DNA of 64,000 nucleotides from Crambe crambe (lineage: Eukaryota; Porifera; Demospongiae; Poecilosclerida; Crambeidae), in assembly GCA_963924555.1 (NCBI GenBank), contig OZ004596.1:1426001-1490000 (forward strand), given 5' to 3'. Positions within the stretch are counted from its first letter, which is position 1, and each line of letters begins with the position of its first letter. The notes beneath the pieces are model-generated. The model was not told the origin of the DNA. It did no database searches and worked only from the letters and a program-made list of their open reading frames with translations. A program made the position numbers and the translations under genes. Below are positions 1-64,000 of the stretch, in pieces.

Positions 1-1014
1 GTTCATTCATCAAGGAATCTTCTTGTTTGAAACTCTACCACAATGCCATGCAATTGCAACAAGAAGGGAAGTGGGAGGATGCTAAGGTTATATACTGTGA
101 GATCCTGGAGTCAGAGATTATGGAAATGGCCAGCAGCTCTGCCGAAGCATCTGCATCCAGTACCATCCTGAGGCTCAAATTCCTTATCTTCAAAAACATA
201 GCCAGCATAGCCCAAGAGCAGGGCGACCTCTCAGCAGCTGCTGATGCATACATTGAGGTAGTAATTATGGAAGGGGCATCGTGTGAGATATTTGAAGATA
301 ACATTTTCCACGTAATGATTTATTGACAGGCTACAAGTGTGGATACGACTGACATAACAGTGTGGTGTCAGTTAGCCTCCATGGCTTCATCGCTGGGCAA
401 CCTCCTGCTTGCTAGGAAAGCACTGGAACAAGCCTTGTGTTGTCATAGTGACTACTGGCCAGCCATTGAGAGCCTGTGCACTGTACTCTTAGCTCTGGGT
501 GACTTTCCATGTAAGCAACTTCATACCATTCCTCTTTTTTTTTGTAAGTCCAAAAATGGGTCTTGGTACGAGGCTAGTTATGGCATTTGGTGATGGACGG
601 TCATTATTCAATTCTCTTATGCAGCTTGCCTTCATACAATACGTAAAGGATTAGACTTGGACCCACATTTCCCACGAGGTTAAAACTTCAAAAATTTATG
701 GTCACATGTTATGATAATTTTTTTTTCTTTTCAGGATTAGTTTACCTGCGAGAGATTGTGACGAAATATCCTGAAGTGGTGGAGTCCCAAATGTTCCACC
801 TCAGAGTGTGGGTATCCACTATTAATTAACCTCTTATGCTCTATAATGATTATTAACCCTTTATGCACCTCAGACATTTGATGAGTCCGCAACCAGAAGG
901 TAAGGAGCGTTTCTTGGAGGAAGCAGGGGTCATGAGTAAAAGGAGAGAAGCTCTGAATAGTGTAGTTGCTTTGAGAGACCCCATTGTGCCCACCAAGAAT
1001 CTCTCAACCCTCAC

Positions 1015-1050
<36 letters not shown>

Positions 1051-1589
1051 TATGGTGTAGGTAGACTTAAGGACGTTGATATACTCTCATAGGATTGGCT
1101 CTCTGGCTACTTGTCTTCTCTCTCTGTATAAACATTGCAAGGACCTCTCCCAACGAACAGTGAGTAGCATGTTTTGTTGTTGTTTATTTGTTTGTTTTTA
1201 CTTTGTTGTTGTTTATTTGTTTACTTTGTTGTTGTAGGGGAGTTATGCTGTACCTGTGGATCTTTCCTCCTTCATTGACATCCATCCCACATCCCAGGGT
1301 TCAGGTGCCTCTCCACCATCTGGTAAAGAACCTTCACACATTGGTGCTGTATTGACAGGATCTGCGTCTACTTGTTCTGATGTGGTGGATGCTGGTAGGG
1401 AGACTTTCTTCCAATCAGATGCTGCAGAGGGTGTGGTCAAGATGGGGAGCGGAGAAGAGATGAAGGGAAGTGGGCGGAGAGATGCCAAGAGGAAGTTATT
1501 GGATGGACCAGAAGTCTTTACTCCAAAGAGAAGATCAACTCGAGTCAGTATAAGTATGAACATAGAGATAATGATATGCTCATAACTTG

Positions 1590-1658
<69 letters not shown>

Positions 1659-3169
1659 ATGATGACAAAGAGAAAGGACAAAGAACACAAAACTTACCTT
1701 GAAATGCTCTCCAAGTACCTCCCACCTAACCTCAAGTCAGAAAAAACTTTGTAGATTTTAAGTTTCCCAATTAACAGCTCTGCCAACCAATCAGGATCCA
1801 GGAAATGCCAAAGATATCCGAGTTGTCTCCTCTGAAGAAACCTCCACAAGCCAATGAGGATGAAAGGTGAGGGTGTAGTGATGCGTACCTATGGCATTCA
1901 CTTGTAGTATTCTTTAGTGTTCTCTCGGAGAGGAAAAGGCAACTTTCTGCCCTCATTGACTCCACTCCCCTTCTCCCTGAGGCGGAAGTGGTGAGGAGAT
2001 ATATTGATGAACGTCAGAACAATGGCGGAGTTATTCACCTGCTCTATCAATTTGTCACATTGCTCTCTCTTCGCTACGACCACAAGTGGTGGGTATGCAT
2101 GGGTGGAGCTTATTCGTCACATGATTTAGGCATGATTTTTTTGGTAGGAGTCGATATGACAGAACATCTCTGACTCGAACATTTGTAGACATTTATGAGT
2201 CTCTTCACACTCATCTCTCCTATCCGTCTCCTCTATGGTCAGTCTACTTTTGTTTTGTTTTACAGGGACTCAGAATATGACATAAGATGCTACAATTCTC
2301 CTACAGTTCTCCAGTGGAAGCACAGGGGGAGGGGTTTAGAGATGTTGCCATGGTGAGCATTTGTTCTGGCTAGCTGTGTGATTATGATTGTAATGCTATT
2401 ATGTGGAGACAGGTTGCACTGTGCTATGTGGAGCTGTACATCGACAAAAAGAAAAAAACTCAATCTTCTGACAGTACCAGCAGGTGTGTATACAGGTGGG
2501 CTTCATTTAAAGAGGAACTTAAAGGTGCCGGTGGGGGGCTATTTTCTGTTTGCAGTTATGGAGGACCAGTGAAGTCGAACAGGAGCTTTGCTGACTGTCT
2601 TGTGTTTGTGGAGCAGTGCAGTGGTATGGTGGGGCATTCTGCCCTGGAGAAACTCAAGTACACTCTGAGGGTTCAGTGGTGTGTCGCCAAGTGGCACCAA
2701 TTCTCCAGCAACCATAGTGCTTCCCTCCAAGCTTTGACAATGGTGAGTGAGTGAAACTGTTCAGTGCTTGAAACAAAACACTGTTTATTGTTCGTTTAGT
2801 TATGTATCCTTCAGTAATTGGCTTCATTGAGCTTGGTTCTGTCCTCTCATATCAGTGCAGGGACCTCCTGGAAATCTACCTCCCAGCCGAAGGTGACAGT
2901 CCTAAGAATCTGATGATTCATCTTCCCAATTGTTGCAATGGAGCTGTCATCTCCCTTGGTATAAGCCATTCCTTTAATCCTTCACCTTGGTATGGTTGTT
3001 AAGCATGATCATGTGCAGATCATGTGATTGAGAGGATAAAGGAGTTGGAGCAATCAGTGTCCTTTACGCAGATAAAGCAGCTGTTTGATGAGAAGGAGTA
3101 CTCTCTAGTAGTGGAGAAACTCCAGCCCTTTGTGGACAATAATACTTCCATTCAAACTGAAGTGAGTGT

Positions 3170-3265
<96 letters not shown>

Positions 3266-6200
3266 GAATGTTCTACTTATCATTATATTCTTTTCTTCTT
3301 GATTTAGTTTCTGATAGGGAGCAAAGGTCATGTCTCAGAAGCTACTAGCCTCTCTCTCCTCCTGGACTCCCTTCTGCACCTCCAGTCTTACCATAGCTGC
3401 CTCCAAACGGCCATCCAGGCTGCCCTCCAACTCCTCCAGAACTACCAGATGGGGAGTGAGCTGTGGACCTCAGCTGTGCGAGCCCTCTTCAGAGTTGTGG
3501 ACACCTGCTTGAGTGAAGGAGTGGAGGAGGTGAAGGAAGAATGTGATATGAGGTTGTTGAAGAGGCTGATGGTGTGTGTGCTACGGACCATGGATGTGGT
3601 GTACGATATGGCAGACTCTGACCTCTTCCTCTCCATGCCTATTGCTCTCCCATGGAAGATCTTCTACACCATCATCTCCACGTGAATACATGCTAGTGTT
3701 TTAAACATGTCCACCACTAAATATAGCAGGAATAAGATAGAGGAAATAACAGAGCTTCAGTGAAACTTATCTAATCAGACCACCTCTATAATCACAAGGC
3801 TACTCCCAACAGCACCTGTTTTGATCTCTCTAAAGAGACCTACATTTGTATCCTTATGCTTGTCTAGACCCATATGGTTGCTATGTACTGCTGCTATGGT
3901 TGTTGGTCATATGCAGTGACTGGCTGCTGTCCACTCAAGATGAGCCCATGGAGTGCACTAACTCTGAGTCGGTAAAGGGTTCTCCCGAGTTGAAGAACTC
4001 TGAGTCGATAAAGGGTTCTCCTGAGTTAATAACATCTGAGTCGGTAAAGGGTTCTCCTGAGCTGAAAGCTCCCACAGATGTAGACGGTGATGGTGAACCC
4101 ATGGAAGTGATGACTGGGGAGAAAGTAACCGCCAGTCAAAGGAGTCCAGACAAAGATGGAAGCAAGAAGGAGGGAAAAGAGAACGAAGAGGAAGAGGATG
4201 ATAAAAGGATCTCCAGGCTATACGTTCCCACTCCACCATCATCTCCAGCTCTCTCCTTGATCCTATCAAGCATAGAGGATGAGGACGTTACAGCCAAGAA
4301 ATCCCAATCCCCTGCTCCCGTTATCATTTGTTCCCCCTCCACTTCCTCCTCCTCCTCCTCTTCTATCAGCCACTCCCACACAAGGTGGGGAGACATGGCT
4401 CTGCCTCTCCAGTTCCTCTGTGAAGCACATGAACATCTGGGGAGGATGGGCTGGTGTTGTAAGGACTCTGGTGTCTTCCTTATCGAGACTGTCAGAGTCC
4501 TCAGGGAAGAACTCAGAATTCTCACCAAGCTTCCTCCAAAACAGCGAGAGGTATGGCATAGCTATTATGACATTCCCAAGTAGCACTCCATTTCTATCAT
4601 TTTCTCAAACGTGTTCAGAGTATTTTTTTTTTTTGTCTGGCAGATACTTTTGAAAGAGTTGGAACAGTGTTACTACTGCCTCTATGGTCATCCCTCCAAG
4701 AAAGCACGGGTTAGAGGCCTAGTAGAACACAATGCCGAACAGGTTAGTCTCTTATAACACCTCTCTCCCTGTTCAAAGTGGGAGCCAGAGGCAGGCTCGG
4801 TTCCCTTGGAATGGGAATCAGTCCTTTTATATTGTCACTCTCCTTGCTCCATTCATTCCATTCCATTGCTATTTGCATTCTCAAGATTCCCCTGAAATGG
4901 GAATCAGCCCTGATGCTCATAGAACACTACCATCCAATACCCGTTCCTTCCATTGACGATACAAAGTCACCTCAAGTCACTGCTGAGGTCAGAAAAATCA
5001 ATTTGTAGTCCATTATAGAAATACATGAGGAGAAAGTGTCTGTACCTTTATGGATGCAGGTCATAGCTCTATACAAGCGAATTATAGATGTACTACCAGA
5101 CTATGGGAAAGGTTGGTTTGGTGACTCTTACCCTCAATGTTATACTTCATCGGTTTCTCTATATTTCTCTTATAGTTGTATCCAAGGAGAATTTGGAGCG
5201 TTTTATAGAAGGGCACAGTAAGGATCTGGAGGACATGCAGTCTCCTCATCAGCACAGCGCCATCATGTCTGAAGTCTATTACATACTAGCTGACGATTGC
5301 CTGAAAAGCATGGATAATCAGTGAGTTCCTCTCTCTTCTTCCTCTCTCTTGATTGTGACCTATATTCTTCCTTCTCCTTTTCCCTATGGCGACAGCAAAG
5401 CCATCCGTTCTTATCAGGAGAATCTCTGCTATTCCCCAAACCAGTTTGATTCGTGGGCAGGATTAGCCCTTGGACGCTCAAGGATCATATTAGAGAAATT
5501 GAATCAGGTTGGTGTATCTGTCTATCTGTACATCTCTTCATCTGTCTGTCCGTCTGTCTGTCTATTTCAATTGGCTTTTCCTCACACTTAACAGCGTGAC
5601 TTTAAGAGTGGTATGGAGAAGTATATTCGTAAGCACACACCAGGAACAGTCGTCTGCTTCAAGAAAGCCATCTCTCTCAATGCTAAGCACTGCTACATTG
5701 TGGAGAAGGTCAGCTAGTGTAGTCGTGGATCATAAACTGTCTGTTCTCCGTAAATTCTCAATCTTAGCCTCAAATTCGCACCCATTCTTTACATGGGAGG
5801 CCTGGGTGTGAAATTATCTCTTGCTCTTATTTTGTCCACAGTTTGGTTTCTTCTGCTATGCGGTTCAATCCTTCGCTTCTCAGATCCTCCATCAACCCAA
5901 TCTCTTTGTTCTCTCTGGAATCCACCCCTGGGCGTCTGCCTCACGGAAAGAAATGCTGAGGCTGGCAGAGACCTGCTTCACTCAAGCATTAAGCTTGCAG
6001 GGCACCAAGCACGCCGAGCCTTGGATCTATCACTGGATGCTGGGAAAGATTGGTGGCAAATTAACCACGCCCATCAAGGAGATCTTGAAAAACTTTATCG
6101 ATGTACATATGAGTAGTACTGGTAGAGTGGAATAAGAACCCAGTCAGTGTGGATATATATTTAAGGATACCTTTCTCTTCCACTACATTGTAAATGTGGA

Positions 6201-8809
6201 CTCCCTGACTCTATATTCCGGACAGTAATTTTTATTTATTTTATTTATCTTTTTTTGAGGGGGGGGGGGGGGGGGGGGGGGGTACGGGAGGGAAGACCTT
6301 TCAATCATTACAGTGGAACCCCTTAACTCCCTAAAACCTCATTATTCAGTTACACATTTTATGATCCCTTACTATGAAACTTCATAATCCATCGTATTAC
6401 TGGTCCCACACATGTCCACACTTAAGGGGTGCCACTGTTTGGTCAAGTCAATCTCCACACTGAGAGATTTGGATGTCATTTATAACACAGAACTAGTTTG
6501 GTAGGTTGTGTGCTTTTCAAGAGAGTACCTTTTTTTTTTCTATTTCTAGTCTGCTTATATTTTGCATCGGGATGGAGCTGGGTACCCACTGCTGGTGGAG
6601 TTGTCTTCAAAGAACCACGCAGTAGAAGCATTGGAAGTTCACTACCAACTCCATTCATCCGCCCTCAAACACCTTCTCCAGTTTTACAAGACTTTTTCCT
6701 CTGAGCAGTCCAAGATAAAGGAAAGCGAGAGCTTGATGGCTGAAAAATCCATTGCCAAAGCTCTGATTGAGTTGAAAAACTTACCCCTTACCCACCAGTC
6801 TTACCACTCTCTCTGGGAGTGGGCAAAAGAACTCTTTGAAGAGGCCTTTGGTGCTAGAATCGCTCCCCCACACCCACCTGTTATCCCCCCTCCTCTGTCG
6901 GAGGTACTTCAACCACTGGCGAATGCTTCAAGTACAGATATCAAGCTACCACCACCACCTGACCAGGGGACGCCTACCTTCTCATCAGCAAGTACTGCTG
7001 AACCACCACCTGGGCCTAAGACTCCCACCTTCCCATTTGCAAGTACCTCTGAACCACCACCTGGCCTGGGGACACCTACCCTCCCATTTGCAAGTACCTC
7101 TGAACCACGTCCTGGCCTGGCCCTCCCATTTGCAAGTACCTCTGAACCACGTCCTGGCCTGGCCCTCCCATTTGCAAGTACCTCTGAACCATGTCCTGGC
7201 CTGGGGACACCTACCCTCCCATTTGCAAGTACCTCTGAACCACCACCTGCACCTACCCTTCCATTTGCAAGTACCTCTGAACCACATCCTGGCCTGGGGA
7301 CACTTACCCTCCCATTTGCAAGTACCTCTGGGCCACCACCTGGGAGTGAAATGCCCACCCTACCATTTTCAAGTACCTCTGGACCACCACCTGGCCCTGA
7401 GACTCCCACCCTGCCATTTGCAAGTATCTCTGGATCACCAGTTGGCCCCACGACTCCCACCCTACCATTCGCAAGTACCTCTGGGCCACCAGTCAGCTCC
7501 ACAACTCCCACCCTACCATTTGCAAGTATCACTGGCCCACCACCCAGTTCTGAGACTCTCACCCTACCATTTGCAAATACTACCTTACCCAGTGAGCTAA
7601 CACCTGGACCTGTAACAGTTGCGCACGAAGATGGTACATTACAATCACCTGGCATGGAAAAATGGACCCCACCTTCACAAGGTTGGATGTCAGGAAAGAA
7701 GGACTTGTTAGATATTGTTGAAGAAGCTGCTTCTTCTCGTGTCTCTACTGAGGAGATGGAGGTAGACAACTCTAATTCCAACACCAGGCAGTCACATGAT
7801 CAGTCACATGGCAAGGAAAGTAGGACTCTGCAGTCACATGGTCTGTCACATGAGAAGGGAGGAGCATCTGGACAGCAAGGCTATTGTAAAGAAGTTTTGC
7901 AGCTGTGTTTCTACGGAGTAGCAACCTGTGCGGTGAGGTGTCCAGCTTTTTTCAAGGCCCTTTATCGAATGGCCGCAACCTTGCAAGCTATTGGCCTTCC
8001 TCATGTACATAAGATCTTAATAATTATCCTTACTTTACATGTATCTGGCTTTGCAGCGTGCCAGAGAATTGCTCCTTGGTCCACTGCCTCCTGCTCTCCT
8101 CAAGTTTCAAGAAAAACTTCAGCCACTTTTCGTTCTCAAGTCGAATATTTTCACAGTGAGTCCCCAACTTTGTCATCTCTCGAACTCCATCAAAAAATCT
8201 GTTGTTGTTTTTTTTTACTTTTTAGAACATGTGGCAGATTCTCACAGAAGAGATTAATCGTCCAGGAAGCTTTTCTAGTCATGCCCGACGGAACCTTGAG
8301 TTGCTTTCCAGTGTCTTAGAGGAACTAAAGGAACCCCACTCCCTCCTCCATCTTGCCCAGCACCTCAAGTCAAAGCCAGATGCAACAAAACGCTATCTAA
8401 GAGACAACGAGAGGATAGCCATTCACAAAAAGGTAGCTTATGAACAGGAAGAGATTCTCTGAGTTTGTGAATGTTGTACAGATAGTGAAGCTCTGTGTGA
8501 GAGTATTGGTAAAGTTGAGCAAAGAGGACAAGCTCTCCTTCAAAGAAGCAGAGAAGCACAAGTCCACAGCTGTAGCTGTAAGGAGCATGGCTAATAGATT
8601 GGAGAATGACCTCATCAAGGCAAGTATATAGTTTATGTTATTACTTAAAACAGTTTTTTTTTCCTTTTTAGGAGCTGGATGAAGCCATTACATGTTTTCA
8701 AGAGAAAATTGAAATGGGGCAAATATTAGCTGTTATGGATACTGGTGGGCATGTAAATAGTACTGATCACATGACCTTAATCACACCCACAAGCCAGCCC
8801 TCATTGTAG
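1..8809 (+). CDS. CABIN1: CABIN1 (HIRA-complex TPR scaffold), 5' end cut by the window
   Basis: This is a multi-exon gene of roughly 30 short exons. CABIN1 is the Hir3-type TPR subunit of the HIRA/UBN1/CABIN1 complex that deposits histone H3.3 in the nucleus; in vertebrates it also inhibits calcineurin and MEF2. The reading enters already in frame ([16 protein letters not shown], a TPR helix), so about 30 N-terminal residues lie upstream. Clear exons include 1-257, 330-510 and 625-678. Family landmarks appear in order: the basic segment PKRRSTRV near 1530, the block [10 protein letters not shown] reading as [10 protein letters not shown] near 3650, [10 protein letters not shown] reading as [10 protein letters not shown] near 5450, [12 protein letters not shown] near 6620, and DEINRPGSF reading as EEINRPGSF near 8260. 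The stop is at 8807-8809, with AATAAA at 8841. The protein ends soon after the last conserved helices, so the long vertebrate C-terminal tail is mostly missing. Two tandem-repeat inserts lie in coding exons. Exon joins in the middle are approximate. Confidence 0.93.
1593..1656 (+). repeat. (CT)n microsatellite forming the 3' end of a CABIN1 intron
   Basis: About 32 CT units run directly into the acceptor AG at 1657-1658. The tract serves as an extreme polypyrimidine tract for the next exon, which starts at 1659. Confidence 0.95.
3173..3259 (+). repeat. (CT)n microsatellite in a CABIN1 intron
   Basis: About 43 CT units begin right after a GTGAGT-type donor near 3162. They are pyrimidine-rich on the transcribed sense strand. 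The acceptor lies further on, near 3315. Confidence 0.93.
3960..4067 (+). repeat. Three 36-bp coding repeats in CABIN1
   Basis: Three consecutive 36-bp units each encode a 12-residue peptide of the form [12 protein letters not shown], with few substitutions. Each carries an S-P dipeptide. They lie in an acidic, disordered insert between conserved helical blocks. Confidence 0.9.
6259..6282 (+). repeat. Poly-G tract in a CABIN1 intron
   Basis: A run of about 24 G lies inside the long intron between about 6130 and 6550. Its length is probably polymorphic or uncertain in the assembly. Confidence 0.9.
6311..6437. mobile_element. Short inverted-repeat element (MITE-like) in a CABIN1 intron
   Basis: The 127-bp segment starts CAGTGGAACCCCTTAA. 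The reverse complement of its end reads CAGTGGCACCCCTTAA, giving 16-bp terminal inverted repeats with one mismatch. It has no coding capacity. A TA precedes the left end, but the right flank is TT, so the expected TA target duplication is only half present. The CAGTGG termini and the TA are reminiscent of pogo/Tc1-type elements; the family is inferred. Confidence 0.7.
6960..7595 (+). repeat. Coding minisatellite, Pro-rich units of about 51 bp in CABIN1
   Basis: About thirteen units encode variants of [17 protein letters not shown], usually 17 residues, with a few units of 14-15 residues. The core PFASTS is nearly invariant while the second half varies. The array is translated in frame with the flanking conserved CABIN1 sequence and forms a disordered Pro/Ser/Thr linker. 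Being free of stops, it also creates long open frames on the opposite strand that have no other support. Confidence 0.9.
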
Positions 8810-8980
8810 TATGTTTCATCATTTTTGACTAATATTATTAAATAAAAGCAGTGATTGAACTAGATTTTGAAGTGAGTAAAAGCAGAATTGAGTTTGGTTG
8901 GATTCCAGGGGCTACCTGTGATGCGATGGCTGTAATAGTGTTATAATAAATAATGATTGATTGACTGCAGTCATATCATG

Positions 8981-9947
8981 TTAGGCATTAATCTGTTCTT
9001 GTATGCGGCGAGCCGTCATATTCTCCATTTTTCTGATTCGGAGGGCCACAATGGCATAGGCCAACACACCTACTGAAAAGATACTGCCTTCGAAGAGCCA
9101 GAAATTGCGAGCCTCTCTGGGATCTGGCTCATAGTGGCAGCTGCAAGATTAAATGACAGAATGTAGGGTAACCACAGCAACCAGAACACGACAATCCCCA
9201 TGCATTTATTAATAGGAACTGAAATGGGAAACTGAAGTGACCAGATCTTAGGAAAAGGAAGTGATTCATTCTGGAATGTACACACTTCATTACCCCTTTG
9301 GTGTGACTCTTCAACCATTATCTTTACCTTGTATATTTTTCTTCTTTGATATTTGAGCAGAAAGATCGCTGTTTAAAACCGGACTTTATACACTCTGGCA
9401 GTTGTCGATTCTATGAATAACAAAAAGGTAACTATTGAGGAGGACTTGGAGTCTAAGACTGTGTTCTCACAATGTCAATTCTGGAACAAGGCCTACACTT
9501 TCCCAGAGGAAAACAGTTGGGAAGTTCAGAAATCTCACCTGAAAGATGATAAGAATTTGATTAATACTCTCTCTATAAGACATAGTAGCTGATCTTTACA
9601 ACGTACTGCTGGCTTTGATTTCAAACTTTTGTGCATGATACTTTGTGGCTAAATTGTTGGAGTGAACACTGGTTTCTTCGGTTTTAGCTGTGCTTCGTGA
9701 GGTTCTGAGTCTTCTTGCTTCACACCCTCCCAGCAGTAGCAACACGCTAAGGTACAAGTAAATGGTCACATAGTGCTTGATGCAGCTGCAATAGGTGACT
9801 TTAGCTAGCTCTATCGACTTACATGATCAGATAAGTACGCCAGGACGCTAATTTGAAGTCAGATCTTCTCGGTAGTGACATAAGAAATGAAAGACTACGA
9901 GAACAGAATGGGCAGCCACAACGAGCTGAAACTCTTTCTTCCATCAT
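8981..9947 (-). CDS. JTB: JTB (jumping translocation breakpoint) type I membrane protein
   Basis: I assembled five exons: 9823-9947, 9607-9785, 9471-9538, 9328-9410 and 8981-9140. All have GT-AG ends and compatible phases. JTB is a small conserved transmembrane protein of the Golgi/mitochondria and midbody, linked to cytokinesis and growth control. The N-terminal signal-anchor YLYLSVLLLLGGCEA is followed by the cysteine-patterned ectodomain (NCFPLGKCRPC, then LPECIKSGFKQRSFC) and SCHYEPDPREARNFW. The last parts are the membrane segment FEGSIFSVGVLAYAIVAL and a basic tail ending RIQEQINA. The cysteine spacing and the (F/L)W.FEG motif before the membrane helix match vertebrate JTB. The first intron is only 37 bp. 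The gene diverges from the amnionless-like gene 211 bp away. The start is less certain: two adjacent ATGs lie at 9944-9947. Confidence 0.87.
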
Positions 9948-10158
9948 GTACAAAATTAATGCTCCAATGGGAAAATTTTTGAGCCTCTTTCCTTTATAAA
10001 AATCATTCTGACATCATTCACTATTTTTAGGTTTATGACGTCACTTTTTTTGTCCCGTGATGTATCACGTGATGTAAGCTTATTGACCGATCGTATATCA
10101 AAGATATTCATTCAGTCTGAACAGCTGCTGTTTCTACTCAGTTAGAGTTAGACTGAAG
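9948..10158. promoter_or_regulatory. Shared JTB / amnionless upstream region with CRE and E-box
   Basis: This 211-bp gap separates two divergent start codons. It contains a perfect CRE palindrome TGACGTCA at 10036-10043 and the palindrome ATCACGTGAT at 10064-10073, which includes the TCACGTGA core bound by MiT/TFE-type factors. The motifs are seen directly; binding is inferred. Confidence 0.55.
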
Positions 10159-12072
10159 ATGAGGACTTCTAAAGTGCCGATCATAGTATTAGCTGTGATC
10201 CTGGAGTTAGCTGGTGGAAGGGACTTATATTGGCAACCCAATAGCAACTGGGACAACCCTACCAATTGGAGACTCGGTCGAGTGCCAAACTGTGGAGACT
10301 CTGTCTCCCTCACATCTGTAAGAATTAAGTCTTTCAGAACTGACAATCGAGTGTTTCACAACTCAGTCTTTCTTGTCAGGTTCCCTCTAATGCTGCAGTT
10401 TATCTTGATGGCGAGGCAACTGTAAAGAGCATAACCCTCCCTAGGAATGGCCGACTGGTGCTTGGCCCCTCAGTCACCATACGACTCTCCACTAATACTA
10501 ACTGCATGGGTATGATATTGATGTACACCTGTGTGATCAAAATTTGAGTGGCTGCCTTTAATTGATATTAGTGCCACGGAACACTGAACCCATGGCAGCT
10601 TCTGGACCAATGGAGCCAGTGACATCACCTTCAATCACTGAAGTAAGTAGTGGTTTGGACTTGATGGCTAGGGCAGTACCCACTTACAGACTCAACAATT
10701 TGTAAAATATATGCCTCTGGTGCCGAAGTGCCCAAGACACAGTGCTGGTATGCCCACACCACTGATGGCATTAGCAGTTGTGTTCAAAAACACTATCCTA
10801 AAAGCGAAAATGTGTATATACCTGGTATCCTGCACATAATCTATGAACCTAATTACTGCATGTATCCAATTCTTGGTTTTAACTTTTTGCTAGAACGAAT
10901 TTGTTGGTGTAACCACCAAATACTGGGAATGTAGCCAGAATTGGGTTACCGAAGAAAGGTTTCCTGCTACAAGTCCTCCTTGTGGAGCTGATAATGCAAT
11001 CTTTGAAAAGGTAAAAAGGCTAAGGGGCTTCATTTCCTACCATTTATTTACTATTAACCTTCTTTACAGGGCTCATTCTACACTGTCAAATCCAATAATA
11101 GTATATTTGTACGCTCCTTGACTGTACGAGGAACTCCAATTCAGTCACAGGGAGAGTTAGGTAAAAGCTTGGACTTGTTTATTAATTATAAAAGGAGGAG
11201 GTTATCTATCTTTTTCTTATTGCCTTCTTTCAGACTCTTCTGAGTTTGACTTGAAGAAGATTGAAATTAATGGTACCTGTGGTGGTGACCCAAAACTCTG
11301 TCCTTGTCCTGATGATTCTTTCTGTCCTAAACCAATGTGTAAGTGCGTCCGTCCTCTTATTCCGGTCTGAATTTGAGTTGTTCTGCTGTTTTTGTAGCTG
11401 CTGTTGAAGGAAATAGGAGCCAGCGTACTGGTCGAATAGCAGCAGGTGTGGTGGTAGGAATTCTTGCTCTCATCATCATCGTTATTATTGTTATCATCAT
11501 AGTAGCCTACATCTTGTGAGTGCCATAATTATGCTAGTCCCAGGTATTTTGGACACACATTCACTTCATGATGGAACAATGTCATTTGAAGATAATACCT
11601 TGGGTTGATAATTATTGTACTTATTAGGTATGGACGTACCCGAAATATCATGAAATACCATAAGGATGAGCTTGTGGAGGAACCAGACGACTCTTCAGCT
11701 CCTACTTCTGTTGCCATTGATGATGGAAAGAGTTATGATAATCCTATATTCACTGATCAAAAGATTGAGGCTTCGGAGTATAAGGCCAACCCTTCCCTGA
11801 AGCCTATTGAGCCGGGATACGAAGAGAAGCCTCCCTTGGGAGATGTCCCTGAGCCTGCTGTCTTGTCCGCCATGAATGGGTACGAGGCCAATCCTTCGCT
11901 GAATGTCGAACCTGGATATGAGGAAAAGCCTCCCTTAGAGGATATCATCCCAGCAGCCTCTGTTGTGTCGCCTCTGAATAGGTACGAGGCCAACCCTCCA
12001 CTTGATGTTGATCTGGAGGAAGAGAAAGAGGATAAACATGTCCCAAAACTGAACAAGTATCAGCGATTCTGA
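10159..12072 (+). CDS. AMN: Amnionless-like endocytic receptor subunit
   Basis: There are about nine exons; clear ones are 10159-10320, 10381-10508 and the last, 11629-12072. Amnionless is a type I membrane protein that anchors cubilin and drives its clathrin-mediated uptake. The signal peptide (VPIIVLAVILELAGG) is followed by the family's N-terminal signature LYWQPNSNWDNPTNWRLGRV. Next come SITLPRNGRLVLGPSVTIRL, a Cys-rich segment (CGGDPKLCPCPDDSFCPKP) and a membrane helix (GVVVGILALIIIVIIVIII). The cytosolic tail carries YDNPIF, an FxNPxF-type endocytic signal as in vertebrate AMN. It is followed by three repeats of the form YEANPSL...EPGYEEKPPL. The ectodomain is shorter than in vertebrates. 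The stop is at 12070-12072, with AATAAA at 12169. The N-terminal match and tail motif make the family call good; the middle exons are less certain. Confidence 0.82.
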
Positions 12073-12357
12073 CAGCTTCTCTTCTTGATTGATTGAACTT
12101 TGGACTTTGAACTTTGAACTTGAACTATGGAACTAATTTTAGGATGGTATTAAATCATCATAAGCCTGAATAAAATAATGGTTTTTGTATTAGCTAATAC
12201 AATACTGGAAATAAAAAATCGTGATACAAAAATAGTAATAGTGATGGTAGCTTATTTTGATATTACACTAAAACAGCGATAAATAATGACAAAGTAGCTG
12301 ATACAATACTGGGGAGAAAAATTCATGATACAAAAAACAAGAATCCGTAGCTAATCC

Positions 12358-15300
12358 CTAGTGGATTACTTCTAGGGTTCCACTTTGCAGCAATGGTTCT
12401 CGTAGTTCACATGTCGTGAATGTCGCAGGCATTTTTTGAGCTGAACCACCAGTGCTGGATCGGCTGTCATTATTGGTTCCTGTAGTAACTCTCTCAGTCG
12501 TGATGATTTCTGGAGCATTAGCATCAGTTTCATCACCTGATGGTTTAGTGTGCTTTTTAAAGTGTATGCGAGATATACACCACTTTGGGAAAGACTGCAG
12601 ACGTGGAAAACGAACAAAGACATGATAAAGCACGACTATTACGAATCCTGCATACCCCAGCAAAACCAAGATGGTGTTATAAGCTGAGAGAGCACTCCTA
12701 TTGATCTCACCTACAATATTGGGATCTGATGAAGTAAAGAGAGATCCAATAAACAACATGCACAAGTTGAGGATGAAAAAATTGTCCATATAATTTCGCC
12801 ACTTGTTCTTGAAAGGCTTGATCCATACTTGAAAGAAGAGGAGGAGGAGGAGCAGGAGGGTGGTAGCAAACACACTGAAGGATGTAAACACGAGAAAGAA
12901 AGGAATCCATCGAAATATTAATCTCATCCCAAGCCAGGATCGGCACTCTGTTTTGAATGGTTCCCACAAGGCATCGTAAAGAGGCTTGTATTTTCGCAAG
13001 ACTCTGCTTTTATAAACACAGCTGGGGAACAGGAGGAAAATAGGAAGGGGAAGGAGGTAAAATAGGAACAGTAAAAATGCCAGGATGGTGAGGACTGCAT
13101 GACCAATGTCAAAGTATGGAATATTTGCATCTATAATCCAGTGAAAGTGCTTCACTCCTGTGAGTGATGTGATCTCTATAAATCCAACCAACTCAGCACA
13201 GGATTGTAAGATGCTGAGATAGCAGAGTATCATGAGGGTGGAGAAAGCCTGAATGATGCTGTGTCCCGAGGAAGCCTTTACCAGTTTGACACATTTGGTG
13301 TTCAAAAGGCCCGTGATTAGAAACATGAGGATGAAGAGGTAAACTGGGAAAACAAGTTGCCAGATAGTACGATGTAAGGCTGTCATGCCGTCATAGAGAC
13401 AAGAGTCAATTCCAAAGTTCAGAGATGGCCAAAAAACAACTGCTAAATGTTCCTGTGGTGGTATCCTGAGAACATATGAATAAATGCTGAAGACGTTGGA
13501 GTAAAAGATGACACCATTGAGGAAACCTCCTGTGATGTTGATGTCGAGAAATGTGATGAGGAACACAAGGAGGATTCCTGCTACTGCAAAGAGGAAGAAT
13601 AAGAGAATGTAGACATTGGAGCACTCTCTACACTCTATGGAAGTGCCGATCACTACACTGTAGTTTTCTCTGCAGCCTCCACACACTACTCCAGCCCTGT
13701 TAAAGTCACACTGACGATCAAAGTCTGGTACATCATCATTGGTGACATCTAAATTCACAATTTCTGGCTGGCAGTACTCAAAATGGCATGTTCCAATGAT
13801 AATATTGCTGGCGTCTTTGTGTGATTGGTTTCCACTATCACTTATTTGTCCCAACCATTGATTATCACTGATGACAAGTCTGTGTTTATCGGGATCACAA
13901 GTCACTCCTTTTAATTTCGTGAAGTCACTACGGCACTCACAGCGGTTATCAGACAACTGAAATCCAAATCCACAACTGCTGAGTCTCACTTGTAACGTTG
14001 TCTGTGCACGAACAACACCAGCATTCGATGAATAGATAATGATGTCAACGTCTTGATCTTCAGGACCCATAACTGTTATAGAAACACTTGTAGAGTTTTC
14101 ATTCGATAGAATTGCAAAGTTGTTGGCATTCAGGAATGTAACAGATGATGTTCTGTTGTCCCTTTCAAGATTGACAAGAGAAGAAGAGAAAGAAGAGAGA
14201 ACCGTATTTATTTTATTCCCAAGATTGTCAGTGGCTGAGAAGTTTACTGAGAAGCTTTGACCTGGAGCTACAGTTGAAGGTACTTCAGACATTTTGTACT
14301 CCAATCTAGACGCAAAGCCCCTAACAAGTCCAGGATGGAGTGGATTTTCTTCGAAACTGAAGACATTTGGGAAGTTCTCATGGAGGATGGCAATGGTATT
14401 ATTATTATTGAAACGATATTGCAAATCATAGGCCCAGGAGCATGCACTCAAAACAGATCCATAGATGTAACTGCCGTACATAGCTTTGTTCCCTCTAAAC
14501 TCAACGTAAGCATTTGTGGCATTGATGTCTGAGCAATTGGTGCAGAGGAAAAAACTGTCATAGCGAAAAGATATGAAGCAATCGTTAGTGTAACTATCGA
14601 GATATGAATTGGAGGTAATCTGATTGACATAGATTGCACCACCTGAGACTTGTGCAACGTTGTCCAGCAAGCGAAGATGAGAGTGAGGCAGGAGTATAAT
14701 GTAGGATTGACTGAGAAGATGGAGGGCTCCTCCACTGACCCCCACATTTCCTAGAAATGTCAGATTCCCAAAGATCCCGATGAAGCTTTTTTCGGCTTTG
14801 AGACCAGTACCCATATTACCTTGAATGTGGCACTCTCCATGGAAGGTGATATTGATGCTTATTAACTCAATTGTTCCGACAGTCTGTCCAACGAGCAGGG
14901 TGCCTGTGGAGGCATTGGGACTGGCTGATACAATTGTATTGTCGATGAATGAAGAATTTTGAACTGTTACTTGAATGCCATCATCTTGTCCAGATGATTT
15001 CTCCTCAATCACTGTTAGAGCAGAACCTGAAATGGCCTCATTTTGCATGAAGGTGGTATCTGCTATGAGAAATTGAACTACATCAGTTCTATCTCTCAGA
15101 GGTGAGTAATGTGTCGAGTAAATGAAAACCCCTGCTCCTATTTGAGCTTTGTTTCGAGAGAAGATTGAGTTTACGATATTCACATAAACATCACGATTAA
15201 TTTCAAAGTTTGGAATGACATTCCTTCTGTCAAGAGGGGGGAAAACGTCATTGATGACAGCTATTCCACCAGGTCCCATAACTCTTGAAGTATCACTCAG

Positions 15301-16302
15301 TCCATTGGAGTCAAATAAACAGTCATTCATTGTAATTGCCGAATGCTGAACGCCACTAAAAAGAGAGATTTGAGCAGAGCTTCCAAAGAGAGCGATATTG
15401 TTAGTGAAATTACTACCACTCATGGTGATATTGATGCCAAAATCAAGTTGAGCCAAGTGTAGACTGAGTCCTCCTCCACCGCCTATCCCAAAGCCCAAAT
15501 CATTAAGGAATCTGGAGTCTCTGTCTAAAACCGTGATGTAGGAAGAGCTACATTCAGAATTTGAAAAGAACTTTGTATTTTCCATTTCGAGAGAAAAAAC
15601 CTGATTGGAATAAGCTTGTCTGTAATCATTTTTGAAGTCCTGGTAGAGTAGGACTGCCCCGCCTCCTCTGGTCAAGTTTTGCTTCAGAAGTGCTGAAATG
15701 CTGTCTATGTTAGCATTTGCACAGGATCCCACTTGGATATTATTAGAGAAAGTGACATTTGAGAAGCTGGAAGCACCAATGAGGTTAACACCAACTAGCC
15801 CAAATCCTGCAGTGTTGGTAACCGTCACAGACTCCAACATCACATTCCTGCAATACCCTAGGAACACACCCACCTGGACCTCAGTCGGGATGAAGACAAA
15901 CAGATCAACAAATATCTCCAGTTCTTCCAAAACCATATCGAAATTTGTTCCATTCAATCGACAGCCATTGATTTCCACTCCAGATATAAGGATGTCTGAA
16001 GAGTTTACGAAAGCAAGTCCCACACCATTTGCGCACTGGATCAAAGTGCTACTTCCCACAATTCTGACATTGAATAGATCCTTGTGCAAAGTGAAGTTTT
16101 CCAGTTGATAGTCTCCTGACTCCATTTTTATGGTGGTATTTGAGGTTAGATCTCTTAGTGCCCTGTCCAGGGAAACACACTCTGTGGTTAGGCTCTCTCC
16201 ATTGTCGCAGTTCTTGGAGACAGTAACGACGGCAGCTGAAGAGTAGGAAAGAGCGAAACAATAAATCCCCACTAATATCGGTACTAGGATTTGATAAGGC
16301 AT
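12358..16302 (-). CDS. Beta-helix/8TM membrane protein, copy A (unnamed family)
   Basis: One uninterrupted frame of 1314 codons. I do not recognise a named family. Visible parts are a signal peptide (residues 1-24, ending ALSYSSA) and a long extracellular region to about 670 made of short N-glycosylation-rich beta-helix rungs with recurring N-N-x-A-x-x-G-(S/G) patterns such as FTNNIALFGSSAQ and GNVGVSGGALHLLS. A possible Ig-like stretch follows (VAPGQSFSVNFSATDNLGN, about 675-780), then a cysteine-rich module (about 780-890; GVVCGGCRENYSVVIG) and about eight hydrophobic segments (893-1230) separated by short loops. The cytosolic tail of about 80 residues ends REPLLQSGTL. This resembles a surface adhesion or sensor receptor; ligand and signalling are unknown. 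It is intronless, while nearly all neighbours are intron-dense. It is very close to the next copy and may be retrogene-derived. Confidence 0.85.
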   Translation of the reverse strand: MPYQILVPILVGIYCFALSYSSAAVVTVSKNCDNGESLTTECVSLDRALRDLTSNTTIKMESGDYQLENFTLHKDLFNVRIVGSSTLIQCANGVGLAFVNSSDILISGVEINGCRLNGTNFDMVLEELEIFVDLFVFIPTEVQVGVFLGYCRNVMLESVTVTNTAGFGLVGVNLIGASSFSNVTFSNNIQVGSCANANIDSISALLKQNLTRGGGAVLLYQDFKNDYRQAYSNQVFSLEMENTKFFSNSECSSSYITVLDRDSRFLNDLGFGIGGGGGLSLHLAQLDFGINITMSGSNFTNNIALFGSSAQISLFSGVQHSAITMNDCLFDSNGLSDTSRVMGPGGIAVINDVFPPLDRRNVIPNFEINRDVYVNIVNSIFSRNKAQIGAGVFIYSTHYSPLRDRTDVVQFLIADTTFMQNEAISGSALTVIEEKSSGQDDGIQVTVQNSSFIDNTIVSASPNASTGTLLVGQTVGTIELISINITFHGECHIQGNMGTGLKAEKSFIGIFGNLTFLGNVGVSGGALHLLSQSYIILLPHSHLRLLDNVAQVSGGAIYVNQITSNSYLDSYTNDCFISFRYDSFFLCTNCSDINATNAYVEFRGNKAMYGSYIYGSVLSACSWAYDLQYRFNNNNTIAILHENFPNVFSFEENPLHPGLVRGFASRLEYKMSEVPSTVAPGQSFSVNFSATDNLGNKINTVLSSFSSSLVNLERDNRTSSVTFLNANNFAILSNENSTSVSITVMGPEDQDVDIIIYSSNAGVVRAQTTLQVRLSSCGFGFQLSDNRCECRSDFTKLKGVTCDPDKHRLVISDNQWLGQISDSGNQSHKDASNIIIGTCHFEYCQPEIVNLDVTNDDVPDFDRQCDFNRAGVVCGGCRENYSVVIGTSIECRECSNVYILLFFLFAVAGILLVFLITFLDINITGGFLNGVIFYSNVFSIYSYVLRIPPQEHLAVVFWPSLNFGIDSCLYDGMTALHRTIWQLVFPVYLFILMFLITGLLNTKCVKLVKASSGHSIIQAFSTLMILCYLSILQSCAELVGFIEITSLTGVKHFHWIIDANIPYFDIGHAVLTILAFLLFLFYLLPLPIFLLFPSCVYKSRVLRKYKPLYDALWEPFKTECRSWLGMRLIFRWIPFFLVFTSFSVFATTLLLLLLLFFQVWIKPFKNKWRNYMDNFFILNLCMLFIGSLFTSSDPNIVGEINRSALSAYNTILVLLGYAGFVIVVLYHVFVRFPRLQSFPKWCISRIHFKKHTKPSGDETDANAPEIITTERVTTGTNNDSRSSTGGSAQKMPATFTTCELREPLLQSGTLEVIH

Positions 16303-16940
16303 AGCTAGCTATCGAGTTCTGCTAAGACTTGGCTATAAACCAGACCCTCCCCTATCGTGCAGATAATCATAGCTAGGTCCCGAACCTTGAACCCAGGAAG
16401 TGCATCCGGTGGTGATTAATTTTAGCTACTCCGGTTTGCGGGAATCTTGCGGGTTTTCAGGTTGGTTGCCAACAGTGCAGAATTGAATTCGTGCTCGCTA
16501 AATTTAAGACCATTGCATTTGTATGACAGTATATTTTACTCGCATGAATTTATTTTTCACATGCGAATATACAAGCATTAACCCTGAGTAGGAATATTTT
16601 TCTCTCTCAGTGATAAATCTCATCTGTAGTGATAAAATCTCCTTGGAAATAAATATTAACTTTAATGCAGTGATCCATTGATGTGAATGCATGGTGGAGC
16701 TTTATACAATCAGCAATGGAAAATCAGAGTCTACAGTGAGTGACAAATTATTCTAAGATCAAGAGATTATGTTGCTCTGTATCATATTACTCACTGAGAG
16801 TGATCATATGGTTATGATTATGGTTAAACCTGCTAGCTTTATAAGGTATACATGTACTACTCATTGCAGTGTGTTTTGAAAGTACACACCAGCAAGAACC
16901 AGCAAACACCAAAATTAACATTAATGAACTAGCTATTTCA

Positions 16941-17142
16941 AGGGTTCCTGATTCCAGCAATGGTTCGTGTATTTCAATATCATGGGGTCACTGGGTTCAT
17001 GGGGTCACTGGGTTCATGGGGTCACTGGGTTCTCTGTGGCCATTTATCTTTGTCTTGGTTGTGGAACTCGAGATTCACTTTCATCAGCTTCAGGCTTCAT
17101 GTACTTTGCAAAGTATGTACGATGCATACACTGCCTCAGGCA
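16941..17142 (-). pseudogene. Relic of the C-terminal end of a further beta-helix/8TM copy
   Basis: Read on the minus strand, 17142 to about 17060 gives CLRQCMHRTYFAKYMKPEAD, which differs by one residue from copy B (CLRQCMRRTYFAKYMKPEAD). The frame then stops at an arginine-rich stretch. Further down, 16970-16941 gives EPLLESGTL, matching the extreme C-terminus of copy A (EPLLQSGTL). Between these two stretches the expected sequence is replaced by a three-fold 17-bp tandem repeat. No upstream part of a gene is present, so this is a truncated, disrupted remnant of a host gene copy. Confidence 0.82.
16981..17031 (+). repeat. Three tandem 17-bp units inside the gene relic
   Basis: The unit CATGGGGTCACTGGGTT is repeated three times head to tail without change. 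It interrupts the relic of the beta-helix/8TM gene. Confidence 0.9.
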
Positions 17143-17314
17143 AAGTAAAGGATCGACTACGTGCAGTGCAGACTATCTATGCCCACCCAAATCCACAGAG
17201 ATTTTAGCTTGGGTTGTTAGAGTTCACTGATGTGTGAACTAGTTAATGAAAATGTCACAATGTAGCATCTAAATAATTATAGGGTTCCACAAACTACTAG
17301 CAAGAAAAAATTAT

Positions 17315-17345
17315 AGGGGGGCCGGGGGGGGGGGGGGGGGGGGGG
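17315..17345 (+). repeat. Poly-G tract downstream of copy B
   Basis: A G run broken once by CC lies about 40 bp beyond the stop of copy B, in its 3' region. Its length may be an assembly estimate. Confidence 0.85.
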
Positions 17346-17382
17346 CTAATTATAGTAATCCACATCTCACTATTTAATTGTT

Positions 17383-20300
17383 TCAAGGCTCCAGCAGTGG
17401 CTCACGTAGTACTGGTTGTATTTGTATTTCAGTAAATGTGACTAGCTGCTTTTTCATAGAGGAGCTATCGAGTTGGTTGCTGTTCTTAGTTTCAGTGACA
17501 TTCGCCTTGGCTGGGCTTACTTTTGGAACTTGAGCATCACTTTCATCAGCTTCAGGCTTCATATACTTTGCAAAGTACGTACGACGCATACACTGCCTCA
17601 GGCATGATTGCAGTTTTGGAAAACGGACAAAGACATGGTAAAACACAATTATCACAAATCCTGTGTACCCCAACAAAATCACAATGGTGCTATAGGCCAA
17701 GAGAGCAGCATGAACCTTGCCAGTCTTTTCCACCTCCAATTGAACAAAGAGACCTCCGATAAACAACATGCACAAGTTGAGGAGGAAAAAGCTGTCCATG
17801 TAGTTTCGCCACTTACTCTTGAAAGGGTTGGCCAATAGTTGGAAGAAGAGGAGGAGGAGGAGCATGAGGGACGTAATGAACACACTAATAGACTCTGAGG
17901 TTGTAAACACAAGAATGAAAGGAATCCATCGAAATATCAACCTCATTCCAAGCCAGAATCGATATTTAGTCTTGAATGGCTCCCAAAAGGAATCGTAAAA
18001 GGGTTTGAATTTGTGCAAGTATTTGTTCCTATAAACGAGGTTAGGGAATAGGAGGAAAATAGGAAGAGGGATGAGATAGAACAGGAAGAGCAAGATAGCC
18101 AGGAAACAGAGGAGCCCATGACCATAGAAGAAATATTCCACAGATGCGTCTACAATCCAGCGAAGGTGCTTCACTCCTGTAAGTGATGTGATCTCTGTAG
18201 CTCCCACCAACTCAGCACAGGATTGTAAGATGCTGACATAGCAGAGTATGATGAGTGTGGAGAAAGCCTGAATGATGCTGTGTCCCGAGGAAGCCTTTAC
18301 CAGTTTGACACATTTGGTGTTCAAAAGGCCTGTGATTAGAAACATGAGGATGAAGAGGTAAACTGGGAAAACAAGTCGCCAGATAGTGCGATGTAAGGCT
18401 GTCATACCATCATAGAGACAAGAGTCAATTCCAAAGTTCAGAGATGGCCAAAAAACAACTGCTAAATGATGCTGTGATGGTATTATGAGATTAGGTGCAT
18501 AAAGGCTGAAGATGTTGGAGTAAAAGATGACACCATTGAGGAAACCTCCCGTGATGTTGATGTTGAGAAATGTAATAAGGAAGATGAGGAGGATTCCTGC
18601 TGCTGCAAAGAGGAAGAATAAGAGAATGTAGACATTCGAGCACTTTTTACATTCTATGGAAGTGCCAATCACTTCACTGTAGTCTTCTCTGCAGCGCCCA
18701 CACAATACTCCAGCTCTGTTAAAGTCACACTGACTTTTAAAGTCTGGCACGTCGTTATTGGTGATATCTAAAATTGTAGTTTCTAGCCGGCAGTACCCAA
18801 ATAGGCATGTTCCAAAGATAATATTGCTGTCATCTTTGTATGATTGGTTTCCATAATCATTCAACAGTCCCAACCATCGATTACCACTGATGATAAGTGT
18901 GTGATTGTCGAGATCACACGTCACTCCTATTTCTATGAAGTTGTTACGGCACTCACAGCGGTTATCAGATAAGTTAAATCCAAATCCGCAACTGCCAAGT
19001 TTCACTTGTAAAACTGTCTGCGCACGAACACCAGGATCAGTGGAATAGATGGTGACATCAACATTTTTGTTTTCAGGACCAATAATTGTTATCGGAACAC
19101 TTGTGGAATTTGTACGGGATAGAATTGCAAAGTTGTTGGTACTCAGAGAAGCAGTTGTTGAAGTCCTCTCAACCATTTCCAGATTAATAAGAGAAGAAGC
19201 AAATGAAGAGAGGACTGTGGCTATAGAATTCCCAAGATTGTCCATTGCCGTGAAGTTTACTGAGAACCTTTGTCCTGGAGCTACAGTGGATGGTACTTGA
19301 GTCATATTGGATAGAGTGGATGCAAAGCCCCTAACCAGTCCAGGATTGAGTGGATTTTCTTCGAAATTGAATACATTTGGAAAGTTTTCATGGAGGATGG
19401 CAAAGGTATTTGTAGTGTTGAAATTCAGCTGGAAATGGTCAGCCCAGGGGCACCTACTCAATGTAGACCCATAGATATAACTGCCAACTGGAGCAGTGTT
19501 CCCTCTAAACTCAACGTAAGCATTTGTAGCATTAATATCTGAACAATTTGTACAGATCACAAAATCATCATATCCAAAGGACAAGAAGCAGTCACTAGTA
19601 AAACCCCCACTGTATGAGGTGGAGCTAATCTGATTCACATAAATTGCACCACCTGAGACTTGTGCAATATTATTCAGCATGCGAAGACGGGAGTGAGGCA
19701 GGAGTATGATAAATGATTGGCTGAGAAGATGGAGGGCTCCTCCACTAACTCCCACATTTTCACGAAGTGTCAGATCCCCAAACACTCCAATTAGGCTTCT
19801 TTCAGCTTTGAGCCCACTCCCCAGATTACCTCGAATGTGACATTCATCATGGAAGGTAATATTGATGTTTGTTACCTCAATTGTCCCCACAGTCTGTCCA
19901 ACGAGCAGGGCATCCATGGAGGGGTCGGGATTAGCCGATATAATTCTATTGTTGATGAATGAAGAATTTCGAACAGTTACTTGAATGCCATCAGCCATTC
20001 CAGAAGATTTAGTCTCAGTTATCATCATGGCAGAACCTGAATTGGCCTCATTTTGTATGAAGGTGGTATTAGCAATGAGAAACTGAACTGCATCAGTTGT
20101 ATCCCTCAAAGGTGAGGTGTGAGCAGAGAAGATGAACATCCCTGCCCCAAACGGAGATCTATTTCGTGAGAAAATTGAGTTTCGGATATTCACATAAAAG
20201 TTTCGATTCAGCTCAAGGTTTGGAACAACATCAAAAGGCAGTTGAATGTCATTAAAAATTGCTATTCCACCAGATCCAACAGCCCTCAGAGTTGCAGTAC

Positions 20301-21312
20301 TAAAGGGTTCCAATACTCCATTAGACTCGAATGTGCTATCCTCAAATGTAACAACCGAGTTCTTCACGCCACTAAAAAGAGTGATTTGAGCTGCACTTCC
20401 GAAGAGAGCAGAATTATTGGTGAAAAAGCTTTCTCTTATAGTGATATTGACACCAAAATCAAGCTGGGCCAAATGTAGACTGAGTCCTCCTCCACCGCCT
20501 ATCCTGAAACCTGATTCTCTCAAAAACTGAGAGTTTGCACCTAGGCCTAGACTCATTAAATAGGATAAGGTGCATTCTGAATTTGAAAAGAAGCTCACAT
20601 CTTCCATATCCAGTTTAAATTTTTGGTTGGTATAAGCTTGTTTGTATTCGCTTGTGAAGTCTTGATAGAGTAGGGCTGCTCCACCCCCTCTAGTCAAGTC
20701 TTGCATCAAAAAAGCAGTAAAAGTACTAGTGACAATATTTTCACAGGACCCCACCTGAATATTATTAGAGAAAGTGACATTTGAGAAGCTGGAAGCACCA
20801 ATGAGGTTAACACCAACTAGCCCGAATCCTGCAGTGTTGGTAACCGTCACAGACTCCAACATCACATTCCTGCAATGCCCTAGGAACACACCCACCTGAA
20901 CCTCAGTTGGAATGGAGACAAACAGATCAACAAACCTCTCCAGTTCTTCCAAAACCATATCAAAATTTGTTCCATTCAATCGACAGCCATTGATTTCCAC
21001 TCCAGATATAAGGATGTATGAAGAGTTTACGAAAGCAAGTCCCACACCATTTGCACACTGGATCGAAGTGTTATTTCCCACAATTCTGACATTGGATAGA
21101 TTCTTATGCAAAGTGAAGTTTTCCAGCTGATAGTCTCCTAATTCCATTTGTATGGTGGTATCTGAAGTTAGGTCTCTTAGTGCCCTGTCCAGGGAAACAC
21201 ACTCTGTGGTTAGGCTCTCTCCATTGTCGCAGTTCTTGGAGACAGTAACGACGACAGCTGAAGAGTACGAAAGAGCGAGACAACAAATTGCTAATGCAAA
21301 AATACACTGCAT
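17383..21312 (-). CDS. Beta-helix/8TM membrane protein, copy B (unnamed family)
   Basis: A single open frame, intronless like copy A. The frame is open to an ATG at 21411, but I prefer the ATG at 21312. It starts MQCIFALAICCLALSYSSA, a good signal peptide that aligns with copy A; the longer version would translate a promoter-like NRF-1 palindrome. The architecture matches copy A: a beta-helix ectodomain with many Asn glycosylation sites, an Ig-like stretch (VAPGQRFSVNFTAMDNLGN) and a Cys-rich module (GVLCGRCREDYSEVIG, about residue 860). About eight membrane segments follow from about 890, and a tail ends LREPLLEP. Identity to copy A is patchy at the DNA level: nearly identical in blocks such as 18215-18470 and 20785-20900, clearly lower in the mid-ectodomain. 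The function is not known; a cell-surface role is inferred from topology. Confidence 0.85.
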   Translation of the reverse strand: MQCIFALAICCLALSYSSAVVVTVSKNCDNGESLTTECVSLDRALRDLTSDTTIQMELGDYQLENFTLHKNLSNVRIVGNNTSIQCANGVGLAFVNSSYILISGVEINGCRLNGTNFDMVLEELERFVDLFVSIPTEVQVGVFLGHCRNVMLESVTVTNTAGFGLVGVNLIGASSFSNVTFSNNIQVGSCENIVTSTFTAFLMQDLTRGGGAALLYQDFTSEYKQAYTNQKFKLDMEDVSFFSNSECTLSYLMSLGLGANSQFLRESGFRIGGGGGLSLHLAQLDFGVNITIRESFFTNNSALFGSAAQITLFSGVKNSVVTFEDSTFESNGVLEPFSTATLRAVGSGGIAIFNDIQLPFDVVPNLELNRNFYVNIRNSIFSRNRSPFGAGMFIFSAHTSPLRDTTDAVQFLIANTTFIQNEANSGSAMMITETKSSGMADGIQVTVRNSSFINNRIISANPDPSMDALLVGQTVGTIEVTNINITFHDECHIRGNLGSGLKAERSLIGVFGDLTLRENVGVSGGALHLLSQSFIILLPHSRLRMLNNIAQVSGGAIYVNQISSTSYSGGFTSDCFLSFGYDDFVICTNCSDINATNAYVEFRGNTAPVGSYIYGSTLSRCPWADHFQLNFNTTNTFAILHENFPNVFNFEENPLNPGLVRGFASTLSNMTQVPSTVAPGQRFSVNFTAMDNLGNSIATVLSSFASSLINLEMVERTSTTASLSTNNFAILSRTNSTSVPITIIGPENKNVDVTIYSTDPGVRAQTVLQVKLGSCGFGFNLSDNRCECRNNFIEIGVTCDLDNHTLIISGNRWLGLLNDYGNQSYKDDSNIIFGTCLFGYCRLETTILDITNNDVPDFKSQCDFNRAGVLCGRCREDYSEVIGTSIECKKCSNVYILLFFLFAAAGILLIFLITFLNINITGGFLNGVIFYSNIFSLYAPNLIIPSQHHLAVVFWPSLNFGIDSCLYDGMTALHRTIWRLVFPVYLFILMFLITGLLNTKCVKLVKASSGHSIIQAFSTLIILCYVSILQSCAELVGATEITSLTGVKHLRWIVDASVEYFFYGHGLLCFLAILLFLFYLIPLPIFLLFPNLVYRNKYLHKFKPFYDSFWEPFKTKYRFWLGMRLIFRWIPFILVFTTSESISVFITSLMLLLLLFFQLLANPFKSKWRNYMDSFFLLNLCMLFIGGLFVQLEVEKTGKVHAALLAYSTIVILLGYTGFVIIVFYHVFVRFPKLQSCLRQCMRRTYFAKYMKPEADESDAQVPKVSPAKANVTETKNSNQLDSSSMKKQLVTFTEIQIQPVLREPLLEP

Positions 21313-21376
21313 ATCGACTCTATAAGAGAACAGCCCGATATGACATATGATTGTCCAAATGAGGCATAATAGAATA

Positions 21377-21390
21377 CTGCGCATGCGCAG
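21377..21390. promoter_or_regulatory. NRF-1-like palindrome upstream of copy B
   Basis: CTGCGCATGCGCAG is a perfect 14-bp palindrome containing the NRF-1 consensus TGCGCATGCGCA. It lies 65 bp upstream of the preferred start at 21312, which supports that start. Confidence 0.6.
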
Positions 21391-21796
21391 GGTGTGTCTG
21401 ATACGATGCACTCAGCTAGCTCAGATCAAAAGGTAACTCCAGCTTCCAATGTGATACTAATATGCTCTAGCTTGGTAGAGAAGACCACAGCTCTGGTTAC
21501 ATTTCTATGTGTCATGCAATGGTCCTGCCTCTTTTTTTGGCATGTTAAGAAGATGCTCAATAGACCATTGAACCGTAGTTTCATTCGGATATGAAGGGGT
21601 GGGGTAACCAACTTCATTTGTAATGAGCAAAGTAAAATGATAAATGATGAAAGCTACCCTAGATCTCAAGGCTACAAAATCAAATCTGCATGACTGACAA
21701 TGGTCAAAACAAAAAACAACAACAAACAAAAAACAAACAAAAAACAAACAACAACAGCAAACAATAATTGCTTATAAAACACAATTGTGTGCTATC
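21391..21796. other. Intergenic spacer between copies B and C
   Basis: No gene is visible. An A-rich CAAA/CAA simple repeat occupies about 21705-21765, just downstream of copy C. The remainder shows nothing I can assign. Confidence 0.7.
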
Positions 21797-24700
21797 CTAT
21801 TCATTCTTACATGTGTAATACGTGTCAGTTTGCCTCTCATCACTCTCAGTCAAAGGGCTAAAGCTGCTCTCACTAGCATCTTGCCTTGCTTCAAGTTGCA
21901 TTGAAGATGGCTCTTCATGGTGGTGCATAACGGTTACATTAGTGGCTACATGTCCTGTAGTGGTAATCACAGGTGTCTCATTCAGGTTGCAATCTTCTTT
22001 TAGTCCAGCTATACTGACATCTGTGCTGGTAACTATAGGCTCAGCTTCCTCTTTCACTAATTCTGGGCGTCCTGTGTCACAATTCTCCAAAACATGGCGC
22101 CAACACTTTTTTATGTCAGCAAAGAAGTTGGGAAACCGTTTACGAAAGTGAACAACGATCACCCCAAGTACCACAGCATAAAAGAGCATCAGAATAGTGA
22201 TGTTAGATGCAACAAGAGAAGGTGGGGTTGGGGAGTCTCTGTAGTACACAGGAGAAGGGTCGTAGATGGGATAGTAAAATTGTGTGGACTGTAAGTTAGT
22301 GAAGTAGAGTGTTCCCAATATGAAGAGGAGGACTAGGACGAGTAGAAAGTCATCTAATATGTTCATCCACTGCTTGGTGTATGGCATCAGTTTCGTTTGA
22401 AGAAATAACAGACCCAAGAGAATCAGCCCTAAAGCAAAAAGCCCATTGACATTTGTAAGAGTTACTGCACAGGAGTAGATGACCAATCGCAAGATTAGCC
22501 GCAAACCCAGCCACCAACAACGTTCTGGTTTGAAAGGTGCCCAGATAACGTCATAGACTGGCTTCAATTTGGTGGCCAGGTAAGTGATTTTGAAAGCAAA
22601 CTTTGGACAAGTGATGATGAAAGTGAATGGTACCATAAACACCAAGATGATAAGTATTGATACGATCACAAGAAAGCCATGAGCACTTTTGAAATATATC
22701 AGATTAGGATCTTCTTTCCAGCGATAATCTGCAATGAAACCATCTAGTGTATAGAGCCTTACGAATGCAAGTGACCTCACACACGTCCTCAGGATTGATA
22801 TGTAGCATACGATGATAACTGTTGCTCCAACTTTAGCTGGAGAGCAGGATTCTGGCAAGGAGCATCTAATTGCTACCACATAGATCGCTCCTAGCAGAAG
22901 GAAAATGTAAGCAATGAAGATAAACTGCACTATTATTCCCACGAATTCAGTCATGCCTTGGTATAAACACTGATAAATGTTCAAGTCAAAGCTGAGAAAG
23001 TCAGCAACGATGAAGATAATGTTCCACTCCACATCAGGTATGAAGAAATATTTGTAGATGCTTATAATATTGCTGTAGAAGAGAATAGAGTTGAAGTATC
23101 CTGCAGTGATATTGATGTCAAAGAGAACTAGAGCAACAATGAAGAGAATGCCAACGATCAGCAGTGCAGCTATTATCCACAGTGAAGAGTTGGAACACCT
23201 TTTGCATACTTTCGAGCTGCCAAGGCTGACTGTTAAATTGTCCTTGCAGCCAGAACAGAGAAGACCAGCATGGTTATGGGAACATTGACGTGTGAAGTCC
23301 AGATTCGTAATGATTTTATAATGATCGTTACAGTATGGTTTAGGACAATACCCCCATATCAGGCCAGTTTCTGATTCATTCCTTCCCAACCATATACCAG
23401 GTGGAATGATAAACGTCCCATTTAAGAAACACTGAATCCTGAGATTTGCTAATCTTTGATCACATTGGCAACTCATGATGGACGAATCAAAGGAGTAACC
23501 CAATAAACAAGTCTTTAATTGTACAGATATTGTGACTGATGCTGCAGATGGAGAAGTTATGGACGAAATCTTGAGATTGATGCTTTTATTTTGAGTCCCA
23601 AAGAGAGTTAGTGGTACAAGTCCTTTTTTCTCATCCAACGGCAAGAGTCTATTACTTCTTGAAAGGGATTGAATGTTAGAAAACACAGCTCCTTCCTCTT
23701 CTGGAAGACTATATGTCAGTAGATCTGGAATAGACTGATTGAACACATCAAAAGATGTAACAAATATTTCGAATCTTTGACCAGGCATCACATTCACCAT
23801 ATCAGCATTAACTACTAGACGTATACTGGGAGAACTGACTCGATCAATGCCTACAGGCTCGTCATCAAAGTTTATAAAAGTTTTCTTCACACATTCAGAG
23901 TACAAGTATTGGTAGAAGTTGGTATAATTTGCCGCTCTATTACTATCACCATTCCAGAAGCAATCTCTGAGATATGCACCATATATCATAGAGGCTATTG
24001 GTGCCTTATTACCACGGAAATCCACCACTGTGTGAAGCTGTCCATCATCAAAGATGCAATCATCAAAATGATAGTTATTATCCACACGGATGAAACAGTC
24101 TCCACCATTTGCCTTTCTGTCGTTTATATCGGCATAAATTGCTCCCCCAAAAGTGGTGGCCACATTGTCAAGGAAAAAAAGATGGGAATTATTGTAAAGC
24201 CTCAAATAACCACCATCTGATAAATGGAGAGCTCCTCCATTGATACCAGTGTTGTTTGCAAATACTGCTTTCCCAGAGATGTTGATTTCACAAACTGAAC
24301 ACGTAAGAGCAGTACCTTTGTTCGATGAGAAAGTGCAATCTCTTTCCAGTTTAAGCCTGCCATTGGTCACTCTCATTGCAGTGGCTGTTTCAGCCAAATA
24401 GTCTGTACAGTAGTTATTCTTGATCGTGCAATCACTTAAAATAACCAAAAGTGAATTCACTGACTCAGATATGCCATAAGCAGCTATTGTTGATGCTTCA
24501 GTGGCAACATTTTCTTCAAAGGTGGTTGACTGCAATATGATGACTGTGTTGGGTGCAAATGGTAGCAACTGAATATATAAACCACTTCCGTCGAGTGCTG
24601 TATTGTTGATGAAAGAAGAACCCATTATCTTGACATTCCTTGATAAAGAACTTCTAGTGAATGGAGTGGTACCAGATAGAATAATGAACAAGCCTCCCCC

Positions 24701-25570
24701 CATATTCGAGTTGTAATTGCTCCGAAATGTACAATCACTGAATTGCAGTAGATTATCAAGGACACTGGAAAGCATAGATATGTGAATTCCGCTCCCATAG
24801 GAAGCTGTGTTCCTCTCAAATACAGAACTCTCAATGTGTGTTTCAACTGTGAAGGATGATTGAGTTAGAGCAACTGTGAGACCTCCTCCAGCAGAAGCAA
24901 GCGGCTTGATGTCAAGATCAAGAAACTGATCGAAATGGTTGGTATTCTTGAAGAAAGTGCATCTTGTAATGTTGACATAGACCACAGTAGTACTAGGACG
25001 AGGGGAATGTTTATGGTCCAGATAGACCAAATATGCACCACCTCCAATATTACCTTTGAATTCAACATCGGAAAGAACGAAGGATCCAGTCACGTCAAGT
25101 GAAACCAAACCAACTCCTTTGCTCCCACTTATCGAGACATTTTTCATGATAACATTATGGCAGTCGGTTATAAGCAACGACGGTAACCTACAATTCATCT
25201 GTACTGCAAACATTGATGTACAAATCTCCTCGTGTCCAATCATTCCACACTCTATAAAAGCTATACTGGTAATTGTAAGGTTACCAATTCCATAGAAAAA
25301 AAGTCCCTCATACTCAGAGCAAGTGACTGTGACATTAGCACCACCAACCAGGCTGATGTTTGAAATATTTCCTATACTGATAGAATGGCGTATAGTGTGA
25401 GTACCTTCTAGGAACTGCAACTCGGTATCATTAGCGAGCGTGGAAAGAGCCCTGTTGATGTCGAAACACTGGTCTGGTGGACTGGGTGTAGGGCAAGACG
25501 GGCGCACGTCAATAGTTAACGTGTTTCTCGAGAGTAGGAGGAATAACAGCACTGCTGATAAGAGCTTCAT
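21797..25570 (-). CDS. Beta-helix/8TM membrane protein, copy C (divergent)
   Basis: A single intronless frame of about 1257 residues from the preferred ATG at 25570 (MKLLSAVLLFLLLSRNTLTI, a clear signal peptide). A second in-frame ATG at 25594 would add eight residues. The layout is as in copies A and B: beta-helix-like rungs (ENVATEASTIAAYG, NNTGINGGALHLSDGGYLRL), a linker with VMPGQRFEIFVTSFD, and a Cys-rich module (AGLLCSGCKDNLTVSLGSSK, near residue 780). Membrane segments follow from about 792; the first is SLWIIAALLIVGILFIVAL, followed by FDINITAGYFNSILFYSN. The tail is longer and Glu/Thr-rich, with several His and Asp clusters. Sequence similarity to A and B is modest over the ectodomain and best over FDINIT..., the QCLYQGMTE loop and the later membrane helices. 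It is an older duplicate; its function is unknown. Confidence 0.83.
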   Translation of the reverse strand: MKLLSAVLLFLLLSRNTLTIDVRPSCPTPSPPDQCFDINRALSTLANDTELQFLEGTHTIRHSISIGNISNISLVGGANVTVTCSEYEGLFFYGIGNLTITSIAFIECGMIGHEEICTSMFAVQMNCRLPSLLITDCHNVIMKNVSISGSKGVGLVSLDVTGSFVLSDVEFKGNIGGGAYLVYLDHKHSPRPSTTVVYVNITRCTFFKNTNHFDQFLDLDIKPLASAGGGLTVALTQSSFTVETHIESSVFERNTASYGSGIHISMLSSVLDNLLQFSDCTFRSNYNSNMGGGLFIILSGTTPFTRSSLSRNVKIMGSSFINNTALDGSGLYIQLLPFAPNTVIILQSTTFEENVATEASTIAAYGISESVNSLLVILSDCTIKNNYCTDYLAETATAMRVTNGRLKLERDCTFSSNKGTALTCSVCEINISGKAVFANNTGINGGALHLSDGGYLRLYNNSHLFFLDNVATTFGGAIYADINDRKANGGDCFIRVDNNYHFDDCIFDDGQLHTVVDFRGNKAPIASMIYGAYLRDCFWNGDSNRAANYTNFYQYLYSECVKKTFINFDDEPVGIDRVSSPSIRLVVNADMVNVMPGQRFEIFVTSFDVFNQSIPDLLTYSLPEEEGAVFSNIQSLSRSNRLLPLDEKKGLVPLTLFGTQNKSINLKISSITSPSAASVTISVQLKTCLLGYSFDSSIMSCQCDQRLANLRIQCFLNGTFIIPPGIWLGRNESETGLIWGYCPKPYCNDHYKIITNLDFTRQCSHNHAGLLCSGCKDNLTVSLGSSKVCKRCSNSSLWIIAALLIVGILFIVALVLFDINITAGYFNSILFYSNIISIYKYFFIPDVEWNIIFIVADFLSFDLNIYQCLYQGMTEFVGIIVQFIFIAYIFLLLGAIYVVAIRCSLPESCSPAKVGATVIIVCYISILRTCVRSLAFVRLYTLDGFIADYRWKEDPNLIYFKSAHGFLVIVSILIILVFMVPFTFIITCPKFAFKITYLATKLKPVYDVIWAPFKPERCWWLGLRLILRLVIYSCAVTLTNVNGLFALGLILLGLLFLQTKLMPYTKQWMNILDDFLLVLVLLFILGTLYFTNLQSTQFYYPIYDPSPVYYRDSPTPPSLVASNITILMLFYAVVLGVIVVHFRKRFPNFFADIKKCWRHVLENCDTGRPELVKEEAEPIVTSTDVSIAGLKEDCNLNETPVITTTGHVATNVTVMHHHEEPSSMQLEARQDASESSFSPLTESDERQTDTYYTCKNE

Positions 25571-25594
25571 TGGTAAATCGATCCCGAAATGCAT

Positions 25595-25694
25595 GAAGTT
25601 TTAAGGTTAATAAAATTAACCCCGCACCGGCTATTAACTGCCTATATTAAAAGGGGCGTACCCCGGACACACACTGCGCATGCGTAGGTATACA

Positions 25695-25729
<35 letters not shown>

Positions 25730-25991
25730 GATATTGAGTGTGCAATAAACATTCTACAGTTGGTTCCAGCCAGGAGGCTACATATGCATGTAGGAAGCTG
25801 TAATGCAAACCTGTACTTACCACGAAGCACTTAGATGACTACCAGACCTACATATACAACAACCAAGATAAGCCAAAGCGCTTTGAATCACTGTAGAATT
25901 GAATGTTGGTTACTTGGCTAGTCTGCGCATGCGTGGATAAGGCGTTGACTAACCAATCAGATTGCTGGAATCCATGTGGTATATTTATTAT
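25595..25991. other. Spacer between DECR2 3' end and copy C, with two NRF-1-like motifs
   Basis: No gene is visible. The stretch holds an ATT trinucleotide repeat (25697-25729) and two NRF-1-like sites, TGCGCATGCGTA at 25675-25686 and TGCGCATGCGT at 25924-25934. The first lies about 105 bp upstream of the copy C start. The second is closer to the DECR2 stop. Confidence 0.6.
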
Positions 25992-27753
25992 TCAGAGCAT
26001 GCTCTTAAGCATTGAAGTTCCTCCAATCTGGCCAACCAGCCACTCCCCTCCATCTACAACCACAACACCCCCTGTCATGTAGGAAGAGAGTGGACTAGCA
26101 AGAAAAAGGGCAGTCTGGGCTACATCTGTCCTAGTGCCAAATCGCTGCAGGGGGAGCAAAGACATAACTTCTTTCTTCTGTTTCTCAGTCACAGCAGCTC
26201 CTCCTGTAGTTAAATTATATATCATGTATCTATGATATCATAAACACAGTGCTTAGTCCACTTACCTAATTTGCTCATGCCGACAGTGCCCTCTATCGGA
26301 CCAGGAGCTATGCAGTTGATGCGAACCTTCTGAGGCCCCCACTCCACAGCAAGGTGCTTCGTCATTCCATCGATGGCAGCCTTAGCTGAGCCAGCATGTG
26401 TCTGTATAGAAGTAAAATAGTGCACACTGTGAACAAAAAAGTACACGTATAGCCCTTACCTGCAATGGCTTGCCATTATAATGGAGTGTGGCACTGATGT
26501 TGATTATAACACCGCCCTTTTCCTAAAAATAGATTATTATGTAATTGGATTGATGTCCTATTTATAACAGCTATATACACCTTAAAGCAATGTTCATAGA
26601 GTGCTTTACTGCAGTTGAATGTCCCCATGGCATCTATCTCCATCACTACACAAAATATTAAATCATAGAGGGGTATTAAAGAGTACAAGCATAATGATAA
26701 TTACCTGTCTTGAAAGCATTTGGAGACAGCGAACTTGCAGGACACAAGAAATTTCCTGCTGCATCTAAAGGGAAGAAGCCAAAGAAGACGTAGCTAACGA
26801 GTTCTTGATATGTAATAGCTACTCACTGTTAACTAAAATATCAATGGTTCCATATGTCTTCAGTGCTTCTTTCACTGCTCTTGCTATAGAATCATACTAC
26901 ATGATGAAACAATAGTCATACTATAAATTGTAGTCATAGCTACATGGCATCTATTACATACAGTATAGTACCATACAATACATGGCTAGGCAATATCAAT
27001 GTAGCCTGACAATCTTACCTTTCTGACATCCATTTGCAGTGGAAGACACTTCCTTCCTGTCCCTCTGCTCAGCTCCTGTGCTGACTATTTGAGAGTATAT
27101 ATATAAAAAAAGGATTAGTGCTGTGGCATCCTTTTAATGCCATGCAGAAGGACACAGCAGGCAGTCCAGGAAAGACATGTTTTGGGATGTCTAGACAATA
27201 GCCTTCCACTACTTATTGCCATAATTAGTGTTATATTATTACTACTACACAACTATGCATCATCAATGCACCTGTCCCCCTTTTATATAGCCACACATAC
27301 AGGGGGGAAATGTCCAGATTAAAAGAGGATAAGGGACAGCCTAGCAATCATTATTCCCTCTGGCTCGTGAGACTACACCTCACCACTATTCTCGTGTAGA
27401 CCCTATTCTTTTCTTTTTCTTGGGGGCGGGGGAAGGGTTAGGGTCTGGCTAGCTACCTCACCACATTATGGCACAGACTCTGGAGTCAATATAATTTTGG
27501 TACAGTCATGCATAGTTTAGTCCCCCCTCCCTCTCTGAATCAGCCCCACCTCCTTTAGTTTTTGCATTCTCCTGCTCCCAATGACTGTATTACAGCCATG
27601 CCTCATCAGCAGCTCTGCGATCCTGAATCCAATGCCTGAAGCCCCTCCCGTGATGAAGGCAACTTTTCCTTGCAGTAGGTCTTCTTGGAACAGGTATTTA
27701 TAGTGCTGCAAGCAGTAATCATCATGCTTAGTTTCTTCACTCATCATTGACAA
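25992..27753 (-). CDS. DECR2: Peroxisomal 2,4-dienoyl-CoA reductase (DECR2)
   Basis: Eight exons: 27550-27753, 27019-27084, 26827-26896, 26705-26764, 26581-26645, 26460-26522, 26266-26401 and 25992-26203. All joins are GT-AG and keep frame. This NADPH-dependent short-chain reductase removes 2,4-double bonds during peroxisomal oxidation of unsaturated fatty acids. Seen: the Rossmann glycine motif [19 protein letters not shown], and the DECR substrate segment [20 protein letters not shown] (the family's catalytic Lys region). The family lacks the usual SDR Tyr in this position, as here. IAPGPIEGT and [18 protein letters not shown] follow. The C-terminus is SML, a PTS1-like tripeptide (human DECR2 ends AKL). 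Three in-frame ATGs lie at 27753, 27747 and 27744. A DR1-like element lies 42 bp upstream. Confidence 0.93.
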
Positions 27754-27794
27754 AGGCGGTAAAGGGTACGGGTCGCGGTACCAAATAGTAAAGA

Positions 27795-27807
27795 AGGTAA
27801 AGGGTCA
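27795..27807 (+). promoter_or_regulatory. DR1 nuclear-receptor element upstream of DECR2
   Basis: AGGTAA-A-GGGTCA is a direct repeat of two AGGTCA-type half-sites with one spacer base (one mismatch in each half). It lies 42 bp from the first DECR2 ATG. A weaker copy, CGGTAAAGGGTA, lies at about 27758-27769. HNF4/PPAR-RXR-type receptors bind DR1 and control beta-oxidation genes in other animals. Binding here is inferred. Confidence 0.5.
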
Positions 27808-27873
27808 ATTTATACTTGATGATTATTAATAACTACTTGGCCATTGGGGGATTATGAGTTCACAATAGTTGAT

Positions 27874-30759
27874 TTAAAAATTAAGTACAGAATGTCCCAT
27901 TTTTGTGAGAGTTTGTGTATCCACGGAATCATAGACTTGACTGCCCAAATCATAACCCAACATCTGGTACTCCTTCAAAGTGTAGCGCTCAGACCCACAT
28001 TGGATGTAGATGGTTTCGTTGGGGGCATAGAAGCGGTTGAAAGCAGTGAAAGGAACTATTCCTTTCAAACTCTGTACTGGGTTACATGAACCAAATTCAT
28101 AGACATCAGGGTTACCGATAAGACATGTATTGTTGGTCCAGACCTCATCCCAACCAGAAGGGTTCTTACCCGTTCCTGAACCATCACTATTCGCACAGAA
28201 AGGCTTGTAGAAGACATTCCTAACCTTCAGGGCATCATCATAATCATCATTAGAATAACGTGAAGCATCAGGATAAACATAAACATTGTTCTGCACCGTT
28301 TTTGAATGTCCGAGAAAATTTTTATACCCACCGTAAGTCAAAAAGTTGAACGTGTCGAAATAATAACATGAGCCGTCGTCATGATCCAGGGGCCAAGTGC
28401 AGTGGTAATTACAAATAACAAAATTCATAGTGAGGTTACTTAGTGCTGGAGTTAACGATGGAACAGTGCCATTGATATCTCGGACCGTCGTGAGGTACGG
28501 TTGTCGATCCCAGGTGTTGAACACTCCATGGTCACCAGTTTCTCGTACCAAGTTGAAACCAAGGTTACGAGAGAAGAAATTGCCCCCACCAAAACCGTCA
28601 TTCACATTGACTCCAGCCCTTGGGCCATTGAAGAAGATATTATAACTGAAGTTGGTCTGAGCACTCAGAGCCTGGCAAAATGCTGCGGTCTGCTTCCCAA
28701 AGATTCCGAATTCATGAATATAGTTTCCAGTGATCTTTGTGCCCCTGGGTTGATTACCGTTGGTCCCATCCATTAAGTCTGCACTTCCCATTAGCACCAC
28801 ACCACTTTCCCCACAGAACTTGAATTCATTGCCATCAATCACAGCCCCTCTGACGTAATTAGAAAGAAACAAACCATTTCCCCCTGGAGAATCGAATAGG
28901 CAATTTTTTATAGTGAGTCCATCAATTCCTTCAGCAAATACAGTTCCTTCTTTGTGTATAGCCCAGTCACCTCCACTGGGTACAGCGTAGTCTTCCAAAA
29001 AAGTCAGTTCACTGTGAGCGAGAGTCATGCCTGTGATAGTAATATTGTACACAGGGTCATCCATTGATCCTTCGATACTGAGCAGCTTGGTAAGAGCGCT
29101 TCCTACTCCGCTGGAAGGAGAGGAGCCATTGGGGGCAAAGTATAACTTCATCTCTTCTTTGTCATAGAACCACTCCCCGGGAGAGTCAAGTTCTTCTTTG
29201 ATGTTGTCAATGTAATACTCACTCCCGTGATCACAGCCTCGAGCCTCTTGGAATCCACCACGAGAAAATGTGATAGTTTCATTGGCCATGTTTCTGTCCT
29301 CTATAGCGAATTGCCATCCTCCCCAGTAACCACAGTGGAAAGCATGCACTACTCCTGTCTTGGGGTTGCTCCAAGTTCGATTGTTGAAATCCTCACGCTG
29401 ATAATATTGTAATCCAGTGGGGATTGTATATGTCTTGGCACCACCACCTGATGGAGTGGCTAGCCCCCAGTACGACTCAGGGGGGTTAAAATTGTCAACA
29501 GGTCCACCGATTCCGATTTCAAAGTCAGGGAAATAAGACCTGCTTCTCTCTGGGCTTGCAATATGGATCTCTTTTGCTGGCGGCTTCTTGATAGGTGGGA
29601 GCCATATTACTGCACGTGTGTATCCTGTGGGATCAGTATGCAGTCCAGTGGTCTCCGGATTGCCATTGGGGTATCTGGCTCGTACTGCACGTCGTCCATT
29701 GATGAACAAAGACGAGAAAGGTATGGGATTTTGGTCACTCAGGTCAGCCTCATAAATAGTCACTTTCATACCACTTGTGCAACCAGATTGAGTCAGCGTG
29801 TGCCAGAGATAGTCGAAACGAAGGTAACACATGTGTGCAAAATCACCCCTGGTGTCATCATGCCAAGTATAGGCCTTGCACTCTGACTCACTCCTACAGG
29901 CACTCTTGCAAGCCTCAGAACTCTTCATCAAGCCATAGTATTTGACTGCACTATTACTCTCTCCCGCTTTGTCTATGTCACCGATCACACTACTACCATC
30001 ACCAACGACACTCATCACTGTTTTATACTCACTCCAAGCAAAGTTATACTTCTTCCCACCACTTACTAACACCTTGTCACGCTCGTCTCCCACAATGACT
30101 AAATTACTGTCTTGAGAGAAAAGTCTGATGGTTTCGTTGAGGTAGTATTGGCCAGCCTTCAGGTAAATGACACCAGAATCCGATTTAGTTTTCTTCATCG
30201 AGCGATACAATTTGAGGGCAGCTTGGATGGTTTGAACTGGCTCCATCTCACTTCCCATGTTTCTGTTGTCACCGCTTGAAGGATCGACATATATTGTGAT
30301 GTTAGCTTTGAATTTCTTCTGCTGCTGTTGTCGTTGCACCGATTCTCGACGCAAGCGGTCATCAAAAGACGTTATCTCGGGACAGTTCTCCAATTGAAGA
30401 GCATCTGAAGTGACTTGATGATCCACCTGTTGTCATGAGTCATGATTATGATTAACATTGAATTAAAGGATCACTAAACATATTTACACCACTTAGTGAT
30501 TCGAAGAGTCCTTGTTTGATCAATTACTTAGCACCACTTAGCTATGAATGTAATTAGAGTCATGTTGCGGTTACCATAGGCTTACCTCAGGTTGTAAGAA
30601 TTGTGCATATTCAAGAGCTAATTCTTTGATGGCACAGTCCACTGATGGATCTACATTCACTGGGCTTGCCGATGCTCGAGGAAGATAGTCATGCCCACCG
30701 GAGGCAGCAGCAGTACACGCCAAGATAACCGCAAGATTAAGAGCGGTCGCCATTTTCAT
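27874..30759 (-). CDS. Secreted PAN/apple-domain beta-helix protein
   Basis: Two exons: 30586-30759 (signal peptide and propeptide-like segment, starting MKMATALNLAVILACTAAAS) and 27874-30426, joined in frame, giving about 908 residues. A second ATG at 30753 is possible. A parallel beta-helix starts with ITIYVDPSSGDNRNMGSE. It is interrupted at about residues 200-265 by a PAN/apple-like insert (SSEACKSACRSESECKAYTW ... CYLRFDY). It resumes with the motif-rich core (NGLFLSNYVRGAVIDGNEF, GVVLMGSADLMDG, GPRAGVNVNDGFGGGNFFSR). This resembles pectate-lyase-fold proteins of unknown activity in marine invertebrates and bacteria. No membrane helix follows, so it is probably secreted and carbohydrate- or matrix-directed. 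Substrate and activity are not known. It has one intron only. It is divergent from the REEP5-like gene. Confidence 0.85.
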
Positions 30760-30906
30760 TACGTATTGAAATGAAACGCATGACCGTAGTTTTTTTATAT
30801 ATATATATTTTTTTATGACCGTAGTACGCATGCGCAAAGGTGTCCCTAAACACGGAACAAAAAATTAGGAGGCTCCAAGTTGAACTGGGTGTGTACTTAT
30901 CCAAAG
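30760..30906. promoter_or_regulatory. Divergent promoter with NRF-1-like site (PAN/beta-helix gene and REEP5)
   Basis: A 147-bp gap between divergent starts. It holds TACGCATGCGCA at 30825-30836, the reverse complement of the NRF-1 form near 25675. An 11-bp direct repeat (ATGACCGTAGT) flanks a T/TA-rich stretch at about 30780-30826. Confidence 0.5.
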
Positions 30907-32224
<1,318 letters not shown>

Positions 32225-32521
32225 TAATTCTGAGACATTTTCTAGAACACTAAATATACTCTTTTCTGTTGTTCTTGTAACTCCTGGAACAAGTTGCTCT
32301 ACCTTCATACCGTTACCCTACCTATTAATTAGATGTTGTAGAGGAACATTTCAATGTAACGGAACTATTTTTTTTTTTGCAGCACGTGAACAAGTGCATT
32401 GTTATTCTGTGTCCATTATGCACTATGGACTGGGGAGGTGTATTGACTATATGAATACCCACAAGCTCTAAATTGCACATCTCTGCTCATAGGGAGGGTG
32501 GGCACAAGATAGAGTAAAATG

Positions 32522-35500
32522 CTACAACTGATCCAGAGTTGATTTCATGTGGTGGTCCATGGTGGAAAGTTCCATGACTGCACCATGTACAAGTTTGGCC
32601 ATTACTTTGGGCCACAGCTCTTCCAAGGACTCAAGCTTCTTGTGTGTGGTGAGGGTGGAGGTGAGGAGGTCAGTGCAGAAAGCCCCTGCAGTGGACACTC
32701 TGTCCTGTTGGGCCACTCCCAAAGGTTTGGAGTTAGGAGAATAGTGGTGCAAGCCGTAACGGTTCACAGGTTCTGAACATGTGATACTGAAAGAGATATC
32801 AGACTTGTGTATTTTATCAGTAAAAAGGATGTGCTTTGGGTATAATTGTTTACCTTTTCATGGCTGTTGAACTGGGAATTAGCTTTCTTGTTACTAAATT
32901 TCGTGGCCTGGGAAGAGGAGGAGGAGGAGAGGAGATTATGATAATTAAAGTGTGCACATTAGCTGTTAAAGTCAGTTTGATAGAATATCCTGAAATGCAA
33001 TAACCATTGACCAGTGATCACCTCACCAGGGAAAAATAGTACTACCTTCATCAGATCCTCTTACCTGTATTGACTAATGAGTGCAAGAAGCCGTGCCTTT
33101 GGGAGGCGAGAGGTGGTAAGTTGACCAAGTTTACCAAATATCTGCTCAGCTTCCACAAGTTCTTTATCTTTCACGGGTTCCCCGTCGAGCACCGACAGGT
33201 TTAGGTGACTCAATCGGTAAAGGGTGTATGCCGAGAATAAAAGGTGGGAAGTAATCGGGTTGCCATGGGATGAAACAGTAAGAGAATTAAGGGGTGTGGT
33301 GAGTTGGGCTAGAGCATTGACTTGTTCGAGCCCGGACATATTAGTGCAGTCAAAACCTAGAGACTGTGGAGGAGACAGTCATATGATAAACACACCATTA
33401 AGTAACCACTTGCTGACTTACCGTCACGGAAGGACACGGTAACATGAGTTTGGGAAGTAATCGAGCAATATCCTCAAACTCAATACAGTGGAAATGTAGC
33501 TCCCTGATTGTTTTCTTGTGAAGAGGGGCTGATGTTTCCAGAGCCTCCAGTGCCCCCCAGCCATACAGGTGTAATGTGAAGTCCTCGTAGTGCAAGAAGT
33601 AGGTAGGGAAGGACGGGGGCAGGATTTTTGGGAGTGAGGTACAGGAGAGGGAACCTTGATAATCATGTCTCCCAAATTTACTTGATGTAACTATGCTGGG
33701 AGAGCTGGAGGAAACTAGACTAGGAGATCTAGTGAATAAACAAACAAACAGATAAAATGTATCTTTTTTTTGTAGGAAGTGTAAACCTTAGTTGGTGACT
33801 TTGCTCCCACTGTGCCCGAATAGCTTTGATAGTGGCCTCCTTTTGCTTCTCCATCAATGCTATCTTCTTCTGCTCCTTCATGTGCTCTTCCTCCTCACGA
33901 GCAGCTGCCAGTGCCTCGTGTCTCTCCTCCTCCTATACCATATATAAATCTTGTACCCAAAGTAACATTTATAAATTCCTTACCCACCAAAATAAATTTT
34001 CCATTCAAAATTTACCCCCACAAAAATTTCCCACTATAACAGTAACATGTTTTGTTCTCCACTTACTGTGCCAACCAACTGATATCACATTAAAACTAAT
34101 TCCATTCACTAGTTTTCAAAAATGGTAATATTAGGATTGATGATTACCGACCGAGACTGGGGTCTGGTCAAGTATGTGTAGTTGATTGACATGGTAGATC
34201 ACAGACTGCCTATGATCTGGGGCATTGGCCAGAGGGTTCCCATCCAGTGTTAGCTCTGTTAGATTATCACAGTGTGACAGGCAGGGAGCGTCGTCAAAGC
34301 TGAAGAAAAAAGAAGATCAATTCAACTTACTCTTCTGTGATGCAATGATAAAGTAGACACTTGAAATCATCTCCTGAACCAACAAGATAACATACAGACT
34401 GAATTGAAAGTCCTTACCTCTGGATGAGATTATGGCTGAGGTACAAACGCTGTAAATTTGCCAGTTCATCTAGTTCATACTATAAAGGAAAAGGTAATGG
34501 TACTACCATTACAGTGAGAGGGAGTTGGGCTTTCAAATTATTTTACCACATGTGTAATTCTATTCCTCCGAAGGTTGAGTTCAGCCAGGGCTTGTAATCC
34601 AGCCAGTCCTGACACACATGTGATGTTATTGCCTGCTAGATTCAGTACTCGCAGGTGGGAGAGGTGATTCAAATACTCAATTTCTTGTATCTAAAAGGAC
34701 AGAAGAGGGAAGGGTTTGCTTACATAGGAGATATGGTGGAGATTTAACTCATTTTCTTACCATATTTCCATGCAAATCCAGCACATCCAATTTGACAAGA
34801 TTCTGTAAACCTGTTATTTTTCTGATCCTGTTGAAACGGTCATCCTGTGAACACTGGTTACCAACATGCCAACTCTAGTACAATACTACTGTATTCCCCT
34901 TTAAGTTATCACCACTACGTCTTTATCAATATGCCTCGATATAATCATAACCATCTCACTATCATTATCAGTCTACTACAAGGTCCTTGGACCATATTTT
35001 ATCTGAAATAACATCCAACCCCATCAGTATAATATTATCTAAGCAGCATGCATTGATAGAAAAATTATCATTGACTGCATACCTATTTCTCCCCAGCATG
35101 AGCACCCTAAGGGAGAGTAGTCCTTCCAAACCCATAATCTCATGCACCATATTGTCGTAAAGATCAAGAAAGACCAAGCGTCGGAGGTTGTTTAAGTGCT
35201 GGAGACGAGTGATGGAGTTATGCTGGAGATTCAGGAGCCTTAGACGTTCCTCTCCTTCAAAGATGGGACACACAGTGAGGTGTCGGCGATCCAGGTTCAG
35301 TCTGTCTGGGTCGGCAATTCTCTCTTCTTGACTTCGGTACACCACTGGCACTCCAGGTGCAGTAGGCGATTCAGAGAAGATCACATGATCCTTGGGTGGA
35401 GTGGGCTCAGTGGGTGTTGGGAGATCAGGTCCCTGCAGAGAACGTTTCTTAGAACGAGCGAAGCGGGGTTTATTAAGGGAAGAGTTGGGGAAACGCTGAA

Positions 35501-36112
35501 TCAACTCATCTCGTATCTGGTCACGCCCTCCCCAATGCATAGACTGGCTGGCTGCAGCATATTGTTCTGGAATGATAAATGATAATAGCATTAGAGAAAG
35601 TTTTTGCAGCTGTGATATCAGAGCCTCCAACCATACTGATTCACATAATGATTCATCAGTATTTTTACTAAGAAAATACAAATTTGGTAAACTTACTATA
35701 CATATTTTATATTAGCATTACTGAAAATGAGAGCATTTTATACTTTGCAGGTTGGAGGCACTGTGATATAACTCACCATGGTGATGATGTCTATGCATGG
35801 AGTCTTCAGGCCTACCTGACAGCTGGAACTGAGTTGAAATGTTTTCAATGTGCATTCGATGACGAAACCCTTCATTAGGCTGCTGTAATATAGGTAGACA
35901 CATACATGCATGGGAAAATTTTTTTGAATTTCAAACTTGGAACTAAAATAACAAACCTGGAACTAAAAATAACAAACCTGAACATCTGGAACTAGCTCCA
36001 AAAGATAGCTGGAGGCTCCTAACCGTCTAGTCCCCGTCCCTACATAGGAAGAGGAGTTCTGAAGAGCATGCAGAGCAGAGCACACCTCACCTTTTCCCTT
36101 GCTTGCATCCAT
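32522..36112 (-). CDS. LRRC49: LRRC49, leucine-rich subunit of the tubulin polyglutamylase complex
   Basis: A multi-exon gene starting at the ATG at 36112 (MDASKGKGEV) and ending with a stop at 32522. LRRC49 is a non-catalytic subunit of the TTLL1 tubulin polyglutamylase complex at centriolar satellites and cilia. A family-specific entry motif (ERIADPDRLNLDRRHLTVCP, about 35300) is followed by a run of SDS22-type leucine-rich repeats (LRLLNLQHNSITRLQHLNNL, LVFLDLYDNMVHEI, LRVLMLGRNR) across several exons down to about 34150. Next is a charged coiled-coil (exon near 33780-33930, rich in Glu/Lys) and a C-terminal globular part. The last residues, LEELWPKVMAKLVHGAVMEL, match the vertebrate C-terminus. 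Introns are mostly 60-120 bp, and exon borders were not all fixed. The start lies 67 bp from that of KGD4 on the other strand. Confidence 0.9.
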
Positions 36113-36179
36113 AGCACTGCATTTGCTGCGCTTTATTTAGAAATAAAAATTATTATCTGAGCTGCAAGATCATGATGCC
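36113..36179. promoter_or_regulatory. 67-bp divergent gap between LRRC49 and KGD4
   Basis: Only 67 bp separate the two start codons, so 5' UTRs and core promoter must share or overlap this stretch. No motif beyond AT-richness was recognised. Confidence 0.5.
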
Positions 36180-36581
36180 ATGAATTCTGCGGTGAGAGGA
36201 CTGCTCTACAATAGGTGGTATCGAACCACTTCAGTGGTGGATAGGATCCCTCTCATCAAATTCCCAACGAGAAGAAGCCCAGATGGAAAAGGTTAGCTAT
36301 CCATCAAACCAAAAAAGAGGCTATCACACTCCAGAAATTGTTTTTGGTATAGCACTTGTAAGCTTGAGTATGGACAATTTACAAAAGACTGCTAGCCAGC
36401 AGATGTCCACTCCTCCAAAACACAGTTCAAAAGCGGTAGAGTTACCAGCAAGCTATGGGAGAGCCCTGCCAATTAGTGAAGATGAGATAGCTGCCATTAA
36501 TGTAAGCCCTCCTCTATAGTTGCTGATATCGATTCATTCTTGATGTGTACATTTGTACTGCAGCTTGGTGGGGCAAGATAG
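36180..36581 (+). CDS. MRPS36: KGD4/MRPS36, 2-oxoglutarate dehydrogenase adaptor
   Basis: Three small exons: 36180-36291, 36335-36501 and 36564-36581; the first intron is only 43 bp. KGD4 (once called MRPS36) tethers the E3 subunit to the mitochondrial 2-oxoglutarate dehydrogenase complex. The N-terminus is basic and hydroxylated (MNSAVRGLLYNRWYRTTSV), fitting a mitochondrial presequence. RIPLIKFPTRR matches the conserved IRFPDRR segment. The C-terminus, LPASYGRALPISEDEIAAIN then LGGAR, matches the family's LP..YRR..ISEEE...I..GG end. Length is about 98 residues, as expected. The middle is poorly conserved. Confidence 0.85.
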
Positions 36582-36651
36582 CATCATGAACACACTTTTT
36601 CATCACATCAGTATGTTTTATTTGTAAAGAGTTATTATAATTTTCAAAAAA

Positions 36652-38386
36652 TTAAATTTTGATAACGTAATGTTTTTGTTGATTCAATGGTTCTGCTTGA
36701 TCTGGGGAAGTGGGTAGAATGTTCACTGGAAGGTCCCATGTCATTGTGTCCATGGCAACAGGCCTCACCCCCTTCCAAGTAGTAGCATCTGATCCAGAGA
36801 AACTTGTAGATGGTGTAGACTGAATCAGTTTCTCACTATCAGATCCCTGTGCTATCAAAAACTCAAAATGCAGCTGCCACTGTACTGTCACTGCAAGCAA
36901 GAAGACATTGCTTTGTAAATGAGTAGCAATCACTATCAGGAAAGGTGACACAGGACAAACTGTTAGTACTAGAAGAGATTGGTCATTTTGATGACCAAAT
37001 TTTATGTCTTATAATAGTTCTGTCATTCATAGAGATGGTTGTCCCTCTTTTGGAGGTGATTGTCCTTTGACCTTTGTTGTCCTACCTGTAGGAGTCTGAA
37101 ATGACTGAGAGACACTGGGAGGAATGGGGAGAGAGAACTGAGACTGCAAAGTGTTGTGGCAACACTCCGAGTGCCTGGTGTATGCTGTGCACACTGAACT
37201 GAGAGATGCCGAGGGCTTCAGGCTCTCCTTGCAGATCTCCTCGATGCACTGGAGTACCACACTGATCTGCAATGATATTTGGTACATCCTCATCTCCTAT
37301 GGTCTTTATTTAGCTCTCACTTGAAGGCAAGCAATAGTGGCTCCACTCAAGTCTAGTGTCCCTGTCACATCTTCCCCCAACTTGTAAGACGACTTGAAGA
37401 GAGAGACTCGTCCTAGAACTCCATTCTGGTTCTTGAGAGTGTAATTCACTGCATTGATGAAAATAAGTCAAGTAAGTGATTAAAAATATTTCCACACTGA
37501 ATATAATATCAGACCTCTTATCTACAAAGAGAACGAGTGAGAATTAGAGCTTACATGATGTCCGCCGAGAAGTTTCAGTAGCAAGAGCTTGAAGAGCTAG
37601 TTCTATGGTAGGGTCCTCCTTCACCTCACTTATCAGAAATGGGTTAGAGTCCCTTGGAGAAGGGGTCACATATGGAAGATAGAGAGACTCGGGGATCACC
37701 AGCACTCTAAAGGGAATTCGGACTATCTGGGCAGAACATCCTGGCTTTTGAGCACCCACTGCAACTTTGTAACTATATTTAATCAGTCGTCCACTGAAGG
37801 AAGGGGGTCCACCAACTGGCAGCTGCTCACTGTATACAACTACATGAAGAAAGAATTCTAAACCAGTCTCCCTGTACCAATCATTGTGTTATAGCTGAGC
37901 CTTAAGATATTAGATGTGGATAATTCAAGTTTGCTTCCAACTTTGAGCTCGAAAAACTGGAATTACCACACCCTTCGATATTACCTGCCATTATCTTAGT
38001 AGACCATGGCATTTACTCACCATTCTTAACCTCTCCAGGATTAAGTGTTAGGCTACAAAAAAGAACGGTTGAAGGGGTGGAGCATACTGTGTGACCTTTC
38101 TCACCTGTGTGTGGGGAGTAATCACATCATCTAATAAATATTATTTTTCACTACCTCTGTTGGGGACAAAAGCAGTTTCTGTGTTGGAGGGGGACTGGAG
38201 ACTCAGAGAAGAGAGGGGTTGTACTATGTCCTCTCTCACACACACCTGGCAGTGGATTTGCGCTCCTGCCCAGGCTATAGTCTCCGAGGAGGACCCTTGA
38301 TTAGCAAAGGCAATGTTACAAGTCAATCTCTCATGGGCTAAGAGAACGCCGCTCCCTCGAAGATCCGCACTCACAACTATAGACAT
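36652..38386 (-). CDS. RGP1: RGP1, subunit of the RIC1-RGP1 Rab6 exchange factor
   Basis: Multi-exon; begins MSIVVSADLRGSGVLLAHER and ends LNQQKHYVIKI. RGP1 has an arrestin-like beta-sandwich and pairs with RIC1 as the GEF that activates Rab6 at the Golgi. Diagnostic blocks: IAWAGAQIHCQV near 38270, YSEQLPVGGPPSFSGRLIKY near 37790, VRIPFRVLVIPESLYLP near 37700, SQFSLPIPPSVSQSFQTPT near 37110, QWQLHFEFLI near 36870 and TMTWDLPVNILPTSP near 36710. Exons (at least seven) are separated by short introns. The start lies 75 bp from that of SLC25A46 on the opposite strand. Confidence 0.92.
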
Positions 38387-38461
38387 TGTAGTTTATTCCA
38401 AATAGAGCCCACCGTAGGATCGGGACCACACCTACTCGTTGAAAGCTAGCTAGAGCTGGGT
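38387..38461. promoter_or_regulatory. 75-bp divergent gap between RGP1 and SLC25A46
   Basis: The two start codons are 75 bp apart on opposite strands. No specific site was recognised in the gap. Confidence 0.45.
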
Positions 38462-39339
38462 ATGTCTTTTAGAAGTGGTCAGCCTCCATTTAGAAGTGGT
38501 GGGGGTACTGGTAACTACGGGAGCAGAGAGAGCACTGTAAGTAAACACAAGGTTAAGTATTAGCTAGCCAACTGACAGATTTCAATCTCTGGTGCACCAA
38601 GATTTCTGTGGATATCCCCACCTTCCCTTCAGTACCTACTTCCCTTTCACACCATGGTTCTATGCACAGCAGTTCTAATCCCAGTGTTCAAGACACCCCT
38701 AAAACAAGCTGGTTCTTAGAGCGAGCAGAGTCTTGGTTCGGTAAGGTGTTACCACAATACCACTTATAATTATACTATTTATATTAATAAAGGGTCTGTT
38801 GAAACCTTTGAGAATAATGTGGTGCTTGTATCAAGGTATTCTATTTTTTTAAACTATTATATTTTCATGTATGTGCTATATTCTCCTGATAGGGTGGGCC
38901 TGGTGGATTGCATCACCTATCCCTTCATTGTCTTCAGCCGGCAATGTCAGCTCTTTCCTTATAACCCTGCCAGTATGAATGCAGCTGCTCCTTTTAGTAC
39001 CATAGTAGTCATGCACCACATCATGAATTCGCAGGTAAGGATCTTCTCTCATCCTTTCTTTCTCTATCATACTTTGTATCCTGTTGTGTTATTGTGTACA
39101 AGGGTGTAGCTGCTCTTTGGAGGGGTTGGAAGAGCCATGTCTTCCTGCTTTTAGTGAGACCCTTCATGGATGCATTTCTACTAAAGCTCTCTAGTAGATC
39201 GGGGTAAGTTCCTGCCAAATATTAAATGATCGCACGTCATGAATTGCAAAAAATTTGTGTGCAGTTCTGTTCAGTCTTCTGGTCTGAAATACTGGCTAAC
39301 AAGTTTTGTTTTCAAGAGGTATGAACTATTTGGTTATGG

Positions 39340-39372
<33 letters not shown>

Positions 39373-40032
39373 AATATGTAGATCTTACATCCCTCCCAAA
39401 TAAATGGTCACTAGCCTAAATCTCTTTCTCCATCCAGCCTTACCCATGTGGTGACCATGCCTCTTCTATCTTATGCCTACCATGAAATGGCACAGCACAC
39501 AAAAGACAAAGTCTTTGTGGGCATCATGGAGACAGCAGTGGATCGTCCTTTGTTCAGAATGGATGCATTTCGCTCCGTCCCATATCTCACTCTAACCACA
39601 CCCACAATTCTCCACGGTGTCTTATTTAGCATCACTTCACACATCACTCATAAAACACTGCAAAGACTTTTCCCCAACAGAACACCACGAAACAACATCC
39701 TCTCCTCAACAGTGCGAGCACTCACGTTGGACTACATCAGTTTCTTCCTCACCGATATTCTCCTCTATCCGTTGGAGACCGTCCTAGTGCGTTTATACTG
39801 CCAAGGAATGCCAGCTCTAGTTGAGAATGTCGAAAATGGAGTGGATACGGCATTCATAGGATCCTATTACAATGGGTTCATAGACTGTGCGAGTGGTATC
39901 TTGGACTCAGAGGGTCCCTTGGGATTCTTCAAGGGATTCTCATCTCTGCTGATCAGGTATGCAGTTCATGGTGGCATTCTTATAGTGCTTTGGAGAACAA
40001 TGCAAGCCCTTGATAACAGATTAAAAAGATAG
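38462..40032 (+). CDS. SLC25A46: SLC25A46, mitochondrial outer-membrane carrier-fold protein
   Basis: About six exons from the ATG at 38462 (MSFRSGQPPFRSGGGTGNYG), ending with a 585-bp last exon. SLC25A46 (yeast Ugo1-like) uses the carrier fold on the outer membrane to regulate fission/fusion and lipid traffic rather than transport. Seen: VGLVDCITYPFIVFSRQCQL, matching the family's HPCIVLRRQCQ; ALWRGWKSH (family ALWKGMGS); VVTMPLLSYAYHEMA; PTILHGVLFSITSHI; DILLYPLETVLVRLYCQGM (conserved DVILYPLETVLHRLHIQG); and GFFKGFSSLLIRYAVHGGIL. The disordered Gly/Ser N-terminus is short. A poly-G run (39342-39371) sits in the intron before the last exon. Confidence 0.9.
39342..39371 (+). repeat. Poly-G tract in an SLC25A46 intron
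   Basis: Thirty G in a row lie about 65 bp upstream of the last exon's acceptor; length may be uncertain in the assembly. Confidence 0.92.
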
Positions 40033-40287
40033 CCAGTTTTCCTTCAGTCAATATTTGTTATGATTTTCTATACAATTATTATTCTATTTATGAGATTGGT
40101 AATTAGCATTTTTTTAAAATTTAATATAATTATTTCGATACACAAATCAATTCTGAACAACAGCATAAAAAATAAACCACATTTAAAAAAAAAAAGAAGA
40201 AAGCTGAGCCCAAATAGATTGGACTCTGGCATGGCGTATGCACATGTGGTGTGTATGTATGTGAGCGTATGAAGTGTTGAGTCGACA

Positions 40288-42716
40288 TTACAAGTCCTCC
40301 ATGTTATTGGATGAAAAGTGTTTTTTTGCTTGAGCGGGCTCACTCCACTTGAACTCAGCTTTGATTCTCTGCACACACTCTTCCATATACATATGCTGCG
40401 TATATCAATAACAAGTGATTATAAAGTGTGAACAAAACATTCATCACCATCATAAAAGGAAGGTTCTCCTGGGCTATTTAAAACACTTTGTATCCTCAAT
40501 TCATAACAATTCTATCACTAACACCTGTCTAACCTGCACACTTACATATTGGGAATAAATACGAACCCATCGTGAGGGCTTGTTTTCACGGTTGTACTGG
40601 AAAGTGAAGGCCTGTTCCTCGACATCAGCTTCGTGATGGACCACCATGTCCCAAGGGAATGTATGCTCTTGGTCCTCGACTATCCCTTCATCGGTGCACG
40701 CTTTCAAGCAGATGTGGTAGCGACTGATGGTCACTATCACGTGACCCACCTTACGAGCATCACACTTGCAGTGTGGGAAGACCACAGAATTATAGCCCGG
40801 TAGAGATCGAACCATATCAAGGTACTGTAAAAGAAGAAGAAGTAATTGCTAGCTGGAAAATACTGCACAGTTCCCTATGTGTCTGGTACAAGACACATGA
40901 TGCAACCTAACAAACAAACACAGGCCTTTCCTAACCTGCTGTTTCTGTTCCCCGCTGGCTAATTTCTCCAGATCGCTCATCTTATCTCCCACTTGAATAC
41001 GACCCTTTTTGACATCTTCAACTGCCTGGTGTACAAGAGATAAGTAAGTGGTTATCAAATTAAAGGGGCAGTGGTGTACGAGAGATAAGTAAGTGGTTAT
41101 CAAATTAAAGGGGCAGGGGCCAGTGCCAGGGCTTACTTGGTGGTAGAAGAGGTCATGGACTGTTGGATTGGTGTTGGCCAGTACTTCATGCGTCTGTGTG
41201 AATAGCCACTTTCTCAGGAGAATATGATTACTACTGTTATCTTTGCTTGATGAGTATTTGGAGACAAAAATTTTATGTGGAAACTCGGTCTTTTCAAGTT
41301 TGCGATCTAGTAAAGAGAAAAAGTTGTTCTAATCCTCATACAAAAATTTGGTGCTTTATTTAAAAAAAAATTTTGACTTAAAAGTTAGACCAGGAGCAAA
41401 CTTACCAAAATCATGCTCCATTCTCTCATAAAGTGCAAACAGTTTCTTTGCATCATTTCCCAATTTTACCTTCTTTGCCACTTCCTGTAAAGTCATCCAG
41501 GCAGACACACATAATATCAACAGGTGAGGCTTCCACCTTAAACTTACCTCAAACACTTCAGGAGTTCTGGAATCATCCCTGATGTTGACGGTGCATACAG
41601 TACGATCAGGGAGCAGCACCCGCAAGCTCACTTTACGTTCCTGAGGGGGTGTGGTCTCAGCAGCTTTACCATTTTCTGCTCGCGAGCTGTTTAGAAAGTC
41701 CTGCATCAACTCACTCTCATAAATCACCCGAGCTGAACATACTATGGTGAAATGCACAAATAATAATGGCATCATCAGTAACAGACAGAATCAAACCTTT
41801 ATCTAAGTAATCTTCCAGTCCTCTTCTTCGTGCATCAACTTGGCTATCATTTAATTGGAAGGGCCATTTTCCTGGCATCTTGGGGAAAATGAAGTCTCCA
41901 AATTGCCTCTTCAACTGCATCAAGAGGAGAGAGGAAGTGTTTATACAAATCATCCTTTTGTGAGCTGCAGCACATTATGTAAACAACTTACATTTGCATT
42001 CAGAGCATCGAATTCGCGATACCTTCGTGAAGCAACATGCTTGTTGGCCATGTAGATATTGAACACGACATACTCCTTTCCAGTGTCATCTCGGAGTTTT
42101 CTTATGTCAGGAACAGATATTGGCACAGAGCGACGTTCAAAGTAATCCATGGGAGACATGTTTCCTGATGCTGTGTCTGGTTCCAATCGACGAGCTTCCT
42201 CGTCAGAGACAGAAACGACTACCATGTTCACCTCCTTCCCACTGTTGCGTATGAGTTGGACTACTGTGGAGTGGTCTGCTCCCTCCACTGACTGTCCATT
42301 ACTGTAATAATTAAAGGGGTGATGATCATGTTACCCACTACACCATAATAGTGGTATTATTGACATAGATATATGATAGGATAGACTATATAAAACACAT
42401 CAAAGACACAGTATAGGAATATTCCACATGATTCAAGCGCACCTCCTGCCTCCCTCACTTACACTTCCAGTATCCGGTCACCAATCTTCAAACCTGCTAT
42501 CTCTGCAGGCCCTTTCTCCAGCACTGCACTGATATACTGCATGGGGGCATAGAGATCCCCACCGATGGACTTAAGCTGTCCACCTTCAGACACTTGACCC
42601 CTGACATTAAAACCAAAGCCTTGCTGGTTCTTCACCACCTTGACAGTGTGGGGGCCCTTGGCGCCATCCTCCGTTCCTAGGGAAGGCTCCACACCATTCT
42701 CATCCTCCTGAGACAT
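40288..42716 (-). CDS. SNX27: Sorting nexin-27 (PDZ-PX-FERM)
   Basis: Multi-exon; starts [20 protein letters not shown] at 42716 and stops at 40288. SNX27 is the PDZ cargo adaptor of retromer, recycling transmembrane proteins from early endosomes to the surface. The PDZ domain spans the first two exons ([20 protein letters not shown], then [20 protein letters not shown]). The PX domain follows ([20 protein letters not shown] then [19 protein letters not shown], containing the R-R-Y-R-E-F phosphoinositide site). The FERM-like module comes next ([72 protein letters not shown]). The last exon, starting after the acceptor near 40396, encodes [17 protein letters not shown] and ends NNMEDL. Domain order and length match vertebrate SNX27. 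Confidence 0.93.
41028..41116. repeat. Two 45-bp tandem units at an SNX27 exon/intron border
   Basis: The unit beginning GGTGTAC recurs after 45 bp with one change. It covers the 3' splice region of the exon that reads [13 protein letters not shown]. Only the copy next to the exon keeps an acceptor AG. Confidence 0.8.
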
Positions 42717-42981
42717 TATACCTCCCTCAGTCCTTCACAATAATTATGTCCTGTATTGATTGTTATAAATCAGATAGCTACAAGCTAACTCTTTCCAAAA
42801 CCCATTCTAAGCAGTTATCCATACATTATCTTACTTGTGTGGCCCGCGTAAGCTTACTGCTCCAGCAATAGTATAGTTTAAAAGGTAACGAGGAGATCGA
42901 GAATGAGAATCACAAAACAATTCGGCCGACTCCGCCCCCCTTATGTCACGTGCGTTAATTTTCGCGAAGGAGAGGGAAAAA
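42717..42981. promoter_or_regulatory. Divergent promoter region of SNX27 and MSTO1
   Basis: This 265-bp gap contains GTCACGTGC (E-box CACGTG, about 42945-42953), a GC-rich stretch TCCGCCCCCC just before it, and the palindrome TTCGCGAA at 42961-42968. A shared bidirectional promoter is inferred. Confidence 0.5.
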
Positions 42982-45237
42982 ATGTCTACTCGCGAAATAA
43001 TTAGTATTCAGTGTGGACACTATTCCAACTTTGTAGGGACTCACTGGTGGAATTTACAGGCAAGTGAAGGCTGACTTTAATGCACTATAACATCATAACT
43101 AATGTTCAACAGGAATCTGCTTTCTGTTATGATGATTCAACAGCAAAGGAGCCAAGAGAAATCCTCACGGATTGCATGTTCCGGGAGGGACTCACCCTTA
43201 AAGTGAGATTACTCATATTTAGTTGATGTGATCTTATCACTAATGGTATTATGGTAAAGGGTGAACAGACATACACGCCTCGTCTTCTTGCAGTGGACTT
43301 GAGTGGTAGCCTGAAGACCTTAAAGAAGGGAGGTCATCTTTATGATGACACCCCTGCCTCCACCACCGAGGACCAGATGGAAGTTTGGTGGGTCTAACTT
43401 CCTGCTCTTCATGTTACTGTACTTTCTGTATGTGTGAACAAAGGCATGGGAAAGTGGAGAAGCATACGATGGAAACTCCGAAGAAGAACGAATTCCTGTC
43501 AGACTTACAACTTCTTGATTCAGGGAAAATGGAAGCCAAGGTTCGGTGGAATTTCCTCCAGCAAGCATTGCTTCATTTGTTGTGATCTTTAGGATCTGGA
43601 GAATAAAGTGTACGAGATATGCTCTAATATGGAGGTGTGGTCAGATTTTCTGAGGCTTCATCTGCATCCTAAAAGTGTCTTGACAGTCCCAGGAGTATTC
43701 CATGGCTGGTATGTGGCTGATCCAATGGCAAAAGTGTGGTGCAGTTAACATTACCACATATCTAGTGATGACTTCAAGCTGATGCCGTCTGGTCAAAGTG
43801 TGTGGAACGCTACTAAAGTGAGTATTCAATAATTATTACTGCATTTCCATTAGCTATTAGTTTTATTACTGAAGTTTCGAGACTCCTTTGAAGAGAGGTT
43901 GCACTTTTTCATTGAGGAATGTGACAGCCTGCAAGGATTCCACCTTCTGGCTGATATGGATGATGGGTTTGGTGGGTTGGGGAGTTGTATTGCTGAACTG
44001 CTGGCTGACGAATACAGCCAAAAGGCAACCATTTCTTTTGCACTATCTCCAAGAACAAAACCATTGGACCAGGTCTGTCTATAAATAATCATACAGGGGA
44101 TAATCTCATCTCTTCCTCCCTGAATTGGTGCAGGCTAAAAATGAGTTTCACAGCACTCTGCTGAACCATGCCCTGTGTCTAAATGAACTGAGCACTCACA
44201 CCTCCTTGGTATGTCCTCTTTCCCTCCTCGTGAACCCATGGAGCAGAAAGACCCATCCCTCCCTCAGGCCATTTCCACAAATCTGCTATGAGGCAAGTAG
44301 AGAACGATAGCTTCCACTGTGGTTAATGCTAGGCTTAATTTCAGGAGTCACTGCCCTTCCACACTGCTGCACTGCTTGCCTCTGCCCTGGAAACGGCCTC
44401 TCTTTTGTACCGCACTCACCAAGCCCCGCTCACTCTCTCTTCCTTGGCAGACACATTCAGCAAAATGGGAAGAAAGGTACACTAGCAATGGCACTCTAAA
44501 AAATGTTACATTCCACGCACAATCTTTAACTAGATGTGTAGTATGGGGCTCTGTCTTCCTCTCTCTCTGCCACCCGATAGCAACCTACTCTCTGAATTTG
44601 ACTGCACCCCACTCCACACCCAACTCCAACCTTTGACCCCCTTTTGTACAGTGGATGACCTACGATGGTCTCAAGCAATTTCAGTGAGAGGTATCCCTCC
44701 TACATATCCCTTATGGTGAGGCCCAGAAGAGACTTCCCCTTTCATTCAATAGCAGTTTTGTTTTGACTGCAGTTCTCCAAAAGACCAGCGTTCAACGTGC
44801 TGCAGACACCACCCTACACTGGCACTGAGCACACACCTCTCCCAGCACTTTCCAAGCTCTGCAGTCTCCACTCATTTCACAGTCATCCACAAACCTCTTG
44901 TTTTGGGCAACCCTTTCCCACCAATCCTCCCAGACCACTACCACAAAACCAAACAAGGTACCCCAAAACTCTCGTGCAGTGCTACAATTATATGCTTTAC
45001 CAAATGCTTTGCTGTTTAGCTCCAGCCAGTGCTTCCTTCCAGAGCCAATCGGGTATTGGGGACATGTTGTCTGCTCTGTCTTCAGAGCTGAAAAGACTTG
45101 ACGTCAGGAAAATGGCTGCTTTTGCCTCCACTTGCTTGGACAGTGACAGCTACAGGGAACTGAAGGAGAAGTTGGTCTCCATGGAGAAGTGTTATAGAAC
45201 AGAACTGGACGTGGACGATTCACCAGATTCAAGCTAG
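42982..45237 (+). CDS. MSTO1: Misato (MSTO1), tubulin/FtsZ-fold mitochondrial distribution regulator
   Basis: Multi-exon, from the ATG at 42982 (MSTREIISIQCGHYSNFVGT) to the stop at 45235-45237. Misato proteins have a tubulin-like fold and act in mitochondrial fusion/distribution and, in flies, chromosome segregation. Conserved blocks: HYSNFVGTHWWNLQ; REGLTLKG then TYTPRLLAVDLSGSLKTL; VWSDFLRLHLHPKS; the signature HFFIEECDSLQGFHLLADMD and GFGGLGSCIAELLADEYS; and HTSLVCPLSL. A degenerate middle and a C-terminal helical segment (LSSELKRLDVRKMAAFAS ... LKEKLVSMEKCYR) follow, matching the vertebrate end. About ten exons; internal borders near 43400-43640 are approximate. The final coding 20 bp and stop are duplicated into the 3' flank. 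Confidence 0.9.
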
Positions 45238-45313
45238 CTATCTATTCAGTTATTTATCATAATACTGGCTGATTCACCAGATTCAAGCTAACTATCTATT
45301 TATCATGATACTG
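45217..45313 (+). repeat. Imperfect 50-bp tandem duplication over the MSTO1 stop
   Basis: The block starting GATTCACCAGATTCAAGCTA occurs at 45219 and again at 45269, followed in both by a TATCTATT...TATCAT.ATACTGGCTGA stretch. The first copy contains the terminal codons and stop of MSTO1; the second lies in the 3' UTR. Confidence 0.85.
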
Positions 45314-45364
45314 GCTGATATCACTGAGAAAAACAGAAAATAAATTTGAGATGAAGATGTGATG

Positions 45365-45968
45365 TCATACTAAAAGAACTGCATTGATGCAGCCATCATT
45401 TTCTGGATTGTTTGTTACTTGTGCATATTTACCTGCAAAATAAAATTCCTATTCAAAAGATCATTACTAAAATCTCTGAAGAAGGAATAGATTTACAATG
45501 CTCCGAGAGAAAATGAAATCAATATCCCTTTAAGATGATATTTTTCACTTACCCCATATTACTTTTCCACTCTGAGTGACCAGTCCCAACTCGCTAATGT
45601 TGACTTCAATGACGGTTCCCTTGGTGATGACCCCCAGCTGGGTGAACATGGGAGACTGAGGGTTCTTCTTCACTCCAATTATGGGAAGGCAGAAGGTTGC
45701 TTTCAACTCGGGGTGAGTCACATGAGCCTTCTTGAATCTCAATCCCATTGGTCGAATGAATCGCTCAAATTTAGGAGGTTTTCTTGTGAATCCTTCACCA
45801 ACATAAGTTACTTTTGTGATCATACGCTTCCATGCCTTTTTCCTTCTCTTGCCCGTACGAAGTACCTTGAACACCTCGTCCTCACCAACAGCTTTCACTT
45901 TTGGCAGTGGAACAGTCCATTTTCCCTGAAAGAGTGATATAGTGCCATTATATATATATATATATAAT

Positions 45969-46045
<77 letters not shown>

Positions 46046-46624
46046 AGCCTTCTCTTTTCTTTTTTGTTTGACCATATTACTAAGTACTTTAGCCCGTGTC
46101 TGTCCTTCTCTGTGGAATCATGTGACATTATCATGAATACCATGTCATGTTGTAGTAAACAACTCTTTAAATCAGCATGTTTCACCTGTCCAAAAGGTAC
46201 GCAGGAACAGCTCCCTTGGGAACGACATCCTCACGCTTGTTCTTTGTCTCTTTCTGCTCATGCATCTTGATCCGCTTCTTTATCTGGATCTTTTCTGCAA
46301 ACCTCTTGCGGTTGTAAAGCTTGGCTCTACATGAGGGAAATATGATAAGGGTATAACCCTCAATATATAAACACCTATTACTTCAATCCATGGAGTTTGC
46401 GGGCATACTCTGCTCTTGCATGAGGTTCTCGTGACTCCTTTTTGCGTCTAAAATCAAAGTTTCAATAAGAACTCTATGACTCTAAGCAAAATCACCCACT
46501 TCTTTTCAAAGTGATCATATCTGTAGCCATGACGTTTTCTGAACTGTTCAATATACTCATTCTGAGGCTGCAAAAAAAAGTTAGATCATCCGAGACATCT
46601 GGAGTTATACTTCATACTTACCAT
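45365..46624 (-). CDS. NSA2: NSA2, 60S ribosome biogenesis factor
   Basis: Multi-exon. The first coding exon carries only the start codon: ATG at 46624-46622 is followed at once by GTAAGT. The next exon begins [20 protein letters not shown], matching the family N-terminus MPQNEYIE. NSA2 is a nucleolar assembly factor needed for 27S pre-rRNA processing in the large subunit. The C-terminal core [39 protein letters not shown] and [20 protein letters not shown] is almost identical to human. The last exon reads [20 protein letters not shown], with its stop at 45365. About 260 residues, as expected. A long GA run (CT on the sense strand) lies in one intron. Confidence 0.94.
45970..46040 (-). repeat. 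(CT)n microsatellite in an NSA2 intron
   Basis: About 35 GA units on the plus strand read as CT on the NSA2 sense strand. An AT dinucleotide run lies directly beside it (45951-45966). Confidence 0.93.
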
Positions 46625-46763
46625 GGTTTATCAAACCATAGATAAACCTGGCAGTGTAAAGAAAAGGCTACTCCACGTGGGAGATATTCTAAATAAAAAG
46701 CACCTATGGGCTTTATTAAAAAATAAACCGTACTAGTGACTTGTGTACTAGTGTGGGACCGGG
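46625..46763. promoter_or_regulatory. Divergent promoter region of NSA2 and SLC30A5 with CACGTG E-box
   Basis: This 139-bp gap holds the palindrome CCACGTGG at 46673-46680, the Myc/Max-type E-box typical of ribosome-biogenesis genes in animals. Occupancy is inferred. Confidence 0.5.
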
Positions 46764-50057
<3,294 letters not shown>

Positions 50058-50286
50058 CAAATTGTCATTTTTAGGGCTAAATTTTTATCACTATTACATG
50101 ATTTTACACTGACAGACGCCAAATAATATTATTATAATTATAATTAAAAAAATATGCCTGTGTCTACAATACTGATGATTGTTGGTTAAAATCTTGATGT
50201 GATTATACAGTACACAGTTAACACACAATAACAAAAGAATATAAATTATTGGGTAAGAGCATCGTCTGTTGTTAAGTACTTTGCAC

Positions 50287-52714
50287 TCATCTTAGCTCAT
50301 GCCACTCGGCAATATGTTTCCCGGGTGTTGCCATGACATCATTCCAGTGCCTAAACTCCTCCCCTGAGCACTGCCCACATATGATGACTTGACCCAGTTC
50401 TTTTTTGCTGGCATAACGGCTGTCGTTCAGCATGGATATGTTCACAGCCACATTCTTCACTTGCAAGGGCTCGACGGTACATGTCAGAGCTTCATTGAAG
50501 ATGGGAGAACAACTCTGAGCCTTCTTCTTGGTCCTCAACCGACCCAAGACCCTGTCTCCACTCACTGTGATCCAAATCTTTGCCTGGACATCTGGGAAGA
50601 GGAATTTTTTTGTAGTGAATCAGATCAAATATTGCACTCACATAGTGGAAAATGGTGTTACTCAAGGCTTCCATAATGTAAACCACATATTATGAAGTGA
50701 TATATGTACTTGCCCTGTGCCATCACCAACTGACTTGTATATAATTCTGTGTGCTATGACATAGCCACTGTTCCCATACCTGTCTCTCGGCTATTTCCTT
50801 TATTCAAGTCCTTTGCCCTCAGAAGTATGACCCCCAACTTCTTAGTGTCTGGAGTGTAACTTATAGAGACAAGGATGGTCCCCAGATTTTCTCTCACCTG
50901 AATCGAGGAAACATGTTAATTTTGTTACAATCATTAGGACCAAAAATCAACACTTAGTGTTTACCAATTACCAAATGTGTGGTCATAATTGCACATTCAT
51001 TTTTGGCCACTTCTTCATAATTAATTCATGATCACTGATTTAGGGCTGTGACATGATTTAGGGCTGTGAACCATTGTGTGAATCATTGTGGAGACGTTTT
51101 TGGGAAAAGGCATGTTTGAGAAAGTGGCCCATTAAATTTTAGATTTCTTCACTGTCACAAACCACCTGTAATAGGTGCATTGAAAACCAGTGTATTGATT
51201 ACTATATATGCCCATTATATAACTCACTAACCCTTAACTACATGCATAATATTATTATGCTAAGCCACAACCAACTTTTTAGGGCTGTCCACTTCCTCAT
51301 ATTAAATTATTATTAATACAACATACAAAGTGGAATTCAAAACTCGTGCACCATTTGCTTTTATAAGCAAGCCCTGGCATTATTACAGTATTAAACATAT
51401 TCACCCATGCAGACAAACTGGCCACACATGCTGGGTCATGAAGTTGTTCTATTAAGGCACTGCTGCAAAATCTCTGTACTCACAGCAAACCCAAGTTTCA
51501 AATTTTATTTCTTTCTCCCTCTTTCTTCTTTCTCTCATTATTGGCAGGATGCCTTCATATTAGCCAGCCTAGTTGGCAATGTTCTTATACTCTTGTATTA
51601 TGAAGGAAAAAAATGGGATTCCATTCATGCCACATACCTTGGGGGGCTTCAGGGGCAAGGTCATCGATGCCTCCCCTTTTACGAACTGGACTTGGACCAG
51701 TGGAAGGTTTGCCAGTCCCAGAACCACATCCTTGCCGTAGGAGCGGTGATCCAACACCTCAAGGTGGAGGTTGGAGTTAATCAATTCTTCGGCACTCATG
51801 GCTTCATACTGCACCACTTCGTTGAAAACGGGGAAATTTTCACGCCGCTGGGTGTGTGTCTTGGTTGTCCTCCGCTGGGGGAGCTCTGGGAGATTTGGAA
51901 TAAAGAAAATCCGGACATAAGGGTCCACTGGAGTTCCGTCTGCGTGATAGGGAAGATTCGATGCTCTCTCGATTTTCACCTTCAATGTTGTCTCATTCTC
52001 TTGGTATGACAGAGCTATGAACAACTCAGCAAGTTCTTCTTCTCTAACAGAGCCACGATGAACAGGGGAGGGGCTAGGGGGTGGTGTCACTCGTGCACTA
52101 CGAGGTCCAGGTGAAGAAGAGAGTCTTGGAGAAAAGCAACCATCTTCAGAAGTGTCAGAGTAACAATCGGTTGATTTCCGTCTGATGTCCAGCGGCTTTG
52201 ATCTGCGGCTACGAGTCTTTTTCCCTTCTTTCTCGGGAGTCTTAGTGGTGCTCTCCTTGTCAACAAAAGGGTATCGTGACCCTGTCACTTCACCCAGCTG
52301 TGCTGCTTCCACATAGTGGGTGGTTGTCCCTGGAATGGGAGGATCACCCATGTTGATCTTTGGTCTCTTGCCAGTGGGGTAGGGCAAACTCATCACTTGT
52401 CCAGTATCTTCTGTGGGTACGGTCTGGTAGCCTCTATCTTTATGCTTAGATCTGTAGTTGAGCCACACCAAAACAAGCAAGAGAATCACCACTGCAGTGA
52501 CAATGATTAAGACCACTGGGAGACCGACTAGTAGAGTGATTCCAGCAGCACTGCGAGTTCCTGATGGAATCGCGCTGCTGGAGTTAGTAGTACTAATGCC
52601 TTCTTGTAGCAGCGCTGCAGTAGGAGAAGAAGAAGCGGACAAACCCTTTACGACGCCACCATTATCACCCATAGTTGCTGGGTTGGGCTCGTAGCTATCT
52701 CTGGAACTAAGCAA
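50287..52714 (-). CDS. Synaptotagmin-like double-C2 membrane protein
   Basis: The first exon is large (51640-52714) and is followed, after an intron of about 740 bp, by three smaller ones down to the stop at 50287. It has a short Ser/Thr-rich N-terminus, one membrane helix (ITLLVGLPVVLIIVTAVVIL, about residues 57-85) and a basic juxtamembrane stretch. A Ser/Pro-rich linker leads to C2A (KVKIERASNLPYHADGTPVD then PYVRIFFIP) and C2B, ending with the synaptotagmin signature HWNDVMATPGKHIAEWHELR. C2A keeps the Asp of VDPY but has Ala at the first ligand position and Arg where a loop-3 Asp is expected (VLDHRSYG). C2B lacks the SDPY motif (RETDVQAKIWI), so calcium binding is probably lost or weak. 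The role is likely membrane trafficking. Start could be the ATG at 52714 or at about 52672. Confidence 0.82.
50903..51639. other. Large intron of the synaptotagmin-like gene
   Basis: About 740 bp, long for this window. I see no gene in it. A short direct repeat (GATTTAGGGCTGTGA) occurs twice at about 51040-51069. The rest is AT-rich and unremarkable. Confidence 0.6.
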
Positions 52715-52980
52715 ACTATAGTCGATTCGCTCTAGATATCTGCAAGTGCTCCGAAGAACATCTACTAGCTACTTGTTGCTACAATAAAAATCATTCCCAC
52801 TTCCTGTTTCGAGTAGAAAAACCACACATAAATTTCCAATGTGTATTATGAGACGTGCAGTGCCAGTGCCTGCAGTCAAAGACATTCTCAATAGCCAAAA
52901 TAATATTCTTTCAAAATGTTTGTTATAGATTGAAACTAAAATTAATCACAGAATGTTATAGCTGTTGTCAATCAATGAGT

Positions 52981-55900
52981 TTAGGGCTTGCAACGCTCGA
53001 CAAATCTCGGGTAGAGGACCACATCCCTGATGTGGTGCCTGGCAAGGATCCAAGTGAGAAAGCGCTCCAGACCTAGCCCATAGCCACCATGAGGACAAGA
53101 ACCATATTTCCTCTGTAGCACAACAGAAAAAAAACTCAATAGTTCAACAACAAAACAGATTGTTTCAGTGGACAAAAAATGCTGACTTATGGATAACAAG
53201 GACCCTGATCACAGCTGTTCTTGGGGTTGATCTTTATGAAAAATAAATTCACCGCTATATCTACTGCCAAAAGAGGCCAAATAAATAGAAACTCTATTTA
53301 ATACCAGCTGTCTTTATTAGCAGTTGGATAGACTAACCCATCTCCTCCACTTGGCCTAAATAGGTCACACTATTACTGAGGAAGACCAATCAGATGACAT
53401 CTATCATGCAAAAGAATGGCTTCTTATGAAGGAGTAACTGAGCATTTTTGCTGCATAAAATAGATACTCGGATTCAACCACAAACCGATGCACTAAGTGG
53501 CCAATTATCAGATAAAACTTTCATTTTATATAGCTACCACCTGTTGATGAAAGACCTTCCAATTCCAAAGTGGAATATGAAAGGGGGGGGGGGTAATGAT
53601 TGCAGGGGGAAGGGCTATTTTCCTCGATGCTCATTCTCACCTGATCAGTATACCAGTAGTAAGGGGTTGGGTCAATCCCTGCTCGTTTGTAGCCATCAAG
53701 CATTTCATCTTCCTTCCATATTCTCATGGATCCTCCTATCACTTCCCCTACACCAGGCACCAGAAAGTCTACCTACAAGATAAGAATATTGAAGGGGGGA
53801 AAATGAACACGAGGAAAAGCATATATCATTGGGGTTTCGAACAGAGGATGTTAACATTATGCTAGCTTTGTCAACCATTTCTGCACCTGGTAGAATAAAG
53901 ATGTGGATATGAAATTCACTGTTGTCACTCTCTATTTACATTAGGGAGAGTTGAAGTTGAGGAAGATGTGAATTGCTTTCCCAAGAGAGATGATTGGGCA
54001 ATGGGGAGATATTTATCAACTGTTGGAGTTGAGAAATCTTAATGCTAAGTTTATTAACAATGCCTAATGAACAGGGCTGGATATTGTAAACAGGATTTTT
54101 TTTTCAAAAATCATGTGATTTAAGGCTTCTCCTTTGGCCTCTGTTACTGTTGACAGGAGAGCATGTCTATAATTATTATGGTGCCACATACTTAAATACA
54201 CATATTTGTTTTTATAATGGAAAAAATACTTGGGGAAAAGCAGACCCGTCATGTGTGTATGTATGTATGTATGTATGTATGTATGTGTGTATGTTATATG
54301 CAAGTGTATGGGGTCTTGTTATTGTTACACACAAGAGCACTTGTCTCAGTACTTACAGATTCAGTGAGTCGTTTATCCTCGGGGCAACGAGGCATGTAGA
54401 AGGACTTGATCTCGGCGGGGAAACGACACAGGAAGATTGGCTGTGAGATGAACAGGAAGGAAAGAGGCAGGGTTATAAACAGGAACATATAGGACAAAAG
54501 GAAACTGGTGATTATTGACCATTGATCGATGTATGGAGAAGATATATATTGTACCCAAACAGAATTCATTTAAATATCTCATCTGTCTGCACTGGTCTAC
54601 TTTGGGAATCCCCTCAATTTCTACCTCATTGATTTGATCTGTCATGGTTCTCTCAGGGGCCTCGGGTATGTCCTCTCCAAACTCATAGTAAGAGCCATCC
54701 TCCTTCTTAATGTCGTGCTCCTTGAGGTAAGTAATGGCTTCAGTGTAGTTCATACGTCTAGATGGGGGGGATCATCCAATAGATCATCCACGGAGCATGT
54801 ATGATTTAGGTTACTTAGCAAAAATAGTCGTTTTAAGTTTGAACTCACTTGAATGGTTTCTTGGGAGCGACAAAGTTCTAGAGAGAGAGAGGTGAAATTA
54901 TTGACACAGAACACTGCACAAAGCAACCTAACTACAAAAAGTTGTAGGAGTAAAATTTCTTTCCCCTCCATTAATCAGTGCATACTGAAACATTAACCAT
55001 ATTGGGATGGGTATGTGATACTTGAAAAATGAGGGACTATCACGATAATTTGTGCATCTTTGATCAAAGCAAGAGCAAAATAGTAGGTAGGTTATGAAGA
55101 TAAAGTATAATGTTCTTTAGGTTGTCACTTACTGGGTTTAACTCCTTGAGCATAGGAGCCAGGGGAGACTTCAAAATCCTGTCGACTACATCACACACCT
55201 ATGGAACAAGGGAAGGGGGTGGTATGGTAGGGGAGTGGCAGGTCACTCTACCACACGGCTTCAGAGGAATCGAACTCACCAAGTCTTCCAGTCGGTCTAA
55301 AAGGCCATCAAAGTTAATGAAAGGACATTCCCCTTCAATGTGGGTGTACTCGGCTACATGACGACGGGTACGAGACTGCTCGGCTCGATATGACATGGCA
55401 ATACAGAACACATCACCAAGAGAGGGCATGCAGGTCTCCAGGTAGAGTTGTGATGATTGGGTCAGGAATGCCTACATAAAACCAGAGGCTTAATTAATTA
55501 AATTTACTACAAGATTCACCATCTAATATGGTTAGAATTAAATTCCTGGAGATTCTAAGCTGTATTTTTGTTTCACTGATGTCTAATGCCATTAGATCAT
55601 CAGTGCGTGCCATGCCATGCCACAGCAATCTGCAACTTTGATGACCCTTACCAAACAATAGTTCTGTGAATTCTATTTAATACCTCTTCTCCAAAGTAGT
55701 TCAGTTTGAAGAGAGTAGCTCCTCCTTCTACCTGTGTCTTCACCATGGTGGGTGGAGTCACCTAGGATCATCAAAAAATGCATACATGGTATGTATGTAT
55801 GTATGTATGTATGTATGTATGTATGTATGTATGTGCAAACCTCCACGTAGCCACGACTGAAATAGTGATCTCTGAAACACTGAGTGATAATGGACCGAAG

Positions 55901-57347
55901 TTTGAATACTTTGGATAGCTAAGAAGAGTAATAATTATGAGATAGTATCATGTTCGTTCACCAAGTGACAGTGTTATGGCCATAGCATAGCCTCTAGCTC
56001 GGCCATTAAACATATAATTATTCAAGTAGGTAAATTTTGACTCACAGTTTCACCCCTCAACATCAAGTGTCTCTGATCCAACTGAATGTCTATGTTAGAT
56101 GACTCGTTAACAACACTCTCCACCCCTCCAGCTGGACTACTGCCCACCAGCTCCCAGAAGTCTGTTGGGAGCTCATGTCCACCAGGTGCCTGCACAATAA
56201 AAGGTTTCTCTAATCTCACAGTTGCCACGTAGCAACCACTAACACAAGCAGACACATGCCACAGTAACCACATGTTAGAAGGGATAAGCAATAGAATCCA
56301 TGCAAGAACAATATGCTACAACCTCCCACAACCTCCCACCACCACAATAATTTTTTGGCATTTCTAATGAATGATGAAAAAACACACAAAAAAACAACAA
56401 AAAAACAAAAAAAAAAACAAAAAAAAACCATAGGGCACTTACATTCTTCCCTTCCGGCACTTCCCTCAAGGTCCCATACATGGTGACAGTGGCCTCTGTA
56501 GAGAGAGTCAAGGCATCATACGTATGGCACTGCTTGTCTGTTAGCACACACTGAAGGAAACCCGTGCCATCTCGAAGAACTATGAATATCAGTGATGACC
56601 CCTGTCGACGGATGTGGTGGACCCAACCGCTAATTTTTATCCTTTGACCTCTATAACCTCCTGCATCTCTTATTTTAATCTGTAAAATGGAATGGATAAT
56701 TACACATACATACATACATACATACATGCAATACATACACATACCATTATTGGAACAGGGAGAGAAGGGTCTTGTTCGATCACAACAGCCCTTGCCTTTT
56801 CCAAGTTCTCCTCTCTCTTTTTCATGTCCTCCTCCTTTAATAACCAACAATAACAACACTACCTCACCCTAGCACACTTTCACTTGCCTGCTTCTGCTTG
56901 GCTTTTTCCAGCTTTCTCAGATCAGCGGCCCATAATTTCTTGTTCTTCTTGAGCTGACTCTGAGAGATTTCTGCCCACCTCTGCAGCACACCATTGCACC
57001 TGATTCACTTTCATACACAGTTAGCCAGCTTGGGCTCACCTCTCCTTCAACTTGGCTGTCCACAAAAAAAGTTGGGAATGGTTCCGAACCAGCGATATGC
57101 ATAGCCTAGAGTAAGGTGGGCATTAACTAGATATATGCGATTTGAATGAATGAGATACTTACACAAAGAATTGTTTTTACAGGTTTACTTTCAGTACCAT
57201 CTCCAGCTTCATCGTTTCCACTACTAGATATGTATAGAGGTTCTGTATAATTCCAAAAAATTGCAATTTATGATCTGTGCAGACATCATGCAACTATCAA
57301 TGTTAAGATTCATGATATTACTCACTCTTTGAATCACCCTCTGCCAT
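52981..57347 (-). CDS. NARS1: Cytosolic asparaginyl-tRNA synthetase
   Basis: About 14 exons. The start is the ATG at 57345-57347 (MAEGDSK, then [20 protein letters not shown] after a short intron); the stop is at 52981. The enzyme is a class II ligase charging tRNA-Asn in the cytosol. The N-terminal eukaryote-specific domain ([15 protein letters not shown]; a Lys/Glu-rich helix [20 protein letters not shown]) precedes the OB-fold anticodon-binding domain ([37 protein letters not shown]). The catalytic core has [40 protein letters not shown] (motif 2 region, [10 protein letters not shown]), [13 protein letters not shown] reading as [13 protein letters not shown], and [20 protein letters not shown] (motif 3). 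Exon order matches human NARS1 throughout. Several introns carry GTAT microsatellites. Confidence 0.95.
53200..53640. other. Intron of NARS1 without further features
   Basis: This lies between the last exon ([12 protein letters not shown]...) and the exon that reads [20 protein letters not shown]. It holds a short G run at 53582-53592 and nothing else I can name. Confidence 0.6.
55789..55834 (-). repeat. (GTAT)n microsatellite in a NARS1 intron
   Basis: About 11 tetranucleotide units. A shorter GTAT array lies in another NARS1 intron at about 54255-54290. Confidence 0.92.
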
Positions 57348-57560
57348 CCCCGATCAGGTCTGTAAAGATTAATTCCGTCACAGATCAGCAGAAGAGTTTT
57401 TGAAGAGTTTTTGAAGAAGATTATGCAACCACTATTGTTGATCATGCGCAGTGGATCGATGATGCAATGCGCAATGGGTGGCGGGAAATTTGAAAAAATA
57501 ATCTCGCGGGCTTTATTTAGCAGCTGATCACAACAATAATATCACGAAGAATTAGTAATC
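57348..57560. promoter_or_regulatory. Divergent region NARS1 / Ser-Pro-rich gene with CDE/CHR element
   Basis: A 213-bp gap. TGGCGG-GAAA-TTTGAA at 57479-57494 is a CDE motif, a 4-bp spacer and a CHR. This is the arrangement bound by DREAM/MuvB complexes at G2/M genes, read in the direction of the plus-strand gene and 66 bp before its ATG. The same bases contain an E2F-like GGCGGGAAA. TGCGCA half-sites (57445, 57468) resemble NRF-1 half-sites. Confidence 0.55.
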
Positions 57561-58392
57561 ATGCTTGCAGCTCGGTCACACCTCTCCACATCTCCCTTTT
57601 CTCGCTGCCCTTCTCCTCTTACCCTCAGCCTAATCCAGGAAGAAAAAAAGGCTGCCTCACAGAATCAGACAGTGCCAATTTCTCCAAGCCTCTCTCCTCT
57701 AGCACAGCACAAAACTTCTACCACCAATGCTCATGTTCTTGTAACTACTACTTCTGGGTCCAAGTCCAAGAAGACACCAGGCAGACACTCACCAGCTCCT
57801 GCTTTAGTCCCTGAAGGCAGTGAGAGTAAAGTATTTTCTGGAAGTCCTCTCCTCAAACAAATTCTTAAAGGTATTAGCTAAAAGCTAGCAGTTACCTTAA
57901 TTTCGTGTATACAGCTTGGAGATTAACTAACACACTTTACACTTTTACAGCTTGGAGATTAACTATCTTTGCTTTTTATTTATAGTTGGACGCAAACGAC
58001 AGTGTGAAGACATCTCCCCTAGTAAAATGAACAGTCCGGCAACCCCCAGCCCAATAGCAACCACCAGCAAGAGATTCTGCAGACACTGCTCCAGTAGCAT
58101 TGATGAAAGCAGTGATGCTGGTGATGGCAGTAGTCTTGTTGTCATGAGCAGAAGCAAAATATCTAGAACCAGAAGAATGCCAAGTAAGCTTTATAAAACT
58201 TTTTTATAATTCATTCTATTATTTTTTAATATAACAGATCAGATGCAAGTTGTTCCCAACTGCAGTCCTGTATCAAATGATAAAGATGAAGTTAGTTATA
58301 GTGTGAGAGATCTGCCTATAAAGAATAAAGACAGAACCAAATTGCTTGACTTGTTCAGTGGAGATGACATATTTGCCCATCATGAAGAGTAA
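57561..58392 (+). CDS. Unrecognised Ser/Pro-rich, probably nuclear protein
   Basis: Three exons: 57561 to about 57870, about 57985-58181 and about 58239-58392, with GT-AG joins in phase. The protein has about 220 residues and I cannot assign it to a family. It is disordered and Ser/Pro/Thr-rich with many S-P sites (SPFSR, SPLTL, SPSLSPLAQ, SPSKM, SPATPSP), several of CDK type (TPGRHS, SPSKMN). Basic patches GSKSKKTPGRH and SKISRTRRMP could be nuclear localisation signals. SGSPLLKQILK and the acidic hydrophobic end RTKLLDLFSGDDIFAHH look like short binding motifs. A CDE/CHR element upstream suggests a cell-cycle protein. The gene call rests on open exons, consistent phases and composition, so function stays open. 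Confidence 0.68.
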
Positions 58393-58542
58393 AAAGATCT
58401 CCTAAGGCTGTTCAATTAGAATATTAGGGAGTTCATTCGAGCTTTCTGTGAGTTCAACTTCAGATTTCTCATCCAATTCTGAATATCTATAATAATTCCA
58501 TCATGATAACTTGATTACTATAACCATCATTATTCATGTTAG

Positions 58543-61087
58543 CTAGCTATAATTAATAATTATGGTTTTGATATACCTGAGTTTCAGATAATTCATTAAG
58601 TGTGTTTCAACACCATTCAAAAGTGATGACTCTTTCTTTCGGTTATTCTGCTCTTCAATTTCATCTGTAGAATTATTAGCACCAGGAAAGGGACACTCCA
58701 TCCAATGACTGGAAATCAAGGGCTTGGACCATAAATTGAATTGAATCAATCTGCAGGCATTCATCTCCCCACTAACATATTTCCCTGGCAGATACATGTA
58801 CAGTGTTATAACTGATATAGCTAGAAGAAAAGCAATAGGAATCTACCTGCAACTAGCAAGTTGTGCCCATCATCACTAAAAGTGCAGTATTTTGGTGATA
58901 GGACAGAGTAACCCATATCCAGTGAAAAGATGTACAAAGCTTCTTGTTGGGTAGGATTCCAAAGCACAAATGATCCATTGACATGAACTGTGGTTAGCTG
59001 AGAGAGAAACAAAATTAAGCATCGTGGATGGCTACATAATATAGTGATCAGTATACATATGTACCAATGAAGGGAGGAAAGGATTCATTTTAAAGCTCAG
59101 AACTCTACTATTTATATCATTGCCACTGGAATTTAAAGTGTCATCACACACTTCTTGCTTCTTTTGGTTGTGTGTCCTGCAAATAACCATCAAAATAGCT
59201 GAATAACTACATTATTGTTAGTCACCCTCTATACCGTGAGCTTATACATATTGCAGGATCATTGCTGTCCATTTCTGTACTGACGACTAGCACTTTGCCA
59301 AGTTCTGTGCCCACTCCCAACATCAAATCACTACTGGTAAAAGAGGGAGAGAACTGGAGAAACTCCAAGGCTGATATTGTATCTGCTGTATTCACACATG
59401 AGACAACTCTAGAACACATACCTGAACAAAAAATGAAGAGGAATTTGATTGTAGCAGAATGGAATTATTTTAGAGTACCAATTTTCATGTTCCATATGAT
59501 GACGACACCACTCTTGAGACCAAGTGCCAGCATGCTGCTGTCTGAAGTGATGCAGCTAGAGACGATGAGACTTGCTTGAGGGAGAAGTCTGCTTGGAGGT
59601 GGAGTGACTTGTTTGCTGGTATCTCCAGAAACCACTGGATATAGAATGAGCTGAAAGTGTCCCTCCCACCATACAGCTATGTCACATGGGGAAGCTGAGT
59701 GTGGTCAACAATCATCAAGTGTGTCTGATCACAAGAATTTAGTGTTTGGTTTCAAATACCTTCCTTCTGTGGGGATTTGTAGTAGAGGAAATGATAGGTT
59801 GGCTGACTCTTTGAGTAGTTAGTAATATTTGCATCCTTGGACACAAAATGCTGGCGTTTTGAAGTGAATAGTCGTCTTCGATTCTCGAAATAGAGATGAG
59901 ATAGGCAGTGCAGCTGTCCCGATGGGAGGGAATTGTTACGCTGATCACAAACACTGCAATTACAGTAATTTTTAAATCTGCATCATTGTACTTACAAATA
60001 AATACCTGTGAAAGACAGTGGAAGGATTTCCTACACATGGAGTGAGAGGTGAAGGAGGGGAAAGGACATAGAGTAGGACTGGTACACCAGGGTTGCTAGA
60101 TTGCTGCATTCACATAGTGTGATAAAGTGAATTATTCTTGCTAACATAGTCAAAATTTAATATTGCATTCAGAATTATAATAGTATTGCTAGTTACCTTT
60201 ACAGATTGGCGTTTTTGCATCTGTGATGAATGGCGCTGAGGTTGTCCTGAACTACTGCTCCTCCTTCCTTCCTTGATATGTTTCACCTCAGAGATCCATG
60301 CCTCCAGAGGGAGTGAGTACACTCCCAGTTTGATGATCTCCTCACCACCACCTCCCTCCTCCTCCTCCTCCTCCTCCTCCTCCAATGGGGAACAAGCAAA
60401 GGTGATACCCAGATGAGAACAGGTGGGGGATATGGTGGTCTCCACAATGGTCGTGGACATATCTTTCAGGAACTAAAGTGCGCCATGACATGATTTTAAA
60501 TTGTTTGAATCTGATAGCATACCTGTTGTGTGATCTCTGTCAATTCAACGAAATTAATCCCAATGTATGCTAAGATCACAACTTCTGCATTTCAAATAAT
60601 AAAATTATTTTGAGTATTGAAGAATCTCTTATTAACCTGAAGCAAGTTGTGCTACTATTATGTCCATTTCACTTCTATGAACCACTGCAAGACCTTGAAT
60701 TTCACTCTTCAATTGCATCTCTAGTGGGTCTTTTGCAGTCTCTTCATCATCCTCATCTTCATTACGATCTTCACTGGCTTTGGATTTAATTGCAAGTACA
60801 CTTGAATTATTCCCTATAAAGAGCACATCTTTTCCATAGCACATTCCTCCATACATATGCCCCCAATCATCTCCACCAATTGCTTCTCCACTGGTGCTCT
60901 CAGGTATCTTCACAGCTGCCAATTCTCTCTCTCTGGCTGCTTCTCTTTCAATAATTTTCTCCCATGCATCCTCTATAAGATCATTCAGAACATGCTCGAT
61001 CATACGATAAGGCTGAGGGAGCCTATCCTGGAACATATCCGGATCTTGGAGGTAGCTCTCAGCATCTATCTCATGCTCAGTATCCAT
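58543..61087 (-). CDS. WDR93: WDR93-like WD-repeat protein (cilium-associated)
   Basis: Multi-exon; starts MDTEHEIDAESYLQDPDMFQ at 61087 and continues DRLPQPYRMIEHVLNDLIED then AWEKIIEREAARERE. This matches the WDR93 N-terminal signature (DPD...LPQPYRMI..L...L.D..WEII.ER). Beta-propeller strands follow in later exons: VLFIGNNSSVLAIKSK, DIIVAQLASG, IIKLGVYSLPLEAWISEVKH, VLLYVLSPPSPLTPC, DIAVWWEGHFQLILYPV, SSMLALGLKSGVVIIWNM, VLSPKYCTFSDDGHNLLVAG and VNGSFVLWNP. An acidic run of about nine Glu interrupts one blade. The C-terminus (NYLKLRYIKTIIINYS) is weakly supported. WDR93 is expressed with axonemal genes; its exact role is not settled. An RFX X-box lies 21 bp upstream. Confidence 0.83.
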
Positions 61088-61278
61088 CTTCTTGCTAACT
61101 ATTATTATATTGTCATGGGAACAAAATTTTAATTTCCCCCTCCTCTTAAATAGATAGGAAGGTATGGTACGGTGAAGGTCGAGTGGGGGCGTAGGGATTT
61201 TTTACTTTGTCTCCCTGGTTCACGAGACCATATGACGAGACTAGCTCGAGCTGCCATATGAGCTTGCTCTAGCTAGAA
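61088..61278. promoter_or_regulatory. Divergent region of WDR93 and PEX11
   Basis: A 191-bp gap between divergent starts. It contains the X-box on the WDR93 side and a GC-rich stretch (GTGGGGGCGTAGGG, about 61183-61196) on the PEX11 side. Confidence 0.45.
61109..61122 (+). promoter_or_regulatory. RFX X-box upstream of WDR93
   Basis: ATTGTCATGGGAAC fits the X-box pattern RYYNYYATRRNRAC at every position. It begins 22 bp upstream of the WDR93 start codon, within the usual 150-bp zone for ciliary genes, in the 191-bp gap shared with PEX11. Confidence 0.6.
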
Positions 61279-62047
61279 ATGGATTTACAAGTTGCCAATA
61301 TCATCAAACTCTCAGAGAAGACCTCAGGTAGGGACAAACTTTGTAGAGTGGTGCAGTATGGCTGCAAGTTTGTGTATTGGGTGCTAGAGCAGGAATCACT
61401 CAGTCCTCAACTCATTGCAAAACTTAAGAATCTGGAAAGTTCCATTAGTACTGCAAGGAAATGTGAGTGCAGTTATTAGTCTGAGCTGTGCAGGCCCAAA
61501 TTTGACCCAATTATTATCCTTGTTTGCAGTATTTAGACTTGGGACAGGTGTGACACAGTTTCGCAGTGCTCTCCAAACCATTCACCTCAACAATCCCCTT
61601 CTTCGATTCATCCTTACACTAGTCAAGCTTAACCGAGGCATTTATTTGCTCATAGATCACCTAATATGGGCTCACAGAATGAACCTAATCAAGATCAATA
61701 GCCCATACTGGTCTAAGCTATCCAATCGTTTCTGGTTTTTTTCTGTATTTCTGGGGCTTGTCAGAGATATGTATGAGCTTCTGAAGGCACTGAGGGTGGA
61801 GCGTGAACGCTTAAGGCAGTATCAGAGCTATGAGCCAATCACCAGAAAGGCAATCAGTAATGTTGTACAGAACAATCCTGCAGTTTGTATTGATGTCGTC
61901 AAGAATTGTGGCGATTTCCTGATTCCTCTGTCTCGTTTAGATATTTTCTATGTTCCGGGTGGCATAATAGGACTATTGGGGATCATGTCTTCAGTGGCAG
62001 GTCTAGTAGCCACTTACAACGAACACTTAAAACTTAAATTCAGTTAG
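61279..62047 (+). CDS. PEX11B: PEX11-type peroxisome proliferation protein
   Basis: Two exons, 61279-61462 and 61530-62047, with the join in phase 1. PEX11 proteins insert in the peroxisomal membrane, tubulate it and start division. The N-terminus matches the family: NIIKLSEKTSGRDKLCRVVQ then YGCKFVYWVL, and after the intron LFRLGTGVTQFRSALQTIHL. A hydrophobic segment LTLVKLNRGIYLLIDHLIWA is followed by WFFSVFLGLVRDMYELLKAL and the C-terminal membrane segment PGGIIGLLGIMSSVAGLVAT. Length of about 233 residues is typical. The assignment to PEX11B rather than PEX11A/G rests on overall similarity. Confidence 0.93.
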
Positions 62048-62201
62048 TATGGCCTGTGTATGTAATTAATTTTTGTGTGTAATCCCCTAATGTTGACTTT
62101 CACGTGATTGCAGCCACGCCCCCTGGGGCATGCATCTGATCAACCCCAGAGCTAGCTAGAGATCGAGAGCGCCCAGGATCCATCCCAGGACACAAGTCAC
62201 C

Positions 62202-64000
62202 ATGGCTGAAGCAGAAGCAAGCAACACTAACACAGGCTCCCAAGACGGCCAAGAGCCGATGGAGATAGAGAAAAGCGAACCCAAAAAGGAGGAGGAAAAC
62301 TCATTTTTCGAAGACTTATTTAACCGACCAAAAATTGAATTTGTAAGAAATAATAACTAGCTATGTTGCTGCTAGTACTGTAGGACTACTGACTACTGAC
62401 TCTCAGGTCATGGCCTGACTGGCTATAGTTGGAGTTGAGAAAAAAATCTTAAAGGGGTGGGGTCATCTTGGTGGTGGGGTTTAATGACACTCAAAAACAC
62501 TCATCCGGCTCTTAATTGCCATTCACAAAACACACAGCCCTGTGAAGTAGCCAGTATACATATATATGCCTTCTGTTCTATAGATGAACAAGGTGGGAGA
62601 AGAGATAACCTTCAACCCAAAACGACAAGACTTCATCTACATCAGCAATTGTAAAAATTTCACACTTACAATGAAAGACAATGCTTCCAAGATTGTCATA
62701 GGTTGGTATAAGTTAGGATTGGGGGGCTTCCCCTTTTATTATACTCAAAAAACCTCCTTATGTCAAAATAACATTATGTAATCGATTGGTTCACACAATT
62801 GCAGATTCATGTACTGGAGTCAGAGTAGAGTTAGAGGAAGATCTAACAACAGGCACTACTGTGAGTAACAGAGATTTTTGCTGCCCCCCTCCCCCCCCTT
62901 GCTATGATAGTCCACTAGCAGAGGCCTCTCCCACAACTTTCTTCATTGTTTAGAGCCATGATTATGCCCCTCCTTAGAAACTTTTCTGGATGCTGTGTGT
63001 ATTTAGGTCGTATTAGACCTCTGAGTTCTGGACCTTGCACATTAGTTCATCATGCTCACATGGTCTGCATCCCTTTAGGAGATAATAAACAGCGAGAATA
63101 TCACACTGGTCATGAGGCCTGAGGATTCCATGCCTACTCTCTGTGCTGAGAATTGCAAAGACCTCCATTTTTACTTCTACGACCCTGATGGCATTGGCTC
63201 CATTTACACCATCAAGTGCTCAAAGGTGTTTGTCTACTTGCAACCTCCCCGCACTGAGAAGAATGAGCTAGAGTTGCCAGAGGATGACAACCAGTATGTC
63301 ACCAAGTTCAGAGATGAGAAATTTGTCACAAAGCTAGTGGTTAGAGGTCAGTATGATGTCATCGTGAGTTGATCATGTGATGTTTCTTTGTTTGTGTTTG
63401 TTAATACAGAAGCAGGAGGTTATGCTACAACACAGGAAGAGCTTTTATTGAGTCGTGCCAAAGAACTACAAAGTAAAAAAAATATGGAAGATGTGAACAC
63501 TGAGCTGTATTTGCTCCACATTGAGGGGTCAACCCCCTTGTACATTGTAGTGCATTAATTAGAGTACATTGAGGGGGTCAACCCCCTTGTACATTGTAGT
63601 GCATTAATTAGAGTACATTGAGGGGTCAACCCCCTTGTACATTGTAGTGCATTAATTAGAGTACATTCTTGTTTGCATGTTGTAGTGAGGAGCTTATTTG
63701 AGGCCTTTCTGCGCAACCTTCTCTCTAAGAGTGGTGCATCTGATGAAGCATCAGGTGGAGATGGCGACGAGGGACCTGTTTCTTCCAACATCAAAGACGA
63801 AGAGGAAAAGAAAGAGTACTTTGACACAGAAGAAGAATTAACTAAGAAATTGGACACGGTTGCAGAGTGGGTGAAAGAGAGTAAGCATATCATTGTATTC
63901 ACTGGAGCTGGCATCAGTACAAGGTAATGATTCTACTAATTACAGGGTTTTTCTCCCTTATGAAGGTATGTTACACCATTTTTTCAGCTCTGGGATACCA
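62202..64000 (+). CDS. CAP/CARP-domain plus sirtuin protein, 3' end beyond the window
   Basis: Starts with ATG at 62202 in a good context (CACCATGG): MAEAEASNTNTGSQDGQEPM, then an acidic segment. The following exons encode a CAP C-terminal (CARP) beta-helix like that of adenylyl cyclase-associated protein: FIYISNCKNFTLTMKDNASK, then SCTGVRVELEEDLTTGT, EIINSENITLVM, CAENCKDLHFYFYDPDGIGS, and KFRDEKFVTKLVV followed by REAGG. An exon reading YATTQEELLLSRAKELQ then splices in phase into the exon at 63686-63923. That exon carries SLFEAFLRNLLSKSG, an acidic linker and the sirtuin NAD-binding start VKESKHIIVFTGAGISTR; the next exon, at about 63988, continues SSGIP. No in-frame ATG precedes the sirtuin exon locally, which supports one joined gene. 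NAD-dependent deacylase activity is likely; the CARP half may bind actin, a GTPase or act as a scaffold. Confidence 0.75.
63520..63667 (+). repeat. Three tandem units of about 49 bp in the CARP-sirtuin intron
   Basis: The unit TACATTGAGGGG-TCAACCCC...TTGTACATTGTAGTGCATTAATTAGAG occurs three times, the first partial at its left edge. Each has a small inverted repeat (GGGGT..ACCCC) that could form a hairpin. It ends about 20 bp before the acceptor of the sirtuin exon. Confidence 0.88.

Follow-up and report, generated by a model that had tools for sequence, protein, structure and literature searches.

Three adjacent genes in the window, the 64,000-nucleotide stretch of the Crambe crambe genome analysed here, are best explained, with about an even chance of being right, as members of a very large family of receptors, multi-pass and encoded in single exons, that bind glycans or microbes and serve in endocytosis or sensing. 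A preliminary description of this DNA had claimed three minus-strand frames of about 1260-1340 codons, and these were present exactly (Table 1), consecutive frames being separated by 1080 bp and 412 bp. In gene 1 a signal-peptide-like start is followed by a beta-helix, an Ig-like domain, a Cys module, a membrane core and a tail with LREPLLQ; signal peptides were judged by eye and are putative. The three members are adjacent, as the term "tandem array" implied, but the term describes only in part how they are related. Gene 2 shares 71.6% identity with gene 1 and 90.9% with its nearest relative, locus L010, which lies about 104 kb away on the opposite strand of the same contig. Gene 3, judged by its sequence, is an old paralogue, showing 22-28% identity to the other 26 members in a 27-member alignment and a core at most 31% identical to that of any of these full-length members.

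Table 1. Positions of the three family genes and their domains within the window.
Feature	Position	Strand	Remarks
Family gene 1	12358..16302	-	1314 aa, single open frame
Gene 1 Cys module and membrane core, residues 777-1228	12619..13974	-	
Family gene 2	17383..21384	-	1333 aa, single open frame; tail with LREPLLE
Gene 2 Cys module and membrane core, residues 799-1251	17632..18990	-	
Family gene 3	21797..25594	-	1265 aa, single open frame
Gene 3 beta-helix ectodomain, about residues 24-489	24128..25525	-	Parallel rungs, AlphaFold2 model
Gene 3 Ig-like domain, about residues 578-696	23507..23863	-	Resembles domains of the S-layer protein SbsC; moderate confidence
Gene 3 Cys module, residues 696-802	23189..23509	-	11 invariant Cys
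Gene 3 membrane core, residues 803-1150	22145..23188	-	Probably nine segments

Genome searches placed the long-type core at no fewer than 172 loci (at least 172) in the same 143-Mb genome, 124 of them in uninterrupted frames of at least 1100 aa, and the family loci are scattered over 20 contigs. A second, homologous core type was found at 149 further separate places among the matches listed, mostly in frames of 480-680 aa without a beta-helix. Because this short class carries the core without the helix, the core is expected to have a role of its own. All 27 members examined at full length consist of a single open frame, and in each of them the stop-bounded frame opens 0-46 codons ahead of the first Met; their ectodomains span about 700-870 residues and their alignment contains 28 invariant columns. 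Three short-class frames were also uninterrupted, one of which ends at its locus boundary. The earlier proposal of an unnamed, lineage-expanded, intronless surface family is upheld by the number of loci, by the uninterrupted frames and by the lack of a Pfam receptor match, and the family greatly exceeds the size that the three window genes could reveal. Similar unnamed predicted proteins may occur in other sponges and in cnidarians, which we take as a lead only.

The 28 invariant columns, together with a dN/dS below 1 in the ectodomain and membrane core of 12 out of 12 paralogue pairs (omega 0.20-0.49), exclude that these are chance frames. No positive selection was detected at the domain level for the ectodomain or the membrane core in the 12 pairs, and this absence speaks against a pathogen-driven reading, since a receptor of that kind might show it. 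An omega of 2.08 for the Cys module of L027 versus L028 (105 codons, dS 0.016) was set aside as a small-number effect.

The lack of introns over 4 kb could also be expected if the genes were not working host genes, but dead retrocopies or contamination by mobile elements or microbes. Internal stops within the match in 9 of the 172 listed long-type loci and in 16 of 150 listed rows of the second type, as well as the 34 of 172 listed long-type loci in frames shorter than 800 aa, point in the same direction. We nevertheless regard this explanation as highly improbable, as the window genes lie within a 6.5-Mb contig, are flanked by exon-split genes, have a base composition similar to their surroundings and belong to a family in which paralogue pairs are under purifying selection. 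Three scans of viral sequences and two of prokaryote genomes, which detect close relatives only, found no relatives; a contaminating or viral origin was rejected on base composition, contig setting and the viral scans. Ten neighbouring frames were scanned and six gave a Pfam match. Partial profiles in four of the neighbour frames, namely SDR (1-40 of 195), amnionless (3-32 of 442, below its cut-off), PDZ (2-52 of 81) and TB2/DP1 (6-53 of 77), are what would be expected of exons. The statement that every housekeeping neighbour has introns therefore agrees with these four frames but goes too far, as cation-efflux and PEX11 domains are located in frames of about 650 bp and a PAN/GH141/beta-helix frame extends over 2.4 kb.

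Retroposition or an intronless ancestor had been put forward as the origin of the family. We favour an intronless ancestor followed by duplication at the DNA level over separate retropositions, since the 27 diverged members and the three short frames are all uninterrupted and 107 of the 172 listed loci fall into 27 clusters. Retroposition of each copy as the main route was rejected on the same grounds, as the frames are intact across deep divergence and the copies are clustered.

The structure check bore out the claim of a beta-helix and Ig-like ectodomain, with agreement between the AlphaFold2 model and Foldseek. The model displays repeating rungs of parallel strands, as predicted for a right-handed parallel beta-helix, and mean pLDDT is at least 70 in 35 of the first 46 ten-residue blocks (at least 80 in 24 of these). 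Residues of about 490-577 in gene 3 are modelled with low confidence, and conserved Asn, Gly and Cys suggest that the helix continues to about residue 545. The beta-helix was further supported by Pfam-A searches, where Chlam_PMP (PF02415) matched 18 of the 27 members (best E 3.3e-30), Beta_helix five and NosD one (E 0.0009, counted as a beta-helix match). The three window proteins were below the PF02415 cut-off, and POMP_repeat (TIGR01376) was above its cut-off in gene 3. Bacterial Pmps are autotransporters. The family has the beta-helix repeats in common with the Chlamydia Pmp/POMP proteins, but in its members the helix is part of a larger protein that also has an Ig-like domain, a Cys module and a multi-pass membrane core.

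Among solved structures, Foldseek matched the ectodomain to GH110A (E 2.3e-5), the lyase RbmB, the adhesin PfbA and SbsC domains, with low query-normalised TM-scores (0.09-0.31 in the 50 PDB rows listed), and also to phage and giant-virus beta-helix proteins. The closest folds, the GH110 alpha-galactosidases and RbmB, raise the question of whether the proteins are membrane-tethered carbohydrate-active enzymes (GH110- or polysaccharide-lyase-like) for digestion of polysaccharides at the cell surface; GH110A is a blood-group-B galactosidase. This enzyme reading we find improbable: identity to these PDB proteins is 7-13%, and between residues 25 and 695 no D, E, H, K or R is kept in at least 75% of the 27 members, so a conserved charged residue, as an enzyme would be expected to have, is lacking from the ectodomain. 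The large, diverse, Ig-containing ectodomains and the many paralogues would also be in line with homophilic adhesion or allorecognition molecules for self/non-self contact. Three points make this unlikely, if less so than an enzyme: the helix finds its best PDB folds among polysaccharide-active proteins (although the bacterial adhesin PfbA is also listed), the loci are spread over many contigs and not confined to one locus, and the ectodomain has no excess of amino-acid change. Mean pairwise identity among the 27 members was 18.5-28.2% across eight ectodomain blocks, as compared to 34.3% in the Cys module and 35.8% and 31.0% in the first two blocks of the core. Sequence thus appears to vary more in the ectodomain than in the Cys module and the core's first part; residues 1001-1150, which make up the core's third part, have a mean identity of 25.9%, no higher than that of the ectodomain.

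In gene 3 the invariant cysteines of the Cys module are residues 696, 709, 711, 722, 750, 755, 771, 780, 783, 797 and 800. The described CRExYSxxIG pattern is found in frames 1 and 2 but not in frame 3, which reads GLLCSGCKDNLTVSLG. Residues 770-800 of gene 3 weakly match DUF7630 (PF24633, E 0.27), a Cys profile of 45 positions that corresponds to the C-terminal part of the module, and the two are probably related. The match covers about 30 residues, and the profile includes no beta-helix, Ig-like domain or membrane core. Its cut-off of 27 bits was reached by six of 122 listed genome matches, five in frames of 1227-1306 aa and one in a 586-aa frame, while all three window proteins were below it; below-cut-off matches were also obtained in two of 14 control genomes.

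The membrane core of gene 3 contains the invariant residues G832, C876, G880, Y896, H972 and W1028. The first loop reads FLDINIT, FLNINIT or LFDINIT, so the earlier FxDINIT wording fits only in part. Hydropathy shows eight peaks, one of them weak, in agreement with the "about eight" segments first described, but an N-out/C-in topology calls for an odd count, for which nine is the best fit; the core therefore probably has nine segments. In a check set beforehand, searches of Pfam-A, PDB sequences and NCBIfam detected no match between the core and any named receptor or channel family. The 27 members matched 14 Pfam families at an E threshold of 1; none of these was a GPCR or channel family, the fungal TRP-like/Flc family PF06011 or a GPS or GAIN domain, and Pfam-A gave no 7tm match in these members or in the three short-class frames. 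PDB sequences gave no convincing match to the core (best E 2.8), and NCBIfam no named receptor or channel match to the core of the three window proteins. As chance we regarded DUF1218, which scored below its cut-off in the short frame L031 (E 0.0071), TMIE, matched at the final segment (E 0.64), several Pfam families with one to three members each (E 0.028 to 0.83) and the PDB sequence match DMIP24 (E 2.8). The AlphaFold2 model of the core, made with three sequences, was poor (mean pLDDT 48.9, pTM 0.28).

Adhesion GPCRs resemble the family only in the way they may work, with a large modular ectodomain, a Cys-rich juxtamembrane part and a multi-pass core; unlike them, the 27 members lack GPS, GAIN and 7tm matches, and nine segments are favoured. 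Vertebrate odorant receptors have intronless coding sequences and occur in hundreds of clustered copies, features that the family shares, but here there is no 7tm match and full-length members carry the long ectodomains. A chemosensory repertoire of that type, in which the core would act as a GPCR-like transducer or as a ligand-gated channel of a new kind, with the beta-helix as an accessory collector of ligand, is the strongest of the alternatives, to which we would give about one chance in four. It is compatible with the number of copies, their clustering and their single open frames, with the short class that has a core but no beta-helix, and with the charged residues, which are conserved in the core (D962, H972, D1015 and R1026) and in the Cys module (R775) but not in the ectodomain. 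It is weakened by the missing GPCR and channel matches in Pfam, by nine segments being favoured over seven and by the fact that no G-protein or channel motif was identified.

An RE(P/S)LL-type motif was present in 24 of 27 tails, as compared to a mean of 0.45 and a maximum of 3 after shuffling; the pattern was chosen after the tails had been viewed, and a stricter form, RE[PSAI][LI][LIF], holds in 20 of 27. Gene 3 lacks the motif. Codons for LREPLLE gave 52 genome matches versus three for the reversed control, and 47 of the 52 were located directly downstream of a listed core. Of the 172 listed long-type loci, 45 are followed by the strict LREPLLE codons, as against none of the 149 listed second-type places, so the tail motif is no mark of the whole superfamily. 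A canonical acidic di-leucine signal is [DE]xxxL[LI], with the acid four residues before the first Leu; by eye, an acid at this position was present in 5 of 27 tails.

Taken together, the explanation we prefer is that of glycan- or microbe-binding receptors. The beta-helix would bind, and not cut, carbohydrate or other repetitive surfaces such as microbes, food particles or mucus, and the Ig and Cys stalk would relay this binding to the membrane core. The tail, with its di-leucine-like motif, may then recruit a common sorting or signalling partner, leading to uptake of the ligand or to a signal, and the repertoire would have grown by tandem and segmental DNA duplication from the intronless ancestor.

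No description of the family was found in the open-licence literature searched, including passages of PMC4302439, PMC4432959 and PMC4784904. A 2014 census of the GPCRs of one sponge gathered its candidates via Pfam GPCR_A models (PMC4302439), and a family of the present kind would therefore have been left out. A broader proposal, which we consider possible though somewhat less probable than the receptor assignment of the three genes, is that the more than 300 loci with and without a beta-helix, many sharing a C-terminal docking motif, form a non-GPCR repertoire for sensing microbes or glycans that is among the largest families of an early-branching animal and invisible to Pfam-based surveys. 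If true, a large share of the surface-recognition capacity of this animal would reside in a family that domain-based surveys overlook. A clustered repertoire with a common tail motif in many members would also offer direct candidates for explaining how filter feeders distinguish the bacteria they eat from their symbionts.

The three neighbouring minus-strand genes of the window belong to a family that is present in many copies, is encoded in single open frames and shares one architecture: a signal-peptide-like start, a beta-helix, an Ig-like domain, a Cys module, a membrane core and, in most members read, a tail with a common motif. The three long frames proposed in the preliminary description were borne out. 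They are separated by 1080 bp (genes 1 and 2) and 412 bp (genes 2 and 3), and their GC content of 40-42% lies inside the range of the window (39-49%). Pfam matches were obtained in six of the ten neighbouring frames scanned; four had partial profiles only and were exon-like (SDR, amnionless below cut-off, PDZ and TB2/DP1), and in the other two, cation efflux and PEX11, most of the domain was inside frames of about 650 bp. Further neighbours, named by eye from their frames, we take to be CABIN1-, SNX27-, ZnT5-, NARS- and SIRT1-like. A degenerate Pro-rich repeat (18 protein letters, omitted here) is carried by a frame that, as judged by eye, lies within an apparent large exon of a CABIN1-like gene, and an unbroken 367-aa frame combines, by eye, a membrane segment with a C2-like domain. 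A 794-aa frame, unbroken across 2.4 kb, matched Beta_helix, a GH141 insertion and a PAN-like profile; by eye it starts without a signal peptide and therefore likely has an upstream exon.

Coordinates of the features in the window and on contigs C3, C13, C16 and C20 of the same genome
Feature	Position	Strand	Remark
Gene 1, 1314 aa	12358-16302	-	open frame
Gene 2, 1333 aa	17383-21384	-	open frame
Gene 3, 1265 aa	21797-25594	-	open frame
Pro-rich repeat frame	6736-8319	+	
794-aa frame	27874-30258	-	
367-aa frame	51569-52672	-	
Second-type gene pairs	C3:9100884-9130487		9100884/9117878, 9106613/9123552, 9108867/9125787, 9113077/9130026
625-aa frame	C13:5918504-5919271		
2035-aa frame	C20:4649329		
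1835-aa frame	C16:2491651		

The host genome (143.1 Mb, 119 contigs) was searched with gene 3, which gave at least 45 matches, none with internal stops (37 of 580 candidates scored), with a 445-aa core query (at least 95 matches; 95 of 472 scored) and with queries of 136 aa and 135 aa (at least 150 matches each; 150 of 321 and 150 of 552 scored). Merged from four genome searches, loci with this core (long-type loci) number at least 172, a lower bound in which fragments are included: 124 have stop-free frames of 1100 aa or more, 14 have frames of 800-1099 aa and 34 are shorter, and a stop falls inside a match at nine. Clusters of neighbours less than 30 kb apart, 27 in all, hold 107 of the loci, and 61 of 80 adjacent pairs are on the same strand. 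Two unusually long open frames with family matches (2035 and 1835 aa) are perhaps enlarged ectodomains or fused copies.

Complete members were read in 27 cases, with two more frames left out as truncated by the locus end. All 27 are stop-bounded open frames in which the first Met follows the frame start by 0-46 codons, and their alignment (A1) has 28 invariant columns. The core tree groups gene 2 with L010, a locus about 104 kb away on the same contig (94% core identity), and gene 1 joins these two; gene 3 forms a long, old branch of unsure position. A tail motif (R[ED], EE or EY, then [PSAI][LI][LIF]), chosen after the tails were seen, occurs in 24 of 27 tails (shuffles: mean 0.45, maximum 3) and the stricter RE[PSAI][LI][LIF] in 20, gene 3 being among those without the motif. 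Genome-wide, codons for LREPLLE occurred 52 times vs. 3 for the reversed control; 47 of these sites share the strand of a listed long-type core and follow it by no more than 1.7 kb, corresponding to 45 of the 172 loci, and none is near second-type places.

The family genes are under constraint, as omega computed per domain in 12 paralogue pairs was 0.25-0.45 for the ectodomain, 0.20-0.49 for the membrane core, 0.17-0.64 for the Cys module, apart from a single pair (2.08, where synonymous changes were very few), and 0.22-0.66 for the tail (11 pairs giving a value). Domain-wide positive selection was seen in none of these pairs.

An AlphaFold2 model of the gene 3 ectodomain, built from the three window sequences only, reached a mean pLDDT of 67.6 and a pTM of 0.68; pLDDT was at least 70 in 35 and at least 80 in 24 of the first 46 ten-residue blocks, with residues ~490-577 of low and the Ig-like part of middling confidence. 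Foldseek against the PDB gave three of 1954 matches with E ≤0.001, GH110A (twice) and a blood-group-B alpha-1,3-galactosidase, followed slightly above this value by RbmB lyase, the adhesin PfbA and, for the Ig-like part, SbsC S-layer domains, all with low TM-scores. Among viral structures 59 of 1196 matches had E ≤0.001, including phage and giant-virus beta-helix proteins. Among the 27 members, 18 matched the bacterial beta-helix repeat profile Chlam_PMP of Pfam (best E 3.3e-30) and five matched Beta_helix (best E 3.6e-8), and the top match of a PDB-sequence profile search was the SbsC Ig region (E 0.0057). Across residues 25-695 no position retains a charged residue in at least 75% of the 27 members. 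Adhesion or allorecognition as the role of the family we regard as improbable.

Eleven invariant Cys lie in residues 696-800. Matches to DUF7630 came from 18 of the 27 members, the best at E 1e-4, and six of the 122 genome-wide matches listed were above cut-off; weak matches alone mean little, since the profile also gives sub-cut-off matches in two of 14 control genomes. A 625-aa frame with three DUF7630-like stretches (weak, E 0.29-0.85) is perhaps another architecture with the same Cys module. Of the roughly eight membrane segments described earlier, eight hydropathy peaks were recovered, one of them weak, although nine segments, with a weak second one near 831-850, agree better with the exported N-terminus, the tail and the positive charge of the loops at 908-926 and 994-1033. 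AlphaFold2 left the core unfolded (pLDDT 48.9, pTM 0.28). A chemosensory channel or GPCR-like protein is a rather unlikely reading of this core. Pfam receptor and channel families had no match in the 27 members, and PDB sequences gave a best E of only 2.8. A sponge GPCR census took in Pfam GPCR_A matches only (PMC4302439).

Three frames of ~550-585 aa (one cut by the locus end) lack the beta-helix and combine a homologous core with a Cys module that resembles that of the long type. In a profile comparison this second core type matched the long type with 99.8% probability (E 7.7e-28, 356 columns). The second-type query gave at least 151 genome matches (150 of 616 candidates scored); the 150 listed comprise 101 stop-free frames of 480-680 aa, five of 1300 aa or more, 28 below 480 aa and 16 with stops, and represent at least 149 places, none overlapping the 172 long-type loci. 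One of the five long frames, L032, is 36% identical to the query across the second-type core and joins it to an ectodomain that is beta-helix-like by eye (weak Beta_helix match, E 0.26); from this one example read, the beta-helix seems to be present with both core types, via loss in the short class or exchange. On contig C3, second-type genes lie in pairs ~17 kb apart with identical or nearly identical scores, which suggests that a segment with several genes was duplicated recently.

In the open-licence literature searched, we did not find the family described. Lineage-expanded receptor repertoires are already known as a kind; the present architecture and core could be assigned to none of the families tested. 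We give an even chance to a joint reading in which the beta-helix would be non-catalytic and bind glycans or microbial surfaces, the Ig domain and Cys stalk would couple this binding onward, and the tails would share a common partner for sorting or signalling.
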